Shown here in pieces: positions 1 to 64,000 of a stretch of DNA of 64,000 nucleotides. The notes beneath the pieces were generated by a model. It worked only from the letters and a program-made list of their open reading frames with translations, ran no database searches and was not told the DNA's origin. Origin of the DNA: an uncultured Persicobacter sp. (GTDB lineage: Bacteria > Bacteroidota > Bacteroidia > Cytophagales > Cyclobacteriaceae); contig CANMKE010000017.1 in the NCBI GenBank assembly GCA_947498325.1, positions 1-64,000 on the forward strand, written 5' to 3'. Position numbers and translations under genes: made by a program. Numbering within the stretch: position 1 is the first letter of the stretch; every line of letters begins with the position of its first letter.

Positions 1-384
1 CAGTATCAAGGTGCATAACTTTAATAATTATTTACCTTTGTAATATTATATACAGCCCAAAAGTTTACGCGCATGCCTGAAGGGACTTTTTGGAATTGTC
101 ATGGAATTCATTCCATGGTAAAAATAGGCGAGAGCAAATTTATTTGGTGTCATAAATTGTGAACATAGTTGTGCCACAGCCCGAGGCTAATGAAAGTGTA
201 CCTTCGGCACAATAAGCCCTGAAGGGGGCTTCTCCAATAGCCTCGGGTGAGAACCCGTGGAACAAATAAGAGTGGTAAAAGATTAATCGGCCATTGAAAT
301 GTAAAATGGAGTTGTGCGACAGCCCCTTAGGGGGTGTTTGAAAAATTAGCCGGATTTCGCCGTCAATTTTTTTAATGTTCGCGC
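1..384. repeat. Structured intergenic region with a repeated 15-bp motif
   Basis: No gene is visible here. Positions 180-189 (CCCGAGGCTA) and 238-247 (TAGCCTCGGG) form a perfect 10-bp inverted repeat. It encloses two smaller stems, near 198-211 and AAGCCC/GGGCTT near 213-230, so the stretch could fold as a three-way junction. The motif GTTGTGCCACAGCCC at 168-182 recurs with one mismatch at 311-325, where a short CCCC-TTA-GGGG hairpin follows. This looks like a dispersed extragenic repeat or a structured 3' RNA of the operon ending at 385. A TAnnTTTG sequence at 33-40 lacks a partner TTG. Confidence 0.45.
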
Positions 385-1119
385 TTACTTTTTCAGGTTA
401 CCTTTATTAAATACATGCTCGGGAATAGGGACATCGTACTGTAATTTATTGGTGATAAAATCGGTGCCTTTGCCTTCCTTCAGGGCGTCCTTATAATTCA
501 TTTTCATGGGGAAATATTTATTGCCCACCTGCTGAATATCCGAAAAAGCGATGGTTTTGAGCAATTGCCCACTTTTGGCATAAAGGTCCTCTTTCAGGGG
601 TACAAAATAGGCCTGATCTACCCACAGGTGCATTTTCTGGTAGGTGAGGTCGTCGTACTTTGCGAGCAATTCAATCAGCCATGATTTTCGGCCATCAATT
701 TCTTCCTCTTTAATAATCTTGCTTTCGTAAGCTTCGGCGAGCTTCCGTTCCTGCATCATGTCTTCATAGGATACATCCGAGCCCATCAACGACTGCCTGA
801 GCATGTGGCCAGAAATCTGAATAATGCGGTCGGTGGAGGGCGAGTAAATCCACAGGCGATCTTTCAGCTTGAGCATCTTCGTCCCTTTTTCCCTTGCAGG
901 CGAAAGGTACTCCGAGTAGGATTCATCCTCGCCCCGACTGTAGCTCAGCGAGGTGATGGTTCGGTCGCGGCGTTTGCCATAAATGACCATGCTTGATTCT
1001 GAAATTTTGGTGGAGGTGAACATGTTGCTGTCCACTTTTTTAATGATCTCCATCGCAGAGGGTGCCTGCGCGAGCACGCTTGTAGCCCAAAAACAGGCGA
1101 TAAAAAGTATGTATTTCAT
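385..1119 (-). CDS. LolA-like periplasmic carrier (outer membrane lipoprotein-sorting family)
   Basis: This 244-residue protein starts with a clear signal peptide (hydrophobic run then VLAQA, cleavage near residue 18). The rest reads as the LolA-like fold of the outer membrane lipoprotein-sorting family: a concave beta sheet with motifs such as LKLKDRLWIYSP and LMGSDVSYEDMM near residues 83-122. Such proteins shuttle a lipidic cargo across the periplasm. It is the last gene of a minus-strand operon, 13 bp after a permease, so it probably receives cargo from the two FtsX-type permeases. It is not the housekeeping LolA type, and the cargo is unknown. Family and topology are well supported; the substrate is inference. 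Confidence 0.85.
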   Translation of the reverse strand: MKYILFIACFWATSVLAQAPSAMEIIKKVDSNMFTSTKISESSMVIYGKRRDRTITSLSYSRGEDESYSEYLSPAREKGTKMLKLKDRLWIYSPSTDRIIQISGHMLRQSLMGSDVSYEDMMQERKLAEAYESKIIKEEEIDGRKSWLIELLAKYDDLTYQKMHLWVDQAYFVPLKEDLYAKSGQLLKTIAFSDIQQVGNKYFPMKMNYKDALKEGKGTDFITNKLQYDVPIPEHVFNKGNLKK

Positions 1120-1132
1120 GATTGATGATCGG

Positions 1133-2410
1133 TTAAACGCCTAATTCATTGAATAATTGAGAGGTTTGTCTTTTGAAGATGCCACGCCCCGACAATACCG
1201 CGCCGAGGAATGTAGCGCATACGCCAGGAATAAACCCGACATAAAACAAGCTTGGGGTAATTTCTGCCCGAATAACATTGGAGATCATCAGGTTGGTGCT
1301 TGAGGTATTGGTGGTGTAAGCGGTGGTATCGATCCCCACCTCCTGCAAATAATAAACCACCGCAAGGCCGAGCACGGTGCCCAGCAATGAGCCCACAAAG
1401 CCCACCATAAACGATTCACTGAGCAAACTCTTGTAGATGCTCTTTTTGCTTTCCCCAAGGGCGATACGGATACCAAATTCCTGGTAGCGGCGAAGCCCTC
1501 CGAGAAGGCCTGTGTTCCAGAGGACAATCGACATGGCTATGATGAAGAGAATATTGATGCCACTGCCGTATTCTTCCGCCATGCTGATGAGCTTCTGGAG
1601 GTTGTTTTGCTCTCCGAGGGTCATCATGATCGGCGCATACTCATCGGCAGGGTCCACCTGCGCATTGAACTGATCCCTGACCTGTTCGGTCATTTCACGG
1701 TTATAAATATCGTTCGGCAGGTAGCCGAAAATCTCTGGGGAAGCATCCCGCATGTCGAGGATTTGCTGGGCATCCTTCAGGTCGATAATGAAAGTCTGAT
1801 TATCCAGCGACACGGTACCAAAAGAGATGGTGCCTGCCACGGTCAGGTTCTGAAAGCTCATCGCCCCGTCCATTGTTGCACCAAAAAAGGTCACCTGATC
1901 TCCAATTTTCAGCTGAAGGCGCGCCATCAGGCCATCGCCCATCAGAATCTCAAAAGGCTTGGTGGGGTAGTGCCCTTCCACGATAGAGGAGGCAATGTTC
2001 AGCCGTTCGGCATCATGACTTCCCTTGCGGAGATCGAGGGCCATCGCATTGCCTGTTCCTTGCGCTCGGGTCTGCCCCTGGGCATCGGGAACATCAAGCA
2101 TCCCCCCAAAATTAATCCTCGGAACAAAGTCCATATCAGGAAATTGCTGATGTAACTTGTCGAGGGTTTCCTGCAGGTCTAAAATCGATAAATCAATCGG
2201 TTTCTGACTGATTTCCTGCTGATAGGCTTTGGTGACCACTTTCACGTGGCCTGTGGAAAATCGGGCACTCTGGCTGATCATCCCGCCCATAGCCCCAACA
2301 ATATAGCCACTGAAAACCACCGAAAGGATGACGCCCAGTGCCACGACAATCACAGGAAGTAAGCTCCTGCTTTTATCTCTTATGAGTCCTTTGAATAAAA
2401 ACTTGATCAT
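1133..2410 (-). CDS. ABC transporter permease, FtsX/MacB type (second permease)
   Basis: The 425-residue protein has the LolC/LolE/MacB layout: one membrane helix near residues 15-40, a large periplasmic domain of about 230 residues, then three helices in the C-terminal 150 residues (near 285-305, 335-360 and 388-410). The cytoplasmic loop carries the FGIRIALGESKKSIYKSLL coupling segment typical of FtsX domains. Its start overlaps the stop of the preceding permease by 4 bp, so the two are translationally coupled and probably form a heterodimer with the ATPase encoded at 3569-4285. Such permeases extrude a substrate from the outer leaflet rather than importing it. Confidence 0.9.
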   Translation of the reverse strand: MIKFLFKGLIRDKSRSLLPVIVVALGVILSVVFSGYIVGAMGGMISQSARFSTGHVKVVTKAYQQEISQKPIDLSILDLQETLDKLHQQFPDMDFVPRINFGGMLDVPDAQGQTRAQGTGNAMALDLRKGSHDAERLNIASSIVEGHYPTKPFEILMGDGLMARLQLKIGDQVTFFGATMDGAMSFQNLTVAGTISFGTVSLDNQTFIIDLKDAQQILDMRDASPEIFGYLPNDIYNREMTEQVRDQFNAQVDPADEYAPIMMTLGEQNNLQKLISMAEEYGSGINILFIIAMSIVLWNTGLLGGLRRYQEFGIRIALGESKKSIYKSLLSESFMVGFVGSLLGTVLGLAVVYYLQEVGIDTTAYTTNTSSTNLMISNVIRAEITPSLFYVGFIPGVCATFLGAVLSGRGIFKRQTSQLFNELGV

Positions 2411-3585
2411 GATTTTTTTCCTTTAAGTGCATCAACAGGGTTCATGGTGGCGATTTTTCTTACGGGCAAATAGCTTACAATGCAGGCCAGCCCCACCACC
2501 ACAAGGAAGGTGGTTAAAATCAGGCTTGCCGAAACATACGGATAGACCTTTTCGCCCATGGTAATGCCCATCTCGTAGGTCATTTCTTCTTTCCCGAAGG
2601 CAATCCCTTCCTTGGCGAAATACTGAAAAATAGGGTAGCTGTACAGGCTTCCCACGATACAGGCCAAAACGGCATACATGATCCCTTCGAGGGTAAATAG
2701 GGCCGTAACCCGCTTTCTGGTAAAGCCAAGGGCGATATACGTACCGATTTCTTTTTGTCTTTTAAAGACGGAAAATACCTGTGCGTCGAAAATGGCAATC
2801 AGGGCAATGGCCAGTAAAATGATATAGCTGAAAGCGGAGGTGCTTTTTTCCTGCTCAATCATCTGGTAAGTGTCTGCCAGCAGGTCGTCCTGAGATTTAT
2901 AATGCCATTTTTGGTCGGTTTCGGGCTGATACTGCGCATTGGCCACCTGGTAGGTCGCGTGGTTTTGCAGCCCCGTAAGCGTCCACAGTTTACGGATGGG
3001 CACCCAAATTTGGCCGATATCCACTGTGGGTACGTCGGTATCAAATATTCCTGCAATGGTAATGTACTGGGCATCGAAAGCCCCATTTTTATCTTTCCAG
3101 CGCATCAGCATGCGGTCGCCAACTTTAAGGTTGTTGGTGTTGGCCATATACCGCCCGATGAGTGCGGGGATGTTGGCATCGCTTTTTGCCAGCACCTCAG
3201 TAGGAATACTCAAGGTTTGCTGTTGCACATCAATACCCTTGATAACCACTGGGAGCATCCGCTGCTTGGGGTAAATATTCCCCTGCTGTAATAATATCGG
3301 CGTAAGGTTGGGGTTGGGCGTAAGTGCGCCATGCCCCTGCTGAAGGCTGAAGGGGTCCTGCGGGTCGTATTTCGGGTGAACCACCTGCCCGTGCCCAAAT
3401 GCCCAGGCGATATTTTCCCCGACGGCCTGCTGTTGCCAGCCATCCATAATGCCGTTGAGCAATAAAATCACCACAAAGGCGAAGGAGAGGATCCCGACAT
3501 TCAGCCAGGTACGTAAGCCTGCGCCTATGATATTGCGATAGGCGAGCTTGATGTTGAGCGAAAATTGATCAAACAGGTTTTGCAT
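2407..3585 (-). CDS. ABC transporter permease, FtsX/MacB type (first permease)
   Basis: I place the start at the Met at 3585 (MQNLFDQF), giving 392 residues. The longer frame to 3627 would run 59 bp back into the ATPase gene and only adds a lysine-rich stretch. The layout is an N-terminal helix (about residues 20-42), a periplasmic domain, and three C-terminal helices. The loop QKEIGTYIALGFTRKRV is the FtsX-domain coupling region. It overlaps the ATPase gene end by 17 bp and the second permease by 4 bp, which marks a tightly coupled operon. With its partner it resembles LolC/LolE; the substrate is unknown. Confidence 0.88.
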   Translation of the reverse strand: MQNLFDQFSLNIKLAYRNIIGAGLRTWLNVGILSFAFVVILLLNGIMDGWQQQAVGENIAWAFGHGQVVHPKYDPQDPFSLQQGHGALTPNPNLTPILLQQGNIYPKQRMLPVVIKGIDVQQQTLSIPTEVLAKSDANIPALIGRYMANTNNLKVGDRMLMRWKDKNGAFDAQYITIAGIFDTDVPTVDIGQIWVPIRKLWTLTGLQNHATYQVANAQYQPETDQKWHYKSQDDLLADTYQMIEQEKSTSAFSYIILLAIALIAIFDAQVFSVFKRQKEIGTYIALGFTRKRVTALFTLEGIMYAVLACIVGSLYSYPIFQYFAKEGIAFGKEEMTYEMGITMGEKVYPYVSASLILTTFLVVVGLACIVSYLPVRKIATMNPVDALKGKKS

Positions 3586-4285
3586 CGGCTTCTTTGATTT
3601 CGTCTTTGATGATCGTTCCATCTTCAAGCTGTATCACCCGCTCAAGGTATTGAATCACCTTGCTGTCGTGGGAGGAAAACAGGAATGTGATGCCCAGCTC
3701 CCGATTGAGCTTGCGCAAAATTTCCATGATGTTGTAGGCATTGGCGGAATCCAGGTTGGCCGTAGGCTCATCGGCAAGCACAATGGCGGGTTTCTTGACA
3801 ATCGACCGGGCTATGGCTACCCGCTGCGCTTCCCCCCCAGAAATCTGGGCAGGTTTTTTTTGTGCTTTATCGGCCAGCCCCACCCATTCAAGGGCTTCCA
3901 TGACCATCCGTTTTCGTGTTTTGGAAGAGATCTTCTGAAGCAACAGCGGAAATTCTACATTTTCATAAATGGTATAGATGGGCAACAGGTTGTAGCTCTG
4001 AAAGATGAAGCCGATCAGTTGATTGCGCAGGTCGGCGGTTTGCTGATCATTTTTTTCCGAAAGCTTTTCGTCTTCCAGGTACACCTCCCCACTGGTGGGT
4101 AAATCCAGGGCGCCAATAAGGTTGAGCAGGGTGGTTTTCCCTGAACCACTTGGGCCAATGAGTCCAGCGAATTCGCCTTTTTCAATTTCAAGATGGATAT
4201 TTTTCAGTGCCTCGAAGGAAGTGTCGCCTACGGGGAATACTTTTCCGACGCCCTGTACTGAGATTAAAAATTTGTTCTTCTCCAT
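3569..4285 (-). CDS. ABC transporter ATP-binding protein, LolD/MacB type
   Basis: This 238-residue ATPase has a Walker A motif GPSGSGKTT near residue 42, a Q-loop ([10 protein letters not shown]), the signature [13 protein letters not shown] near 148, Walker [13 protein letters not shown] near 168 and the switch histidine in SSHDSKV. The length and the [16 protein letters not shown] segment are typical of the LolD/MacB/FtsE group that partners FtsX-type permeases. It lies 11 bp after the barrel gene and overlaps the first permease. It would power extraction of a lipid or lipoprotein cargo and its transfer to the LolA-like carrier. Confidence 0.93.
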
Positions 4286-4296
4286 AAAAGTTGAAT

Positions 4297-5433
4297 TTAG
4301 TGATTATAAACAAGCATCAGTCGAGCACCCCATCCTGCCGACATCTGATTGAAGTCGTTGGTGGGAATATTGCTGCGGACGTCAGGATTATAGTAAACCA
4401 TCATGTAGGCCGATAGCCTACGGAAGTTATGTTGAAAGTTCATGAAATAGGCCGTTTGCTGACTTTCCCAAAGGTGATAGACCATAAAGGAAATATTGTC
4501 GTCGAATGTCAGGGGGTAGTTGGTTTGCAGGGCGGTGGTATTCATGATTTCCCGAGGGCCGCCAAAGGTTGGGTCTTGCGCATAGGCAGAAAGCAAATGC
4601 TCGCCGCCAACATAGAGGCCATTGCCAATGCCGAGGGTGTAATCAAGGCCGACATCGAGGAGCCCCTGATTTTTGAAGGGTGCCAGTTCCTCCTGCACAA
4701 AATCGCTTTGGGTGTAGGTGGCCTCGAACCACAAACCGATGCCGAGGTCCCATTTTCCATCGAGGCCAATTTTATTCTCAGGCCCCTGAATGAGGTTGTT
4801 TTCCTGAAGTTCATCGTCGTAGAGACTTTTATGATGAAAGCTGATCGCCAGTTCCCCTTTGGCGGTCGGGTACTGAAATCGGCCACCATATTCTGGGGCT
4901 TTTCGGTCGGTTTTAAACAGGTCGGTGCCACGGCGGTTTTCATTGCCATAAAGGCCCCAAAGCCAGATATTGGCATTGTTCTGAAAATAATATCTTCCCA
5001 AAAGTGCATACACCCCATCTGTTAATCCGAGGGGATCACGGGGGTCGATGCCATTGAACCATTGCATTGGCCGCAACATACTCGAAGAGCCAAAATCAAT
5101 CTTTTGCAAACCCAGTCGGATTTCAAGATTATCATGGGAATAGCGCGCCCAGAATCGGTAGGGACTGACTTGTCCTTCGTAATAGGGGCGCTCTCCCACG
5201 TATTTCATGGAACCGTAAATATTGGCAGAAACATTGATCGTGAAAGCCGAAGCACTATCCAGCATATGCCGATATTCCAGCTCAGGCAAGTAGCGTGCAC
5301 CACTCCAAAGCTGATGATCTTCTTTGGGCGTATAATTGGTGAAACCCATGGCCATACCATTGAAATTCAGCTCTTGGGCCTGGGCGCTCAAGCTGAATAG
5401 CAACAGGATAAAGACGGTATAGGTGATTTTCAT
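4297..5433 (-). CDS. Outer membrane beta-barrel protein of ABC export operon
   Basis: The 378-residue protein has a signal peptide (cleavage after SAQAQ, about residue 19). It then shows alternating aromatic and polar strands typical of a porin-like barrel (for example FWARYSHDNLEIRLGLQKIDFG and the C-terminal FNQMSAGWGARLMLVYNH). I do not recognise a named family. It lies between a TetR gene (9 bp away) and the ATPase gene (11 bp), so it is probably the outer-membrane end of the export route. Operons with a LolA-like carrier and a barrel of this size are known in other phyla, with DUF1302-type barrels; whether this belongs to that group needs profile comparison. Confidence 0.7.
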   Translation of the reverse strand: MKITYTVFILLLFSLSAQAQELNFNGMAMGFTNYTPKEDHQLWSGARYLPELEYRHMLDSASAFTINVSANIYGSMKYVGERPYYEGQVSPYRFWARYSHDNLEIRLGLQKIDFGSSSMLRPMQWFNGIDPRDPLGLTDGVYALLGRYYFQNNANIWLWGLYGNENRRGTDLFKTDRKAPEYGGRFQYPTAKGELAISFHHKSLYDDELQENNLIQGPENKIGLDGKWDLGIGLWFEATYTQSDFVQEELAPFKNQGLLDVGLDYTLGIGNGLYVGGEHLLSAYAQDPTFGGPREIMNTTALQTNYPLTFDDNISFMVYHLWESQQTAYFMNFQHNFRRLSAYMMVYYNPDVRSNIPTNDFNQMSAGWGARLMLVYNH

Positions 5434-5442
5434 GATGATGGA

Positions 5443-6006
5443 TTATTTTTGACCACCAGCAATTCCGAAAAATAAAAACTCGGTAGTCGCTTTGGTCATC
5501 TGTTGGATGTCGGTAAAAAGTTGTTGGTAGGCGGGGTCGTCAGCAAGTTTCGATATATACTGTATCAGGTAAATGATCTGATGGGGATTGAAATCCTCTT
5601 TAATGGCCCCTTCCTGCTTACCCTTTTCCAGGTCTTCAATAAATTGCTGATATTGTTTTTGGCTGTGCTGCTGAATTATCGGGGCTATTTGCGCATTCTT
5701 CATAACCTCCTCATAAAAGAGGCTGCTCAGTCCTTCAGTTTTTTGCATTTTAAGAAGAAGAATTTGTTCTAACTTTTCTTTGAAGGGGATGTCTTCCGTC
5801 ATGACTTGAAGGTATTCCGCAAAGCTGCTTTCGAGAATATCTTCCATCACCGCACGGGCAAGATCTTCCTTGTCTTTAAAGAGGCGGTAGAAGGTCATTT
5901 TACTGACCCCTGCATCTTCATAAATACTTTTGATGCTTGGTTTTTGCATGCCCTGACGATAAAATATAGCCTGGGCAGCAATCAGAATTTTATCTTTAGC
6001 CTTCAT
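5443..6006 (-). CDS. TetR/AcrR family transcriptional regulator
   Basis: The 187-residue protein begins with a TetR DNA-binding domain: helix-turn-helix near residues 25-50 with SIKSIYEDAGVSKMTFYRLFKDKEDL. A helical ligand-binding domain follows (residues 60-185). It is the first gene of the operon and most likely represses it in the absence of an inducer that may relate to the exported cargo. I could not define a convincing palindromic operator in the 165-bp gap upstream, so autoregulation is inferred only from gene order. Confidence 0.93.
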   Translation of the reverse strand: MKAKDKILIAAQAIFYRQGMQKPSIKSIYEDAGVSKMTFYRLFKDKEDLARAVMEDILESSFAEYLQVMTEDIPFKEKLEQILLLKMQKTEGLSSLFYEEVMKNAQIAPIIQQHSQKQYQQFIEDLEKGKQEGAIKEDFNPHQIIYLIQYISKLADDPAYQQLFTDIQQMTKATTEFLFFGIAGGQK

Positions 6007-6129
6007 AATAGCGCTTAATTATGTGACCAATGTAGGTAAAAATTTAATAAAAGGTAACATTTTGAGCCGTAATTTTTCTTTTTATGAAATCTTTATCCTT
6101 TTTCATTACATGGCGTTTAATAGGTGGAA

Positions 6130-6147
6130 GCTGATCGGTTGATCAGC
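6130..6147. promoter_or_regulatory. Perfect inverted repeat upstream of secreted protein gene
   Basis: GCTGATC at 6130-6136 and GATCAGC at 6141-6147 form a perfect 7-bp inverted repeat with a 4-base GGTT spacer. It ends 25 bp before the start codon at 6173. It could be a protein-binding operator or a small hairpin in the leader. No T-run follows, so it is not a terminator. Confidence 0.35.
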
Positions 6148-6172
6148 GTATTGATAACCTAATGACGGAATT

Positions 6173-6862
6173 ATGAAAATAGCATGGAGCCTGATGTTGA
6201 GCTTTCTTCTGCTGCTCAGTACGACTGTTTTTGCGCAAAACGCAGACATCAAAGCGAAGCTTGAACAGTATCATTTTAATAGTGAAAGCCTCACGGAGAA
6301 TTTAAAAGATGCGGATGCTAAACATTCTTTTGAATTGAAAAATATTAATACTGCGGGTGATAAAAAAACAGTCACCATTTCTTCTTTTGATCATACCAAA
6401 CCCGTAGGGAGCAAATGGCAGTTAATGTCTATTGATGGTAGGGAGCCGACAAAAAAAGAGATAAAAAAGTTTAATAAAGAACATAATACAAAACAAGCGG
6501 AAATCAACGGGAAAGTAGATGATGATTCCTATAAAATCCTGGAGGATAATGAAGATTTTTTAGTGCTCGGGTTTCGTTATGACCGTTCCTCCTTACCTAA
6601 AAAATACGCCTTTTTGGGCGATTGTCAAGGAAAAGCCTATTTGAGTAAGGCAAGTAAGCAACTGGAAAAGGCGACGTTCAATAATTTGAAGGACCTGAAA
6701 ATTAGTATCATCAAAGTAAAAAAACTATTGATGATCGTTGATTATGGCCAAGGTAAAAATGGGATCGGTTATTTGATTCAGGATTCAAAATCCAATATTA
6801 CAGCTAAATTATTAGGCCAGGAAGTAAAGATGATGGATGAAAATTATTATACTTACAAATAG
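6173..6862 (+). CDS. Secreted protein of unknown function
   Basis: The 229-residue protein has a strong signal peptide (MKIAWSLMLSFLLLLSTTVFAQ). The mature part is rich in lysine. A WQLMSIDGREPTKKEIKKF segment near residues 82-100 looks like a conserved block seen in uncharacterised periplasmic proteins of Gram-negative bacteria, but I cannot assign a family with certainty. No membrane segment follows the signal peptide and there is no lipobox, so a periplasmic location is likely. It stands alone between the TetR operon and the quinone reductase gene. Confidence 0.75.
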   Translation: MKIAWSLMLSFLLLLSTTVFAQNADIKAKLEQYHFNSESLTENLKDADAKHSFELKNINTAGDKKTVTISSFDHTKPVGSKWQLMSIDGREPTKKEIKKFNKEHNTKQAEINGKVDDDSYKILEDNEDFLVLGFRYDRSSLPKKYAFLGDCQGKAYLSKASKQLEKATFNNLKDLKISIIKVKKLLMIVDYGQGKNGIGYLIQDSKSNITAKLLGQEVKMMDENYYTYK

Positions 6863-6872
6863 TAGTTTTTAT

Positions 6873-6880
6873 TAATTTTG
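6873..6880 (+). promoter_or_regulatory. Possible -7 promoter element (TAATTTTG)
   Basis: The sequence matches the Bacteroidota -7 consensus TAnnTTTG and lies 63 bp upstream of the quinone reductase start. No TTG is present 19-21 bp upstream, so only half of the promoter signature is seen. Confidence 0.3.
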
Positions 6881-6943
6881 ACTAAATTATTGCGATAATT
6901 ATAGATCGTTATTCGTGATCCAACTTCAACCTAACACCATAAT

Positions 6944-7909
6944 ATGAACATGAATGCATTGACCTTTTCTTCTTTTGGTGACGCGGAGGTCTTGGAATAT
7001 ATAGAGGTCCCCAAGCCTAAAATTGCCAAAGGAGAGGTCTTGATCCAAATGAAAGCGATTGGGCTTAACTTTGCGGATATCTACCGACGCAAGGGGCATT
7101 ATCACCTGAAAGGTGAACCCCCTTATATTGCGGGTTATGAAGGCGCAGGGCAGGTGGTGGAAAGTAAATCCTCCCAACTGAATGTGGGCGATAAGGTGGC
7201 TTTTGCGGATGTGCCTTTTGCCAATGCTGAATATGTGAAGGCACACGAAGACCATGTGATCATTCTTGAAGACCATGTGCCATATCAGTTGGCTGCTTCC
7301 TTGCTGTTGCAGGGCATGACGGCCCATTACCTTTGCCACGACAGCCATTTGATACAACCCAAAGAGGTGGTGGTGATTCATGCCGCCGCGGGTGGTGTTG
7401 GTCAGCTTCTTCTACAGATGTGTAAAATGAGAGGCGCAACCGTTATTGGTTTGAGCCGCTCAGCAAAGAAGCTCGAAAAAATTAAGGAACTTGGCGCAGA
7501 CCATGCCTTACTACTGACCGACAAGTGGGCGCAAGATGTGCTCCATATTACGGAAGGGGAAGGCGTAGATGTGGTTTACGATAGTATTGGTGCAACGCTC
7601 AACGACAGTATTGCGGTAACCAAAGAGAAGGGGACAATTGTGTTTTATGGCATGAGCGGTGGAGATCCTGCCCAGGTTGACCCCCGAGTTTTAATGGATG
7701 GCAGTAAAAAGCTGGTCGGAGGTGATTTGTGGAGCTACCTGAAAACTTCCCAGGACCGAGCCTTCAGGGCACACCGATTATTTCAGTGGATTTTTGATGC
7801 TAAACTTGTTGTGGCGCCCCCTGAAGTTTTTGAACTGGAGGAAGGCGAACAGGCGCATGAATTTCTGGAAAGTGGGAAATCTGAGGGGAAAGTGTTGCTT
7901 GTTCCGTAG
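6944..7909 (+). CDS. Zinc-independent NADPH:quinone oxidoreductase (MDR superfamily)
   Basis: The 321-residue protein is a medium-chain dehydrogenase/reductase of the quinone oxidoreductase type. The N-terminal GroES-like domain has GLNFADIYRRKGHY near residue 42 and the nucleotide-binding domain has AAAGGVGQLLLQMCK near residue 148. The catalytic zinc ligands of alcohol dehydrogenases are absent, as expected. It would reduce quinones or enones with NADPH in the cytosol. Met3 at 6950 is an equally possible start. It stands alone and is followed by a clear terminator. Confidence 0.92.
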   Translation: MNMNALTFSSFGDAEVLEYIEVPKPKIAKGEVLIQMKAIGLNFADIYRRKGHYHLKGEPPYIAGYEGAGQVVESKSSQLNVGDKVAFADVPFANAEYVKAHEDHVIILEDHVPYQLAASLLLQGMTAHYLCHDSHLIQPKEVVVIHAAAGGVGQLLLQMCKMRGATVIGLSRSAKKLEKIKELGADHALLLTDKWAQDVLHITEGEGVDVVYDSIGATLNDSIAVTKEKGTIVFYGMSGGDPAQVDPRVLMDGSKKLVGGDLWSYLKTSQDRAFRAHRLFQWIFDAKLVVAPPEVFELEEGEQAHEFLESGKSEGKVLLVP

Positions 7910-8011
7910 CTCAAATCCGAGTGATGAAAGTGGGGGAAATGGCCATCTCTACTGATGAATATAAAATCATTTGTTATTATTTAATGATCGTGTTTGATTT
8001 TTCAAACCAAC

Positions 8012-8048
8012 AAAAAAAGACTGCACCTAAAATGCGGTCTTTTTTTTG
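8012..8048 (+). terminator. Rho-independent terminator after quinone reductase gene
   Basis: GACTGCA and TGCGGTC pair (one G-T pair) around a 7-base loop and are followed by a run of eight T. An A-run lies on the other side. Confidence 0.85.
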
Positions 8049-8135
8049 TTCCCTAAGCATTCAAGTATCATATTTGCAGCCATTTTAAAAAATAGGAGGA
8101 GAAATCGTCTCCTGAAAAATATTCAAACGGAATAA

Positions 8136-9512
8136 ATGGCAAAACTTACCGAAGGGAAAATACTGCAAAGTATTGTGAAATTGGGGCTTCCTATTATGGG
8201 GGCATCCTTTGTGCAGATGGCTTACAACATGGCGGATATGGCCTGGTTGGGTCATGTAAACAGTGAAACCGTAGCCGCAGTGGGCGTTTCATTGTTTTTT
8301 ATCTGGTTTTTCAACTCCTTGTTGATGACCACCAAAATCGGTGCGGAGGTGACCGTTTCTCAGGCCGAAGGCGCCAAAGATTATGAAACCTCCAATCGGT
8401 CCGCTTTTACGGCATGGTCCTTAGGGGTGATACTTTCAGTGGTGGCATCTGTCATCGTTTATATATTTGCACCGAAATTATTGGCGCTGTTTAATTTCGA
8501 CAAGCCTGAAGTTGCCCAGATCGGAACCACCTATTTGCGATGGTGTGCGCTGGGCTTCGTCTTTGCTTTTGGCAACCCCACACTTTCTGGTGTATTGAAT
8601 GGCAAGGGCAATAGCCGCGTGCCATTTGTGCTGATCAGTATAGGATTGGTACTGAATATTATCCTTGATCCTTTGATGATATTCGGCTATGGATTTGTAC
8701 CTGCAATGGGTGCTAAAGGTGCGGCAATTGCCACCGTTTTAACACAGGTATTGGTATTTGCCGGTTTCATCTTTTATTATCTGAAGCACGAGATTCAGCA
8801 TCATGCTTTTTGGAAATTTGACTTTCAGATTGCCAAGCGCATCTTTAAAGTCGGAGGGCCTGCAGCAGTTCAGAATGCCCTGTTCTCGGTTTTTTCGATG
8901 GTTTTGGCGCGCATTGTCGCGGTATATGGTGCCGACGCCGTTGCCGTGCAGAGTATCGGTATTCAAATTGAAGCCCTTTCCTGGATGACGGCCCTTGGGA
9001 TTTCCACGGCCTTATCTTCTTTTGTTGGGCAGAATTTTGGCGCACAGAAACACGACCGTATTCGCAAAGGGGTGAAATATTCGCTCTTGGTGATGAGTGC
9101 GTTCGGCATTTTCATCTCGGTGCTGTTTATGTTTGGCGGAAGTAACATTTATAAAATATTCATTGGTGAAGCGGCCGCTCAGTTGCTTGGCGGTAAATAC
9201 CTGTTCATCCTTGGGGTATCACAGTTATTTATGATCTATGAGATTACGGGTTCAGGCTTGTTTTATGGCTTGGGGAAAAGTCAAATTCCTTCCGTAGTAG
9301 GGATCGTATTTACAGGTCTTCGGATTCCGTTGGCGTTGTTTTTAGCACATCAGATGGACATGGGCGTTTATGGCGTTTGGTGGAGTGTCAGTATTTCATC
9401 CTTTGTAAAAGGGACTGTTATTCTTGGGCTGACCGTTCGAATGCTGAAAAAAATGAAGCATCAGGAGCAGGAAAGCATCGATGTGGAATTGCCTGAAGTT
9501 GCGCTAAGCTAA
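8136..9512 (+). CDS. MATE family efflux transporter
   Basis: The 458-residue protein has about twelve hydrophobic segments in two similar halves. It shows MATE-family landmarks: GLPIMGASFVQMAYNMADMAW at the start, the central GYGFVPAMGAKGAAIATV segment, and a second half beginning near residue 230 with FKVGGPAAVQNALFS. MATE proteins export cationic drugs and metabolites in exchange for Na+ or H+ across the inner membrane. The C-terminus has a short charged tail. It is a single-gene unit bounded by terminators on both sides; the substrate cannot be told from sequence. Confidence 0.93.
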   Translation: MAKLTEGKILQSIVKLGLPIMGASFVQMAYNMADMAWLGHVNSETVAAVGVSLFFIWFFNSLLMTTKIGAEVTVSQAEGAKDYETSNRSAFTAWSLGVILSVVASVIVYIFAPKLLALFNFDKPEVAQIGTTYLRWCALGFVFAFGNPTLSGVLNGKGNSRVPFVLISIGLVLNIILDPLMIFGYGFVPAMGAKGAAIATVLTQVLVFAGFIFYYLKHEIQHHAFWKFDFQIAKRIFKVGGPAAVQNALFSVFSMVLARIVAVYGADAVAVQSIGIQIEALSWMTALGISTALSSFVGQNFGAQKHDRIRKGVKYSLLVMSAFGIFISVLFMFGGSNIYKIFIGEAAAQLLGGKYLFILGVSQLFMIYEITGSGLFYGLGKSQIPSVVGIVFTGLRIPLALFLAHQMDMGVYGVWWSVSISSFVKGTVILGLTVRMLKKMKHQEQESIDVELPEVALS

Positions 9513-9539
9513 TCAACAGACGAACAAAAAGAACAAATG

Positions 9540-9570
9540 AATCCTCTGCCTCAGGCAGGGGATTTTTTTT
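9540..9570 (+). terminator. Rho-independent terminator after MATE gene
   Basis: AATCCTCTGCC and GGCAGGGGATT pair with one G-T pair around a TCA loop, followed by eight T. The remaining 238 bp to the next start hold no gene or recognisable element. Confidence 0.9.
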
Positions 9571-9808
9571 GCCTAATGCTGAATATCGAAAGTAATGACA
9601 TGAATTTGTGTTGGAAATGGAGATTAGATTTATATCGAAAAAAATCTTTTTTACCGTCCTTTCCATCTCTTTACTTGTATAGTGCAATTAATAATTAATA
9701 ATTGTCATTTAAAAAGGTAGAGATTAAACGGCTCAGATTTGATGGCATATTGTTTGAATAGGGGCTCTTTATACATTAAGTACTGATATTCAGTTGTTTC
9801 AATAGCCA

Positions 9809-12800
9809 ATGACTCCAGTTAATCATGATTTTAAGGTAAGATGTAAATATTTTCAGCTTACTTTCGTACTATTTCTTTTACTGTTAGGTGCAGCCTTTAA
9901 AGTGAAGGCGCAAGAGAGTAACATTCATTACATCCCTCCTTTTTTCTGTGAAAAAACTGTCGATGGGCATTCCTATGACCATTTTTTGAAAGGGCACAAT
10001 AGAAACCTTAAAATTCAGGCAGATATCAATGAGCATTTCGCCATTCTTTCTACCAATCAGCAGGAAGAAATGGAAGTCTCGATGAGCATCTTTGAAAATG
10101 GGGTGTTGCGCCCTGTGAAAACATTCACCATTTCAGAATCGAACCCTGCACGGATAAAACTGGCAGATTATAATAGCAGCAGTCGCTCTCACAACAAGGT
10201 CAACATTTCCTCCGTTTTTGGAGACCAGAAAGCCTCCTTTACCATAGGCAGTGGCGCGGAAGGAGTGAATAAAGAGCTCAAGATTAAGGATGTGCTTTTG
10301 GTGAATGAAAAGCAGCTCCTCGGGCAGCGCATTTCAGGTGGTGGCCTGGTATTTAAATCCCTCAATCCACTTAAAAGTTTCTTTGTCAATATTACGCATT
10401 TGAGTAATCCGCAAGCAGGAATTTTAACCTCCAAAGGGGAGTTTGCGGCAGGAACGGACTTTTACACCGGTAATATGGTCTGTAGTGCCACCAACGATTC
10501 CCGACGGAATGACTTTATCTCCATTCTCGCTTTGGAGGACGCTACACAGGTGACCATTTCAAATAAAAATGGCTTTGACTTCTACAATCCCAAAACACGA
10601 AAATATGATTTGCTTGGCAGCAGCCATCAGAAAACGATTGTCCTGAACAAAGGGGACAGCTATGTGCTGGGCTATCACTTTGGTGATGCTTCAGACAAGG
10701 ATCGTTTTGTAAACCGAAAAGTGCCGGATATCAACGCTATTATTGGTACGCACCTGCATACCAATGGGCGAAAGATTGTGGTGAATGCAGGGGCCTGGTG
10801 TGGTGGTGGCGGCAAAAATTATGGCCACGATATCGGGATGGATCAGTTGGTGCCGACAAATTTGGTGGGGAACTCCTACATTATTGCGCGTGGACCAAGT
10901 GGCAGCCAATGGCCAGAAATTGAACAGGTGTTGGTGGTGGCCACCAAAGACCACAGTAGCATTTCGGTGAATGGACATCGGGTAAGGGAAACAAAGGATG
11001 CTGGGCAGTATTGGATCATCAAGAATAAAGATTATAAATCCAATGGCGGCGGGGAGAAATACATGTACATTTCTTCTGACGATCCTATTTATGTATATCA
11101 GACCACGGCAGGATCCGACGACCATAGGGTTGGTAGAAATACGCCGGGAATGTTTTTGGTACCCAGACTGAATTGTAATGGGGCTCATGAGGTCAGTATT
11201 TCTTACGCCAACACCCTTGGCCGACCGGAATTGAGGGTTATTGCACTGACGGATAAAATTTCCTATCAGATTGACGGTGGGGAAGTTCACCGCCTGAGCA
11301 ATGCAACACAAGTGAAAGAAGGAGCACAGGAGGAAACGCTGCCCAATGGAAAGGTGGTGAAGAAGCCTTGGTATGTTTTTAAACTTCGTGGTATTGATAA
11401 GGCATCGGGCATCCACGTCTGGGCTGATGACAAAGACAGCCCTGTGAATGTGGCCCTGACCATTCATGATTCCAGTATTGGTGCCGGAGGTTTTTATTCT
11501 GGCTTTGGAACCGTCCCTTATACCAACCTGAGTGCTGGTGTGGATACCCAAGGGGTACAGGCCAAAAATGCGAGTGTGTTGATCAAGGATGCGGTCAAGG
11601 ATTACGATTATCAGTGGTATAAAGACGGGCAGTTGATGTCTGATTTCTCTGGGAAAAACAAGGCGAAGTTACCGCTGAAAACACCCGGAGAGTATGTTGT
11701 TGTGGCCAAAACCACCTGTGGCAGCCGTACTTATCCTTCCAAGGCGGTGCGGGTGATGCCCAATTTGATGCTTGATATGGACACTGTTCATGTCAATGAA
11801 AAAGATGGTATGGTGAAGCTTGTGTTAAAGCGACTTCAGGCTTCCCAAAAGGACATTACTTTTGATTATGCGTTGCTGAACCAAACCACCACTAAAGACC
11901 AGGACATTGTCCTTAACACTACCGCTACGGGACTGATAAGGCCACAAGATCACGAATTCCCGATCAGTCTTAAACTGATCGATGATGATCAGAACGAAGA
12001 TCAGGAGCAGGCTTTTCTGAAAATATACAATATCAAAAATGCCGTTACTGGCATTGCCAATGGGACGGTGATCTTTCCGATTATCATAGATGACGACGAC
12101 CCTGAGCCTTCGCTGGTGGTTTCATCAAATACCTTTGAACCTGTCGAGGGGCAAAACGACCGTGTGGTGGTGAATTTTGACCTCAGCAATGGGAGATCAG
12201 GGTTTTCAGGCTCTTCAAAACCCATCAGTTTTCATTATCATTTAGCACCTGCTGGGGCGCATCCTGCCAATGCCACCGATTACCAAATGGGGGCGCATCA
12301 GCCTGCTGAGGCAACGGTAAAATTTGCCCCAGGGGAAACGCATAAATCGATCTCTTTTGCCATTAAGGATGATCAGTTGGCAGAGCTTGATGAAGGTCTG
12401 GAACTGACGGTCGGTTCGGCAACCCATGTCAAAGGAATCAAAAAAGAGGGGACAACAGGGGAGCGCGATCAGCTGATGATCCCGATCACGATCAAAGACA
12501 ATGATCAGGCGAAAATCTTTCTTTCCGCCTTGCCGGTAACTGAGGGCGACCCAGTGAAATTTCATGGGCAGGTGATGATCAACGGCGCCGAGGGACAAAG
12601 TCAGGAACCCATCACGTTTCAGTATTACCTCAAAGGAGGTTCGGCGGAAATGGCCACAGACCTGAATGCCCCAAAAGATGGAGCGCACGATTTTGTGGGC
12701 TCTTCAGCAGTAAAAACTTTTACAGTAAAACCGTTTACAAAATCTTTTGAACTCACCACTTGTCCTACCCTGAAGGATCGGGTGAAAGAATCTGCAGAAG

Positions 12801-15800
12801 TATTTTCTTTGTTTGCAGACCATTACAAACAGGCAGATGCCGCCAACTCTACGCATCAGGTAGATGCGGTGATCAACGATAAAGACGCCAAGGCAGATTT
12901 GGTGGTCGCTTCTATGCCCATTGTCGAGGGGGATAATCTGGTATTTCATGTGCACCTGACAAAATCTCTGGGGGCGAATCTGAGCCTCAACTATGAGCTC
13001 AAGCCCGTCTCGCAGGGCAATGTGTTGAATCTTTTTCCTTCGGGGAATGCCACTCATTTAAAAGGAACGCTGTTGTTCAAAAAAAATCAGGTGGAAAAAG
13101 TCATTAGTATTCCTACTGCTGATAACAATATCGTGAATGGGAACCATCGGGTACAGCTTCATTTTCATGCGCAGGTTTCGGATATCTTCAATCCGAAGAA
13201 TACTGTTTTCTCGCAGAACATCCTTGATAATGATGTTACGCCAGTGGCAAAAAATGACCAGTTTACTTTTGCGGAAAGTGATGCGGGAGCCCAGTACAAT
13301 GGCGATGTAAGTGCCAATGACCTCGGTAAAACCACCACGCCGCGTTTTACGGTCAGTGCTTCAGATATTGACCGCATGAACCAGCACGGTAAGTTTACCT
13401 TCCACCCTGACGGGACTTTTGAATTCAGCCCTTTTAAGGATTATTATGGGGTTCAGAAGTTTGGCTATGCCCTGCATACCAATGTCGGTACGGTACATGC
13501 CACGGCGGTGCTGGAAATCACCAATGTGAACGATATGCCTGCGGTACGAAGCGAACAATTTTCAATCAATGAAGGGCAAAAGACGATCAAAAGTTTTGTT
13601 GCCTCTGGGCTTGGCGATGGGGGCATTCATTTTGAAATAACGAACCCTCCAGTACACGGACAAGTGAAAATCCTTGACGCTCAGCGGGGGGAATATCAGT
13701 ATATTGCAAATCAGGATGGTTTCGGCGATGACCCTTTTCAGTTCACCGTGAAAGATCGGGATGGCGACCTTGCCGAAGGGACGATCACAATGAAAATCGC
13801 CTATGTGAATAATCATCCTCCGCATGCCAATGATGATCAGGTAACGATCAATACCAACGATGAAGCAACGGTAGATGTGCTGGCCAACGATACTGATGCT
13901 GATGGGCAGGCGAAATTGAATAGTGGTGCCTCGCAAATTACCCAGCAGCCTCAGCATGGAAAGGCCGATTTTGACCTAAAATCCAATCAGGTAATTTATG
14001 TTCCTGAGCAGGGTTTTGCAGGGGTGGATCATTTCACTTATCGATTTATGGATGCCCTCGATGCGCAAAAGACGTCTTTCTATTCCAATGAAGCGACCGT
14101 AACGGTCAGGGTGAAAGATGTGGAGCCTCCAATGATTAATGCCCAGGATACAACGATTTATATTGGGCATAAAAAGGCCGTTCGCATAGCTTCAAAGGGT
14201 ATTTTAATTTCGGCTTCGGATAATAGCAAAGGCAAGGTTGATGTTCAATTCAGTCAGGAATTATTTCAGGGGATTGGTGATTTTCCAGTGCTGATCACTG
14301 CGACAGATCCGTCGGGGAACCGATCGAAATATGCGGTAACAGTTCATGTGAAGGACCAGACAGCCCCTGTATTTACGCCACTGAAAAAATCAGCGGTAGA
14401 AGTCAATATTGATGCGCAGGGACATGGGGTGTTGGCCTTGTCGGATTTGTATGATACCGTCGTGGATAATGTCGATCCGAAACCTACCGTTCGTGTTTTT
14501 TCTGGAAAGCTGACTTTTGGATCCCTCGATTTGGTTCATCCGCATCAGGAAATCCAGCTTGAAGCAGTAGATCAGTCGGGAAATCAGGCCATTTTGAAAG
14601 TGCCTGTGGAGGTCAAAGATCATATTGCTCCTGTTGTAAAAACAAAGAATATTACCATTAAGCTGAATCAGCAACACAAAGCCCAAATTACCCCTGAGCA
14701 AATCAACAACGGCAGTTTTGATAATAGTGGGATTGCTCCCGAGCTGTCCCTTGACCGCCATCAGTTTACAGCAAAAGATGCAGACCTTCAATTGGTATTC
14801 CTGACCGCCAAAGATGGTTCGGGCAATGTCGCTCACCAGCCTGCAAAGGTACGGATTATCGATGAGCATGCCCCAAACCCCTATGCAAAGGACCTTCTCG
14901 AAGCCCATTTGAATACCTGGAGTAGTTGGGGGGAAATGGCCAAGCCGATGGTGGTCGCTTTGAACCCCGAAGGGAAGGCCGTGCTTGAAATGTCGCAGGT
15001 AAAAAATACGCTGGGCCAACCGGAAAAGGTAAAGACTTTATCGGTCAATCAGCAGGTATTTGCACATACGGGTGAGTTTCCTGTGGTTTTCACGATCAAC
15101 GATTCTGTGAAGGTGAAATCCACCGTTGCTGTGGTCGATTATCAGTCGCCACAATTGAAGCTCAATGGCGCAACCGTTTACCTCAATCAGGCGGGAGAGG
15201 CCAAGGTTTCACCTGCGGAAATGTCGCAGCTTTTTGCGGGTACAACCGATAACAGCCAGGGGCCTTTAACCTATAGTATTGGGCAGCAGATTTTTCATAC
15301 TGCGGGAACCTTCAAGGTGAAAGCCGCTGCGAAGGACGCTTTTGGTAATGTGGCCAGTGGAGAAAGTGTCATCACGGTGATTGATAATATAGCTCCGAAG
15401 GTAAGTTTGAAAAACAATGTCACTGTTTACCTTAATGCAGAAGGGAATGTGAGCATTAGCCCTGCGCAATTAATTGATAAAATATCGGATAATGGTGGAG
15501 GGATTGCTGAAAAAGTGCTCAGCCGCGATTATTTTAATAGGCAACAGTTGGGGAATCAGCCGATAGCATTGACCGCCATTGACTATGCGGGCAATAAGGT
15601 GAGCCTTGCCACAACCGTGCATGTGGTGGATAATTTGCCCCCTGTGGTGGAAGCGCACCCGCTGACATTAACACTTGACAGTTTCGGTAAAGTTGAACTT
15701 GCTCAGCAGGTGATTCAGCACCAATTGGTATCAGCCAAGGACAATGCGCATGGGCCGCTGAATTATACTGTGAATCAAACGGTGTTTAATGAGGTCGGCA

Positions 15801-18800
15801 CTTTTCCTGTGACCGTGCAGGTGAAAGATGCCTCCAATAACATCACTTCAGTAAATACAAAAATAACGATTCAAGATAATATCGCACCCGCCTTAAAGGT
15901 GAATCCTCAAACGCTTCAACTTAATCAGACAGGTGAAGCGGAGATTTCTCCAGTGGTATTGGCGCAGCTGTTCAAAGGGACTTTTGATAACAGCCAGTCG
16001 CCGATGACTTATCATGTGGATCAGGTGAAATTTAAAGCCCCAGGGCAGTATAATGTTCTCGCCTCGGCAATTGATGTTTCTGGAAATGAAAGTAGCAAGA
16101 ATGTATTGATTACCGTTCAGGATACCCTTTCCCCTGAAATCCAAACGGTGAATCATCAGGTGGTGAGCGAAGTTGTTTCAGGTCAGTCGCCTGTGGTGGC
16201 CTACCCAGTGGTTGATCAGAAAAGTCAGTTGGTGCTTCCTTTGGGAAGTGATGGCAAAGTGGAGTTGTCACCTGCTTTGCTTCAGCGTTTTTATGCAGGC
16301 AGCAGCGACAACAGCAGTCAGGCGATTGATTTTACCGCAGGCATGAAAACCTTTACGGAGGTTGGGACTTACGTTACACAGCTCACGGCGACGGATTTAT
16401 CGCAGAACAGCAAGACGATAGAACTGAATGTTCGGGTAGTCGATACACTGAAACCTACTTTGGTGCTGAACCCTGTACACCTTATTTTGGGTACTGATGG
16501 CAAGGCGGTTTTGACAGCGGAACAATTGGACTTGATGTTTAAAGGAACGACCGACAACAGTGGTAAAGTAGCATGGAAAGTAGATCAGCAGCAGTTTGGT
16601 GGCGTAGGCGATTTCAAAGTGAAGGCAACAGCGGTCGATCTTTCCAATAATGTAGTGAGCGGCACGGCGATAGTAACGGTGCTGGATCATTCGGCACCTG
16701 AAATCCAAACGGTGAATCATCAGGTGGTGAGTGAAGTTGTTTCAGGTCAGTCGCCTGTGGTAGCCTACCCAGTGGTTGATCAGAAAAGTCAGTTGGTGCT
16801 TCCTTTGGGAAGTGATGGCAAAGTGGAATTGTCACCTGCTTTGCTTCAGCGTTTATATGCAGGCAGCAGCGACAACAGCAGTCAGGCGATTGATTTTACC
16901 GCAGGCATCAAAACTTTCACGGAGGTTGGGACTTACGTTACACAGCTCACGGCGACGGATTTATCGCAGAACAGCAAGACGATAGAACTGAATGTTCGGG
17001 TAGTCGATACACTGAAACCTACTTTGGTGCTGAACCCTGTACACCTTACTTTGGGTACTGATGGCAAGGCGGTTTTGACAGCGGAACAATTGGACTTGAT
17101 GTTTAAAGGAACGACCGACAACAGTGGTAAAGTAGCATGGAAAGTAGATCAGCAGCAGTTTGGTGGCGTAGGCGATTTCAAAGTGAAGGCAACAGCGGTC
17201 GATCTTTCCAATAATGTAGTGAGCGGGACGGCGATAGTAACGGTGCTGGATCATTTGGCGCCTGAAATCCAAACAGTGAATCATCAGGTGGCTCATGTGG
17301 TGTTGCCTGGAGGCGCAAAAGTGATGGCTCAGCCTGTGGTGAATGCGACTTCAAGTATGACCATAACGCTGGAGCATGCCGACAGTATTGCCATGACACC
17401 ACAAGTTTGGCAGACGGTCTATGCTGGCACGAAAGACAATGGTGGCAAAGTGTTTTTCCCCAATCCCAAGGTGGTTTTGGTTCCTGGGGTTCATCATATT
17501 CACTTATTTGCCTCAGACAGTTCGGGTAACACCAGTGCGATATTTTCCAATGTTACTGTGATCGATCACCATACAGTGCCAATTTTAAAGACGCAGTCAG
17601 TTTTCATAGCGCTTGATGCACAGGGAGTCGCACATATTTCACCTTTGGTGTTATCAAAAATAGTGGCAGGAAGCCAGGATAATAAAGGAGGGCAACTGAC
17701 CTATAAGCTATCGGAAAAACAATTCAGAACGGTGGGTACGCACCAGGTGATGGTCGAGGGCACTGATGCGCAGGGCAATACGGCAAAGGCGGCTGCGGAA
17801 GTAAGGGTGGTCGATACTATGGCGCCATTCCTTCACACGAAAAGCATTTTCGCCTATCTGAATTCAGCAGGAATCGCAAGGATTACCGCCGAGCAATGTG
17901 ATAACGGAACGGACGACAACGCTCCGCAAAAACCTGCGCTTTCTGTTAGTAAAACCCATTTCCAAACCAAGGATCTTGGAGAACAGTGGGTCAGTTTTTC
18001 TGCCGAAGACAGCAGCAAAAATGTGGCTTCGGAAATGGTAAAAGTAACGGTACTCGACACTATCGCGCCGACGGTTTTAACCAAGCCTGCAAGGGTTATT
18101 TTGCGGGAAGATGGAACGGCGCAACTAAGTATTGATCAGGTGGATCGGGGATGTATAGATAACGATGGCTTTAGACCGCTGCTGTCCCTGGATCAAAATA
18201 CCTTTCATGCGGTTGGTACTTATTCAGTAACCCTTTCGGCAGTAGATCAAAGCGGGAACATTGCTGCTGCAAAGGCGAAAGTCAAGGTGGTGGATCCTGT
18301 GGCTCCACGGCTGAAGGTGAAAAATATCATTGTGGCATTGAATGAAAAAGGCGAGGTGAATATTTCAGCAAATGATATTGATGATGGTGTGGTGGATAAT
18401 GCTGATGGTGCGCCTTTTTTGGCCTTGGATAAATCTCACTTTTCAGGGCAAAACCTGGGCGCCAATGTGGTTGTGCTGACCGCCATTGATGCGAGTGCCA
18501 ACATCAGCAAATCTACCGTCAGTGTAACGGTGGTTGATACGCTTGCGCCAACGGCAATTGCGAAAGATACTTTATTGGTGCTTGATGATCATGGAATGGC
18601 GAAGCTGAGTGCTGCCATGGTGGACGGGGGTTCACATGATAACTGTATGATTAGGGCACGTGAGCTTGATCAGTATAAATTCACCGCCAAGGATGTTCAT
18701 GCGCATACCCATCAGTTGACCGTTACCGACCAAAGTGAAAATAGAGGAAGGGCGAAGTTTACCGTAACGGTGATCGATCCGAAGGCGGTATTGCGAATCA

Positions 18801-19321
18801 AGGACTTCCCTGAGCAGATTATGAATGGTCAGCATTTGGTGAACTTACCAGACCTCAGGGGTACGGTGGAGGTGATTTCTGAGGATATTCCGCAGGGGAC
18901 ACATTTAGTTCAGCAGGCTACAAAAGGGAGTCTTGTGATGGCAAAAAATGGCACGGTGAAGGTAGTGTTCAAATTACTGGACGATAAATCTGGGCAGGTT
19001 TATGGCACAGTGGAAGGGCTGTACCCTGTGCGTTACAGCGCGCAGGCGAGTCAGAAAGCATTGCTACTGCCCAATATGATTACGCCGAATAATGATGGGG
19101 TGAATGACACGTTCAAAATTCCGCATTTGGATGAAATTGAGCGGGTGAGCCTTGAAGTTTATGACCGTTCCGGAAAGTTAGTCTATAAAAATGCAGATTA
19201 TCACAACGAGTGGGGTGGTACTCGCAGAGGACTGGGGCAAAAGACGGAGACTTTTTATTATAAGGTGACCATCGTAAACCATAAGCCACAGTCGGGATTT
19301 GTACATGTGGTGAAAGGATAA
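9809..19321 (+). CDS. Giant multi-domain surface protein with type B T9SS sorting domain
   Basis: This 3170-residue protein has a signal peptide (cleavage near residue 35). An N-terminal domain with MDQLVPTNLVG near residue 343 resembles the IgGFc-binding-like N-domain of gliding-associated proteins. Calx-beta-like modules follow (about 650-1130; ILSALPVTEGD, PIVEGDNLVFHV), then cadherin/tandem-Ig-like modules (about 1150-1430; ITNVNDMPAV). About eighteen HYR-like repeats of roughly 95 residues, each opening with VxVxDxxAP and holding a DN pair, cover residues 1433-2988. The end (about 3084-3170) is the gliding-motility-associated type B domain (MITPNNDGVNDTF). It should be exported by the type IX system and act as an adhesin or matrix protein. 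Residues 2109-2484 are a recent tandem duplication. Confidence 0.93.
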   Translation: MTPVNHDFKVRCKYFQLTFVLFLLLLGAAFKVKAQESNIHYIPPFFCEKTVDGHSYDHFLKGHNRNLKIQADINEHFAILSTNQQEEMEVSMSIFENGVLRPVKTFTISESNPARIKLADYNSSSRSHNKVNISSVFGDQKASFTIGSGAEGVNKELKIKDVLLVNEKQLLGQRISGGGLVFKSLNPLKSFFVNITHLSNPQAGILTSKGEFAAGTDFYTGNMVCSATNDSRRNDFISILALEDATQVTISNKNGFDFYNPKTRKYDLLGSSHQKTIVLNKGDSYVLGYHFGDASDKDRFVNRKVPDINAIIGTHLHTNGRKIVVNAGAWCGGGGKNYGHDIGMDQLVPTNLVGNSYIIARGPSGSQWPEIEQVLVVATKDHSSISVNGHRVRETKDAGQYWIIKNKDYKSNGGGEKYMYISSDDPIYVYQTTAGSDDHRVGRNTPGMFLVPRLNCNGAHEVSISYANTLGRPELRVIALTDKISYQIDGGEVHRLSNATQVKEGAQEETLPNGKVVKKPWYVFKLRGIDKASGIHVWADDKDSPVNVALTIHDSSIGAGGFYSGFGTVPYTNLSAGVDTQGVQAKNASVLIKDAVKDYDYQWYKDGQLMSDFSGKNKAKLPLKTPGEYVVVAKTTCGSRTYPSKAVRVMPNLMLDMDTVHVNEKDGMVKLVLKRLQASQKDITFDYALLNQTTTKDQDIVLNTTATGLIRPQDHEFPISLKLIDDDQNEDQEQAFLKIYNIKNAVTGIANGTVIFPIIIDDDDPEPSLVVSSNTFEPVEGQNDRVVVNFDLSNGRSGFSGSSKPISFHYHLAPAGAHPANATDYQMGAHQPAEATVKFAPGETHKSISFAIKDDQLAELDEGLELTVGSATHVKGIKKEGTTGERDQLMIPITIKDNDQAKIFLSALPVTEGDPVKFHGQVMINGAEGQSQEPITFQYYLKGGSAEMATDLNAPKDGAHDFVGSSAVKTFTVKPFTKSFELTTCPTLKDRVKESAEVFSLFADHYKQADAANSTHQVDAVINDKDAKADLVVASMPIVEGDNLVFHVHLTKSLGANLSLNYELKPVSQGNVLNLFPSGNATHLKGTLLFKKNQVEKVISIPTADNNIVNGNHRVQLHFHAQVSDIFNPKNTVFSQNILDNDVTPVAKNDQFTFAESDAGAQYNGDVSANDLGKTTTPRFTVSASDIDRMNQHGKFTFHPDGTFEFSPFKDYYGVQKFGYALHTNVGTVHATAVLEITNVNDMPAVRSEQFSINEGQKTIKSFVASGLGDGGIHFEITNPPVHGQVKILDAQRGEYQYIANQDGFGDDPFQFTVKDRDGDLAEGTITMKIAYVNNHPPHANDDQVTINTNDEATVDVLANDTDADGQAKLNSGASQITQQPQHGKADFDLKSNQVIYVPEQGFAGVDHFTYRFMDALDAQKTSFYSNEATVTVRVKDVEPPMINAQDTTIYIGHKKAVRIASKGILISASDNSKGKVDVQFSQELFQGIGDFPVLITATDPSGNRSKYAVTVHVKDQTAPVFTPLKKSAVEVNIDAQGHGVLALSDLYDTVVDNVDPKPTVRVFSGKLTFGSLDLVHPHQEIQLEAVDQSGNQAILKVPVEVKDHIAPVVKTKNITIKLNQQHKAQITPEQINNGSFDNSGIAPELSLDRHQFTAKDADLQLVFLTAKDGSGNVAHQPAKVRIIDEHAPNPYAKDLLEAHLNTWSSWGEMAKPMVVALNPEGKAVLEMSQVKNTLGQPEKVKTLSVNQQVFAHTGEFPVVFTINDSVKVKSTVAVVDYQSPQLKLNGATVYLNQAGEAKVSPAEMSQLFAGTTDNSQGPLTYSIGQQIFHTAGTFKVKAAAKDAFGNVASGESVITVIDNIAPKVSLKNNVTVYLNAEGNVSISPAQLIDKISDNGGGIAEKVLSRDYFNRQQLGNQPIALTAIDYAGNKVSLATTVHVVDNLPPVVEAHPLTLTLDSFGKVELAQQVIQHQLVSAKDNAHGPLNYTVNQTVFNEVGTFPVTVQVKDASNNITSVNTKITIQDNIAPALKVNPQTLQLNQTGEAEISPVVLAQLFKGTFDNSQSPMTYHVDQVKFKAPGQYNVLASAIDVSGNESSKNVLITVQDTLSPEIQTVNHQVVSEVVSGQSPVVAYPVVDQKSQLVLPLGSDGKVELSPALLQRFYAGSSDNSSQAIDFTAGMKTFTEVGTYVTQLTATDLSQNSKTIELNVRVVDTLKPTLVLNPVHLILGTDGKAVLTAEQLDLMFKGTTDNSGKVAWKVDQQQFGGVGDFKVKATAVDLSNNVVSGTAIVTVLDHSAPEIQTVNHQVVSEVVSGQSPVVAYPVVDQKSQLVLPLGSDGKVELSPALLQRLYAGSSDNSSQAIDFTAGIKTFTEVGTYVTQLTATDLSQNSKTIELNVRVVDTLKPTLVLNPVHLTLGTDGKAVLTAEQLDLMFKGTTDNSGKVAWKVDQQQFGGVGDFKVKATAVDLSNNVVSGTAIVTVLDHLAPEIQTVNHQVAHVVLPGGAKVMAQPVVNATSSMTITLEHADSIAMTPQVWQTVYAGTKDNGGKVFFPNPKVVLVPGVHHIHLFASDSSGNTSAIFSNVTVIDHHTVPILKTQSVFIALDAQGVAHISPLVLSKIVAGSQDNKGGQLTYKLSEKQFRTVGTHQVMVEGTDAQGNTAKAAAEVRVVDTMAPFLHTKSIFAYLNSAGIARITAEQCDNGTDDNAPQKPALSVSKTHFQTKDLGEQWVSFSAEDSSKNVASEMVKVTVLDTIAPTVLTKPARVILREDGTAQLSIDQVDRGCIDNDGFRPLLSLDQNTFHAVGTYSVTLSAVDQSGNIAAAKAKVKVVDPVAPRLKVKNIIVALNEKGEVNISANDIDDGVVDNADGAPFLALDKSHFSGQNLGANVVVLTAIDASANISKSTVSVTVVDTLAPTAIAKDTLLVLDDHGMAKLSAAMVDGGSHDNCMIRARELDQYKFTAKDVHAHTHQLTVTDQSENRGRAKFTVTVIDPKAVLRIKDFPEQIMNGQHLVNLPDLRGTVEVISEDIPQGTHLVQQATKGSLVMAKNGTVKVVFKLLDDKSGQVYGTVEGLYPVRYSAQASQKALLLPNMITPNNDGVNDTFKIPHLDEIERVSLEVYDRSGKLVYKNADYHNEWGGTRRGLGQKTETFYYKVTIVNHKPQSGFVHVVKG
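16133..17260 (+). repeat. 564-bp tandem duplication inside giant surface protein gene
   Basis: Copy 1 is 16133-16696 and copy 2 is 16697-17260. A third copy begins at 17261 but diverges after about 30 bp. The unit is exactly 188 codons, two HYR-like repeats, so the reading frame is kept. By hand alignment the copies differ at about 11 of 564 positions, several of them synonymous, which points to recent unequal crossing-over or slippage. Confidence 0.95.
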
Positions 19322-19361
19322 CATCGATGCCCAGCAGGGTAAAATCAATCAGCAAGAAATT

Positions 19362-19396
19362 AAAAAGCCGACGCCATAAGGGGTCGGCTTTTTTTG
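19362..19396. terminator. Bidirectional rho-independent terminator
   Basis: AAAAAGCCGAC and GTCGGCTTTTT are perfect complements around a short loop, followed by seven T on the plus strand and A5 on the other side. It sits between two convergent genes and can serve both. Confidence 0.92.
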
Positions 19397-19405
19397 GCGG
19401 AAAGC

Positions 19406-20674
19406 TTAAATGCCGTTGTCGCGTTTAAAAATGCCAATATATTTTTTGGTGAATGGCACATGAACGGCCGTGATTTTTTGCCATTCCTGAAAGTTCGCAT
19501 ATTCTTTCTGCCAGGGCCTGTAAAGGGTAGGGGGCAGATTAAATGCCACCTTTTTATGATCGTTGTAATAATTCAGCAGCCCTTGTAAAAACTGATTGGA
19601 GAACGCCCTGACCGTCGCATTCAGTTTGGTGCGGTGCTCCATGGCATTTTCAAAATGGCTCATTGAGGCCCGCAAAATGTCGGGGACTTTTTCATCGAAC
19701 TTACTCTTATTAACCTGTAAATCGATGAGGGTGCTGAGTTCATCACCAATAAGGTAGTTGATCAATACCGCAGGGATATCGTCGAAGATATTGCCAGGGG
19801 TAACTTCTTCCATAAAGCTGACCAGGGTGGCTGTCAGCACCTTCCCCGCTTCAGATTCCCGCCGCTGATCCTGAATGATACTGATGCCCATATGGCTTCC
19901 TGACTTGAAGTTTTTGAAGATCAGCTCTTCGTCTACACCCATCAGCCTGCCGACAATCTGCCATACATAAATATAGCTTTCGATTTCCTCTTCGGTAGGC
20001 TTGATACCAATTTGCATTAATCCCTGAAGGGGGAAGACGGAAAAGGAAAGCAGGGTGCCCGCCATATCCTGTTGATTGATCGGCTGACCAAGTTTTTCAG
20101 CGTCCCAGTGCTTTGGGGCATGATGGAGATGGTGGCGAACGGTGGCATGCATAAGACGTACCTTTTGGATGTTTCTGAGTGCTTTTCCTTTTGACCGGAA
20201 ACCTTCTTCAGTGAAAATATCCAGGACAAATTGGGCGGTTTCCATTAATCGACGGACAAAGGGGCGAAGGTTGGCGCCTTCTTCTTCCAGTCGGCCTGTA
20301 CGGTGGAGCACCTCGGCGCCATAGCCACAGGCATAGGTAGCAGGCAGGGATTTTAACAGCAGCAAGGCCGAAAGCATGGTGCCATATTGCTGGAAGAAGG
20401 ATTCCGCTTTATAGACTTTATTCATGTCAATATCGGCAGGAAGTTCATCCCATTTCTCAAAATAGTCTTTGAGATAGGACGGAATGGTTTCGTCGAAATG
20501 ATAATGATTCGCTTTCAGCTTTTCGAAAAGTGCGTTGGTTTCTTCGAAAGGGTTGCCCTGGGCATTGGCGATAATTAAAGCAATGGTTTCGTCGGCTAAA
20601 GGGTCGGTCATCTGCCGATATTGTTTCCAGTCCCAGCCTTGGCATTTTTTTTCAGGCACTTGTGCACTTATCAT
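19406..20674 (-). CDS. MpaB / rubber oxygenase-like (DUF2236 family) protein
   Basis: The 422-residue protein matches the family that includes latex-clearing protein Lcp and fungal MpaB. It is mostly helical and has the conserved block KVRLMHATVRHHL near residues 178-190, whose histidine is the likely heme ligand by analogy to Lcp. A WQIVGRLMGVDEEL block follows near residues 239-252. There is no signal peptide, unlike secreted rubber oxygenases, so it is probably cytoplasmic or peripheral. Family members are b-type cytochromes; some cleave unsaturated chains oxidatively, but for most the substrate is unknown. It stands alone between two terminators. Confidence 0.78.
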   Translation of the reverse strand: MISAQVPEKKCQGWDWKQYRQMTDPLADETIALIIANAQGNPFEETNALFEKLKANHYHFDETIPSYLKDYFEKWDELPADIDMNKVYKAESFFQQYGTMLSALLLLKSLPATYACGYGAEVLHRTGRLEEEGANLRPFVRRLMETAQFVLDIFTEEGFRSKGKALRNIQKVRLMHATVRHHLHHAPKHWDAEKLGQPINQQDMAGTLLSFSVFPLQGLMQIGIKPTEEEIESYIYVWQIVGRLMGVDEELIFKNFKSGSHMGISIIQDQRRESEAGKVLTATLVSFMEEVTPGNIFDDIPAVLINYLIGDELSTLIDLQVNKSKFDEKVPDILRASMSHFENAMEHRTKLNATVRAFSNQFLQGLLNYYNDHKKVAFNLPPTLYRPWQKEYANFQEWQKITAVHVPFTKKYIGIFKRDNGI

Positions 20675-21048
20675 AATTTGAAAGAAGTAGGTTGATGATT
20701 AATATTAAAAATATGCAATAAAGCTGGAATATGTAATTATTTTCCCATAAAAATGATGTAATAAATCAAAGTAATTCAACGAAAAATAGCGAGTGTTCGA
20801 TTTGCTGATGATTTGAGCAGTGGTTTTAGCCCTCCTGCTTTGCGAAGTTGGGGGCTCACAGGTGAGAGGAATGGTCACACAGGAGGCTGATTAGCTGTAA
20901 TGCACAAAAAAAGCCTCATGGAAAATATCCATGAGGCTAAAATATGATGAGGGTAAATATCCTCAGCAGTGGTGCTGATTTTCCCTGTCACCGGGCACGT
21001 GTTACGCCATAGCGTTATACATCGTTAGGCACCCGGATGGGAAAAGGT
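20675..21048. other. Intergenic region with 3' structure of helicase gene
   Basis: The half nearer 20675 is A+T rich leader sequence of the oxygenase gene with no clear promoter match. The other half is the 3' region of the helicase gene. TTTTCCC (20979-20985) pairs with GGGAAAA (21039-21045), CCGGG (20991-20995) with CCCGG (21032-21036), and an inner ACGC-CATA-GCGT hairpin lies between them. This long interrupted stem begins directly beyond the helicase stop codon. Confidence 0.5.
20905..20940 (-). terminator. Rho-independent terminator of DEAD-box helicase gene
   Basis: AGCCTCATGGA and TCCATGAGGCT form a perfect 11-bp stem. Read on the minus strand it is followed by seven T. Confidence 0.9.
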
Positions 21049-22170
21049 TTATTTACCTTTTGATTCACTCAGTTTAATGTTCAGTTCTCGGGCGATACCT
21101 TCTAAACGGTGAAGTTCGTTTGGAAGAATCAACGACAACGACAACCCTTTGCGTCCTGCACGACCTGTACGACCTGCGCGGTGGGTGTAGAATTCCATTT
21201 TTTCTGGCAATTGGAAGTGTACCACATAAGCCAAATCATGGACATCAATACCACGGGCAAAAATGTCGGTAGCCACCAAAATTTGAAGTCGGTTCTTACG
21301 GAAGGCACGCATCACTTTATCGCGCTCAGGCTGATTCATATCCCCCTCAATGGCTTCAGTAGCATAGCCAAACTCTTTCAGCTTTTCGGTAAGTTCGCGA
21401 ACGGCCATTTTCGTTTTACAGAAAATCACCCCACGGTCTTGCCCTTGTCGGCCCATAAAGTCTGTCAGCATTTTGAATTTATCAGCGTGCTTATTGTAGA
21501 GTTTATACTTATGGTTAATGTCTTTATTCACGCGGTTTTCGCTGTCAATCTCTACACGAATAACCTCTGGGCTCATGAATTTTTTAACCAAAATCTCGAT
21601 TTCACGAGGCATTGTTGCAGAGAATAACCACGTATCCTTTGCTGAAGGAACATACTGAAGGATTTCATCAATTTCTTTTTTGAAACCCATGCTCAGCATT
21701 TCGTCAGCCTCATCGAGTACGACAGTTTTCACCTGACGTAAATCTATCGCGTTACGGTCGATCAAGTCTTTCAAACGGCCAGGAGTCGCCACAACAATAT
21801 GCGTTTGGCGCTTCAGGTTATCCATTTGTTTGGCGATAGGGAAACCACCATACACGGCCTCAGTGAAAATCTTTTCACTGTACTTGGTGTATCGGAAAAT
21901 TTGTTTGGCAATTTGTTGACACAACTCACGTGTAGGTGCCAAGATTAGCCCTTGTGCCTTGCGGCCCTTCGGGTTGATACGTTCCAAAAGTGGCAAACCG
22001 AATGCTGCGGTTTTTCCGGTACCCGTTTGTGCCAATCCTACAAAATCATGGCCTGCTTCCATCAGCAGGGGAATGGTTTGTTCTTGAATTGGGGTAGGGC
22101 GTTTAATATTAATATCGGTTAGGCCTTGAATGAAGGCATCTCTGATTCCTAAATCTGCGAATGTGCTCAA
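21049..22170 (-). CDS. DEAD-box RNA helicase (RhlE/CshA-like core)
   Basis: The 373-residue protein has all core motifs: Q motif (RPTPIQEQTIP), motif I AQTGTGKT near residue 45, Ia PTRELCQQ, II DEAD near 154, III SAT, V ARGIDVHD and VI HRAGRTGRAG near 332. It is a bare helicase core: the C-terminus stops about 30 residues after motif VI with no basic extension or RNA-binding domain, shorter than most RhlE, CshA or DeaD proteins. It likely acts in rRNA maturation or RNA decay, often in the cold. A TATCTTTG promoter element lies 26 bp upstream. Confidence 0.95.
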   Translation of the reverse strand: MSTFADLGIRDAFIQGLTDINIKRPTPIQEQTIPLLMEAGHDFVGLAQTGTGKTAAFGLPLLERINPKGRKAQGLILAPTRELCQQIAKQIFRYTKYSEKIFTEAVYGGFPIAKQMDNLKRQTHIVVATPGRLKDLIDRNAIDLRQVKTVVLDEADEMLSMGFKKEIDEILQYVPSAKDTWLFSATMPREIEILVKKFMSPEVIRVEIDSENRVNKDINHKYKLYNKHADKFKMLTDFMGRQGQDRGVIFCKTKMAVRELTEKLKEFGYATEAIEGDMNQPERDKVMRAFRKNRLQILVATDIFARGIDVHDLAYVVHFQLPEKMEFYTHRAGRTGRAGRKGLSLSLILPNELHRLEGIARELNIKLSESKGK

Positions 22171-22195
22171 TTTGTCTTTTTTAAATTTGTTGGCG

Positions 22196-22203
22196 CAAAG
22201 ATA
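22196..22203 (-). promoter_or_regulatory. Possible -7 promoter element of helicase gene (TATCTTTG)
   Basis: On the minus strand TATCTTTG matches the Bacteroidota TAnnTTTG consensus 26 bp before the helicase start codon. I found no TTG at the expected 19-21 bp upstream, so support is partial. Confidence 0.4.
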
Positions 22204-22300
22204 GTTATTTTTAGCCGCTTATGTTGCATAATTGTTAAAAACAACGGTGATTATTCGGTCAACGGAAGGGATTTCTGAGGAGTGGGACTTAAATTGATAT

Positions 22301-23275
22301 TTATCCTCCAATGATTGACATGGAGTCGTGGCCGGAAGAGCGGTTTTCTGCCTCAAATCCATTTTTCGCTTTTTTGCTGACAATCTGCTGAAAATAAGCA
22401 AGGAGGTCCGCATCAGTGGCGCCACTTCGCATCAGGTCCTTAATATTATAGCCTTTTCCCGCATAGAGGCAGTTTCTGATTTCCCCCTGGGCAGTCATGC
22501 GCAGGCGGTCACAGGAGCCACAGAAGGTACGGCTGTGTGCAGGGATAATCCCAATTTTCCCCTGCCAGCCTTCAATGGAATATTTCTGGGCCGTACTTTC
22601 AAAAATATCAGCCACCAAGGGCGCCTGAAGTTCTGCTTCAAGAAAATCCTTGATATTTTGATGGGTCCACAGTCTGGCTTCCTGATGCTCTTCCCCGCCA
22701 TTAAAAGGCATTTCTTCGATGAAGCGAACATCGATAGGTTTTTTTTGTGCCAGGCGTGCCAATGCGGGAAGTTCAAATTTATTCTTTTCCCCCATCACCA
22801 CGGTATTAATCTTCACCTTGAAGCCCATTTTTGTGGCCAGTTCCAGGGTGTTCAATACTTCCTTTAGGCCTTTTCTGCGTGTAATTTCGAGGAATTTTTC
22901 TTCAGAAAGGCAGTCTAGTGAAAGGTTCAGGTCGGTGATGCCGAGCGTCTTCAGTTCTTCAAGGTATTGCGCCGTCAGGAGTCCGTTGGAAGTGATGCCA
23001 ATGTTTTTCAACCCCTTGATTTTGGTCAGTTCCCTGAGGAAAAATAGGAGCTCTTTGCGTACAAAAGGCTCGCCTCCAGTGATTCTGATTTTTTCCACAC
23101 CTTCCTTCACCAAAATGGTACACAGGCGGAGCATTTCCTCATAGGTGAGTAAATTTTTGTGGGCAATGAATTTGATGCCCTCTTCGGGCATGCAATAATA
23201 ACACCTCAGGTTACATCGATCGGTAACGGAAAGGCGGAGGTATTTTATGGGGCGACCGAATTTATCTATCAGCAT
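22301..23275 (-). CDS. moaA: GTP 3',8-cyclase MoaA
   Basis: The 324-residue radical SAM enzyme carries the N-terminal cluster motif CNLRCYYC (Cys21, Cys25, Cys28), the SAM-binding GGEPFVRKE motif near residue 66, and the second-cluster region CGSCDRLRMTAQGEIRNCLY near residues 255-274. It ends in the conserved Gly-Gly needed for activity. It makes 3',8-cyclo-GTP from GTP, the first step of molybdenum cofactor synthesis. It is the third gene of a moaD-moaE-moaA set, 12 bp after moaE. Length and motifs are typical. Confidence 0.97.
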   Translation of the reverse strand: MLIDKFGRPIKYLRLSVTDRCNLRCYYCMPEEGIKFIAHKNLLTYEEMLRLCTILVKEGVEKIRITGGEPFVRKELLFFLRELTKIKGLKNIGITSNGLLTAQYLEELKTLGITDLNLSLDCLSEEKFLEITRRKGLKEVLNTLELATKMGFKVKINTVVMGEKNKFELPALARLAQKKPIDVRFIEEMPFNGGEEHQEARLWTHQNIKDFLEAELQAPLVADIFESTAQKYSIEGWQGKIGIIPAHSRTFCGSCDRLRMTAQGEIRNCLYAGKGYNIKDLMRSGATDADLLAYFQQIVSKKAKNGFEAENRSSGHDSMSIIGG

Positions 23276-23287
23276 TCAATTAGTATT

Positions 23288-23710
23288 TTAAGGATGTGCG
23301 CTTACCCACACATGGCCGTTCTGCAAGGCTTCTTTCTTCCATATCGGAACGGTCTTTTTCAGTTCATCAATCACATATTCGCAGGCTTCAAAGCCTTGCT
23401 TTCGGTGGGGCGTAGCCACTGCAATGACTACCGCGAGGTCGCCAATGGTTTTTTCGCCCAAAGCATGATGAATGCTTAGTTTATAAACGTCAAAAAGGGA
23501 CAGGGTTCTTTCTGCAATTTTCTGTAATTCCTTGATGGCCATGGGTTCATAAGCCTCGAAGGTGAGTTTGCAAACCTGTTCTCCATTATTATGATTGCGT
23601 ACTTTGCCAATAAAAACATTATTGGCGCCACACCGCTCATCTTGTATAAAATCGGTGAGTTCTTCAACGACCAGTTGTTCTTTAAGCTGTATGTCGATTT
23701 GGTGGATCAT
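23288..23710 (-). CDS. moaE: Molybdopterin synthase catalytic subunit MoaE
   Basis: The 140-residue protein has the MoaE fold signatures GANNVFIGKVRNHN near residue 30, HHALGEKTIGDLAVVIAVATPHR near residues 82-104, and the active-site lysine segment PIWKKE near residue 126. It transfers sulfur from thiocarboxylated MoaD to precursor Z, giving molybdopterin. It follows moaD after 51 bp and precedes moaA by 12 bp. The length is typical. Confidence 0.97.
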   Translation of the reverse strand: MIHQIDIQLKEQLVVEELTDFIQDERCGANNVFIGKVRNHNNGEQVCKLTFEAYEPMAIKELQKIAERTLSLFDVYKLSIHHALGEKTIGDLAVVIAVATPHRKQGFEACEYVIDELKKTVPIWKKEALQNGHVWVSAHP

Positions 23711-23761
23711 TCCGTTTTGGTTCCGTTTGAAATTGAAAGTGCTTTGAGCTGCCCCATGCGC

Positions 23762-24004
23762 CTATCCGCCAGCAACGGGAGGGATCAGGGCGATTTCATC
23801 CTGTGCCTGAATTTTCTGATCGTCGGTGGCATATTGCTGATTAACACTGATGGCCAGGGACTGCAATTTTTTCATTGCGGGGTATTCCTCCTTAAGCTGC
23901 GCTTTTAAGGTACCGACATCCGTAGCCTCCGTTTTGAAAATCAGTGGTGAACAGCCCACTATTTCTCTTGTAATTCCAAAAGTGAGAATGCGTAGTTCTA
24001 TCAT
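23762..24004 (-). CDS. moaD: Molybdopterin synthase sulfur carrier subunit MoaD
   Basis: I start this gene at 24004 (MIELRILTFG), giving 80 residues as usual for MoaD; the longer frame to 24061 adds a lysine-rich tail with no family support. The protein has the ubiquitin-like fold pattern and ends in IPPVAGG, whose C-terminal Gly-Gly is activated and thiocarboxylated. The activating enzyme (MoeB) is not encoded in the window, so it must lie elsewhere or be shared. It is first in the moaDEA set. Confidence 0.95.
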   Translation of the reverse strand: MIELRILTFGITREIVGCSPLIFKTEATDVGTLKAQLKEEYPAMKKLQSLAISVNQQYATDDQKIQAQDEIALIPPVAGG

Positions 24005-24099
24005 TTTGCTAAGGTAATCAAAACTGTTTTTTAATTTCTTATTATCCCTATTAATAAGCATTTTTCAAACAAAAAGGGTGTCGTTGATGAACTTTTTGG

Positions 24100-24130
24100 T
24101 TGAATTCGGGGATCATTTCTCTTATTTTTC
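24100..24130 (+). promoter_or_regulatory. Possible promoter for the small Moco-region gene
   Basis: TTG at 24100-24102, a 20-bp spacer, then TATTTTTC at 24123-24130. This is one mismatch from TTG-N20-TAnnTTTG. It lies 42 bp upstream of the start codon at 24172. Confidence 0.4.
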
Positions 24131-24171
24131 TACCTTACTGCTTATACTAATCATTCCTCAATTAAAAAATA

Positions 24172-24546
24172 ATGAAGGTCAGACTAAGGAACAATACGGT
24201 GCGTTTGCGCTTGGATCAAAAGGATATTGCGGAATTAAAATCTGCAGGGCAGGTGGTAATGACCACCCCATTTATTCAAGGGAAACTGACATGGACGATT
24301 TGTGGGTCAGATGAACAACAATCATTCGCAGCGGTATTGCAGGGGCAGCAGGTAACGATTCAGGTGCCCAACGCGACACTTCAGCAATGGATCTCCACCG
24401 AACAGGTAGGCATCGAAGGGGAGGTTGCTACGGAAGGTGAAGCCTCCTTGAAGTTGCTTATTGAAAAAGATTTTAAATGTCTTACTGCCCGTGATGAGGA
24501 TGAGTCCAACGCTTTTCCGAATCCGTTGGATAGCCATCAGTGTTAA
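24172..24546 (+). CDS. Conserved DUF7009-like protein in the molybdenum cofactor cluster
   Basis: The 124-residue soluble protein opens with MKVRLRNNTVRLRL and ends with a strongly patterned tail (LLIEKDFKCLTARDEDE, then AFPNP). I believe this is the small family DUF7009, from memory. There is no signal peptide or membrane segment. It lies between moaD (divergent) and mobA (convergent), and its DEDESNAFPNP tail looks functional. The role is unknown; position suggests a molybdenum-cofactor accessory protein, which is inference from context only. Confidence 0.7.
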   Translation: MKVRLRNNTVRLRLDQKDIAELKSAGQVVMTTPFIQGKLTWTICGSDEQQSFAAVLQGQQVTIQVPNATLQQWISTEQVGIEGEVATEGEASLKLLIEKDFKCLTARDEDESNAFPNPLDSHQC

Positions 24547-24585
24547 AAAAAATACCACAGCCGATTTGACTGTGGTATTTTTTTT
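24545..24585. terminator. Bidirectional rho-independent terminator
   Basis: AAAAAATACCACAG and CTGTGGTATTTTTT are perfect complements around a 9-base loop. The hairpin separates two convergent genes and has T or A runs on both sides. Confidence 0.93.
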
Positions 24586-25693
24586 AGGGCTGCATTTTTT
24601 TGATGACGGCCTCTTTTTCTTCTGGTGTATTGATATTTTCCAAGGCTTCCGCTGTCAGTGGGCTGATCACTTTACAGGGTTCATTTATCAGAACTTTGCG
24701 TGGGCAGGAGTAGCCCAGGCTCAGGTATTGCAGCATAATTGGGTAGGCGCGCGGCTCCCAGATGGTAATCAGTGGTTCAGGGAATTTTTTGTCGGGAACC
24801 TGAAAACAGGTCGCCAGTGTACTGCTGTCGCGCTGGTCAATGAGCTGATGCAAAGTTTGCGACGATAATAGGGGTAAATCTACGGCAATAACCAGCCAGG
24901 CAGCATCAGGATCGTGCTGAAAAGCGGACAAAATACCACCGATTGGGCCAAGCCCGAGATATTTATCTACAATCAGAGGGTGCTCCTCGAACTGTGCTGA
25001 CTGCTGTTCATTACAGGAAATGAAAACCTCCTGACAATAAGGGGCGAGCAAATCCACGGCAATTTTCCATTGCGGCTCCTGCTGATAAACCAACTGACTT
25101 TTATCCTCACCCATGCGTTGGCTTTTTCCGCCCACCAATAACAAGCCATTAACTTTTGGCTGTTTGGTTAAGCTCCAGGCCTTCAGGAAAGTGGTGATTT
25201 CTTCCTTTTGTGTCTCCTGAAAAACAGGGGTGTTTTCGGAAATAACCTCCTGAATTTCCGTCGGCATGCTGGCGCCCTCACGGACAATGACCATCAAAGG
25301 GGCATTGATTTTTTTGGCATGCTTGGCGACATTTTTTTTAGGGTCGATAAAGACAATCTGTTCCGCCCCTTCAAAATGGTTACCATTAATGATCAATCGG
25401 TCACAAGGCTGAAACTTGATTTTCAGGCCAAAGTCTGAAGGAAAACCAGCGGTCTCCTCTTCAAAATAAGTTTGCTGATGACTGACCACCTGATGAAAAG
25501 GATGCGACAAGGGCGACGGGTGGTGATCCATGTCAAGAAAACCGACCTTTAGTGGCGCCCACAGCGTGGCCATTTCTGTCGCCCAGGCCTTGATAATATC
25601 ACAGGGCGCTCCCATCAGGGCGATTTCGTGGCGATGGTAATTGCCCATTTGTGGTCGGGTGATTTTTGCGTGTTTAGACCAAGTTGATGTCAT
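24584..25693 (-). CDS. mobA: Molybdenum cofactor guanylyltransferase (MobA) with extra N-terminal domain
   Basis: The 369-residue protein has a C-terminal MobA domain (about residues 178-369): LLLVGGKSQRMGEDKSQL is the nucleotide-binding loop, LGPIGGILSAF and VIAVDLPLL follow. It would attach GMP to Mo-molybdopterin. Residues 1-175 form a separate domain with HEIALMGAPCD near residues 22-32. This resembles a MobB-like fold without a visible P-loop, so it may be a degenerate MobB or a lineage-specific domain. The start overlaps the moaC end by 20 bp, which implies coupling. MobA activity is well supported; the N-domain role is unknown. Confidence 0.87.
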   Translation of the reverse strand: MTSTWSKHAKITRPQMGNYHRHEIALMGAPCDIIKAWATEMATLWAPLKVGFLDMDHHPSPLSHPFHQVVSHQQTYFEEETAGFPSDFGLKIKFQPCDRLIINGNHFEGAEQIVFIDPKKNVAKHAKKINAPLMVIVREGASMPTEIQEVISENTPVFQETQKEEITTFLKAWSLTKQPKVNGLLLVGGKSQRMGEDKSQLVYQQEPQWKIAVDLLAPYCQEVFISCNEQQSAQFEEHPLIVDKYLGLGPIGGILSAFQHDPDAAWLVIAVDLPLLSSQTLHQLIDQRDSSTLATCFQVPDKKFPEPLITIWEPRAYPIMLQYLSLGYSCPRKVLINEPCKVISPLTAEALENINTPEEKEAVIKKMQP

Positions 25694-26156
25694 TTTTACC
25701 TCCTGATTTTTGGATAAGTTTTGTTTCTTTAATGATGATTTCGTGGCTCAGTGCTTTGCACATATCATAAACGGTTAAGGCCGCAGTGGTGGCACCGTGA
25801 AGCGCTTCCATCTCAACACCCGTTTTCCCCGTGGTTTTTACACGGCAATAAATTTTGATTTCAGGGGCTTGCAGCTCTACCCATATTTTTGCGCCATCAA
25901 GGGGTAAAGGGTGACATAGCGGGATGAGTTCTGCCGTTTTTTTTACCGCCATATGTGCCGCGATAATGGCTGTTTGAATGACAGGCCCTTTTTTAGTCAT
26001 TAATTCTTCTCCTCTAATGGCCGACCAAACACTGTCGGGCAAAAGGACAGTGGAGGTTGCAGTAGCGACGCGCTGGGTGATTTTTTTGTCTCCGACATCC
26101 ACCATATGTGGTTGGCCGTGATCATCGATATGGGTAAAATCAGTAGATTTTGCCAT
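25674..26156 (-). CDS. moaC: Cyclic pyranopterin monophosphate synthase MoaC
   Basis: The 160-residue protein carries MoaC family blocks: MVDVGDKKITQRVA at the start, IPLCHPLPLDGAKIWVE near residues 78-94 and GVEMEALHGATTAALTVYDMCKA near residues 111-133. It converts 3',8-cyclo-GTP into cyclic pyranopterin monophosphate, the step after MoaA. It leads a two-gene unit with mobA and is divergent from moeA across a 99-bp gap. Confidence 0.97.
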   Translation of the reverse strand: MAKSTDFTHIDDHGQPHMVDVGDKKITQRVATATSTVLLPDSVWSAIRGEELMTKKGPVIQTAIIAAHMAVKKTAELIPLCHPLPLDGAKIWVELQAPEIKIYCRVKTTGKTGVEMEALHGATTAALTVYDMCKALSHEIIIKETKLIQKSGGKNDINLV

Positions 26157-26255
26157 TATAAAATTATTGGTTTGGAGTTTTAGTATAGGTACCGATGTAG
26201 TCAGATATTTTATATATCTTCGGCTTCCTCAATTCATTAATTAAACAATATAGCA

Positions 26256-27449
26256 ATGATCTCGGTGAGTGAAGCAGAAAAGCTGATTTTTCAGATAAAA
26301 TTAACGCTAAAGACTGAATTAGTACCATTATCAGATGCCATAGGACGTGTGCTGGCAGAAGATGTTTCCGCAGACCGCCCATTCCCCCCTTTTGACCGTG
26401 TGGCGATGGATGGTATTACGGTGGGTGAGGGCTCATTTCAGGAAGGAGATCGTTTTGAGGTGAAAGGAATTCAGGCCGCTGGTGCGCCGACAACCGAACT
26501 TACGGCTCAGGCGATGGAAGTCATGACGGGGGCGATTTTGCCCGTAGGAGGCGGTTCGGTCATTCCTTATGAGCATTTGAGCTGGGAGGAAACAGAAGGC
26601 TGCCGTGTGGCAATCTTGCAGCAGCCCTGCAAAGCGGGGCAAAATATTCACCGAAAGGGTAGCGATCGGCCCAAAGGAGATTTGTTAATCGCTGCGGGCA
26701 GGAAAATTTCATCCCCTGAAATTGCGACCCTGGCGACGGTGGGAAAAGCTGAGGTGCGGGTGCAAGCACGGCCAAAAGTGGCGATCGTCAGTACAGGTGA
26801 TGAACTTGTGGAGGTTGCAGCGATGCCATTGCCGCATCAGATCAGGAAGTCGAACAGTCCCATGCTGGTGGCACGACTTGCCGAACTCGGCATTGAGGCG
26901 CAGGCCTACCATTTGAATGATGATCGGGAATTGCTGAAAGATGGGCTTGAGAAGCTGATGCAACAATATGAAGTGCTGTTATTTACCGGAGGGGTATCGA
27001 TGGGGAAATTCGATTTTGTGCCCGAGGTATTGGATGCCGTTGGCGTTCGGAAGTCCTTTCATAAAGTGAAACAGCGCCCGGGAAAACCATTTTGGTTTGG
27101 GGCATGGGATTCGGGGGTGGTTTTTGCGCTGCCAGGCAACCCTGTTTCCAGCTTTTTCTGTTTTGAACGATATTTTATCCCCTGGTTTTATCAGCAACAA
27201 GGTCGTGATTTTAGGCCGTTGCGGGTACGCCTAAGCTCGGAGGTGGTTTTCAAGCCAGCACTTACCCGTTTTTTAGAGGTTTCAGTTCGGCAGACTGCGG
27301 AAGGGATTTTTGAGGCTGCCCCACGTAAAGGAGGAGGCTCTGGAGATTTGGCGAAGCTCAATGAGGTAGACGGATTTATCGAACTCCCTGCAGCGGAGAC
27401 GACCTTCCATGAAGGTACTTTTTTCGATTTTTATGGCTTCAGGCAATAG
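26256..27449 (+). CDS. moeA: Molybdopterin molybdenumtransferase MoeA
   Basis: The 397-residue protein has the MoeA order: domain with AEDVSADRPFPPFDRVAMDGI near residue 28, the molybdopterin-binding region IVSTGDELVE near residue 178, LLFTGGVSMGKFDFVPEVL near 240, and the ALPGNPVSSFFCFERY block near 290. It inserts molybdate into adenylated molybdopterin. No MogA/MoaB adenylyltransferase partner is in this window. The gene is divergent from moaC-mobA and ends at a strong terminator. Confidence 0.96.
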   Translation: MISVSEAEKLIFQIKLTLKTELVPLSDAIGRVLAEDVSADRPFPPFDRVAMDGITVGEGSFQEGDRFEVKGIQAAGAPTTELTAQAMEVMTGAILPVGGGSVIPYEHLSWEETEGCRVAILQQPCKAGQNIHRKGSDRPKGDLLIAAGRKISSPEIATLATVGKAEVRVQARPKVAIVSTGDELVEVAAMPLPHQIRKSNSPMLVARLAELGIEAQAYHLNDDRELLKDGLEKLMQQYEVLLFTGGVSMGKFDFVPEVLDAVGVRKSFHKVKQRPGKPFWFGAWDSGVVFALPGNPVSSFFCFERYFIPWFYQQQGRDFRPLRVRLSSEVVFKPALTRFLEVSVRQTAEGIFEAAPRKGGGSGDLAKLNEVDGFIELPAAETTFHEGTFFDFYGFRQ

Positions 27450-27474
27450 CCTCAAATAAAGGAGTGGAGGATGA

Positions 27475-27512
27475 TAAAAAAAAAGTCTGCCAGGAGGTTG
27501 GCAGACTTTTGC
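27475..27512. terminator. Bidirectional rho-independent terminator
   Basis: AAAAGTCTGCCA and TGGCAGACTTTT are perfect complements around a 6-base loop. A ten-base A-run on the left gives a strong T-run for the minus strand. It separates moeA from the convergent hypothetical gene. Confidence 0.92.
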
Positions 27513-27517
27513 ATTCA

Positions 27518-27958
27518 TCAATTATAGGCTCTGATATTTTCAGTATTATTCATTTGTTGTTCTATATTGTAGCGTTCTTTTTCATCCGTTTTTTGTAAAT
27601 ATTGCGGAACGGTAAGGATCAGTTCGGTAAGCTTTGCGGCAACACTTTCTACGCCGTGGAAGGTAAGCCCGTCGTTTGTTTTCAGGTGTGGGGTGTCTTG
27701 TGTAAACGCCAAATCCACATGGTAGCAACGCGCTGTCAGGTATTCATATAGTTCCGAAATCATCGGGGCAGGGATTTGCAACTCATTTTCATGGCGCCCC
27801 CTCGACCTTAATTCCCAATCGTTGGCGTATCCTTTCAATACCCCGTTTTGGTAAAACTGTTCTTTCCAAGTTTCCACATAGGCATACTGGCATTCCTGCA
27901 CTTTAAATATGCCTTTATCATAAAGTTTCATCGCCGTGTTTAATGGGATAACAGTCAT
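27518..27958 (-). CDS. Hypothetical protein
   Basis: The 146-residue protein is soluble, without signal peptide or membrane segments. It contains a RSRGRHENELQIPAPMISELYEYL segment near residues 50-73 and several conserved-looking aromatic positions. I do not recognise a family. It reads as a real gene because it ends 6 bp from a strong terminator and no competing frame exists. It lies between moeA and the DUF5916 gene but faces the other way, so a molybdenum link is not implied. Confidence 0.6.
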   Translation of the reverse strand: MTVIPLNTAMKLYDKGIFKVQECQYAYVETWKEQFYQNGVLKGYANDWELRSRGRHENELQIPAPMISELYEYLTARCYHVDLAFTQDTPHLKTNDGLTFHGVESVAAKLTELILTVPQYLQKTDEKERYNIEQQMNNTENIRAYN

Positions 27959-28215
27959 AAGTATTATCGTTTGTTTATGTTATTATAGGACGGGAAGTGC
28001 CGCCTAATAGATCAATAGATGTGATTTAAAAGCAGAGGTTGGCAATGAACAATACCCTCATACAAGCCTCAAGATCAATATATGTTATGATCTTTCAGTG
28101 AAATATTGGATAAGTGAAAAATTCTTGAGGTTGTCAGATTGTGCTAATTTTTATCATTTTTGGTTAAAAAAGGGAATTGGATGATCGGAATGCGATATTT
28201 ACTCACAGAAAATCC

Positions 28216-28223
28216 TAAATTTG
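28216..28223 (+). promoter_or_regulatory. Possible -7 promoter element (TAAATTTG)
   Basis: TAAATTTG matches the Bacteroidota -7 consensus and lies 54 bp before the Met at 28278. It overlaps the first codons of the longer frame starting at 28221, so it argues for the downstream start. The -33 TTG is not at the usual spacing. Confidence 0.4.
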
Positions 28224-28277
28224 AGTACATATTTTATCAACCGAACCCAATTAAAACCTTTTAGTTTGCCAATTTCG

Positions 28278-30761
28278 ATGATTTTGAGGAATGTTCTTGT
28301 CGCCGTTTTTTTGTTATGTTTCAGTGTGCTCACCACTTTTGGACAGTCTAAGTCTAAGCCAAAAGATCGGCTGCGAACCGATGCCGCACGAATAAGTGAG
28401 GCGCCTAAAGTGGATGGTGATCTCCAGGATGCCGTTTGGCAGCAGGTGGCTGGTTTTGATGGGCACTTTGTACAATCGTCACCAAAAAATGGGGAGGTTT
28501 CGGCATTTAAGACGGAGGTAAAAATTGCCTATGACGATCGGGGTATATATGTATCTGCATTGATGAAGGACCCACAACCTGACAGTATTTTTCAGGAAAT
28601 GGGCATCAGGGATACAGGCTACAACAATTCGGATATTTTTTCCATCGCCTTTGATACCTATAATAATCAGCAAAATGCCTTTGTTTTTATGGTATCAGCT
28701 GCGGGTACACAGAGTGATTACTTTGAAACCGTGGACAATCAGGACTTCAACTGGAATGCCGTCTGGAAGTCAGAAGTCAGTATTAATAAATTGGGCTGGC
28801 AGGTAGAAATGTTTATTCCCTATATGGCTTTGCGGTTTCCGAAAGCGGAGGTGCAGACCTGGGGACTGAATATCCATCGGGTGGTTAAGCGTAAAAACGA
28901 ATTTTCCTACTGGAACTATGTAGATCCCAATACGCAGGGCTTTGTGACCCAATTCGGGGAATTGGAAGGGTTGAAGGACTTGAAGCCTCCATTGCGTTTG
29001 GCCATTTCTCCTTATTTATCCTCCTATTATAATATTGATGGGGCCGCTGATGTAGCTGAATTCAGAACGACCGCTGGACTGGATTTGAAATGGGGGATTA
29101 ATCAGGCATTTACACTTGATATGACCCTGATTCCCGATTTTGGGCAAGTACGCGCCGATAATCAGATACTGAATTTGTCGGCTTTTGAAGTCCGTTTCGA
29201 GGAGAACAGACCTTTTTTTACCGAAGGGACAGAGCTCTTTAATCGCGGAGATATGTTTTATTCCCGACGGGTGGGAACCTCTTTTGGGTCGGTGGAAATG
29301 GAAGAACGTGAGGAGTTGGTGAGCAGGAGCTTTGAGGCACCTCTTTTGAATGCATCAAAGGTGAGTGGTCGCCTGGATAATGGCCTCGGGATTGGTGTTT
29401 TTAATGCGATCACGGATGCCAACAGGGCATTGGTAAAAGATACCTTGACGGATAAAACACGGGAAGTTTTAGTGGATCCACTGACGAATTTTAATGCGAT
29501 TGTGCTTGAGCAAAATCTGAAGAACAATTCCAATGTGGCTTTCATGAATACCAACGTACACAGGGGGCGTGGTGGTGAAATGGCCAATGTCAGTCGGTTG
29601 GACTGGCGACTGTTCAACAAAACGAACACTTACGCTTTTCGGGGTAGTGCGGCCTACAGCCATATTAATGAAGGGGGAAATGAAGGTGAAAAGCCCAACA
29701 AAACAGGCCATAATATTCAGCTGAATGGTGGAAAAGTCAGTGGGAAATATCAGTATGTTACCTGGGCAAGTGTGGTGTCCGAGAATTACGACCCGAATGA
29801 TATGGGTTTTCTACGGCGGAACAACCTTCTGGAGCAGGGGGTAGAATTTACGATCAGTGAACAAACACCCTTCAGTATTTACAATAATATGGAGTGGAAT
29901 ATTGGCTATGAGCAACGTTACCTGGTCGAGCCTTTTGAGTTTACCAATTTGGGATTCTTTACGAATATCAATGCGCAGTTTAAGAACTTCATGTTTGCCA
30001 ACGCCTGGTTTTCAAGTAACCCTATTGAGAATTATGATTATTACGACCCTCGGTCAGATTTTGAATATTTTTTCACCCGTCTACCCAATTTTGATGGAGG
30101 CTTATATTTTGCTTCCGATGGCCGAAAGCGCTTTCAGTTGCAGCTTTCGCAGTGGTTTTGGGCTTGTCCGCAGCGGGATCAGTTTGATAATGGTTTTAAT
30201 ATCAGTCCCCGTTTTAGAATTAACAAGCGCGCAACCGTATCGATGGCTTCGAGCTTTGGGATAATGAGAAAAGAGAAGGGCTTTGTGGACCATGACCGAC
30301 ATGAAAATGGCGACATCAATCAGGTGATTTATGGTAATCGCAATCGGTTTGAGTGGGATAATTCGATGTTTGCAAATTACTCGATCAGCAATAAAATGGG
30401 GGTTAATTTGCGTCTGCGCCACTATTGGAGTAATGTGGTGTATGATGAACTGTATGCTTTAGGAAAAGACGGGGAATTATACGATACCGATTTTCCGTTG
30501 TATGATGAAGAAGGAAATGAAAAATACCTAACGAATTTTAATGCATTTAACGTCGAATTAACCTACAGCTGGGAGTTTGCCTCTTCAAGTTTTCTTACTT
30601 TTGTATGGAAGAATCAGGTCTATGCTGAAGATGGGCAGAAAAACCTGAGCTACGGGGAAAACCTCCGAAACACGCTTGCTTCAGATCAGTTGAACTCTTT
30701 GTCTCTTCGCCTAATTTATTTTCTGGATATTCAGCAGGTAAAAGACCACTTCCTAATGTAG
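28278..30761 (+). CDS. DUF5916 outer membrane protein with CBM9-like N-terminal domain
   Basis: From the Met at 28278 the protein has 827 residues and a good signal peptide (MILRNVLVAVFLLCFSVLTTFGQ); the frame could start at 28221 but the extra residues mask this signal. Residues about 30-220 resemble carbohydrate-binding family 9 (PKVDGDLQDAVWQ). The rest is the DUF5916 domain, with the hallmark FEENRPFFTEGTELF and YSRRVG near residues 310-340 and a C-terminal barrel-like region rich in aromatic strands. Function is unknown. modA starts 36 bp downstream with no terminator between, so the four genes may form one operon. Confidence 0.88.
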   Translation: MILRNVLVAVFLLCFSVLTTFGQSKSKPKDRLRTDAARISEAPKVDGDLQDAVWQQVAGFDGHFVQSSPKNGEVSAFKTEVKIAYDDRGIYVSALMKDPQPDSIFQEMGIRDTGYNNSDIFSIAFDTYNNQQNAFVFMVSAAGTQSDYFETVDNQDFNWNAVWKSEVSINKLGWQVEMFIPYMALRFPKAEVQTWGLNIHRVVKRKNEFSYWNYVDPNTQGFVTQFGELEGLKDLKPPLRLAISPYLSSYYNIDGAADVAEFRTTAGLDLKWGINQAFTLDMTLIPDFGQVRADNQILNLSAFEVRFEENRPFFTEGTELFNRGDMFYSRRVGTSFGSVEMEEREELVSRSFEAPLLNASKVSGRLDNGLGIGVFNAITDANRALVKDTLTDKTREVLVDPLTNFNAIVLEQNLKNNSNVAFMNTNVHRGRGGEMANVSRLDWRLFNKTNTYAFRGSAAYSHINEGGNEGEKPNKTGHNIQLNGGKVSGKYQYVTWASVVSENYDPNDMGFLRRNNLLEQGVEFTISEQTPFSIYNNMEWNIGYEQRYLVEPFEFTNLGFFTNINAQFKNFMFANAWFSSNPIENYDYYDPRSDFEYFFTRLPNFDGGLYFASDGRKRFQLQLSQWFWACPQRDQFDNGFNISPRFRINKRATVSMASSFGIMRKEKGFVDHDRHENGDINQVIYGNRNRFEWDNSMFANYSISNKMGVNLRLRHYWSNVVYDELYALGKDGELYDTDFPLYDEEGNEKYLTNFNAFNVELTYSWEFASSSFLTFVWKNQVYAEDGQKNLSYGENLRNTLASDQLNSLSLRLIYFLDIQQVKDHFLM

Positions 30762-30797
30762 TGGAAGTGCTGCATATCTTTCTCTTTACTTTCGACC

Positions 30798-31535
30798 ATG
30801 CGAATAATCTACTTGTGCTTACTGACCTTATTATTCTCCTGTCAGCAGGAAAAACCCCTTACCATGCGCATCGCCGTGGCGGGAAATATGAAAAAGCCCC
30901 TCGAGGAGCTCATTGCACAGTACCCTTACGATCACTCGCATATCACTTTTACCTCGGGTTCTTCAGGTAAATTGTATCAGCAAATTGCCCATGGAGCGCC
31001 CTTTGATTTGTTTATTTCTGCGGATGACCGATATACTAAAATGTTGGCAGACGCGGGCATGGTCGAGGGGAACAGACTGGTTTATGCCTATGGTCATTTG
31101 GCGGTGTGGTCCAAGCAGCACAAAAAAATCGACGAGCTGAAAAAGGATGTTGAAAATGGTGCTCGGGTCGTTATTCCCAACCCACGGCTGGCTCCCTATG
31201 GTTTGCTGGCCAAAACCGCTTTACTCGAAATAGACCCCTCGCTGATGAGTGAAGCTATTCTCGCAGAAGGCGTCATGCAAACCAACCATTTTATTGCAAG
31301 TGGTAACCTGGATTGGGCGCTGACGGCCAATTCCGCAGAGGCGCTGTTTGACAAAGGTTACGGCTATTGGCACCCACTTCCTGCAAAATGGACGGAGCTG
31401 AAATTGGCACAAGAAGCGGTGGTGATTAAAAGAAAGCAGGCAGATGTGCAGCTGCAGCAGGCAAAACAGTTCCTCGACTACCTTAATTCGAAGCCTTCCA
31501 AAGATCTGCTTGCCAAATACGGTTATTCCTTTTAA
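30798..31535 (+). CDS. modA: Molybdate ABC transporter substrate-binding lipoprotein ModA
   Basis: The 245-residue protein has a lipobox (LLFSC, Cys15), so it is anchored as a lipoprotein. The mature part starts MRIAVAGNMKKPLEEL and has the ligand-binding FTSGSSGKLYQQIAHGAPFDLFISAD block near residues 52-77, typical of ModA. It binds periplasmic molybdate or tungstate. It is followed at 8 bp by modB. Sequence alone cannot decide between molybdate and tungstate; the neighbouring cofactor genes favour molybdate. Confidence 0.93.
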   Translation: MRIIYLCLLTLLFSCQQEKPLTMRIAVAGNMKKPLEELIAQYPYDHSHITFTSGSSGKLYQQIAHGAPFDLFISADDRYTKMLADAGMVEGNRLVYAYGHLAVWSKQHKKIDELKKDVENGARVVIPNPRLAPYGLLAKTALLEIDPSLMSEAILAEGVMQTNHFIASGNLDWALTANSAEALFDKGYGYWHPLPAKWTELKLAQEAVVIKRKQADVQLQQAKQFLDYLNSKPSKDLLAKYGYSF

Positions 31536-31543
31536 TTTCAAGA

Positions 31544-32221
31544 ATGATAAATTTTAGTGTGGACTGGTTGCCCATTCTGTTGAGTTTTAAGCTGGCCCTG
31601 TTAACCACCATTTTACTTTTAGTGTTGGGCTTGCCCTTGTGTTATTTTATGGCACATTCCCGCCATATTGGGGTAAGAATACTCGAGGTGCTTTGCTTGC
31701 TGCCGCTCGTTTTTCCCCCAACGGTGCTTGGGTTTTATTTGCTGATGATATTCAGCCCTAATTTTGCATTTGGCCATTTCCTGAAATCCCATTTTAATTT
31801 TCAGCTTGCCTTTAGTTTCGGCGGGCTTCTTTTTGCCTCCGTACTGTATAATTTGCCCTTTGTGGTTCAGCCCCTATTGGCGGGCTTTCGCAGTTTGCCC
31901 AAAAACTTGCAAGCCGCTTCCTTCCTGATGGGGAAAGGACATGCCGAAACGCTTTTCAGGGTCCTGCTGCCCAATATGAAGGGGACTTTGTGGGCGGCTA
32001 TTGTTTTGATCTTTGTGCATACCCTTGGCGAATTTGGCGTGGTTTTGATGATCGGTGGCAATATTTCTGGAGAAACCAAGGTGGTCTCGATTGCTATTTA
32101 TGAAGCGGTGGAAATGATGGACTATCATACCGCAAATACCTATGCCCTTATCATGATCGCCTTCGCCCTTACCGCTTTACTGACCTTGCGTGGGATCAGT
32201 ATTTTTCGATATAAATCTTAA
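31544..32221 (+). CDS. modB: Molybdate ABC transporter permease ModB
   Basis: The 225-residue inner-membrane protein has five or six hydrophobic segments. The EAA-loop region LQAASFLMGKGHAETLFRVLLPNMKG near residues 123-148 contacts the ATPase. The EFGVVLMIGGNISGETKVVSIAIYE block near residues 163-187 is characteristic of ModB. It lies between modA (8 bp) and modC (4 bp). Confidence 0.95.
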   Translation: MINFSVDWLPILLSFKLALLTTILLLVLGLPLCYFMAHSRHIGVRILEVLCLLPLVFPPTVLGFYLLMIFSPNFAFGHFLKSHFNFQLAFSFGGLLFASVLYNLPFVVQPLLAGFRSLPKNLQAASFLMGKGHAETLFRVLLPNMKGTLWAAIVLIFVHTLGEFGVVLMIGGNISGETKVVSIAIYEAVEMMDYHTANTYALIMIAFALTALLTLRGISIFRYKS

Positions 32222-32225
32222 CAAG

Positions 32226-33038
32226 ATGATCAGTTTTGATATTCAGCACCATTTTAAAAAATCTGGCTTTTCAATAACTGCCCAAGGGAAGTGGCCGCAG
32301 GGGAAGCGAATTGCACTTTACGGTCCTTCGGGAACGGGCAAAACAAGCCTGATTTTGATTATGACAGGACTGATGAAAGCACAGCACGGCTACCTGAAAG
32401 TGAAAGATCAGCTTTGGTTTGACTGTGCTAAAAATAACCACCTGAAACCCCAAAAGCGGAAAGTTGGGATGGTATTTCAGGATTTGGCACTCTTCCCCAA
32501 CATGACGGTAGCCGAACAGTTAGCCTTTGCGAGGCAGGATAGTTCCAAAAGTTACACCGTCGGTCAGATGATGGCACTTTGTCAGCTTTCAGGCATGGAA
32601 AAGATGCTTCCTGAACAGCTTTCGGGCGGGCAAAAACAGCGCTTGGCATTGGCTCGGGCATTAATTAACGCACCTGAGATTTTATTGCTCGATGAACCTT
32701 TTAATGGGCTGGATCAGGGAGTGAAACAACAGCTTTATCGAGACCTGAAGCCACTTTTTCAACAAATAGGCTGTACGGTTGTCATGGTCTCGCATGATGC
32801 GGAGGAAATTGCCAATTTATGCGAATGGGTTTACCCGATGAAGGCTGGAAAAGGGGAGGAATTAGTGGCTGTAGACGAATTTTTTCAGCCCTCAGAAAAC
32901 AGGGGGATTTTTTTGGGGTTGGATGCTGATGATCCTGTTTATGCTAAAGTGATGGTGGGCGGAAAGGTTTTGCGGATTAAACGGGAAGCGATCACCGAAA
33001 AGGTTGCTATTGGTGAAGACGTCCGATGGCATTGGTAA
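32226..33038 (+). CDS. modC: Molybdate ABC transporter ATP-binding protein ModC
   Basis: I start this at the ATG at 32226 (MISFDIQHHF), 4 bp after modB, giving 270 residues; the frame open from 32190 would overlap modB and has no family support. It carries Walker A GPSGTGKTS near residue 32, signature LSGGQKQRLALARAL near 130, Walker B ILLLDEPFNGLD near 151 and the switch histidine in SHDAEE. The last 60 residues form only a short regulatory tail, less than the full MOP domain of E. coli ModC. Confidence 0.93.
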   Translation: MISFDIQHHFKKSGFSITAQGKWPQGKRIALYGPSGTGKTSLILIMTGLMKAQHGYLKVKDQLWFDCAKNNHLKPQKRKVGMVFQDLALFPNMTVAEQLAFARQDSSKSYTVGQMMALCQLSGMEKMLPEQLSGGQKQRLALARALINAPEILLLDEPFNGLDQGVKQQLYRDLKPLFQQIGCTVVMVSHDAEEIANLCEWVYPMKAGKGEELVAVDEFFQPSENRGIFLGLDADDPVYAKVMVGGKVLRIKREAITEKVAIGEDVRWHW

Positions 33039-33241
33039 CATTTCTTGGGATGACATCATCAGTCCAAATGGCCATTTCCTTGGTTATACGTGCCCATAAT
33101 CAGTCAAACATTTAAAAAGAGGCCTGAAACCTTTCGGCTGAAATTTGATCGATAATTCTGAAGTTAATTTTCAGCAGATTTTTGTATTATTTCCTTGATG
33201 CTTTCGTAGTTAAGAAAGGAACATACAAAAACGAAAGCTTA

Positions 33242-34315
33242 ATGGGAAAACGTAAACCGATTTTATGGACAATCTTGGGACTTGCTGGCTCAGCATTTTT
33301 AGCAGACCGACTGTTTAGAGGTTCTACTTTTAAAGGGCACAGTGATAATTTAGAGGGGGGAGAATTTAAAAATACGGGTGGAGGCAAGAACTCTATATCC
33401 CGCACGGTTGGCAAAATAATGCTCAACTTTGATAAATGGGAGTTATGGCCTAAAGCGTATGAAAAACCTTTGGCAAAGATTCAGCCTTCCTACTTTGATG
33501 AGGAAAATCAAGTCAAAGTTTATTTTATCGGTCATGCCACTTGCCTGATTCAGTGGAATGGTCTGAATATTCTCACCGACCCGATGTTTTCCCGATCGGC
33601 TGGACCTTTGGGGAAAATGGGCCCTGCACGTAAAGCTCCTCCTGGGGTAAATATTCAGGGGCTGCCACCTATCGATATGGTTCTGCTTTCACATAATCAT
33701 TATGATCACTTCGACATGGACTCGCTGGAGTATATCGGAGCAAGTCAGCATAAATCACCTATCGTAATCACTGGGCTGGGAAATGCGAAGCTGATAAAAC
33801 GGACGGGTTTGCATCCTGCTGTGGAGCTCGACTGGGGCGAATCAATTACCTATAAAGGCTGGCAGGTGTATTTCGAGGAATGTAAGCACAGTTCAGGGCG
33901 GGCATTCTCGGATCAGAATAAAAGCCTGTGGGGCAGTTTTGTGATTGAGAACCCCAAAGGACAAAAAGTATATTTCGGTGGCGATTCTGCCTATGGCGGC
34001 CATTACCGAAGAATTCACCGCAAGCATGGGCCAATGGATTTATCCTTTTTGCCTATCGGTGCTTATCGCCCGAAGGAGGCTTTTGGTGATATTCATATGA
34101 ATCCTGAGGAGGCCATTAATGCACACAAAGATCTCCACTCCAAAGAGACCATCGCTATTCATCATGGAACTTTTCAATTGACGCTCGAGGGGCGATTCGA
34201 TCCTATTAAGGAGTTGATGGAAGCAATGGAGAAGGAATCGGAGCCCATAAGCCCATTTTATTCGCTGAAAAATGGCGCCTCTAAATTGATTGATTTGGAG
34301 AAAAAAGACGTTTAA
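33242..34315 (+). CDS. Membrane-anchored metallo-beta-lactamase-fold hydrolase (NAPE-PLD-like)
   Basis: From the Met at 33242 (MGKRKPILW) this is 357 residues with one N-terminal hydrophobic segment (about residues 8-25) that probably anchors it. The metal-binding motif SHNHYDHFDMDSL lies near residues 149-161. Further ligands lie in KHSSGRAF, GGDSAYGGHY near residues 246-255 and IHHGTFQLT near 306. These match the COG2220 group that includes N-acyl-phosphatidylethanolamine phospholipase D. It likely hydrolyses a phosphodiester, perhaps a phospholipid. No terminator is seen between it and the next gene. Confidence 0.87.
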   Translation: MGKRKPILWTILGLAGSAFLADRLFRGSTFKGHSDNLEGGEFKNTGGGKNSISRTVGKIMLNFDKWELWPKAYEKPLAKIQPSYFDEENQVKVYFIGHATCLIQWNGLNILTDPMFSRSAGPLGKMGPARKAPPGVNIQGLPPIDMVLLSHNHYDHFDMDSLEYIGASQHKSPIVITGLGNAKLIKRTGLHPAVELDWGESITYKGWQVYFEECKHSSGRAFSDQNKSLWGSFVIENPKGQKVYFGGDSAYGGHYRRIHRKHGPMDLSFLPIGAYRPKEAFGDIHMNPEEAINAHKDLHSKETIAIHHGTFQLTLEGRFDPIKELMEAMEKESEPISPFYSLKNGASKLIDLEKKDV

Positions 34316-34407
34316 AATCATATATATCGATACGAATTTACATTATTTCTACTTTTAGGTATAGTTATGGATGTTGGATAGTTGATATTTTTATTAAACA
34401 ATCTACC

Positions 34408-35094
34408 ATGAAAAAACTCCTAATTGTAGGGATGATGTGTCTTGTCGGACAACTTCATGCCCAAGCATTGCTGAGTCCTATGCAAGACAATGCGCTGATG
34501 TTCCTAAAATCAGCAAAAGTGACCACAATGGATCATCAAGAAGTGGATGGTCTGAATTTCAAATCTTGTTCTTCAAGTAACGGTCGTCTGAAGTCTTTCA
34601 CCCTGAAAAAAGAGGATGGAAGCAAGCAAAAATTCAAAGCGGAACAAGTAGAGAAAGTAGTGGTTGAACCGAAAGGTCAGGCCAAATTGATCATGTCTTC
34701 GGAAAATGCTTCTTTAGTTTCGACCCTCAAAAAAGACTATTCAGGGATTGCCAACACTAAGTATATCACTTTTGAGCGTGTTGAGTATAAAAAGGGTAAA
34801 TTCGCTTTACTGCAACTTTTAGATCCACAGATCGATGAGCATGTAAAAGTTTACCTTGATCCTAATGCCAAGAAAACAACCAATTTTGGCGGAATTGTAG
34901 GGGGAGACTATAAAGAGTTTTTCGCAAAAAAAGGAGACATGACCATCTACCTGAAGAAGAGCAAATACAAAAAACAATGGCGTGAGCTTTTTGGGGATAA
35001 TGCGAAATTCTGTCAGATGATGGAAGACGGTACTTTATCGCCAAAAATTAAAGACTTGGCTTATCACATTGCTGTTTACAATGAGACCATTTAA
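34408..35094 (+). CDS. Secreted protein of unknown function
   Basis: The 228-residue protein has a signal peptide (MKKLLIVGMMCLVGQLHAQ). The mature part is lysine-rich with short alternating strands. A GGIVGGDYKEFFAKKGDMTIYL segment lies near residues 158-179. I recognise no family. It has no lipobox and no further hydrophobic segment, so it is likely periplasmic. A terminator follows 27 bp after the stop codon. Confidence 0.75.
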   Translation: MKKLLIVGMMCLVGQLHAQALLSPMQDNALMFLKSAKVTTMDHQEVDGLNFKSCSSSNGRLKSFTLKKEDGSKQKFKAEQVEKVVVEPKGQAKLIMSSENASLVSTLKKDYSGIANTKYITFERVEYKKGKFALLQLLDPQIDEHVKVYLDPNAKKTTNFGGIVGGDYKEFFAKKGDMTIYLKKSKYKKQWRELFGDNAKFCQMMEDGTLSPKIKDLAYHIAVYNETI

Positions 35095-35121
35095 AGTCGT
35101 AAATAATTAGTCGTTTTAGAG

Positions 35122-35152
35122 CAAGGTACTTTTGGGTGCCTTGTTTTTTTTT
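35122..35152 (+). terminator. Rho-independent terminator
   Basis: CAAGGTAC and GTGCCTTG pair (one G-T pair) around TTTTGG, followed by nine T. It ends the secreted protein gene at 34408-35094 and lies inside the over-long open frame of the next gene, which supports the later start at 35243. Confidence 0.85.
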
Positions 35153-35242
35153 GTCGGTAGTTATCGGGATAATTTTCGAAATGTTATTCTGGCTGAATTC
35201 CTCAACCTTTGTTTTTTACTTATTTATACTTCGAAATTTACA

Positions 35243-36418
35243 ATGAGACAAACAACCTTGATTTTAATCGTTTGTATGCTCGCTTTTGTCGGATGCAAAA
35301 AGGCGGAAGACCAACGGCCACTGAATTTTTTTACCGTTAATTTTGATACGCAGGGCGGTCATGAAATCGCTCCCCAAAAGGTGCAGGAAGGTCAATATTT
35401 ATCGGTGCCAGATTTGCCTGAGAAGGATGGCTATAGCTTTGTGGCCTGGAAACTTGGTGATACGCAATATAATTTCGGTATTCCCGTAACCTCTTCCATC
35501 ACCTTAATGGCTCAATGGTCTCGAAATCCCTATTTCACGGTTCATTTCGATACTGATGGCGGAAATGAAGTGAAAGCCGTGGAGGTTGATGAATCGGATT
35601 TTTTAACTGCCCCAACTCCACCACAGAAAGAACAGGCTGTTTTTGATGGCTGGTATGTTGATGGCAAGCCATTTGATTTTTCAGTAGCTATTCAAAAAGA
35701 CATCACTTTAAAAGCCCGATGGATCAATAAACTAAATTTGCACGCTGAGCTACTTTCTGCCCCCAATACTTTTTGGTGGGGAAAAGGAGGGAATTATTAT
35801 GATACTTTTGATGCTATGAAATGCTTCGATCAGCTTACCATAGACCACCTTCTGACGATCAGCAACCTTAATTTTAAGGACATGATGACGATCGTGGGGT
35901 TTGGTTTGTCGAATTATGATGCCTCAACGGTAGATGAATCAAAGTACCCCTCTAATCAGCTGGCTATTCAATACACGGCTTATCCTGCAAAAGTGGCGGC
36001 AGGCGAACAGTATTTGGTGATGTACAAAGCACCAAAATCTTTCGGGCCTACCTGGAATACCGACAGTTTGAGTTTTACGCATGAAGTACAATTAAAATCC
36101 ATTGCCATCACCAATAATGCTTATGCTTATTTAAGTATGCTGAAAGGAGATGCGATGGGTAAAAAATTCGGTCCTGATGATTGGTTCAAAGTGACCATTG
36201 AAGGGTACAATGCAAAAGGCGAAAAAGTGGGTGAAGTCGAGGCTGCTTTGGCGGAACATGGTCATATCGTCGACGATTGGAAAGCGGTGGATTTATCAGC
36301 TTTGGGTAAAGTTAAGAAACTGACATTTAACCTGGCATCCTCGGATCCTGCCGCTCGCCCTCCTGGGGATTTTAACACCCCATTTTACATTTGCCTGAAA
36401 GATATACTTTATTACTAA
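35243..36418 (+). CDS. Lipoprotein with two InlB-type repeats and a DUF4465 domain
   Basis: I start this at 35243 because a terminator of the previous gene lies at 35122-35152 and the product then begins with a lipoprotein signal (MLAFVGCKK, Cys about 17). Residues about 28-95 and 98-165 are two InlB B-repeat/Flg_new modules (FxVxFDTxGG ... W). Residues about 170-391 match DUF4465 (NNAYAYLSMLKGDAMGKKFGPDDWF near residue 290). DUF4465 proteins are surface proteins of Bacteroidota and Planctomycetes with unknown binding targets. It probably acts in adhesion or glycan binding at the cell surface. Confidence 0.87.
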   Translation: MRQTTLILIVCMLAFVGCKKAEDQRPLNFFTVNFDTQGGHEIAPQKVQEGQYLSVPDLPEKDGYSFVAWKLGDTQYNFGIPVTSSITLMAQWSRNPYFTVHFDTDGGNEVKAVEVDESDFLTAPTPPQKEQAVFDGWYVDGKPFDFSVAIQKDITLKARWINKLNLHAELLSAPNTFWWGKGGNYYDTFDAMKCFDQLTIDHLLTISNLNFKDMMTIVGFGLSNYDASTVDESKYPSNQLAIQYTAYPAKVAAGEQYLVMYKAPKSFGPTWNTDSLSFTHEVQLKSIAITNNAYAYLSMLKGDAMGKKFGPDDWFKVTIEGYNAKGEKVGEVEAALAEHGHIVDDWKAVDLSALGKVKKLTFNLASSDPAARPPGDFNTPFYICLKDILYY

Positions 36419-36500
36419 GCATCAGCTATTTAAAGGGTACTGATATACAAGAAGCATATTCACTATTAATCCGCTCAGCTTCCCATCAAAAACGGGGGGA

Positions 36501-36935
36501 GTGAGGGGTAAGGTGCATTTAATTGGCTACTCCATCTGGGTAGCCATTTTTTTTGCTGTACAAATCGTTATTTTAATGATGGAGCAAAATAAGGAACAGT
36601 TAATAATATCGGGGCAAGTCGTTGATGAAAATGGCACAGGCGTACCAGGGGTCAGTGTGGTCTTTCCTGAAGAGCGCCTTTTTCTTTCCACTGATGTAAA
36701 AGGCCATTTTTTTACGGTGGCTCAAGCCCGAAAATCTCGCTTGAATGTGAAAGTGATCGCACAGGGCTATTATCTATATGAAGGTACACAGCGTTCGAAG
36801 CGGGGTCAGCTCAACTTCGAGAAAATTATTATCAGGGAAAGCAAGCCTGGGGAATATGCCCCATTCTGTGCTAAAAAACGCCCCTCTTGGTGGCTCAGGC
36901 TTGTTCGCATGATCAATAAAGCTTTAATAGGGTGA
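36501..36935 (+). CDS. Small carboxypeptidase regulatory-like domain protein
   Basis: The frame from the GTG at 36501 gives 144 residues: a possible N-terminal membrane anchor (IWVAIFFAVQIVIL), then one carboxypeptidase-D regulatory-like beta sandwich (IISGQVVDENGTGVPGVSVVFPE near residues 35-57), then a basic tail with WWLRLVRMINKAL. The start is uncertain: the anchor segment is encoded by a hairpin plus T-run that looks like a terminator (36524-36554). The real start may be the ATG at 36576, giving 119 residues and no anchor. Function is unknown; isolated domains of this kind are common in Bacteroidota surface proteins. Confidence 0.6.
   Translation: MRGKVHLIGYSIWVAIFFAVQIVILMMEQNKEQLIISGQVVDENGTGVPGVSVVFPEERLFLSTDVKGHFFTVAQARKSRLNVKVIAQGYYLYEGTQRSKRGQLNFEKIIIRESKPGEYAPFCAKKRPSWWLRLVRMINKALIG
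36524..36554 (+). terminator. Terminator-like hairpin after DUF4465 gene
   Basis: TGGCTAC and GTAGCCA flank an 8-base loop and are followed by seven T. It would end the DUF4465 transcript 106 bp after its stop, but it lies inside the longer frame of the small carboxypeptidase-regulatory-like protein. Confidence 0.5.
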
Positions 36936-37247
36936 AATTAATTTAGATTATTTCATCCTATTTTTATATTCATTGATCTGATTTTTAATTTTTTTTTGGT
37001 GTGTGAAATGCGTGAGTTTTTGTCGTTTTTTTGAATTTATTCCTTCTCTTTTGTTATTCTATACGCTCCTTTTTTCCCCTTTTACTGACCATCAAACCAT
37101 TCGAAGGTTCAATGAGTGGTTTAAGGTTTATATTAGGAATGTATGTTTTTAGTACTGATATGTTGGATTCAAAATACCACTATAGGGACTTTTGGTTTTA
37201 CTATAGTTATAAATACCAAACGAAATGAACATCAAAATTTTCTAATA
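36936..37247. other. A+T-rich intergenic region upstream of LruC lipoprotein gene
   Basis: No gene is visible. The stretch is strongly T-rich near 36958-37080. The open frame beginning at 37143 is treated as an upstream extension of the LruC gene, since the lipoprotein signal begins at 37248. No promoter of the expected TTG/TAnnTTTG form was found. Confidence 0.4.
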
Positions 37248-39215
37248 ATGTTTAACAAACTTACCTTACTTTCCATCTTTCTATTTGGATATCTATTTAC
37301 TGCTTGTAATCAAGAACCAGGCAATCCAGTTGCTCCAAATGTAGATACAAGCTTCGAATCTATTAATGTCCCTGAAGGGTTTGATTTTAAAACTTCACAC
37401 AGTGTTGGTGTGGTGCTTTCAGATGAAGATGCGACAGATCAGGCGTTTTACGAAATGTCTTATTACGATGGCAACCAACAGGAATATGTAATTGGCCGTG
37501 TATTTATGCCAATAGGCAAAACAGAATATACTTATAAGCTCAATTTGCCAACTTACGTTAAAGAATTGAAAGTAACGAAGGTACGTGGATCACAGCAAAT
37601 TCAGGAAATGGTCGATGTAAGCCCAAACACAGTGGTTACATTTTCAGGAGAAAAGAATCGGATCCTGAGTTGTAAATCGGTGCTTTACGGTGTGAACAGT
37701 TCTCAGAATTTTTTCACGATCGATCAATCTTCAGATGAATTTACATCTACCATGGTAGAGGAAGTAATGGAGCATGGTGGCTCTATCGCCTGTGCAGTTG
37801 ATAAAAACAACAAGCGTGTTTATGTGAGCTTCGGTCGTGCACTAAAATATTATGACCTGAATACAGAATCGTGGGTTGATGTTGCTGAGAATAACCCTTT
37901 CAATGGCGGATATCCTCGTATGGAATACAACAATGCCACAGATGAGTTATGGATTGCTAAAAATGAAGAAATGTATATCCTTGATCCAGCTGATGGTTCA
38001 CAGAAAGACAAATACATAATTAGTGGATTGGAATCCCCTGTAGGTGGTGGTGATATCGCGATCAGTCTTAGTGGCGATGTGTATATGTGTTGTTTCTCTG
38101 GTCTTTATAAAGTATCAAATATTGACACAGGCAGTAAAGTGGTTTCTGTAACGCGTATCAGTGCTGAAGCATTACCATTCAGTCCAACCTCCCTGGCAAT
38201 TGACCAAGACGACCGCTTGTTTATGGGTACTAATGAGGCCAACAGTAGATTGATTGAGATGGACAAAGAGACAGGTTCTTATCAGGTTCAGGTAACTTAT
38301 CCACATAAAATTAATGACCTTTCTGCCTTCCCTTGTACAATTGATGAGTGTGATCAAACAGATACTGATGGTGACGGATGTATTGATTGTATTGACGAAG
38401 ATCCTCTTGATCCTTCAACTTGTGGAACGATTTCAAGCCCAAGTAAATTCGGTTACGGTACCATCGCTTACGAGGATTTGTGGCCATCAACGGGTGATTA
38501 TGACTTCAATGACTTGGTTGTAAATTACAGATTCAAGATTTCTGTGAATGGAGATAACATGGCGACAAAAATGACCATCTTCCTGAAGCAAAAAGCACGT
38601 TCAGCTAACTATGACAATGGATTCGGTATTCAAATGCCAATCGGTTTACGCCAGGGGAATATCTACCGTATTCGAGGAAATATCAATACAGGATTGGTGA
38701 CCAACAACTTTAATGGTTCTGAAGCGGGACACGGCAGTCGAGTAGTGATTATTGCTTATGATAAATCGACGGAGATGAGTAGCTTCGGACTTTGTCTTGA
38801 GGAGCACGATATCAAGCCAATCACAATTACCATCGACTTCAAAGAGCCAATTGATGTATATGCACTTGGTTTGGATAATTTCCCTTACAATCCATTCTTG
38901 ATCCAGAAAGGAAACAGAGGTCATGAGATTCACTTGTTCAACCAAGAGCCAACAGCATTGAACGATAATAGCTTATTGGGAGCATCAGTAGATGAGTCGG
39001 ATGCCGCTGAAGGCGTTTATTACCAAACAAGAAGAAAGCACCCATGGGCATTGAATATTATTCATGACTTCCGTGTAGTGAATGAAGGCGTAGCGATTAC
39101 CGCAGCTTATAACAACTTCAAAGCTTGGGCGGAGTCAGGTGGAACAACCAACACCGACTGGTATAAAGATAACGAAGGGTACAGAAATACTTCAGTGATT
39201 TGTACTGATAGATAA
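37248..39215 (+). CDS. LruC domain lipoprotein (DUF4842-type)
   Basis: Starting at 37248 the 655-residue product has a lipoprotein signal (LFGYLFTAC, Cys about 18). Residues about 140-380 read as beta-propeller-like repeats (AVDKNNKRVYVSFG, SLAIDQDDRLFMG). A thrombospondin-3-like calcium loop follows (DTDGDGCIDCIDEDPLDPSTC near residues 371-391). The C-terminal 250 residues are the LruC/DUF4842 domain (IAYEDLWPSTGDYDFNDLVVNYRF). Such proteins are exposed on the surface of Bacteroidota. Codon use appears more A+T-rich than in most neighbours. The binding target is unknown. Confidence 0.88.
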   Translation: MFNKLTLLSIFLFGYLFTACNQEPGNPVAPNVDTSFESINVPEGFDFKTSHSVGVVLSDEDATDQAFYEMSYYDGNQQEYVIGRVFMPIGKTEYTYKLNLPTYVKELKVTKVRGSQQIQEMVDVSPNTVVTFSGEKNRILSCKSVLYGVNSSQNFFTIDQSSDEFTSTMVEEVMEHGGSIACAVDKNNKRVYVSFGRALKYYDLNTESWVDVAENNPFNGGYPRMEYNNATDELWIAKNEEMYILDPADGSQKDKYIISGLESPVGGGDIAISLSGDVYMCCFSGLYKVSNIDTGSKVVSVTRISAEALPFSPTSLAIDQDDRLFMGTNEANSRLIEMDKETGSYQVQVTYPHKINDLSAFPCTIDECDQTDTDGDGCIDCIDEDPLDPSTCGTISSPSKFGYGTIAYEDLWPSTGDYDFNDLVVNYRFKISVNGDNMATKMTIFLKQKARSANYDNGFGIQMPIGLRQGNIYRIRGNINTGLVTNNFNGSEAGHGSRVVIIAYDKSTEMSSFGLCLEEHDIKPITITIDFKEPIDVYALGLDNFPYNPFLIQKGNRGHEIHLFNQEPTALNDNSLLGASVDESDAAEGVYYQTRRKHPWALNIIHDFRVVNEGVAITAAYNNFKAWAESGGTTNTDWYKDNEGYRNTSVICTDR

Positions 39216-39238
39216 TTTTGAGTAGATAGATTAATGTG

Positions 39239-39268
39239 AAAAAGGAGCTGGTTTCAGCTCCTTTTTTT
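39239..39268. terminator. Rho-independent terminator after LruC gene
   Basis: AAAGGAGCTG and CAGCTCCTTT are perfect complements around a GTTT loop, followed by T on the plus strand and with A5 on the other side. It may also serve the convergent carbonic anhydrase gene. Confidence 0.92.
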
Positions 39269-39365
39269 ATTTTATCATTTCACAAAATGCCCTCCACAGG
39301 CCGTAGCCCTAAATATACAGTGTGGTGGTGGCGCAGGAAATCAGTTTGAGGGGGGCCAGCATCAA

Positions 39366-40109
39366 TTATATGCCTTCGACAAATCGGTCGTTGATTTTTT
39401 GAATATGGCGGGCATTGTTCCCTTCAAGAAGGTTGATTTTTTCGATCTGCAATTCAGAAGCCTCCTGTATATTTTGCATCACAAACCACTTGACCGTTTC
39501 TGAATACGGAGGGGTCGTCAGGGAACCATCATAACAATAGTAGTGCTCACTTTCTTTGATCACCTCCTCAGCATTCACAAAATCACTCCATATTTCCTGT
39601 TGCCCTTCATTACTTGGAATTTGTGTAATGAATTTTTTCAGAAATTGATTTTCCATACCTTCTTTGAACAGTATGCCTACCACTAAATAGGTGGTGTCAT
39701 TGTTGATTGCCGTATGGACAAAATGAGCTTCCATCGGGTAGGTAACGCCATCAATGAGGTGCTCGGAAGGTGTATGGAAATGAAATTGCCTTAACCGGAA
39801 CAGCTGTTCGTCATACTCAAGCACTGAACCAGAATCGTAATCCAAGCGAATCGTGTGACCTGTGTTGACAATTTTTTCATGTGATTTTTTATAGTTCACA
39901 TGCCATTGATGCCCCTTAGTCGTTCCAATAGAAGCGGTTTTTATGTTGATCGGCGACTGCTGCGCTCCTGAAGCTTCCTCAGCAAGATAGGTGCAATCAG
40001 GCTTATCATGTGGTGGTGTATTTTCTTTTGATGTCCCTAAATGATCCAATACTAAAACGGTACTCAATACGCCACAAATCAGCCAAGGAAGCAAACTTTT
40101 CATCTTCAT
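39366..40109 (-). CDS. Alpha-class carbonic anhydrase
   Basis: The 247-residue protein has an N-terminal hydrophobic segment (residues about 5-23) acting as signal or anchor. The alpha-class motifs follow: QQSPINIKT near residue 50, the zinc ligands in QFHFHTPSEH near residues 107-116 and EAHFVH near 127, and the SLTTPPYSETVKW active-site segment near residue 196. It interconverts CO2 and bicarbonate in the periplasm. A TACATTTG promoter element lies just upstream at 40133-40140. It is a single-gene unit. Met3 at 40103 is an alternative start. Confidence 0.95.
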   Translation of the reverse strand: MKMKSLLPWLICGVLSTVLVLDHLGTSKENTPPHDKPDCTYLAEEASGAQQSPINIKTASIGTTKGHQWHVNYKKSHEKIVNTGHTIRLDYDSGSVLEYDEQLFRLRQFHFHTPSEHLIDGVTYPMEAHFVHTAINNDTTYLVVGILFKEGMENQFLKKFITQIPSNEGQQEIWSDFVNAEEVIKESEHYYCYDGSLTTPPYSETVKWFVMQNIQEASELQIEKINLLEGNNARHIQKINDRFVEGI

Positions 40110-40132
40110 AATTGAACTTGTTGATGTTTATA

Positions 40133-40140
40133 CAAATGTA
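40133..40140 (-). promoter_or_regulatory. Possible -7 promoter element of carbonic anhydrase gene (TACATTTG)
   Basis: On the minus strand TACATTTG fits TAnnTTTG, 24 bp before the start codon. A TTG lies 16 bp upstream, closer than the usual 19-21 bp. Confidence 0.4.
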
Positions 40141-40220
40141 TTTCACCAGCGGAGATCAATTCATGACTTTAATCAATTACTAATATGAATATTGATGATT
40201 GTTGTGGTTATCGATATTTT

Positions 40221-40454
40221 TTATCTGAATCTGTTATTTAAATTAAGGAATGGAAAAGCCTGTTGGTCGGTCAGGATCCCCAAATCGGTCAATTTTTGAT
40301 TGAGAACGGCCACTTTCATTCGTTCTGAAGGAATTTTATCCAATGGCAAACACGAGGGTTTGCGGACAGTAGCAAAGAAGGCCTGCTGTAAACTTTCCTG
40401 ATTGAGTTCTTTTACTTTCTCCAGTTTTTGAACGATAATATTTTTGTTGCTCAT
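40221..40454 (-). CDS. Small hypothetical protein
   Basis: The 77-residue protein is soluble, with an amphipathic N-terminus (KNIIVQKLEKVKELNQ) and no recognised domain. It follows another small gene by 17 bp on the same strand, so the two are probably co-transcribed. It has acceptable codon use and no strong competing frame. The function is unknown. Confidence 0.5.
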   Translation of the reverse strand: MSNKNIIVQKLEKVKELNQESLQQAFFATVRKPSCLPLDKIPSERMKVAVLNQKLTDLGILTDQQAFPFLNLNNRFR

Positions 40455-40471
40455 TGCGCTAATTTCAGTGG

Positions 40472-40696
40472 TTAAAAATTCAGTGTTTGATCGTGGTCAT
40501 GCCATTGAGGGCTGATCTGTGGTGCTCCACTGCGTTTAATGAGTTCGGTAACAAGCAACTGTTGCTGCTTTTGCTGTTCTTTTTTACAGCGCCAGTTTTC
40601 GGCATCCTGCGCGCGGTAGTGCTCGAAAATTTGCTGATCGGTACAGCTGTTCAGAAAAGCTTGGTATTTCTGCTGAAATGGATTTTGAATAGACAT
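40472..40696 (-). CDS. Small hypothetical protein
   Basis: The 74-residue protein is hydrophilic and glutamine-rich (KKEQQKQQQLLVTELI), with no signal peptide. No family is recognised. It leads the pair with the gene at 40221-40454. An imperfect inverted repeat (GTGCAA ... TTGCAC, 40698-40736) sits directly upstream and may regulate it. An opposite-strand frame of similar length at 40487-40720 is less likely because it lacks a partner and is leucine-rich antisense sequence. Confidence 0.5.
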   Translation of the reverse strand: MSIQNPFQQKYQAFLNSCTDQQIFEHYRAQDAENWRCKKEQQKQQQLLVTELIKRSGAPQISPQWHDHDQTLNF

Positions 40697-40897
40697 TGTG
40701 CAACCAATTTAGTAAAATAGAAAATTAGATTGCACCAGAAAATTTGCGTGGGCGAGATTTATTTTGTCTGTCGCGACCGCATTCGGAACCACCGTGGCCT
40801 CAACGGCTCGGTTGGTATTCTCATGGAATTCCTGATGCATTACAAAGGTAGGGGGGAATGATTTACTTTTCCAAATGTTCAACAAAAAAAATAGCAT

Positions 40898-40929
40898 AAA
40901 AAAAACCGTAAGCTTAAAGGCTTACGGTT
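40898..40929 (-). terminator. Rho-independent terminator of ABC-F gene
   Basis: ACCGTAAGC and GCTTACGGT pair perfectly around a 6-base loop. On the minus strand a T-run of eight follows. It lies 25 bp after the ABC-F stop codon. Confidence 0.92.
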
Positions 40930-40954
40930 CATAATTGTATTTTATGTAGGAGGC

Positions 40955-42577
<1,623 letters not shown>

Positions 42578-42650
42578 TTATATTTTAATTTTAAATAATT
42601 CGCAAATTTGCGCTTAAATTTCACAAGGTCAAAATATATACCTTGCTAAT

Positions 42651-43142
42651 TTATTTTTGTATAGAGGATGTGGGTTTTTTAAATATCACGCGTTGTGCTC
42701 CGAGTAAAATGACAAGTATTGCACCAAAGAATATACCACTCAAAATAGCGACAGGGATGGCACCGATCAGATACGCCAAAAATGAGGACTGAGCGGTTGC
42801 AATGCTGATTTCTGTAAAATTTTTGAAGGGCATGGGTTGCCCCTGAAAGAAGAAACCAACCTTCAGTGCGTAATAAATAAGGACCGGAAGCAGCGGGGTG
42901 AAATTGATGTAAGAACCCAAAACCACCAGGGGCGAGTTCAGCTTAAATACCCTTGAACTTCCCAAGGCAATGACGGTCTGAAAACCCCATAAAGGCAATA
43001 CACCAATGATGACTCCCAACGCCACCGCAAGTCCTTTTTTCCATAAAGGCTCATTTGGCGCGAGCAGGATTTCCTTCAAATCCAGGGATTTAATTTTCAG
43101 CCATTGCTTGGCCCACCAACTATGTTTGCTTGTTTTGTTCAT
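42651..43142 (-). CDS. DUF2062 membrane protein
   Basis: I start at the Met at 43142 (MNKTSKHSWW), giving 163 residues, because a promoter -7 element lies at 43167-43174 and the longer frame begins with TTG inside it. The protein matches DUF2062: an EPLWKKGLAVALGVIIGVLPLWGFQT block near residues 29-54 and SPLVVLGSYINFTPLLPVLIYY near residues 70-91, with three to four membrane helices. The family is sometimes linked to glycosyltransferases, but its role is unknown. Confidence 0.85.
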   Translation of the reverse strand: MNKTSKHSWWAKQWLKIKSLDLKEILLAPNEPLWKKGLAVALGVIIGVLPLWGFQTVIALGSSRVFKLNSPLVVLGSYINFTPLLPVLIYYALKVGFFFQGQPMPFKNFTEISIATAQSSFLAYLIGAIPVAILSGIFFGAILVILLGAQRVIFKKPTSSIQK

Positions 43143-43166
43143 GCGCAGGATTGACTTGCAAAAGGG

Positions 43167-43199
43167 CAAATATAGTGTTTTCTAAATTACTTGAGCAAA
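43167..43199 (-). promoter_or_regulatory. Promoter of DUF2062 gene (TTTG-N21-TATATTTG)
   Basis: On the minus strand TTTG at 43199-43196 and TATATTTG at 43174-43167 are separated by 21 bp, a full match to the Bacteroidota housekeeping promoter. Transcription would begin near 43160, leaving a leader of about 18 nt before the ATG at 43142. Confidence 0.65.
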
Positions 43200-43230
43200 A
43201 AAAACGGTCGATGAGTGATCGGCCGTTTTT
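43197..43230 (-). terminator. Rho-independent terminator of first AraC gene
   Basis: AAAACGGTCGAT and ATCGGCCGTTTT pair with one G-T pair around GAGTG. Read on the minus strand a T-run of about eight follows. Its T-run overlaps the -33 element of the DUF2062 promoter. Confidence 0.88.
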
Positions 43231-43248
43231 CTGTCTGTTGCGTTAAGT

Positions 43249-44100
43249 TCAGTCGGTATTCTGCTTTCTGAATTCCAAAGGTGTAATGCCCATTTCTTTT
43301 TTGAAGAAATAGTTAAAGTAAGCAGGTGATTCAAACTCCAATTCGTAAGAAATGCTCTTTACATCCATGTCTGTGAACTTCAGTAAACGTTGCGCATTGA
43401 TCAGAATCATTTGATTAATAAAATGCTTCACATTTTTACCTGTTGCCTTTTTGATGGCGATATTCAGGTAGTTTGGTGTGATGTTCAGTTTATCAGCATA
43501 AAATGATACACGACGCTGTTTCTTGCTGTGCAAAAAGAATAGTGAGAAGAACCTGTTGGTGATGGATTGGTGAATTGAAGGGATTTCAGGCATCCTTTTA
43601 ATTGCACGCTCCAGGATGACAAATACCTCCATGATATACAAGTTGACCATCACCTCGCTATATGGGCGGGCAAGTTCGGTTTCTCTTGTAACTTTCGTGA
43701 AAAGGTTAATGATCGCATCCGTTTCCTCGATGGACAAGCAGATTTTTTGTGTCTGCATGCCTGCACTCATGATGAATACATTGCTGAGTTCCTGCCATGC
43801 GTTCATCAGCAAGTCATTGCTAATATCGATGATGGCAATTTTCCCACCTTCAATATCCACGTTTCTGATTACCTGACCTGGGCCAAATAGGAAAAGATCA
43901 TTGCCTTCGACATTTTGTGTTTCGAAATCAATGCCAATTGATCCGCTTCCTTCCATTACAAGTAAAATCCCAAAGTCATCAAAATGCTTGATGGGCGTTT
44001 TTTTCTGGATTAACGGATCCGTATCTAAAAATGCGATAGAAACTTTTTCTGAGTTTCCTGCGGATTCTACTAATTCATCAACTGATAATTGACTGATCAT
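43249..44100 (-). CDS. AraC family transcriptional regulator (paralog 1)
   Basis: The 283-residue protein has an N-terminal cupin-like sensing domain (about residues 30-100; FGILLVMEGSGSIGIDF, FLFGPGQVI) and a C-terminal AraC DNA-binding domain (about 185-280) with KLNITPNYLNIAIKKATGKNV and SPAYFNYFFKKEMGITPLEFR. It is a close paralog of the next gene upstream: same length and nearly the same C-terminal 100 residues. Target genes are unknown. A good terminator follows 19 bp after the stop. Confidence 0.93.
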   Translation of the reverse strand: MISQLSVDELVESAGNSEKVSIAFLDTDPLIQKKTPIKHFDDFGILLVMEGSGSIGIDFETQNVEGNDLFLFGPGQVIRNVDIEGGKIAIIDISNDLLMNAWQELSNVFIMSAGMQTQKICLSIEETDAIINLFTKVTRETELARPYSEVMVNLYIMEVFVILERAIKRMPEIPSIHQSITNRFFSLFFLHSKKQRRVSFYADKLNITPNYLNIAIKKATGKNVKHFINQMILINAQRLLKFTDMDVKSISYELEFESPAYFNYFFKKEMGITPLEFRKQNTD

Positions 44101-44430
44101 ATAAGTAGGTTTTTAATATTTGCGATCTATTTCATCATCGAAAAACAACTGTCAAAAAAAATTGACTTTCTTCAAAAGTGTATTTTGATGCTTTGTTGCT
44201 ATTATGGCAAAGATCGTTCTACAAATACTGCCTACATTTAGAAAATGCTTCAAAACATATAAAAAGCGATAAAATAATAAAATAAAGGCATCATTTAATT
44301 GGTTTTGTGCAATTAAAATATCCTTAAAAGGTATTAATTTTTATAAATCGACAATTTTGGCCTCCTTGTCGCGGGCTTTTATGGCTGTGTTGTGCCAATT
44401 TTTATGTTGACTATTTTATAGTAGGTTTTA
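44101..44430. other. Intergenic region between AraC paralogs
   Basis: A+T-rich, with no gene and no clear terminator or consensus promoter. It presumably holds the promoter of the downstream AraC gene. Confidence 0.4.
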
Positions 44431-45282
44431 TTATTTGTTTTGTTTTCGGTAATCCAAAGGTGTAATTCCTGTTTCCTTTTTGAAGAAGTAATTAAAATAG
44501 GCAGGGGAATCGAAATCGAGTTCGAAAGCGATTTGCTTGGCGTCCATGGTGGTGAATTTCAGTAATCTTTTGGCGTCAGTAAGGATCATCTCGTTAATAA
44601 AATGCTTCACATTCTGACCTGTGGCCTTTTTCACGGCAATGTTGAGGTAGTTGGGAGTGATATTAAGCTGATCGGCATAAAAGGCGACTTTACGCTCATG
44701 GCTGTTGTTAAGATAAAACAGCGAAAAGAATTTTGCGGTAATGGTTTTAAGCTGATCGGCAGGAAGGGGATTTCTGCGCATTGCTTCTTCAATGGTGATG
44801 AGCGCTTCAACAACCAGGCAATTGAACAGGACACTCTTAAAATGAAAATCCTCGTTCGCTTTACTGATGAGCTTTTCGGTGATGATCCGCAGCGTATCAC
44901 TTTCTTCTTCGTTCAGGCTGATATGAGAGTTGGTATGATCGGGGTTCAATACATATACACCATCGAGTCGGCGCCAGACATCCATAATCACATGGTTCTG
45001 AATATTGATGATCCCGACTTTTCCGTTGGGGATGTTGATGTCTTGAATCACCTGCCCAGGCCCTGCAATGATCAGGTCGTTTTTCTTGATTTGATAGTGG
45101 TCAAAATCAAGTTGTAAAGATCCTTCACCTTCAATGACGTGGAATATTCCAAAGTTCACAAACCTTCCAATAAACTTTTCGGCTTCATCGTTGATGGTTT
45201 GGGTGAGAATAATTGCACTGTAAACATCTTCAAACTCTACGGTATCCTGAGTTTTGAAATTGTAAGGTATCTTTTTGATCAT
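44431..45282 (-). CDS. AraC family transcriptional regulator (paralog 2)
   Basis: The 283-residue protein repeats the layout of the neighbour: cupin-like N-domain (FGIFHVIEGEGSLQLDF, IIAGPGQVIQDI) and AraC DNA-binding domain with QLNITPNYLNIAVKKATGQNV and SPAYFNYFFKKETGITPLDYR. The DNA-recognition helices of the two proteins are almost identical while their sensing halves differ, so they may bind the same sites in response to different ligands. It lies downstream of a 661-bp region without genes. Function is inferred from family only. Confidence 0.93.
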   Translation of the reverse strand: MIKKIPYNFKTQDTVEFEDVYSAIILTQTINDEAEKFIGRFVNFGIFHVIEGEGSLQLDFDHYQIKKNDLIIAGPGQVIQDINIPNGKVGIINIQNHVIMDVWRRLDGVYVLNPDHTNSHISLNEEESDTLRIITEKLISKANEDFHFKSVLFNCLVVEALITIEEAMRRNPLPADQLKTITAKFFSLFYLNNSHERKVAFYADQLNITPNYLNIAVKKATGQNVKHFINEMILTDAKRLLKFTTMDAKQIAFELDFDSPAYFNYFFKKETGITPLDYRKQNK

Positions 45283-45943
45283 TGCTATTAAATTTATGCT
45301 TGAGTGTACGTAGGTATATAACTAATTATATAGGAGGAGGTTGTTGCTTGCTACTTTTATGTTACTTAACGGGTGCTTGAAATTGTTTTTGATGTATTTT
45401 TATGAGGTTTACCGTCTATAAGTTAAGGTTTAATTAACAAATTATCTAATGTAATTCTACTAATTGCTTGAATTGCACCAAAATGAATAAATCACAACAA
45501 TCGGGCTTAATTTTTAAGTCCTTCAAGGGTTGTGATTAGGATGATTGCTTGATTTTAAGCGAGCGCAGATAATATATTTATCAATTAAAATGTTGTTCTC
45601 CTCGCTTGGTTCCCATTATCGTGATTATTTTATTCCTTATCACCACTGAAATTCGAATTTATATATCATAAGCATGATAGCGGGAATGATTTGACCGTTC
45701 AGTTTTCAGCAGGCTTTTTTTGTGGCCTATTTCCTGAAAAATAATGGTGGAGCCTTAACGATTGGTTTGTGGGAATGTATTTTGTATAATTTTGATAAGT
45801 TGTTTTTTGGTGTGGTGCGTTCACTTCGGTGATTATGATTTTATTTTTTATCAATATAATATTATGATTATATCGTAAAATCTAACTGACAGCTCAATAA
45901 CCCCTGTTTTAGTTCTTTCGTATGGATAATCAAACAGAAGTTT
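45283..45943. other. Long A+T-rich region without genes, holding a nested inverted repeat
   Basis: No credible open frame is seen on either strand. The single clear element is a two-tier inverted repeat at 45490-45537: outer arms AATCACAAC/GTTGTGATT and inner arms GGGCTTAA/TTAAGTCC (one G-T pair) around a TTT loop. The rest is low-complexity A+T-rich sequence, probably promoter region for the divergent AraC and small cysteine-motif genes. Confidence 0.5.
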
Positions 45944-46186
45944 ATGAAGTTAAGTAGTTCGTTTAAAGAGGGAAGGGCGTTGCCAAATTCAGATTGTGCC
46001 CATTGTCAGCATTACGATAAGGCAAAGATGTCTTGCGCGGCCTTTCAGGGTGCAATTCCAGCGGCGATACTTATGGGCCATAAACGGCATCGTGCCGTTT
46101 TGCCCGCTCAGGTTAAAAGTTGGACCTTCACGCCGTTCTTAAATACTGAAAAGTGGATTGATCATTTCTCACCTATTAACCAATAA
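45944..46186 (+). CDS. Small cysteine-motif protein
   Basis: The 80-residue protein contains CAHCQHYDKAKMSCAAF near residues 18-34 followed by AIPAAILMGHKRHR. This C-x2-C-x9-C pattern with IP..IL.G...H recurs in small uncharacterised proteins of many bacteria and could bind a metal. No signal peptide is present. It is a single gene with a strong terminator at its end. The role is unknown. Confidence 0.65.
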   Translation: MKLSSSFKEGRALPNSDCAHCQHYDKAKMSCAAFQGAIPAAILMGHKRHRAVLPAQVKSWTFTPFLNTEKWIDHFSPINQ

Positions 46187-46219
46187 AAAAGCCAGCATCG
46201 TTAAATGCTGGCTTTTTTT
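46185..46219. terminator. Bidirectional rho-independent terminator
   Basis: GCCAGCAT and ATGCTGGC pair perfectly around a 6-base loop, with an A-run before and a T-run after. It ends both the small cysteine-motif gene and the GH125 operon. Confidence 0.92.
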
Positions 46220-46221
46220 AA

Positions 46222-47649
46222 TTAGCAGGACACCAAATGTGGTTTCTGCTGATACAGGTCCCAAATGAGTTCGCCAAAGAGGGTATTGGCCCAGGCAAAC
46301 CAGCTTCGTGAGAATTTGGTCGGGTCATCTTTGTCGAAGCTTTCATGCATAAAGCCTGTTCCTGCATGGGTTTTCTTCAGCATATCAATACAGAACTTGA
46401 TCTCTTCGTCGCTGGTGGAAGTCATCGCCCGCATGACGATGGCCATCGGCCAGATATTATCTTTCCCCACATGAGGGCCTGTGATTCCTTCTCCTGCTTT
46501 ACCTTTGGCAAAATAGGGGTTCATGTCGCTCAAAAGGAATTTTCGGGTATTTAAATACAAAGGGTCGGTCTTTTCAATAGCGCCTAAATAAGGTAGGGAA
46601 AGGCAGCTTGGAATGTTGCCGTCATCTTCGAGCAACTGATTCACAAAACCATCCACTTCAAAAGGAATCACGGTTCCGATGCCCTTAACCTCCGCGCGCG
46701 CATATATTTTAAGTGCCTGATCCACTTCGTTGGCCAAATCCATACAGGCTTTTGCCAATTGCTGATCCATGTTCATGGCCTTGAGCATTTCAGCAACATG
46801 GCGCAACTCTTCAACAGCAAAATAATTGGAAGGAATCAGGAACGGAAATACCGTGGCATCGTCAGAAGGTCGGAACATAGAGCAAATCAATCCAACAGGT
46901 TTTGTCGGTGCCCCAGCGCCCCAAAGCGGCAGGGTATCTTCCTGCTTGTTTGTTTTACGCATAAAACTATAGGGTCCGTTTCCATCTTTGCGTTGTTGTT
47001 CCTTAAAAGTCTGAACAATCGCCTTGATACTTTGCTCCCAGTTGGCATCGAAAGGAGTGGTGTCACCCGTCGTTTTCCAATAACCATGCGCAAGGCGCAT
47101 AGCATAACAGAGGGAGTCGATCTCCCATTTACGCTCATGCAATTCAGGCTTCATGTCGGTCATGTCCGATGCCCAGTGGCTGACGGTTTTGTCATCTTTG
47201 TTAAAGGCGTTGGCGTACGGATCAATCAGGATGCATTTGGTCTGTCTGTTGATCAGGCCATGAATCATGGTTTTTAGTTTTTTGTCTTTCTGACAAAAAG
47301 GGAGATATGGCCAAACCTGTGCCGTAGAATCCCTGAGCCACATGGCATTGATATCACCCGTAATGATGAAAGTATCTGGCTTGCCATGAATCATGGAATG
47401 ATCAACGGTGGTGTCGAGGGTGTTTGGAAAACAGTTTTCGAACATCCACGCTAATTCAGGATCGGAACAGTCATTTTTAAAAGCTGCAACGGCTTTATCA
47501 ATGGCCTTACTAGTAAAATGTCTTTTTGATTTCTCAGGTCGGTGACTGGTAAATGGCGATACATCCTTTGCGGCAAACGCCATATTAGGTGCCATCGTCA
47601 ATGCTCCTAATCCCAGGCCTGCATTGCGAATAAATTTTCTTCTATTCAT
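46222..47649 (-). CDS. GH125 exo-alpha-1,6-mannosidase
   Basis: Starting at the Met at 47649 the 475-residue protein has a twin-arginine-like signal (NRRKFIRNAGLGLGAL). The body matches glycoside hydrolase family 125 (former DUF1237): SMIHGKPDTFIITGDINAMWLRDSTAQVWPY near residues 84-115, MFRPSDDATVFPFLIPSNYF near residue 255, and GPHVGKDNIWPMAI near 398. GH125 enzymes remove terminal alpha-1,6-mannose, as found in N-glycan cores. It follows the kelch-type regulator gene by 47 bp and is probably in its operon. Confidence 0.93.
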   Translation of the reverse strand: MNRRKFIRNAGLGLGALTMAPNMAFAAKDVSPFTSHRPEKSKRHFTSKAIDKAVAAFKNDCSDPELAWMFENCFPNTLDTTVDHSMIHGKPDTFIITGDINAMWLRDSTAQVWPYLPFCQKDKKLKTMIHGLINRQTKCILIDPYANAFNKDDKTVSHWASDMTDMKPELHERKWEIDSLCYAMRLAHGYWKTTGDTTPFDANWEQSIKAIVQTFKEQQRKDGNGPYSFMRKTNKQEDTLPLWGAGAPTKPVGLICSMFRPSDDATVFPFLIPSNYFAVEELRHVAEMLKAMNMDQQLAKACMDLANEVDQALKIYARAEVKGIGTVIPFEVDGFVNQLLEDDGNIPSCLSLPYLGAIEKTDPLYLNTRKFLLSDMNPYFAKGKAGEGITGPHVGKDNIWPMAIVMRAMTSTSDEEIKFCIDMLKKTHAGTGFMHESFDKDDPTKFSRSWFAWANTLFGELIWDLYQQKPHLVSC

Positions 47650-47696
47650 AAAAAATAACAATTGCTAAAAAGTGGTTGACAGTGAATGCTATAATA

Positions 47697-50366
47697 TTAT
47701 TTCAAGTTAAAGTTTTCAACTTGCTTTTTATATTCTTCTCCAAAGAAGTTGTGGTAACGTTTTTTGAACCTGTTCAACTCCGATTGCGCTTGCCCGATTT
47801 TGTTCAGCTGAAGCAGGGCAAGGATTTTAATTTCAAGGCCCTGTTCATCAAGGTCATCCAAATGCAGAATGGTGTCTGCCAGTTGGATTTTTGCTTTTGG
47901 TGCGGACATTTCTGCCGCAAAATCAGTCAGCAATTTAATGGTATCGCTGACAATAAAATTGTTAATATCGTCAAGCCATTCAGCCTGAAGTGCCGTAGGA
48001 AGCGCTCCACGTCGAATCAGCGACATAATTTGCTGTTGAGTTTCCTTGGAAGTATCGCTGGCCAATTGCGATTTAAGGAACAAGAGTTCGGATAGGTCGC
48101 AATAGGCGTCCCCCGAAAGTTGTAACTTCCATTCCTGTTGCTCATGAATGATTTCTACCCCATCAATTTCATCGAGGATGAGTCGAAGGCGGCGAATAGA
48201 AATCGATCGATTGTTTTTTCCACTGCTTTTTGTCGCCGTAGGCCAAATTAATTCGGTCATTTCTGAGGAGGAAATCCCTCGCCCGTGATTGTACGGATAA
48301 CAGATGATCAGCAATAAAATTTGCTTTAGCTTAGGCGTAATTTTATGTGAGATATCTAATCCCTCCTGGTTAAATACCTCTAAACCACCGAAAAGGAAGA
48401 TGGCGTTTTTTCGTGGGTACTCCACCTTTTGGGGTACGGTTACATTTGCTGAAGCAGGTTCGTTTGTTACCGTGACTGTCTCATTGGTCGGTATAACGGA
48501 TGGCGCTCTTGTTTCTTCTCGCGGTGCAGAAGCCGCAGGTGCAGGGGATACAGGCTTTTTGGTGCTTTTACGTTTATAGAATTTGTAGCCAAAAAATGCC
48601 AATATCAGTGCCACACCAGCCCCCAAGAAAGTATAAAACAGTTTCCAAATCCATTCTGCTGAAGCGGTAGCCGAATTTTCAGGGTGGCGATTTTGATGCG
48701 ATTCCACTGCTTTGTTAAAAGCGGAAGCCTCCATTGGAGGGCCATTGAGGGTGAATATTCCCACATCACCAGTTGCACCTTCAATGGTGGACCTTGTTAC
48801 GGCAACAAACTGACTGAGGCTGTAATCAAAAAAGAGTTTTACATCAGATCGGATATCCTTGAATTTGAAAGGTATGGCATTACTGACGGTAGTGAAACTG
48901 CCATCTTTAATAGCAAATTTTTTCAGTTCAAGCTTGGTGTTTTGATCGTAGGGGTCGAAGGTCAGGGCATAAAAATGCTTCCGGTCAGCATCCAGCACAA
49001 GGCCTTTTGCAGGGACGATCGGGGTATTTTCATTTTCAGATTTTTGCCACAGTCTTTTAACCGTGTAGTTGGTCAGGTCTACTTGATACAGGTCCAAATA
49101 GGTTACCGTACCCAATGCCTGACGGCCATCGTGGTTACCCATTCCTCCAAAAAGAAGGTATTTGTTATCTCCCATATACACCGAAGAAGAGAGGTAGCGC
49201 GGTGGAATGGTGTCGCCTTTAAAGCGGATTTTATTCCACGTTTTTTCTTGGCGGTCATATTTCAGAAAGTGGTTTTTATATTTGAAAAAGCCATAGCCCC
49301 CAAATGTAATGTACTCATCCCTCAGGCTGTCGTAGAGTAAGTTGTGATGCCAGTAGCGCATTTCATTCTGACACACTTTCGTCGTTTCCCACTGATTTTT
49401 TTCCCCGTCGTAATGGCTCAGTTCTCCCTGTCTGAAATCGTAAGAGATGGTCTTTTTAGTGATCGGGTTCCAATAACTGTTGATATATAGCGGATCGATA
49501 GAAAGCCCTGTGTTAAAGGTGGTGCTGTCGAGCGACGATTTGGCAATATTAAATTGGTAGCCGAAATCCTTATTAATAATATGAATGGTATGGCTTGCCG
49601 GCTCAAACGTGATGCCTGGTTTAAAGCAGGACGCCAGGCTGGCAACCTTTTGCCATTTAAAATGGTGATTTGCCTCCCAGGATGGGTGGGAAACATGCCC
49701 TTCAATTTTTCCTTTGGTGGGATGAGCAAGGTTGCCCTGAATTTCGTTCAGCGGCCAAAAATGCTTTGTTTTATTATCGACGAGCAGTTCAATATTTCTG
49801 ACCGACATGTCGGCAACATCGGTGGTTACAAATTTGCCATCGCGATGTTTTCCGAAATAAATTTCTACTTTATTGTTTTTTTGCGACCATACAGCCTGTG
49901 GGATGTCGATACGGCGAGTCTTTCCGAGGTAGGAAATGGACAGTTTATTGTGGCTATCCACCATCAGTTTAATGGGTTGCCACTGAATGATTTGTTCCTC
50001 CTGATGTGTTAGGGGAAAGGTCGTGATCAGCTTTTTGGCACCCACGAGTATCAGTTCCTCTTCTCCTTCAGCACTGCTTGGGGGGCTGTAAGAGAGGTCA
50101 ATGGTGTTTTTATCATTGAAAATGATTCTTACCACATTGCCAAAAAAGGGGGCGGGTCGGAGTTTCAGGTCAAAGGATAACGACATGTTTTTTTCAGCAC
50201 TGAAGGCGTGGTCATGTCCAAAGGAAATCCCTGTTCGGTTATTGTTTTCGGCCTCGTGGCTGATAAATCTTAAACCGTTTGAATTACTGCTTTGAGCCAC
50301 TGCAAAAGCAGGGCTAAGAAGGAGTAATATATAAAAAATGATATTTTGTGTATGTTTTTTCAACAC
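47697..50366 (-). CDS. Membrane-spanning LamG-kelch-SARP/BTAD-like one-component regulator
   Basis: The 889-residue protein starts with a signal peptide (cleavage near residue 25). A LamG-like sandwich (about 40-210, ending KHFWPLNEIQ) and a kelch-like propeller follow (about 230-545; DEYITFGGYGF, NKYLLFGGMGN). One membrane helix spans about 573-595. After a proline-rich linker comes a cytoplasmic winged-helix region (about 655-750: IFLFGGLEVFNQEG, SSEMTELIWP, NNRSISIRRLRLILDEI) and a BTAD-like helical tail. It would sense a periplasmic ligand and bind DNA directly. It heads an operon with GH125 and lies beside the GH92 genes, so it is the likely regulator of the mannan/N-glycan locus. Confidence 0.85.
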   Translation of the reverse strand: MLKKHTQNIIFYILLLLSPAFAVAQSSNSNGLRFISHEAENNNRTGISFGHDHAFSAEKNMSLSFDLKLRPAPFFGNVVRIIFNDKNTIDLSYSPPSSAEGEEELILVGAKKLITTFPLTHQEEQIIQWQPIKLMVDSHNKLSISYLGKTRRIDIPQAVWSQKNNKVEIYFGKHRDGKFVTTDVADMSVRNIELLVDNKTKHFWPLNEIQGNLAHPTKGKIEGHVSHPSWEANHHFKWQKVASLASCFKPGITFEPASHTIHIINKDFGYQFNIAKSSLDSTTFNTGLSIDPLYINSYWNPITKKTISYDFRQGELSHYDGEKNQWETTKVCQNEMRYWHHNLLYDSLRDEYITFGGYGFFKYKNHFLKYDRQEKTWNKIRFKGDTIPPRYLSSSVYMGDNKYLLFGGMGNHDGRQALGTVTYLDLYQVDLTNYTVKRLWQKSENENTPIVPAKGLVLDADRKHFYALTFDPYDQNTKLELKKFAIKDGSFTTVSNAIPFKFKDIRSDVKLFFDYSLSQFVAVTRSTIEGATGDVGIFTLNGPPMEASAFNKAVESHQNRHPENSATASAEWIWKLFYTFLGAGVALILAFFGYKFYKRKSTKKPVSPAPAASAPREETRAPSVIPTNETVTVTNEPASANVTVPQKVEYPRKNAIFLFGGLEVFNQEGLDISHKITPKLKQILLLIICYPYNHGRGISSSEMTELIWPTATKSSGKNNRSISIRRLRLILDEIDGVEIIHEQQEWKLQLSGDAYCDLSELLFLKSQLASDTSKETQQQIMSLIRRGALPTALQAEWLDDINNFIVSDTIKLLTDFAAEMSAPKAKIQLADTILHLDDLDEQGLEIKILALLQLNKIGQAQSELNRFKKRYHNFFGEEYKKQVENFNLK

Positions 50367-50392
50367 TAAAAATACGTTTGTTTATTCTTTTA

Positions 50393-50422
50393 CAAATTTA
50401 TTTATTTAAATAAACTTAGCAA
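50393..50422 (-). promoter_or_regulatory. Promoter of kelch-type regulator gene (TTG-N19-TAAATTTG)
   Basis: On the minus strand TTG at 50422-50420, a 19-bp spacer and TAAATTTG at 50400-50393 fully match the Bacteroidota promoter consensus. Transcription would start near 50386, 20 nt before the ATG. The spacer holds TTTATTTAAATAAA, a perfect 14-bp palindrome (50401-50414) that could be an operator. Confidence 0.7.
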
Positions 50423-50458
50423 TTAATATTATACATATTCTTGAACACTTTAGGGTTT

Positions 50459-50487
50459 AAAAAAAGGAGATGGAAAACCCACCTCCT
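50459..50487 (-). terminator. Rho-independent terminator of GH92 gene
   Basis: On the minus strand GGAGGTGG and CCATCTCC pair (one G-T pair) around GTTTT, followed by about nine T. It lies 23 bp after the GH92 stop codon and insulates the regulator promoter. Confidence 0.85.
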
Positions 50488-50509
50488 GTTTAATATGAAG
50501 ATCTATCTT

Positions 50510-52783
50510 TTATGCATCAACTTTTCCGTTTGGTCGCTGGCTGACTGCCGAAGCCCATTTTTTATTGGGGGTATTGCCCATTTCAAAAACGATTTTCGCA
50601 CCACCGCTAATTTCCTTATGCGTCAGGTAAGCGCGGTTCAGTGGTTTCCCATTGATGGTCGCTGACTGAATATAGAAGTTTTCATCTGAGAGGTTGTTGG
50701 CCTTAACGACAAACGATTTCCCGTGCTCCAGCTGAATGCTTACTTCATCAAACAAAGGCGTGCCAATCGCATAAATCCCGCTTGCCGGATTTACAGGGTA
50801 AAAGCCCATGGCTGAGAAAACATACCATGCCGACATCTGTCCGCAGTCTTCATTACCACAAATGCCATCTGGCGTTGGTTTTTGTAAATCGCGGCAAATT
50901 TCATGAATGGTTTTCTGTGCCTTCCAAGGTTCGCCGGCATAGTTGTACAGGTACGCAACATGGTGACTTGGCTCATTACCGTGCACATAAATACCTTTCA
51001 GTCCAGAAATCCACTCTGGCCATCCGCCTTTAGGCATAGGGTGTTCCTTGTTGAAAAGTTCATCGAGTTTGTCGGTAAACGCTTTGTCGCCACCCATCAA
51101 TTGAATCAGTCCGGAAACATCCTGTGGAACAAACCATGAATACTGCCAAGCATTACCTTCCATAAACATGTGATTGGTGTACGACATCGGATCGAAATCT
51201 TTCACCCATTGGCCATCGCTGTTTTTTGCGCGCATAAAGCCGCTCGTTTTATCATAGTTATTGATAAAGTTCTGTGAACGCTGGGTAAAATAGTCGTAGT
51301 CGGCTGTTTTCCCCAAATCCTTTGCCATGCGGGCAATACACCAATCATCATAGGCATACTCTAAAGTGTAAGATACCGAAGATTCTTGTTCATCCTGCGC
51401 CACATAGCCCAGCTTTTTATAGCTTTTCAGCCCGTGGGCATCCTGCATGGCAGAGTTTTTCATTGCAGTGTAAGCCAGTTCAGCATCCACATCTTTCAGC
51501 AAACCCTTAAAGTAAGCATCCACAATTACCGGTACGGCATGGTAGCCAATCATACAATTGGTTTCGTTTCCTGCAAAAGACCATACGGGCAGTAAGCCGC
51601 TTTCATTGTAATGATCAAGCATTGAAGCCACCATATCTTTCACTTTGGCAGGCTCCGTAATGGTATATAGCGGGTGGAGCGCCCGGAAGGTGTCCCACAA
51701 AGAAAAGGTGTCGAACCTGGTATGACCATCCGCAACTTTCGTTTGACCATCCACACCTTTGTACTGACCGTTATGATCGCTGAAGGTGGTTGGGGCCATC
51801 ATTGTTTGATATAATGCCGTGTAGAAGGACGTTCTCGCGGCCTCATTTTTTGTTTTCACCTGAATGGGGTTCAGTGCCTGCTCCCACTCCTGAGCCGCCT
51901 TTTGACGGGTCGCTTCGAAATCAAATCCTGCTAATTCCGCTTCCATGTTCTCTTTGGCATTGTCAACACTTACGCTCGAAAGAGCGGTTTTGACCATGAC
52001 CACTTCGTTGGCTGCAGTTTCAAATTCCATATGGGCAATGACCTTTCGGTTCACTTCCTTACCGTTGATTTTGAATGTGCGGTCTTCAAACTTTACCGCC
52101 TTGAATGGCTTGGAAAGGCGGGTGTAAAAATATACCCGCTGATCCGGTGCCCAGCCTTCTGAATGGCGATAGCCGACGAGCGTCTGCTCATCCACCAATT
52201 CAATGGAGGCATCGGTTGTTTTATCCCAGTTCATGGCCCTGTTCAAATCCAGCTTCACCTCGGCGTGATCAGCCTCTGGGAAAGTATATTTTTGCAGCCC
52301 CACACGGTTGGTAGCGGTTAATTCCACTTTGATATTGTAATCCTTCAGTAAGACTTCATAATAGCCTGGTTTAGAAGTTTCCTGATCATGGGAAAACACA
52401 GAATATACCCCGAGGTTTTCCTTTGGGGTAGATTTTGCCGGATGGGTAAAAGGCATGAAGGCAATATCATACAAATCGCCGACACCCGTGCCGCTGAAAT
52501 GGGTATGGCTGAAGGAGGCGATCGTGGTATCCTCGTAGAAGTAACCAGCGATTCTGTCCCAGCCAGAGGTACCATTGTCGGGGCTGAGCTGCACCATACC
52601 ATGGGGTATGGTAGCACCAGGGAAGGTGTGTCCGTAGCCACCCGTTCCAATAAAGGGATCTACAAATTGGGAGACCGATGAATCGTGCTTGGTGGTGGTT
52701 TGCTGAGGTGCATTACAGGCACTTAGCATCGCAATAGCAGACACGATGAGCGGTTTGAAAAATCGACTGGAAGACCTATTCAT
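50510..52783 (-). CDS. GH92 alpha-mannosidase lipoprotein
   Basis: I start at the Met at 52783 (MNRSSSRFF), giving 757 residues with a lipoprotein signal (AIAMLSAC, Cys about 23). Family 92 landmarks are GTGGYGHTFPGATIPHGMVQLSPD near residues 45-68, the GNEPSHHVAYLYNY block near residue 600 and GNEDCGQMSAWYVFSAMGFYPVNP near 642. GH92 enzymes are calcium-dependent exo-alpha-mannosidases acting on high-mannose N-glycans. The linkage preference cannot be fixed by eye. It follows the second GH92 gene on the same strand after 128 bp. A surface or periplasmic location is expected. Confidence 0.94.
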   Translation of the reverse strand: MNRSSSRFFKPLIVSAIAMLSACNAPQQTTTKHDSSVSQFVDPFIGTGGYGHTFPGATIPHGMVQLSPDNGTSGWDRIAGYFYEDTTIASFSHTHFSGTGVGDLYDIAFMPFTHPAKSTPKENLGVYSVFSHDQETSKPGYYEVLLKDYNIKVELTATNRVGLQKYTFPEADHAEVKLDLNRAMNWDKTTDASIELVDEQTLVGYRHSEGWAPDQRVYFYTRLSKPFKAVKFEDRTFKINGKEVNRKVIAHMEFETAANEVVMVKTALSSVSVDNAKENMEAELAGFDFEATRQKAAQEWEQALNPIQVKTKNEAARTSFYTALYQTMMAPTTFSDHNGQYKGVDGQTKVADGHTRFDTFSLWDTFRALHPLYTITEPAKVKDMVASMLDHYNESGLLPVWSFAGNETNCMIGYHAVPVIVDAYFKGLLKDVDAELAYTAMKNSAMQDAHGLKSYKKLGYVAQDEQESSVSYTLEYAYDDWCIARMAKDLGKTADYDYFTQRSQNFINNYDKTSGFMRAKNSDGQWVKDFDPMSYTNHMFMEGNAWQYSWFVPQDVSGLIQLMGGDKAFTDKLDELFNKEHPMPKGGWPEWISGLKGIYVHGNEPSHHVAYLYNYAGEPWKAQKTIHEICRDLQKPTPDGICGNEDCGQMSAWYVFSAMGFYPVNPASGIYAIGTPLFDEVSIQLEHGKSFVVKANNLSDENFYIQSATINGKPLNRAYLTHKEISGGAKIVFEMGNTPNKKWASAVSQRPNGKVDA

Positions 52784-52911
52784 GATTGTATAGAATGTTA
52801 ATAAAAACCACAATTCAAGCTAAAATATTGATTGTTGTTGATATAGGTTTCTGAATAATAAAAATAATAACTTTTTTAAGAAAAATTAGCGCAGTGTTTG
52901 TTCAATACGCA

Positions 52912-55182
52912 CTAACTCAACTCTTCATGGAATTTCGATGATGGACGATCTGCTTTCGGCGTACCAAATTGTTTGTTTGGTTTGTCGCCCATGGTGAAGG
53001 TCAGTTTTCCGCCTTTCATAATGTCTTTATGCAGAATATATGACTTTGAATAATCCTGCCCGTTCAGACTTACCGACTGAATATAAATATTTTTTGCGGA
53101 CTGATTTTCCGTGGCTATCGAGAAACTCTTGCCATTTTGCAGTTGAATAGTTGCCGAATTAACTGAAGGGCTGCCAAATACATACATGCCGTTCATCGGG
53201 TTCACGGGGTACATCCCCATGGAAGAGAAAATATACCAGGCCGACATCTGGCCACAGTCCTCATTACCTGGCAAACCTGCAGGGCCGTCGTTGAACATGG
53301 TACTGCAAATTTCGCGAATGCGCTCCTGTGTTTTCCAGGCCTGGCCGGCATAATTAAACAAATACGCTGTGTGGTGGCTTGGCTCATTGCCCTGAGCATA
53401 CTGACCGATAAGGCCTGAGATGTCAGGAGAAGCATTTTCGCCCAAATCGCTGCTCATCGTAAATAAGGTGTTCAGTTTATTGACAAAAGCTTCATCTCCA
53501 CCCAAAAGGTCGATCAGCCCTTCAACATCCTGTGGTACAAGCCACAAATATTGCCATGCATTTCCTTCACAATAATCATCGTCTCGGTGACTTGAGGCAA
53601 TAGGGTTGAAAGGCGTAGTCCATGAGCCGTCGGTTTTTTTGCCTCGGAAAAAACCAGTTTCTTTATCAAAATATTCTGTATACAGCTTGGCGCGCTTGCT
53701 GTAATAGTCAAAATCTTCCTGATGCCCTAAAGCTTTGGCCATTTGTGCAATTCCCCAGTCGTCGATAGCATATTCAAGGGCTTTGGCAACAGATTCCCCC
53801 ACCTTGTCTGCCGGGATGTACTGGATTTTTGTGAGGTAGGGAATGCCTTCACGGTCGGCATTGGCAGTGGTTTTCATCGCTTCAAGGGCCAGTTCTGCAT
53901 CAAATCCTCGAATACCTTTAAGGTAAGCATCGGCAATTACAGGGACGGCATGGTAGCCGACCATCGTGTTGGTTTCATTTCCAGCCAACGACCAAACGGG
54001 CAAGAGGCCACTTTCTTTGTACTGCGCTAAAAAGCTGTTCACCATATCCGCAACTTTATCTGTTTGTGTGATGGTGAAAAGCGGGTGATTGGCGCGGTAG
54101 GTGTCCCAAAGTGAAAAGGTAGAGTAGTTATTAAAATCTGCCCGATGCACTTTGCGGTCAGTTCCGCGATAGGTTTTGTCGTGGTCATTATAAAGGTTAG
54201 GGGCAGAGAGGCTGTGGTAAACCGCTGTATAAAAAGTACGAAGGCTTTTATCGTCAAGGGTGGTCACCTCAATTTTCTCTAATTCCTTTTGCCATTTTTG
54301 GTTGGCTTGTGCAACAACCTGCTTAAAGTTCCATGCAGGAATTTCCGCTTCCATATTTTTTTCTGCCTGCGCAATGCTTACCGGCGAAAGGGCAACTTTT
54401 ATCTCTACCGTAGGATTTTTTTCAGTATCGAAGAAAAATACGCCTTTTACAAAGTTGGATTGTAAATCCTGACCATCAACCGGCTTGGTGTCTTTATATA
54501 GCTGAAAGTCCGTAATTGGCTGGTTGGTTTGGGCATAGAAATACAGTTGTTGGTCGCTTGACCATCCGGTGGAGTTTCTTTTGCCTACAATTGTATGATC
54601 GTCGATGACTTTTATTTCACAATCTTTGGCCAAATCCCAGCCGATACCTTCCCGAAGATCCATAATCAGGTGGGCATTGTCGTGTTGCTGAAAGGTATAT
54701 TTATGAAATCCTACCCGCTCCGAAGCCGTCATTTCAGCCTTAATATGATAATCGAGCAAATCTACCGCATAATAACCCGCTTTGGCTTCTTCACGGCCGT
54801 GGGTGAATCTTGAGCGGTAGCCGGTGTCTGGATTTTCTACGGATCCTTTCACCACCTTTACCTCTCCTGTATTTGCCATGATGAGGATATCTCCCATATC
54901 GCCAATGCCCGTGCCACTCAGGTGGGTGTGGGCAAATCCGACAATTGAGCTGTCAGCATAATTATAGCCCGAGCACCAATCCCAGCCATTGTTAAAATTG
55001 GAAGGCCCGAGGGAAACCATTCCGAAGGGAACCATGGCGGAAGGGTGGGTGTGCCCATTGCCAGAGGTGCCAATCATTGGATCGACATATTGTGTCAATG
55101 ATGCTGTTTTCGGTGTTTGTTTGGGTTGCTGTATGCAGCTGCACAAAGCCAATAGCGCTATATAAAAAGTTTTCTTCATCAT
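52912..55182 (-). CDS. GH92 alpha-mannosidase lipoprotein (second)
   Basis: The 756-residue protein has a lipoprotein signal (ALLALCSC). It shows the same GH92 blocks as its neighbour: MIGTSGNGHTHPSAMVPFGMVSLGP near residues 37-61, GNEPSHHTAYLFNY near residue 597 and GNEDCGQMSAWYIFSSMGMYPVNP near 637. The two differ clearly over their length, so they are old paralogs that probably cut different mannose linkages. It is divergent from susC across 552 bp and is probably the first gene of a two-gene GH92 transcript. Confidence 0.94.
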   Translation of the reverse strand: MMKKTFYIALLALCSCIQQPKQTPKTASLTQYVDPMIGTSGNGHTHPSAMVPFGMVSLGPSNFNNGWDWCSGYNYADSSIVGFAHTHLSGTGIGDMGDILIMANTGEVKVVKGSVENPDTGYRSRFTHGREEAKAGYYAVDLLDYHIKAEMTASERVGFHKYTFQQHDNAHLIMDLREGIGWDLAKDCEIKVIDDHTIVGKRNSTGWSSDQQLYFYAQTNQPITDFQLYKDTKPVDGQDLQSNFVKGVFFFDTEKNPTVEIKVALSPVSIAQAEKNMEAEIPAWNFKQVVAQANQKWQKELEKIEVTTLDDKSLRTFYTAVYHSLSAPNLYNDHDKTYRGTDRKVHRADFNNYSTFSLWDTYRANHPLFTITQTDKVADMVNSFLAQYKESGLLPVWSLAGNETNTMVGYHAVPVIADAYLKGIRGFDAELALEAMKTTANADREGIPYLTKIQYIPADKVGESVAKALEYAIDDWGIAQMAKALGHQEDFDYYSKRAKLYTEYFDKETGFFRGKKTDGSWTTPFNPIASSHRDDDYCEGNAWQYLWLVPQDVEGLIDLLGGDEAFVNKLNTLFTMSSDLGENASPDISGLIGQYAQGNEPSHHTAYLFNYAGQAWKTQERIREICSTMFNDGPAGLPGNEDCGQMSAWYIFSSMGMYPVNPMNGMYVFGSPSVNSATIQLQNGKSFSIATENQSAKNIYIQSVSLNGQDYSKSYILHKDIMKGGKLTFTMGDKPNKQFGTPKADRPSSKFHEELS

Positions 55183-55734
55183 TTTATTATGCTGAAATTG
55201 ATTTCAAAAATTACATATAAACAAACCGTTGCATGAAAATTCAATTGGCTTGCTTTCAGGGTGGTTGATGTTCGACAATTTTACGTGCCGGTAATTCATG
55301 TCCCTGTTTTTCAAATGTAGGAGCACTTAGGTACAAAATGTGGTGAGGAGTTTGATACAAAAGGGTTACATACTGAGTTTTTCGCAAAGTTTTGCCTGAT
55401 TTTCAGGTTTTTTTTGTGCTTTTAGGAAGTTGAAGGCGGTAGGAGGTGACCGACTCAGTAGTTGAAAATCCCAAAGCTTCGAAAATTGCAAAAAAGATGA
55501 AAGTTTAAAAATTAAGAATGAAAATGGATTACATTATTAACAATATAGATTATATATGGGTTAAAAATTAAAAAATTCATAAAATTTACGCTCAAAAATT
55601 TGTGAAGTTTTAGGATTATTTAATTCTTGCAAACGTATTCGGAACGGAGCATTTCACTTGATCTTTTTACCTACAACTCAATTGGCTTCCTACGAACACA
55701 GATCTTAATTTTTTTATTTACAAAACGTCACATT
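55183..55734. other. Divergent control region between GH92 and SusC genes
   Basis: No gene is visible. A TACATTTG sequence (minus strand, 55319-55312) fits the -7 consensus but has a TTG only 14 bp upstream. The half next to susC is very A+T-rich. The open frame upstream of 55735 is leader, since the signal peptide begins there. This is where the regulator at 47697-50366 would be expected to bind. Confidence 0.4.
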
Positions 55735-58700
55735 ATGGTCCAGATAAGACTACTATTTTGGAGTCTTTTATTGTTGAGCCCATTTGCTTCAATGGCACAA
55801 GGTTTCACAGTAAAAGGTACAGTTAAAGATGCAGCAGATAATTCTGCATTACCTGGGGTAAACATTACGATCGTAGGATCATCAAAAGGAGCAGTTACTG
55901 ACTTCGATGGTGCCTACACTTTGGAGCTTACAGACAGAAATGCAGAATTACAATTCTCATTTATCGGTTACAAAGCTCATGTTGAAAAGATCGGCAACCG
56001 ATCAATAATCGATGTCAATCTTTCTCCTGAAGTCACACAATTAAATGATGTTGTGGTTACGGCCTTGGGTATTGAGCGTGAAGAGCGTTCTTTGGGTTAT
56101 GCTGTTTCGGAATTGAAAGCTGAAGAAATGGGGGTAACCGCCACGGCTCCTTCGGTAATGAATAACCTTCAGGGTAAAGTGGCCGGGGTTCAGATCTCGC
56201 CAGTATCAGGTGGGGCAGGTTCATCAGCAAGTGTGGTTATTCGTGGTAGTGCCGTTTTGGGTGGATCTAACCAGCCGTTGTATGTTATTGACGGGGTGCC
56301 AATGTCAAACAACCAATTGCAGTCCGCAGACGATAAAGACAACGGTGGTACCGATTCGGGTAACGGTTTGTCGGGCATCAACCCAGAAGACATCGAGAGC
56401 ATGTCGGTATTGAAAGGTCCTGCAGCAACCGCACTTTATGGTTCTCGTGCGATCAATGGGGTAGTTTTGATTACGACCAAGAAAGGTACACAACAAGCAG
56501 GCTGGGGAATTGACTTCAACTCTGCAGTTACAGTAGATATGTTGGGCATTACGCCAAACCAACAAACACAATACGGACAAGGAACCGACGGTCGTGGAGT
56601 TTCTGCAGATGATGCTAAAGAAACCCTTTCAATGTGGGGTGAGCGCATTACCGGACAGCGAAATAATGGTTATTTTGACGGTAAAGAGCGTGTGATGGCT
56701 GCTCAGAATAACTACAAAAACTTCTTCCGTAACGGGGTTTCTTTGAACAATAACATTGCCTTGACTGCTGGTAATGATAAATCAACGGTTCGTTTGTCTT
56801 ATGGTAATTTTGACAATACGGGAATGGTGGAAAACTCTACTTATCAGCGTAACTCTTTCAACTTGCGTGGAACCACCAAATTGATCAACGATAAACTGAC
56901 TTTGGATTCTCGTGTTACTTATGTGAATGAGAAAGCGCTGAACAGAATGAATTTGGGTAATTCGGTGAACAACTATATGGGCATGATGTTGAGCATCCCG
57001 ACTACTACTTCTACCGAATGGCTGCGCAACTACAAAAACGAAAGCGGCTTGCCGATCGGTTACAATAACAAAGAAGCGAACCCTTATTGGTACATCAACG
57101 AAGTACGTAACGAGGATGAGTCCAACCGTATGATCGGAATGGTAAGTGCCAACTACCAAATCACTGAAGCCTTGTCTGTATTGGCACGTGCGGGTCGTGA
57201 TAACAAATCATACCGTCAGAATGTGATCGATCCAATCGGAACACCATTCTATGAAAAAGGACGTGCTTTTGAGCGTACCTCTTTGGAAAATGAAGACAAC
57301 TTCGATGCGATGCTGACTTTCCACAAAAAATTCGGTGACTTCGACATTACCTCTAACCTGGGTACTTCTTATATGCACCAATTGAGAAAATATACCGATG
57401 TGGGTTCTTCGGAATTCTCTTCGGATATCATTCAAAACCCTGGTGCGGGATCTAACCCATTCATGGAGTTCAGAACTTACGAAAGAGCGATTTCTTCGGT
57501 ATTCGGAACGGCTTCATTGGGCTATAAAGGTTATTTGTTCTTGGATGTAACGGCTCGTAATGACTGGTCATCGACTTTGCCAATGAACAACAACTCTTTC
57601 TTCTACCCATCGGTTTCGGGTTCATGGGTATTCTCTGATATGGATTGGAATACACCAGACTGGTTATCATTCGGTAAATTGAGAGCTTCTTGGGCACAGG
57701 TTGGTTCAGACACCGATCCTTACAATTTGGCTTTGCAATATGAGTTGGATTCATGGCCTCATCCAAAAGGACAGAATGGTTTCAATATGGGAGGAATTAA
57801 AGGGCATGAGGTGCCTAATTCACAATTGAAGCCTGCCATTTCTACTTCTTATGAATTAGGTTTCGATTTGAGATTGTTCAACAACCGCATTACTGTTGAT
57901 GGTGCTTACTACAAGCAGTCGGCGGTAGATCAGATCTTGAACGTGGACATTTCTGGCGCTTCAGGTTACACAAGTGCATGGATCAACGCTGGTGAGATCA
58001 CCAACCAAGGTTTTGAATTGATGGTTTCGGCGAAAGCAATTCAAACCAATGACTTCACGTGGGAAACAACGGTAAATGGTTCTTATAATCAAAACGAAGT
58101 AGTATCTCTTTCTCCGGAAGTAAATCAGTTCTTGTTGTTGCCAACTACTGGTTCGGTTTCGGTACAGGCGATTCCTGGTCAGGCTTATGGGGTGATCCTG
58201 GGTAAAGTTGCTCAGACGGACGGACAGGGCAACTATGTAGTAGATGACAATGGTCGTGTGCAGTTGCAGGATGATCCACAAATCATCGGTAATGGTGTTC
58301 AGCCTTGGATGGCAGGTTGGAGAAACACCTTCACTTACAAAAACTTCTCTGTTTCGGCTTTGATTGACGGTAAGTTTGGAGGGAATATCTACTCAAACAC
58401 CAACGCTTCGATGTACTCATCTGGTCGCCATGAGGCTACTTTGATTGGTCGTGAAGAGTTCAATAACGGTGGATCTTGGAATCCCGGCAACTTGGTGCAG
58501 GCTAACGGTGACGGAACATTCACGCCATTTACCGAAGGGGTGAACCCACAAAACTATTACGGTTCATTGGCGGGCGTTTCAGACCAACACGTATATGATG
58601 CATCTTTCATCAAATTGCGTGAGGTATCGATCTCTTACCGCTTGCCAAACTCGGTATTGGACAAAACACCATTCAAGAACTTGTCGGTTTCAGTGATCGG

Positions 58701-58842
58701 AACCAACTTGGCTTACCTTTGGAATAATGTAGAAAATATTGATCCAGAAGCATCCTTTACGTCAGGTAATGGTCAGGGTATTGAAAGCTCTAACTTGGCT
58801 ATTCCTCGCACTTTAGGTTTCAAATTAAATGCTAACTTTTAA
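55735..58842 (+). CDS. SusC-type TonB-dependent outer membrane transporter
   Basis: From the Met at 55735 the product has 1035 residues and a signal peptide (LLLLSPFASMAQ). A carboxypeptidase-regulatory-like domain comes first (FTVKGTVKDAADNSALPGVNI near residue 24), then the plug with LNDVVVTALGIEREERSLGYAVSEL near residue 103 (TonB box and SusC signature) and ALYGSRAINGVVLITTKKG near 231, then the barrel. No N-terminal extension for an anti-sigma factor is present. It imports oligosaccharides with SusD, here probably mannose-rich N-glycan fragments. susD starts 11 bp downstream. Confidence 0.96.
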   Translation: MVQIRLLFWSLLLLSPFASMAQGFTVKGTVKDAADNSALPGVNITIVGSSKGAVTDFDGAYTLELTDRNAELQFSFIGYKAHVEKIGNRSIIDVNLSPEVTQLNDVVVTALGIEREERSLGYAVSELKAEEMGVTATAPSVMNNLQGKVAGVQISPVSGGAGSSASVVIRGSAVLGGSNQPLYVIDGVPMSNNQLQSADDKDNGGTDSGNGLSGINPEDIESMSVLKGPAATALYGSRAINGVVLITTKKGTQQAGWGIDFNSAVTVDMLGITPNQQTQYGQGTDGRGVSADDAKETLSMWGERITGQRNNGYFDGKERVMAAQNNYKNFFRNGVSLNNNIALTAGNDKSTVRLSYGNFDNTGMVENSTYQRNSFNLRGTTKLINDKLTLDSRVTYVNEKALNRMNLGNSVNNYMGMMLSIPTTTSTEWLRNYKNESGLPIGYNNKEANPYWYINEVRNEDESNRMIGMVSANYQITEALSVLARAGRDNKSYRQNVIDPIGTPFYEKGRAFERTSLENEDNFDAMLTFHKKFGDFDITSNLGTSYMHQLRKYTDVGSSEFSSDIIQNPGAGSNPFMEFRTYERAISSVFGTASLGYKGYLFLDVTARNDWSSTLPMNNNSFFYPSVSGSWVFSDMDWNTPDWLSFGKLRASWAQVGSDTDPYNLALQYELDSWPHPKGQNGFNMGGIKGHEVPNSQLKPAISTSYELGFDLRLFNNRITVDGAYYKQSAVDQILNVDISGASGYTSAWINAGEITNQGFELMVSAKAIQTNDFTWETTVNGSYNQNEVVSLSPEVNQFLLLPTTGSVSVQAIPGQAYGVILGKVAQTDGQGNYVVDDNGRVQLQDDPQIIGNGVQPWMAGWRNTFTYKNFSVSALIDGKFGGNIYSNTNASMYSSGRHEATLIGREEFNNGGSWNPGNLVQANGDGTFTPFTEGVNPQNYYGSLAGVSDQHVYDASFIKLREVSISYRLPNSVLDKTPFKNLSVSVIGTNLAYLWNNVENIDPEASFTSGNGQGIESSNLAIPRTLGFKLNANF

Positions 58843-58853
58843 GATTGATCAAC

Positions 58854-60803
58854 ATGGGAATTAAAAAATATATCTTGAGTGCAGCCGTTATCGCTGCCTC
58901 CCTTTCATCTTGTACACAAGGGTTCGAGGACATGAACCAAAACCCTTGGACAGCCAACAAATTGGACGTTAAACATCAGTTTGCTTACGCCCAGGCGAAA
59001 ATGTACTCACATGGTCATGAAGGTTTCCGTGGAAACTTGATCATGTCTCAGGTATTGTCTGGTGTGGCGGGCTGTCGTTATACTTCTGGTGCTGGATTTA
59101 ACCGTGCAGACGCCTATACCAATGCTACATGGGAGGTGATCTACCGAGATGTGATGAAAAATATCGTTGATGCGCGCACCAAATTGGAAGCTGAAAACAC
59201 AGACGGTTCCAAAGCAGCCCAGTTGGCACAGTTGAATGTAGTGAAGAACATTGCTTTGTTGAGAGCGACTTTACTTTATGGGGATATTCCATTCCACGAA
59301 GCAGGGCAGGGTTTCCATGACCGTAATTTCTTCCCGAGCTATGATACGCAAAAGGAAGTGTTGAATTCAATGGTCGAGGAGATCAAAGCCGATCGTGATG
59401 CAATTTTGGCATCCAAGGCAACAGATCTATTAGACTATGATCTTTATTTTGAAGGAGATCAAGCTTCTTGGGGACGTTTGGCCAACTCATTATTGATGCG
59501 CATTGGTTTGACCATGTCGTCAGCGGACGAGGCAAAAGGCAAAGAAGTATTCAAAGAGGCTTATGAGAACAAAGCGGGATATATCAGCAGCTTGGCAGAA
59601 TCAGCCGTTTTGGAACATACAGAATTGGGTGGCCCTTGGGGGCAACACGTGAACGGTTCCGGCGTAGCGAATGAAGGTCGTGTGGGTGGTTTTGCGCATG
59701 CTTTTATGTCATCGGTTACTCTGAAATCCATGCAGGAACTTCAGGATCCTCGTTTGTTCTGGGTAACAACTCCTTTGGATATGCGCTCGGGATCATCTAA
59801 AGCCTTTGTGAACATGCCGGATTACGATCCATTCCAAATGGCGGAAAAAGAAGGTGAGCCATTTAAGCCAGTCTCTTTGCGTGGTTTGCGTCCTGGAGAT
59901 GTAAACAATGGCCGTCAGGGTACATTCGTACAGGATGTTACCGATGGTGATGGAAATGTATCGAAAGAGGTTCAGGTGGCTGGTCTTTGGGTGAATAATA
60001 TGCAAAAAATTGTAGGGGAAGATACCCTTACGGTTTTAGGTACCAATTATAAGCGGGATTTGGATGATGATGGCCGTTTTATGATTTTGGCAGGGATCAA
60101 TCCTGAAACGATCTTGGGTTCATTGTCTCCAACGATGGTCATGTCTGCGGATGAAGTTCACTTCATGATTGCTGAGGCCGCACAACGTGGCTGGGTAGGC
60201 GCAAGTGTAGCGGATGAGTTGAAAACAGCGATTGAGATGGCTTTCGACAAATACCCAACATTCTACCCTGGTCAGTCGGTGGTTACCAGCTTGATTAATA
60301 ACTATAAAGCAAGCACCGGTAAGGATTATGATTACGCTGCAGCGGTAACGGCTTATGTGGATGAGGTAATGGCTGAATTCAATGGTGCCGGTAAATTCGG
60401 TGACTTGTTCCAGGATAAATTGGACATCATTATTTATCAGCACTGGTTGTCGCAATTGGGTAATGGTTACAAAGCGTATGCAATGTGGAACCGTACGCAT
60501 TACCCTTCAGTAGTGAAAGACCAGTTCGTGGGCAGTGACAGAGATGTATCGTTGCCAGTTTATACTGACAATCCAATCCTGACGGGCAACTATACGCCAA
60601 ACAGTTATCAGGAGCAGGAATTCCACCGCGGTGGCGTAACCAATGGCGTTCGTCCATCACGTTTCCCTTATCCAGACAGAGAATTGACGGTGAATGCAGC
60701 GAAGGTTTCTGAAGCCATGAACCGTCAGCGTTCCGACGCCAACGAAAGTTCTATTGACTTCATCGGTGTAAAACAATGGTTCTCGTTTAACGGAAAGCAC
60801 TAA
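58854..60803 (+). CDS. SusD/RagB-type nutrient-binding lipoprotein
   Basis: The start is the ATG at 58854, 11 bp after susC; a TTG at 58845 is less likely. The 649-residue protein has a lipoprotein signal (AASLSSC, Cys about 20) followed by QGFEDMNQNP, as in SusD-like proteins. The helical TPR-like framework (residues about 90-200; NVVKNIALLRATLLYGDIPFHEAGQG) and a C-terminal SusD domain follow (EVHFMIAEAAQRGW near residue 436). It is longer than classical SusD. It caps the SusC barrel and binds the glycan. Confidence 0.94.
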   Translation: MGIKKYILSAAVIAASLSSCTQGFEDMNQNPWTANKLDVKHQFAYAQAKMYSHGHEGFRGNLIMSQVLSGVAGCRYTSGAGFNRADAYTNATWEVIYRDVMKNIVDARTKLEAENTDGSKAAQLAQLNVVKNIALLRATLLYGDIPFHEAGQGFHDRNFFPSYDTQKEVLNSMVEEIKADRDAILASKATDLLDYDLYFEGDQASWGRLANSLLMRIGLTMSSADEAKGKEVFKEAYENKAGYISSLAESAVLEHTELGGPWGQHVNGSGVANEGRVGGFAHAFMSSVTLKSMQELQDPRLFWVTTPLDMRSGSSKAFVNMPDYDPFQMAEKEGEPFKPVSLRGLRPGDVNNGRQGTFVQDVTDGDGNVSKEVQVAGLWVNNMQKIVGEDTLTVLGTNYKRDLDDDGRFMILAGINPETILGSLSPTMVMSADEVHFMIAEAAQRGWVGASVADELKTAIEMAFDKYPTFYPGQSVVTSLINNYKASTGKDYDYAAAVTAYVDEVMAEFNGAGKFGDLFQDKLDIIIYQHWLSQLGNGYKAYAMWNRTHYPSVVKDQFVGSDRDVSLPVYTDNPILTGNYTPNSYQEQEFHRGGVTNGVRPSRFPYPDRELTVNAAKVSEAMNRQRSDANESSIDFIGVKQWFSFNGKH

Positions 60804-60875
60804 TTTGTTTAGGCGGGTTTAATTTTTTTCGCCACCACGGAGAATTTTTAAACACACGCTAATGTTATAAAATCC

Positions 60876-60907
60876 AAAAAGGGCAGGTCGGAAGGCCTGC
60901 CTTTTTT
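60876..60907 (+). terminator. Rho-independent terminator after SusCD
   Basis: GGCAGG and CCTGCC pair around an 8-base loop, with A5 before and six T after. It separates susCD from the cutC/PNGase F unit. Confidence 0.88.
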
Positions 60908-61030
60908 CGCTTATTGAACTGAAAATTAAAGTGTATGAGTCCAGGTAATCAGGGGTGTAACTCTAATTTAACCCACAGGATTGATATTGGATGAGGAATA
61001 CATGGGAGATTGATCAATATTATTTTTTCG

Positions 61031-61777
61031 ATGAAGCAGTTAGAAATTTGTGTGTACAGCCTTGAATCAGCCCTAACGGCACAGGCCAATGGTGCTGACC
61101 GTGTGGAGCTTTGCATGGGGCAGTTTGAAGGTGGAATTACCCCGAGTATGGGTTTAATTCAGCAGGTAAAAAAACACTTAACCATAGGGGTAAATGTGAT
61201 CATCCGACCGCGAGGAGGAGATTTCGTCTATACTCCGCAAGAAGTGGAAGTGATGCTTACCGATATTGAAATGGCTAAAAGCGCGGGCGCCGATGGGGTT
61301 GTTTTTGGCGCACTTTTGCCTAATGGTGCGCTTGATGTGGCCACCTGTCAGCGATTGGCACATGCGGCCGAGGGAATGGACATGACCATCCACCGAGCTT
61401 TTGATATGAGCAATGACCTTCCGAAGGCGCTTGAAGCATTAATTGAAATGGGCTTCAGCCGGGTACTGACCTCTGGTGGCTACAATACTGCGCCCGAGGG
61501 TATGGCCGTGTTGCAGCAATTGGTACAACAGGCCGATGGCAGACTCAGCATTATGGCGGGCAGCGGGGTAAGTGCGGATAATGCCCACGATTTACTGATG
61601 GCGGGCATTGAGGAATTACACCTCTCGGCAATGCATGCCTGGGACAGCCCGATGACCTATCAGAACCCTCAGATTTCGATGGGCAAGGAGGGAGGCATAC
61701 CTGAATATACTCGGTATGGTGCCGACGGGAAAAAAGTGGCGGCCGTTCGTGCTATCATGGATCAGTTCAATCAATAA
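61031..61777 (+). CDS. cutC: CutC family protein
   Basis: The start at 61031 (MKQLEICVYSLESAL) gives 248 residues; the frame from 61010 adds seven residues without support. The TIM-barrel protein has the family blocks GADRVELCMGQFEGGITPS near residue 23, NVIIRPRGGDFVYT near 57 and FDMSNDLPKALEALIEMGFSRVLTSGG near 123. CutC was named for copper homeostasis, but its biochemical role is uncertain. It is 12 bp from the PNGase F gene, so a role in glycan breakdown is possible. Confidence 0.93.
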   Translation: MKQLEICVYSLESALTAQANGADRVELCMGQFEGGITPSMGLIQQVKKHLTIGVNVIIRPRGGDFVYTPQEVEVMLTDIEMAKSAGADGVVFGALLPNGALDVATCQRLAHAAEGMDMTIHRAFDMSNDLPKALEALIEMGFSRVLTSGGYNTAPEGMAVLQQLVQQADGRLSIMAGSGVSADNAHDLLMAGIEELHLSAMHAWDSPMTYQNPQISMGKEGGIPEYTRYGADGKKVAAVRAIMDQFNQ

Positions 61778-61789
61778 GCCTTTTTTAAA

Positions 61790-63043
61790 ATGACTATTTT
61801 TCATAAATCATCCTATATTATTGGGGCAGTTTGCTGTCTGTTAATCTCTTGTGGCCCTAAAGAATACCCAGCGATAGGCAATACGGAACTTCAGCTCTTT
61901 GACCGACAGATTGTTCAGTTTGATCCAGAGATTGGGGACATTCAGGAAACGGGCCATCAGATTGAACTTGATAATGGCCGAATTGTCCTGACGAAAGTTC
62001 AGATCCCGCTTTATGAGCGGCGCGTCAGTGCCAACCTACACCTGACTTTGCAGTCCAATGGTGACCGATGGGATAAATCGGGTTCTGTATTTATGTTTCC
62101 TGCTGATCAGGACATCAATCTGATTGAAATTAAAAAAGGCCTGCGGAAGTTTCCTGCCTCTGCTGCCATAAAAGAGGATTTTGTAGGTGTTCTGCCTGCT
62201 AAAGGCTACACGCCAGCACAGGAATTAATGCGCTTTATGACGCCTTTTGGGGTAGGCTATTATTCTCAGGATACTGTACAGGCTACCAAAAACCGAAAGC
62301 CGGCATATATTGCCAAGTGGGAAGATCAGGTGGATTGGGATCAGGATATTACGGACCGTTTGCCAGCAATGATGGGCAAAGAAGTTTATATCGGTATTTG
62401 GATTGACACCTGGACGAAGCAAGGCTATAAGGTTTCCGCAGATATCCGTATTAAGGAAGCACATTTGGCCAATGATGTCCGTCCGCAGACCGTAGCCATC
62501 CCTTTGCTGAATACCATTGCTTATACGGGGCCGCAACAGGCATTTGATTATTTGAGCCGACAGCCGCTTACTTTTGATTTTGAAGTTCCTTCGAATTTGC
62601 AGGATGCGCAGATCAAATACTTGATTACAGGTCATGGGGGACATTCTGGTGGAGATGAATTCGTGAAGAATCCGAATCAAATTTTTGTGGATGGTCAGCT
62701 GATGCTTGATTTTACGCCGTGGCGCGACGATTGTGCTTCCTTCCGAAGGTTCAATCCTGGCTCTGGTGTGTGGATGGAAGCGGTCGATAGCGCTCAATGG
62801 CTGGACTGGAAAAAAATGGAATATGTTAATGGAGATATTCAGGAGCGTGTGGCTTCTTCAGATTTCTCCCGTTCGAACTGGTGCCCAGGAAGTGTGGTTG
62901 ATCCTGTAGAGATTAAGCTTGGAGATTTAACCCAGGGAAAACATCAGTTAAAAATCGCATTGCCCAATTCACAACCCACCACCGGGCAGGAACATAACCA
63001 TTGGTTGATCTCCGCCTATTTGGTTGGTGAGTTAGCACAATAG
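61790..63043 (+). CDS. PNGase F-like peptide-N-glycosidase lipoprotein
   Basis: The 417-residue protein has a lipoprotein signal (CCLLISC, Cys about 21) and two jelly-roll-type domains as in flavobacterial PNGase F. The first has the aspartate-bearing segment NGDRWDKSGSVFMFP near residues 90-104; the second has GHGGHSGGDEFVKNPNQIFVDG near residues 284-305 and RSNWCPGSVVDPVEI near residue 363. PNGase F cleaves the bond between asparagine and the first GlcNAc, freeing whole N-glycans. It follows cutC by 12 bp and complements the GH92 and GH125 mannosidases. Catalytic residues are inferred by position, not aligned. Confidence 0.9.
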   Translation: MTIFHKSSYIIGAVCCLLISCGPKEYPAIGNTELQLFDRQIVQFDPEIGDIQETGHQIELDNGRIVLTKVQIPLYERRVSANLHLTLQSNGDRWDKSGSVFMFPADQDINLIEIKKGLRKFPASAAIKEDFVGVLPAKGYTPAQELMRFMTPFGVGYYSQDTVQATKNRKPAYIAKWEDQVDWDQDITDRLPAMMGKEVYIGIWIDTWTKQGYKVSADIRIKEAHLANDVRPQTVAIPLLNTIAYTGPQQAFDYLSRQPLTFDFEVPSNLQDAQIKYLITGHGGHSGGDEFVKNPNQIFVDGQLMLDFTPWRDDCASFRRFNPGSGVWMEAVDSAQWLDWKKMEYVNGDIQERVASSDFSRSNWCPGSVVDPVEIKLGDLTQGKHQLKIALPNSQPTTGQEHNHWLISAYLVGELAQ

Positions 63044-63188
63044 AATAAAAAACACGAAATCATGTAAGAAATGACATGGTTTTGATTTCAAGGGCTTGAA
63101 AAACATCAGCCTATATGGTGACCATAGCGAGCCGTCACCTTCAGCCGTTTGGCGATTTACCGATTTTGTATCATTAGTATTTTTTACC

Positions 63189-64000
63189 ATGAGATATTTT
63201 GCACATCTGTTTGCTATATTGGGGATGATTTTTATTGGACTGGCGGCATGTCAGACCACAAAAGAGACCTCAGCCCCCGATGGCCTTGATCTTCGGATTC
63301 AAAAGGCCTTGACGACCGCCGGGGAAAACCGTTCGGAGCTTGAAGGTGCATTAGCATCCGTTGCCGAGGAGCAACGCGACGGCTTACGCTTTCTGATCGC
63401 TTATATGCCTGATCGTGATTTAACACAATTGTCAGGGAAATATTTGCTGAAGAATTTGCAGTGGGCATACAAAGCGAAGGGCACCTTCAGTTGGTGCAAG
63501 CAGTTGCCTGACAGTGTTTTTTTCAATGAAGTGTTGCCTTATGCAAGCCTGAACGAACGCCGCGACGACTGGCGGGAAGATTTTTATGAACGATTTGCCC
63601 CTTTGGTTTCCAATACAGAAGATATCCGCGAAGCCATAAAAATCATCAATCACGCCATTATGGAGGAGGTTAAAGTGAAATACTCTACCGCACGTCCAAA
63701 GCCAGATCAGAGTCCTTATGAGTCTATGGATTGTGGGCTGGCATCTTGCACGGGCTTGTCTGTTTTGCTGACAGATGCCTTCCGCGCTGTGGGTATTCCG
63801 TCAAGAATTGCAGGTACACCTAACTGGACCACCAAAGAAGGGAACCATAACTGGAACGAGGTGATGGTGGATGGGCAATGGTATTTTACAGAGTATTACC
63901 CGAGCGAAGGGCTTGACCAGGGGTGGTTTCTTGCAGATGCCGGGCAAGCGGACCCGACAAGTAAGGCGCACTGGATTTATGCATCTTCATTTAAACCGGC
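63189..64000 (+). CDS. Transglutaminase-like lipoprotein (partial at window end)
   Basis: The frame is open from the ATG at 63189 to the window end, 270 codons without stop. It has a lipoprotein signal (GLAAC, Cys21) and a transglutaminase-like core: SCTGLSVLLTDAFRAVGIPSR holds the likely catalytic cysteine (near residue 184), and GNHNWNEVMVDGQWYFTEYYP holds the histidine (near 219). The third catalytic position seems occupied by Glu rather than Asp. Such proteins may be peptidases or amidases acting on glycopeptides. The end is missing, so C-terminal domains are unknown. Confidence 0.87.
   Translation, partial: MRYFAHLFAILGMIFIGLAACQTTKETSAPDGLDLRIQKALTTAGENRSELEGALASVAEEQRDGLRFLIAYMPDRDLTQLSGKYLLKNLQWAYKAKGTFSWCKQLPDSVFFNEVLPYASLNERRDDWREDFYERFAPLVSNTEDIREAIKIINHAIMEEVKVKYSTARPKPDQSPYESMDCGLASCTGLSVLLTDAFRAVGIPSRIAGTPNWTTKEGNHNWNEVMVDGQWYFTEYYPSEGLDQGWFLADAGQADPTSKAHWIYASSFKP

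Follow-up and report, generated by a model that had tools for sequence, protein, structure and literature searches.

Which protein controls the glycan genes of this locus, and could a single membrane-spanning chain do so? The window, that is, the whole 64,000-nucleotide stretch of Persicobacter DNA that was analysed, contains the SusC/SusD genes and the three mannosidases seen in the initial annotation (one GH125 and two GH92 genes; Table 1), and a third GH92 gene lies at contig position 65098-67422. The gene for a kelch-containing membrane protein sits between the GH125 gene and the two GH92 genes in the window, and it is divergent from the SusC-SusD-CutC-PNGase F genes. Elsewhere in the window there is an open reading frame of 3170 codons (9809-19321, plus strand) and a SAM-I/IV riboswitch above its gathering score (40750-40843, minus strand).

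Table 1. Features of the glycan locus and of the regulator gene, in window positions.
Feature	Position	Strand	Basis or remark
Two tandem AraC-family genes	43249-44100, 44431-45282	-	Pfam
GH125 alpha-mannosidase	46222-47661	-	Pfam E 2.8e-163
Regulator gene	47697-50366	-	889 aa; predicted secreted sensor, one membrane helix, cytoplasmic domain of SARP type
BTAD-like helical domain, about residues 757-879	47730-48098	-	Model, fold matches, hhalign
OmpR-type winged helix, about residues 653-752	48111-48410	-	Model, fold matches, hhalign
Recognition-helix motif NNRSISIRRLR, residues 718-728	48183-48215	-	Typical of the window protein's sub-clade
Flexible linker, about residues 598-650	48417-48575	-	Model; mostly low pLDDT
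Predicted membrane helix, about residues 573-597	48576-48650	-	Hydropathy and model
Kelch propeller, residues 233-546	48729-49670	-	Pfam and fold matches
All-beta N-terminal domain with weak LamG likeness, about residues 30-232	49671-50279	-	Model secondary structure; weak Pfam matches in relatives
Putative signal peptide, hydrophobic, residues 1-22	50300-50366	-	Model helix 2-22; hydropathy 6-24
-7-type box TAAATTTG upstream of regulator	50393-50400	-	Begins 34 bp before start codon; motif match
Terminator-like hairpin and T run after GH92 gene	50465-50487	-	Consensus match only
GH92 glycosidase	50510-52813	-	Pfam E 2.5e-187
GH92 glycosidase	52912-55182	-	Pfam E 9.9e-188
-7-type box TACATTTG	55312-55319	-	Begins 137 bp before GH92 start; motif match
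SusC-type transporter	55627-58842	+	Pfam and TIGR04056
SusD-like lipoprotein	58845-60803	+	Pfam
CutC-family gene	61010-61777	+	Between SusD and PNGase F, within the glycan locus
Peptide-N-glycosidase F	61790-63043	+	Pfam

Domain architecture of the kelch regulator

The regulator gene is a stop-free reading frame of 889 codons with a GTG start, and another genome of the same species encodes the protein at 99% identity. A terminator-like hairpin separates the gene from the GH92 gene and, since this hairpin and the TAAATTTG box both precede it, the regulator gene probably has its own promoter. The full-length model of the protein has a mean pLDDT of 86.2 and a pTM of 0.64. Hydropathy exceeds the threshold in two stretches, residues 6-24 and 576-594, and the model places a membrane helix at residues 562-597, in agreement with the single helix originally described at about residues 573-595. 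The protein is predicted to be secreted up to this helix, and a membrane segment and a DNA-binding domain of SARP fold would thereby be joined in one regulator chain.

The assignment of the secreted half to the kelch repeats is borne out by a Pfam match over residues 315-435 (E 2e-12, slightly below the curated cut-off) and by a modelled propeller at residues 233-546, whose top VIA match has a Z of 21.4 and an rmsd of 3.7 over 275 aligned residues. The LamG-like character ascribed to this half has weak support: Pfam matches occur in relatives (Laminin_G_3 in 3/47, best E 1.5e-4, and 3keto-disac_hyd in 4/47), whereas the window protein itself has no LamG-type Pfam match. In a PDB profile search, the sole weak match of the N-terminal domain was Tpn50 (E 0.043), which was not used. 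Five proteins (L026, L027, L127, L130, and L132) carry the same tail behind a LamG domain and lack kelch; in these, LamG sits in the secreted part, in the place of kelch, and the segment ahead of it has no assigned family. The sensor thus seems to be exchangeable.

The nearest solved kelch folds, LZTR1, KLHDC2, KLHDC3, and KEAP1, are recorded as complexes with proteins or peptides, which could mean that the propeller senses a protein or peptide rather than a sugar, for example one of the transporters or enzymes encoded in the locus. We consider this somewhat unlikely, given that the N-terminal domain leans weakly toward carbohydrate-type beta sandwiches and that the five LamG proteins share the tail without the propeller. 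Sugars are probably sensed outside the inner membrane by the propeller domain.

The initial annotation had suggested an HMM search of residues 640-889 against Trans_reg_C and BTAD; in this region Pfam finds no family up to E 1, so this check taken alone would have led to a wrong dismissal of the winged helix. Scans of the whole window protein against Pfam and NCBIfam returned only kelch or nothing, and a PDB sequence search with it returned kelch proteins and, at weak E-values, a viral polymerase and a dynein chain. When the tail alignment was used as a profile against the PDB, there was no match up to E 5. We do not count these missing matches against a winged helix, because the question was answered by comparison of folds and profiles.

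Structure prediction had also been suggested as a check. The tail model, built from 66 aligned sequences, has a mean pLDDT of 94.2. Foldseek against the PDB returned six chains at E <0.001, all of them EmbR or AfsR, and VIA-align matched AfsR and EmbR over the whole tail (Z 16.3-14.7, rmsd 4.6-4.8, 228-232 residues); the rows that follow have a Z of at most 10.2 and consist mostly of ScpB and of isolated OmpR-type winged helices about 90 residues long. Since the AfsR/EmbR matches span 228-232 residues, both the winged helix and BTAD are present in the tail, with BTAD directly after an OmpR-type winged helix. This order is also supported by hhalign, in which the tail profile aligned with five BTAD proteins over 229 columns (99.3%, E 1.6e-20); these five belong to the distant tail-profile matches in other genomes, each above Pfam's BTAD cut-off and without kelch. 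When the tails were scanned singly at E <=1, BTAD (14/66, each match below reliable significance) and Trans_reg_C (13/66) were the two commonest Pfam families. Thus, the winged helix and BTAD-like tail read from the sequence at the outset are well founded, and the prediction that the tail is a SARP-type domain draws support from the structure, from the profile alignment, and from an operator of SARP geometry in related loci (see below). From the fold, the NNRSISIRRLR helix would contact DNA.

Distribution and genomic context of the family

No relatives were found by a scan with the single window protein. Broader searches placed relatives in 26/148 genomes of the same taxonomic family, a count that includes the window genome and two genomes matched through the tail alone, and at 150 places in a species-representative collection, of which 80 were analysed. 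The 80 were found through kelch motifs, and the collection sample is therefore biased to kelch forms; alignments A3 and A4 took 46 and 65 of them, respectively. Their genera include Bacteroides, Coprobacter, Dysgonomonas, Pedobacter, Mucilaginibacter, Chitinophaga, Cyclobacterium, and Emticicia, among others. In a phylum-wide sample, 13/296 genomes were positive, counting the window genome and remote matches, which indicates that the family is wide but patchy in Bacteroidota. A second copy of the regulator is encoded in the same genome (L134, 8737-16278); it is 32% identical and lies directly downstream of a SusC-SusD pair, with a histidine kinase gene beyond SusC.

The initial annotation had called for a survey of whether such fusions sit beside susCD, and we find that they often do. 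Among 27 related loci, all from other genomes after exclusion of 4/31 places (the two in the window genome and two near-copies in a sister genome), a SusC-SusD pair occurs in 16, compared with 9/40 random windows (p 0.0026). GH92 falls within a 20-kb window in 10/27 related loci vs 0/40 (p 3e-5), and one or the other in 22/27 vs 9/40 (p 2e-6); the enrichment of SusC-like transporters alone is not significant (16/27 vs 15/40, p 0.066). The 40 control windows were drawn from ten contigs, and one that overlapped a regulator was replaced. In the collection, for which there is no control set of its own, GH92 is found in 33 of 80 loci, a SusC-SusD pair in 48, and either in 64. The nearest upstream gene is divergent in 62/78 loci, and a Pfam scan of the nearest upstream genes covered 62/78 loci.

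A kelch protein with a genuine SARP domain need not control the genes around it. The two AraC-family genes end 0.94 kb from the GH125 gene, and thus the earlier statement that no AraC regulator is present in the locus depends on the boundary chosen. The glycan genes of the window could be run by this AraC pair (43249-45282) while the kelch protein controls another locus or only a few genes, and no operator was found in the window. However, the kelch gene sits inside the mannosidase cluster, its relatives are repeatedly found near GH92 and SusC-SusD, and its second copy in this genome is next to a SusC-SusD pair. We regard control by the AraC pair as improbable, and favor the kelch protein.

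The sensor-helix-SARP architecture, as predicted from sequence, recurs across Bacteroidota. Sensor and tail are separated by exactly one helix in 78/79 proteins, and the charge is more positive on the cytoplasmic side of the helix in 75/79. An N-terminal hydrophobic segment exceeds the threshold in only 36/79 proteins, with start codons guessed throughout, and an additional hydrophobic stretch occurs elsewhere in 9/79. The flexible linker of about 50 residues that follows the helix would permit cleavage, such that the cytoplasmic domain could act after proteolytic release; the membrane regulators covered by a published survey are, however, described in its available text as acting from the membrane (PMC10269533), and release seems to us quite improbable compared with action in the tethered form.

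A predicted repeat operator in related loci

If the tail is a SARP domain, where would it bind? A scan of repeat distances that assumed no sequence, covering 56 divergent upstream regions and 53 distances, gave the highest ranks to 23 bp (z 3.9) and to 11 bp (z 3.4), and the core shared by the repeats is TTAA. At least three TTAA at a spacing of 11/12 bp are found in 32/56 divergent regions, whereas 200 rounds of shuffling gave a mean of 0.9 and never more than 4. There are 81 TTAA pairs at 11 bp where 10 are expected. The core was noticed and its frequency measured on the same regions, although the distance scan came earlier, and neither the distance to the -7 box nor the control loci played any part in defining it. 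TTAA triples occur in 36/74 regions upstream of the regulator and in 0/295 intergenic regions of random control loci. They are also present downstream of the regulator (14/63), in other regions within 2.5 kb (8/54), and in the rest of the loci (23/288). When the regulators were clustered and the first member of each cluster was taken, a triple was present in 11/25 (50% identity), 20/38 (60%), and 26/46 (70%).

The -7 box of Bacteroidota has the consensus TAnnTTTG. Of the exact boxes within 100 bp of 95 sites, 16/29 start exactly 11 bp past the last TTAA; these 16 stem from 13 loci, some of them closely related. With at least 5/6 matches the count at 11 bp rises to 33, followed by 13 at 34 bp and 9 at 10 bp, and a box of this quality at the 11-bp distance is present at only 32/95 sites. 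Two loci, L086 and L089, have seven and five TTAA repeats at 11/12-bp spacing, with a -7-type box 11 bp later. In whole genomes (15/16 named genomes were searched, 7 of which already had a known exact site), triple plus box gave 18 sites in 11/15 genomes and the reversed pattern gave 0, and 16 genomes from the same taxonomic family in which the regulator had no match yielded 1 site and 1 reversed match. Taking the unit as ATTAATG, the distance to the -7 box becomes 9 bp, which is near the SARP rule: according to the available text of two reports, the direct repeats bound by SARPs are spaced by 11 or 22 bp and the last of them lies 8 bp from the -10 element (PMC10936776), and the main operator of PimR has three repeats (PMC5930380). 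The predicted TTAA operator closely resembles this published operator. Computationally, these data argue strongly for a SARP-like activator at the TTAA promoters, for which the product of the adjoining gene would be the natural candidate.

That another regulator common in the same loci binds the triples, and that the kelch-protein tail does something else, would accommodate the triples in 23/288 intergenic regions elsewhere and the 42/84 main-type regulators without one upstream, but is very unlikely given that the rate peaks beside the regulator and is zero in the control regions, that the repeat spacing is that of SARPs, and that presence of a triple tracks the type of recognition helix.

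This last comparison bears directly on the window. A TTAA triple lies within 600 bp upstream in 42/84 regulators of the main type, in 0/6 of the window protein's sub-clade, and in 1/11 of the GVT type (p 0.0012, with kinship uncorrected, L035 filed in the wrong class, and L061 left out). The window protein belongs to a clade of six distinct members (support 100/99), and the recognition helices of this sub-clade resemble NNRSISIRRLR, whereas those of the TTAA group are of the NNR-VN type. No TTAA triple was found anywhere in the window, nor was a TTAA-type operator found in the two stretches that had been marked for footprinting (55183-55734 and 50393-50422). Among all 4-mer cores at 11/12 bp, none recurs in more than two loci, either in a set of eight (L179, L200, and the six sub-clade loci) or in ten GVT-type loci. 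A candidate repeat at 60945 (shuffle P 0.01 among 42 tests) was discounted. A TTAC triple was seen once, between SusD and the second regulator copy (L134, about 11336-11364). The simplest reading is that the window protein uses a different repeat sequence. Its own operator was not found there, and it is position and kinship that suggest its control of the window locus.

Proposed mode of action and comparison with known regulators

We propose that the kelch protein is a one-component inner-membrane activator with a periplasmic sensor and a SARP tail, the relatives of which act on a TTAA-type operator, and we assign this reading a probability of about 0.7. The N-terminal beta domain and the kelch propeller would bind a signal in the periplasm, most likely an oligosaccharide from the mannose-rich glycan degraded by the neighbouring enzymes; the link to mannose is suggested by the genomic context, that is, the mannosidases and PNGase F of the locus and the association of GH92 with related loci. 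Based on predicted structure and profile homology, the membrane helix and flexible linker would pass the signal to the cytoplasmic SARP domain. Binding to DNA is suggested by the fold and, for the family, by the operator as well: in related loci, SARP domains would most likely sit side by side on at least three TTAA repeats. The repeats end just upstream of the -7 box, a position from which the bound domains may help RNA polymerase to initiate the glycan-use operon, as AfsR does in Streptomyces; the geometry is computed, and binding and activation are what we infer from it. The window protein would be expected to act likewise, on a different repeat. Given that the geometry of TTAA and -7 box closely resembles a SARP operator, members of the family are probably activators of glycan-use operons that work from the membrane.

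The initial annotation was right on the architecture, cautious on function, and incomplete on the locus, where it passed over the two AraC genes. Its SARP/BTAD assignment stands on structure, on profiles, and on the operator of related loci, whereas the window itself is without a TTAA operator. The observation extends from one protein to a family spread across the phylum, for which an operator is predicted.

No membrane-tethered SARP or kelch regulator in Bacteroidota was described in the literature that we consulted, which was mainly open-access, and the membrane-tethered SARP family is apparently undescribed so far. A survey of membrane regulators relied, in its available text, on Pfam DNA-binding models (PMC10269533), and neither "SARP" nor "kelch" occurs in its main text. 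Because the tails seldom match Pfam, the kelch-SARP family would largely escape such a survey. What emerges is a membrane-tethered variant of SARP regulators that Pfam-based surveys would be expected largely to miss and that is plausibly a fourth class of polysaccharide-locus regulator besides the SusR-like, HTCS, and ECF types. We lean toward the fuller statement that this fourth class in Bacteroidota consists of tethered SARPs with exchangeable kelch or LamG sensors, largely overlooked in Pfam-based surveys, that activate from the membrane through triple repeats phased with the -7 box. Such a class, whose members range from Bacteroides and Coprobacter to Chitinophaga and Pedobacter, could account for loci with no apparent regulator, and the predicted operator makes the family testable in many species. 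Furthermore, SARP activation, which is known from soluble regulators of antibiotic production, would move to the membrane, and it would become directly testable how an activator anchored there gains access to a promoter alongside RNA polymerase.

The available text of one study names SusR-like, HTCS, and ECF regulators as three Bacteroidetes-specific types at glycan loci, and describes the SusR-like proteins as membrane regulators with a periplasmic sensor and a C-terminal DNA-binding part (PMC3878776). The kelch regulator shares all of these features with the SusR-like type. DUF6377 was presumed to represent SusR-like regulators, and the tail showed no kinship to 12 DUF6377 proteins (hhalign 0.3%, E 0.21). 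Membership of the HTCS was likewise rejected, as the window protein has no histidine kinase, receiver, or AraC domain (Pfam E <=0.1) and none is among the 22 Pfam families listed for 25 relatives. The ECF sigma/anti-sigma type was rejected on the same grounds, with no sigma or anti-sigma domain found by Pfam in the window protein or among the families listed for the 25 relatives.

The kelch regulator has in common with ToxR, CadC, and TcpP a sensor, a membrane helix, and an OmpR-type winged helix in a single chain, and winged helices of regulators of this type are among the fold matches of the tail (Z about 8). In ToxR and CadC, however, the DNA-binding domain is N-terminal, whereas here the order of the domains is reversed and BTAD is added. 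With the SARPs AfsR, EmbR, and PimR, the kelch regulator shares the winged helix and BTAD across the whole tail and, in related loci, direct repeats 11 bp apart that are in phase with the promoter. Other known SARPs are, to our knowledge, soluble, with the SARP domain at the N-terminus. AfsR itself is soluble with an N-terminal SARP domain, according to the available text of PMC10936776. In contrast, the SARP domain predicted here is C-terminal, preceded in the chain by a secreted kelch sensor and a membrane helix.
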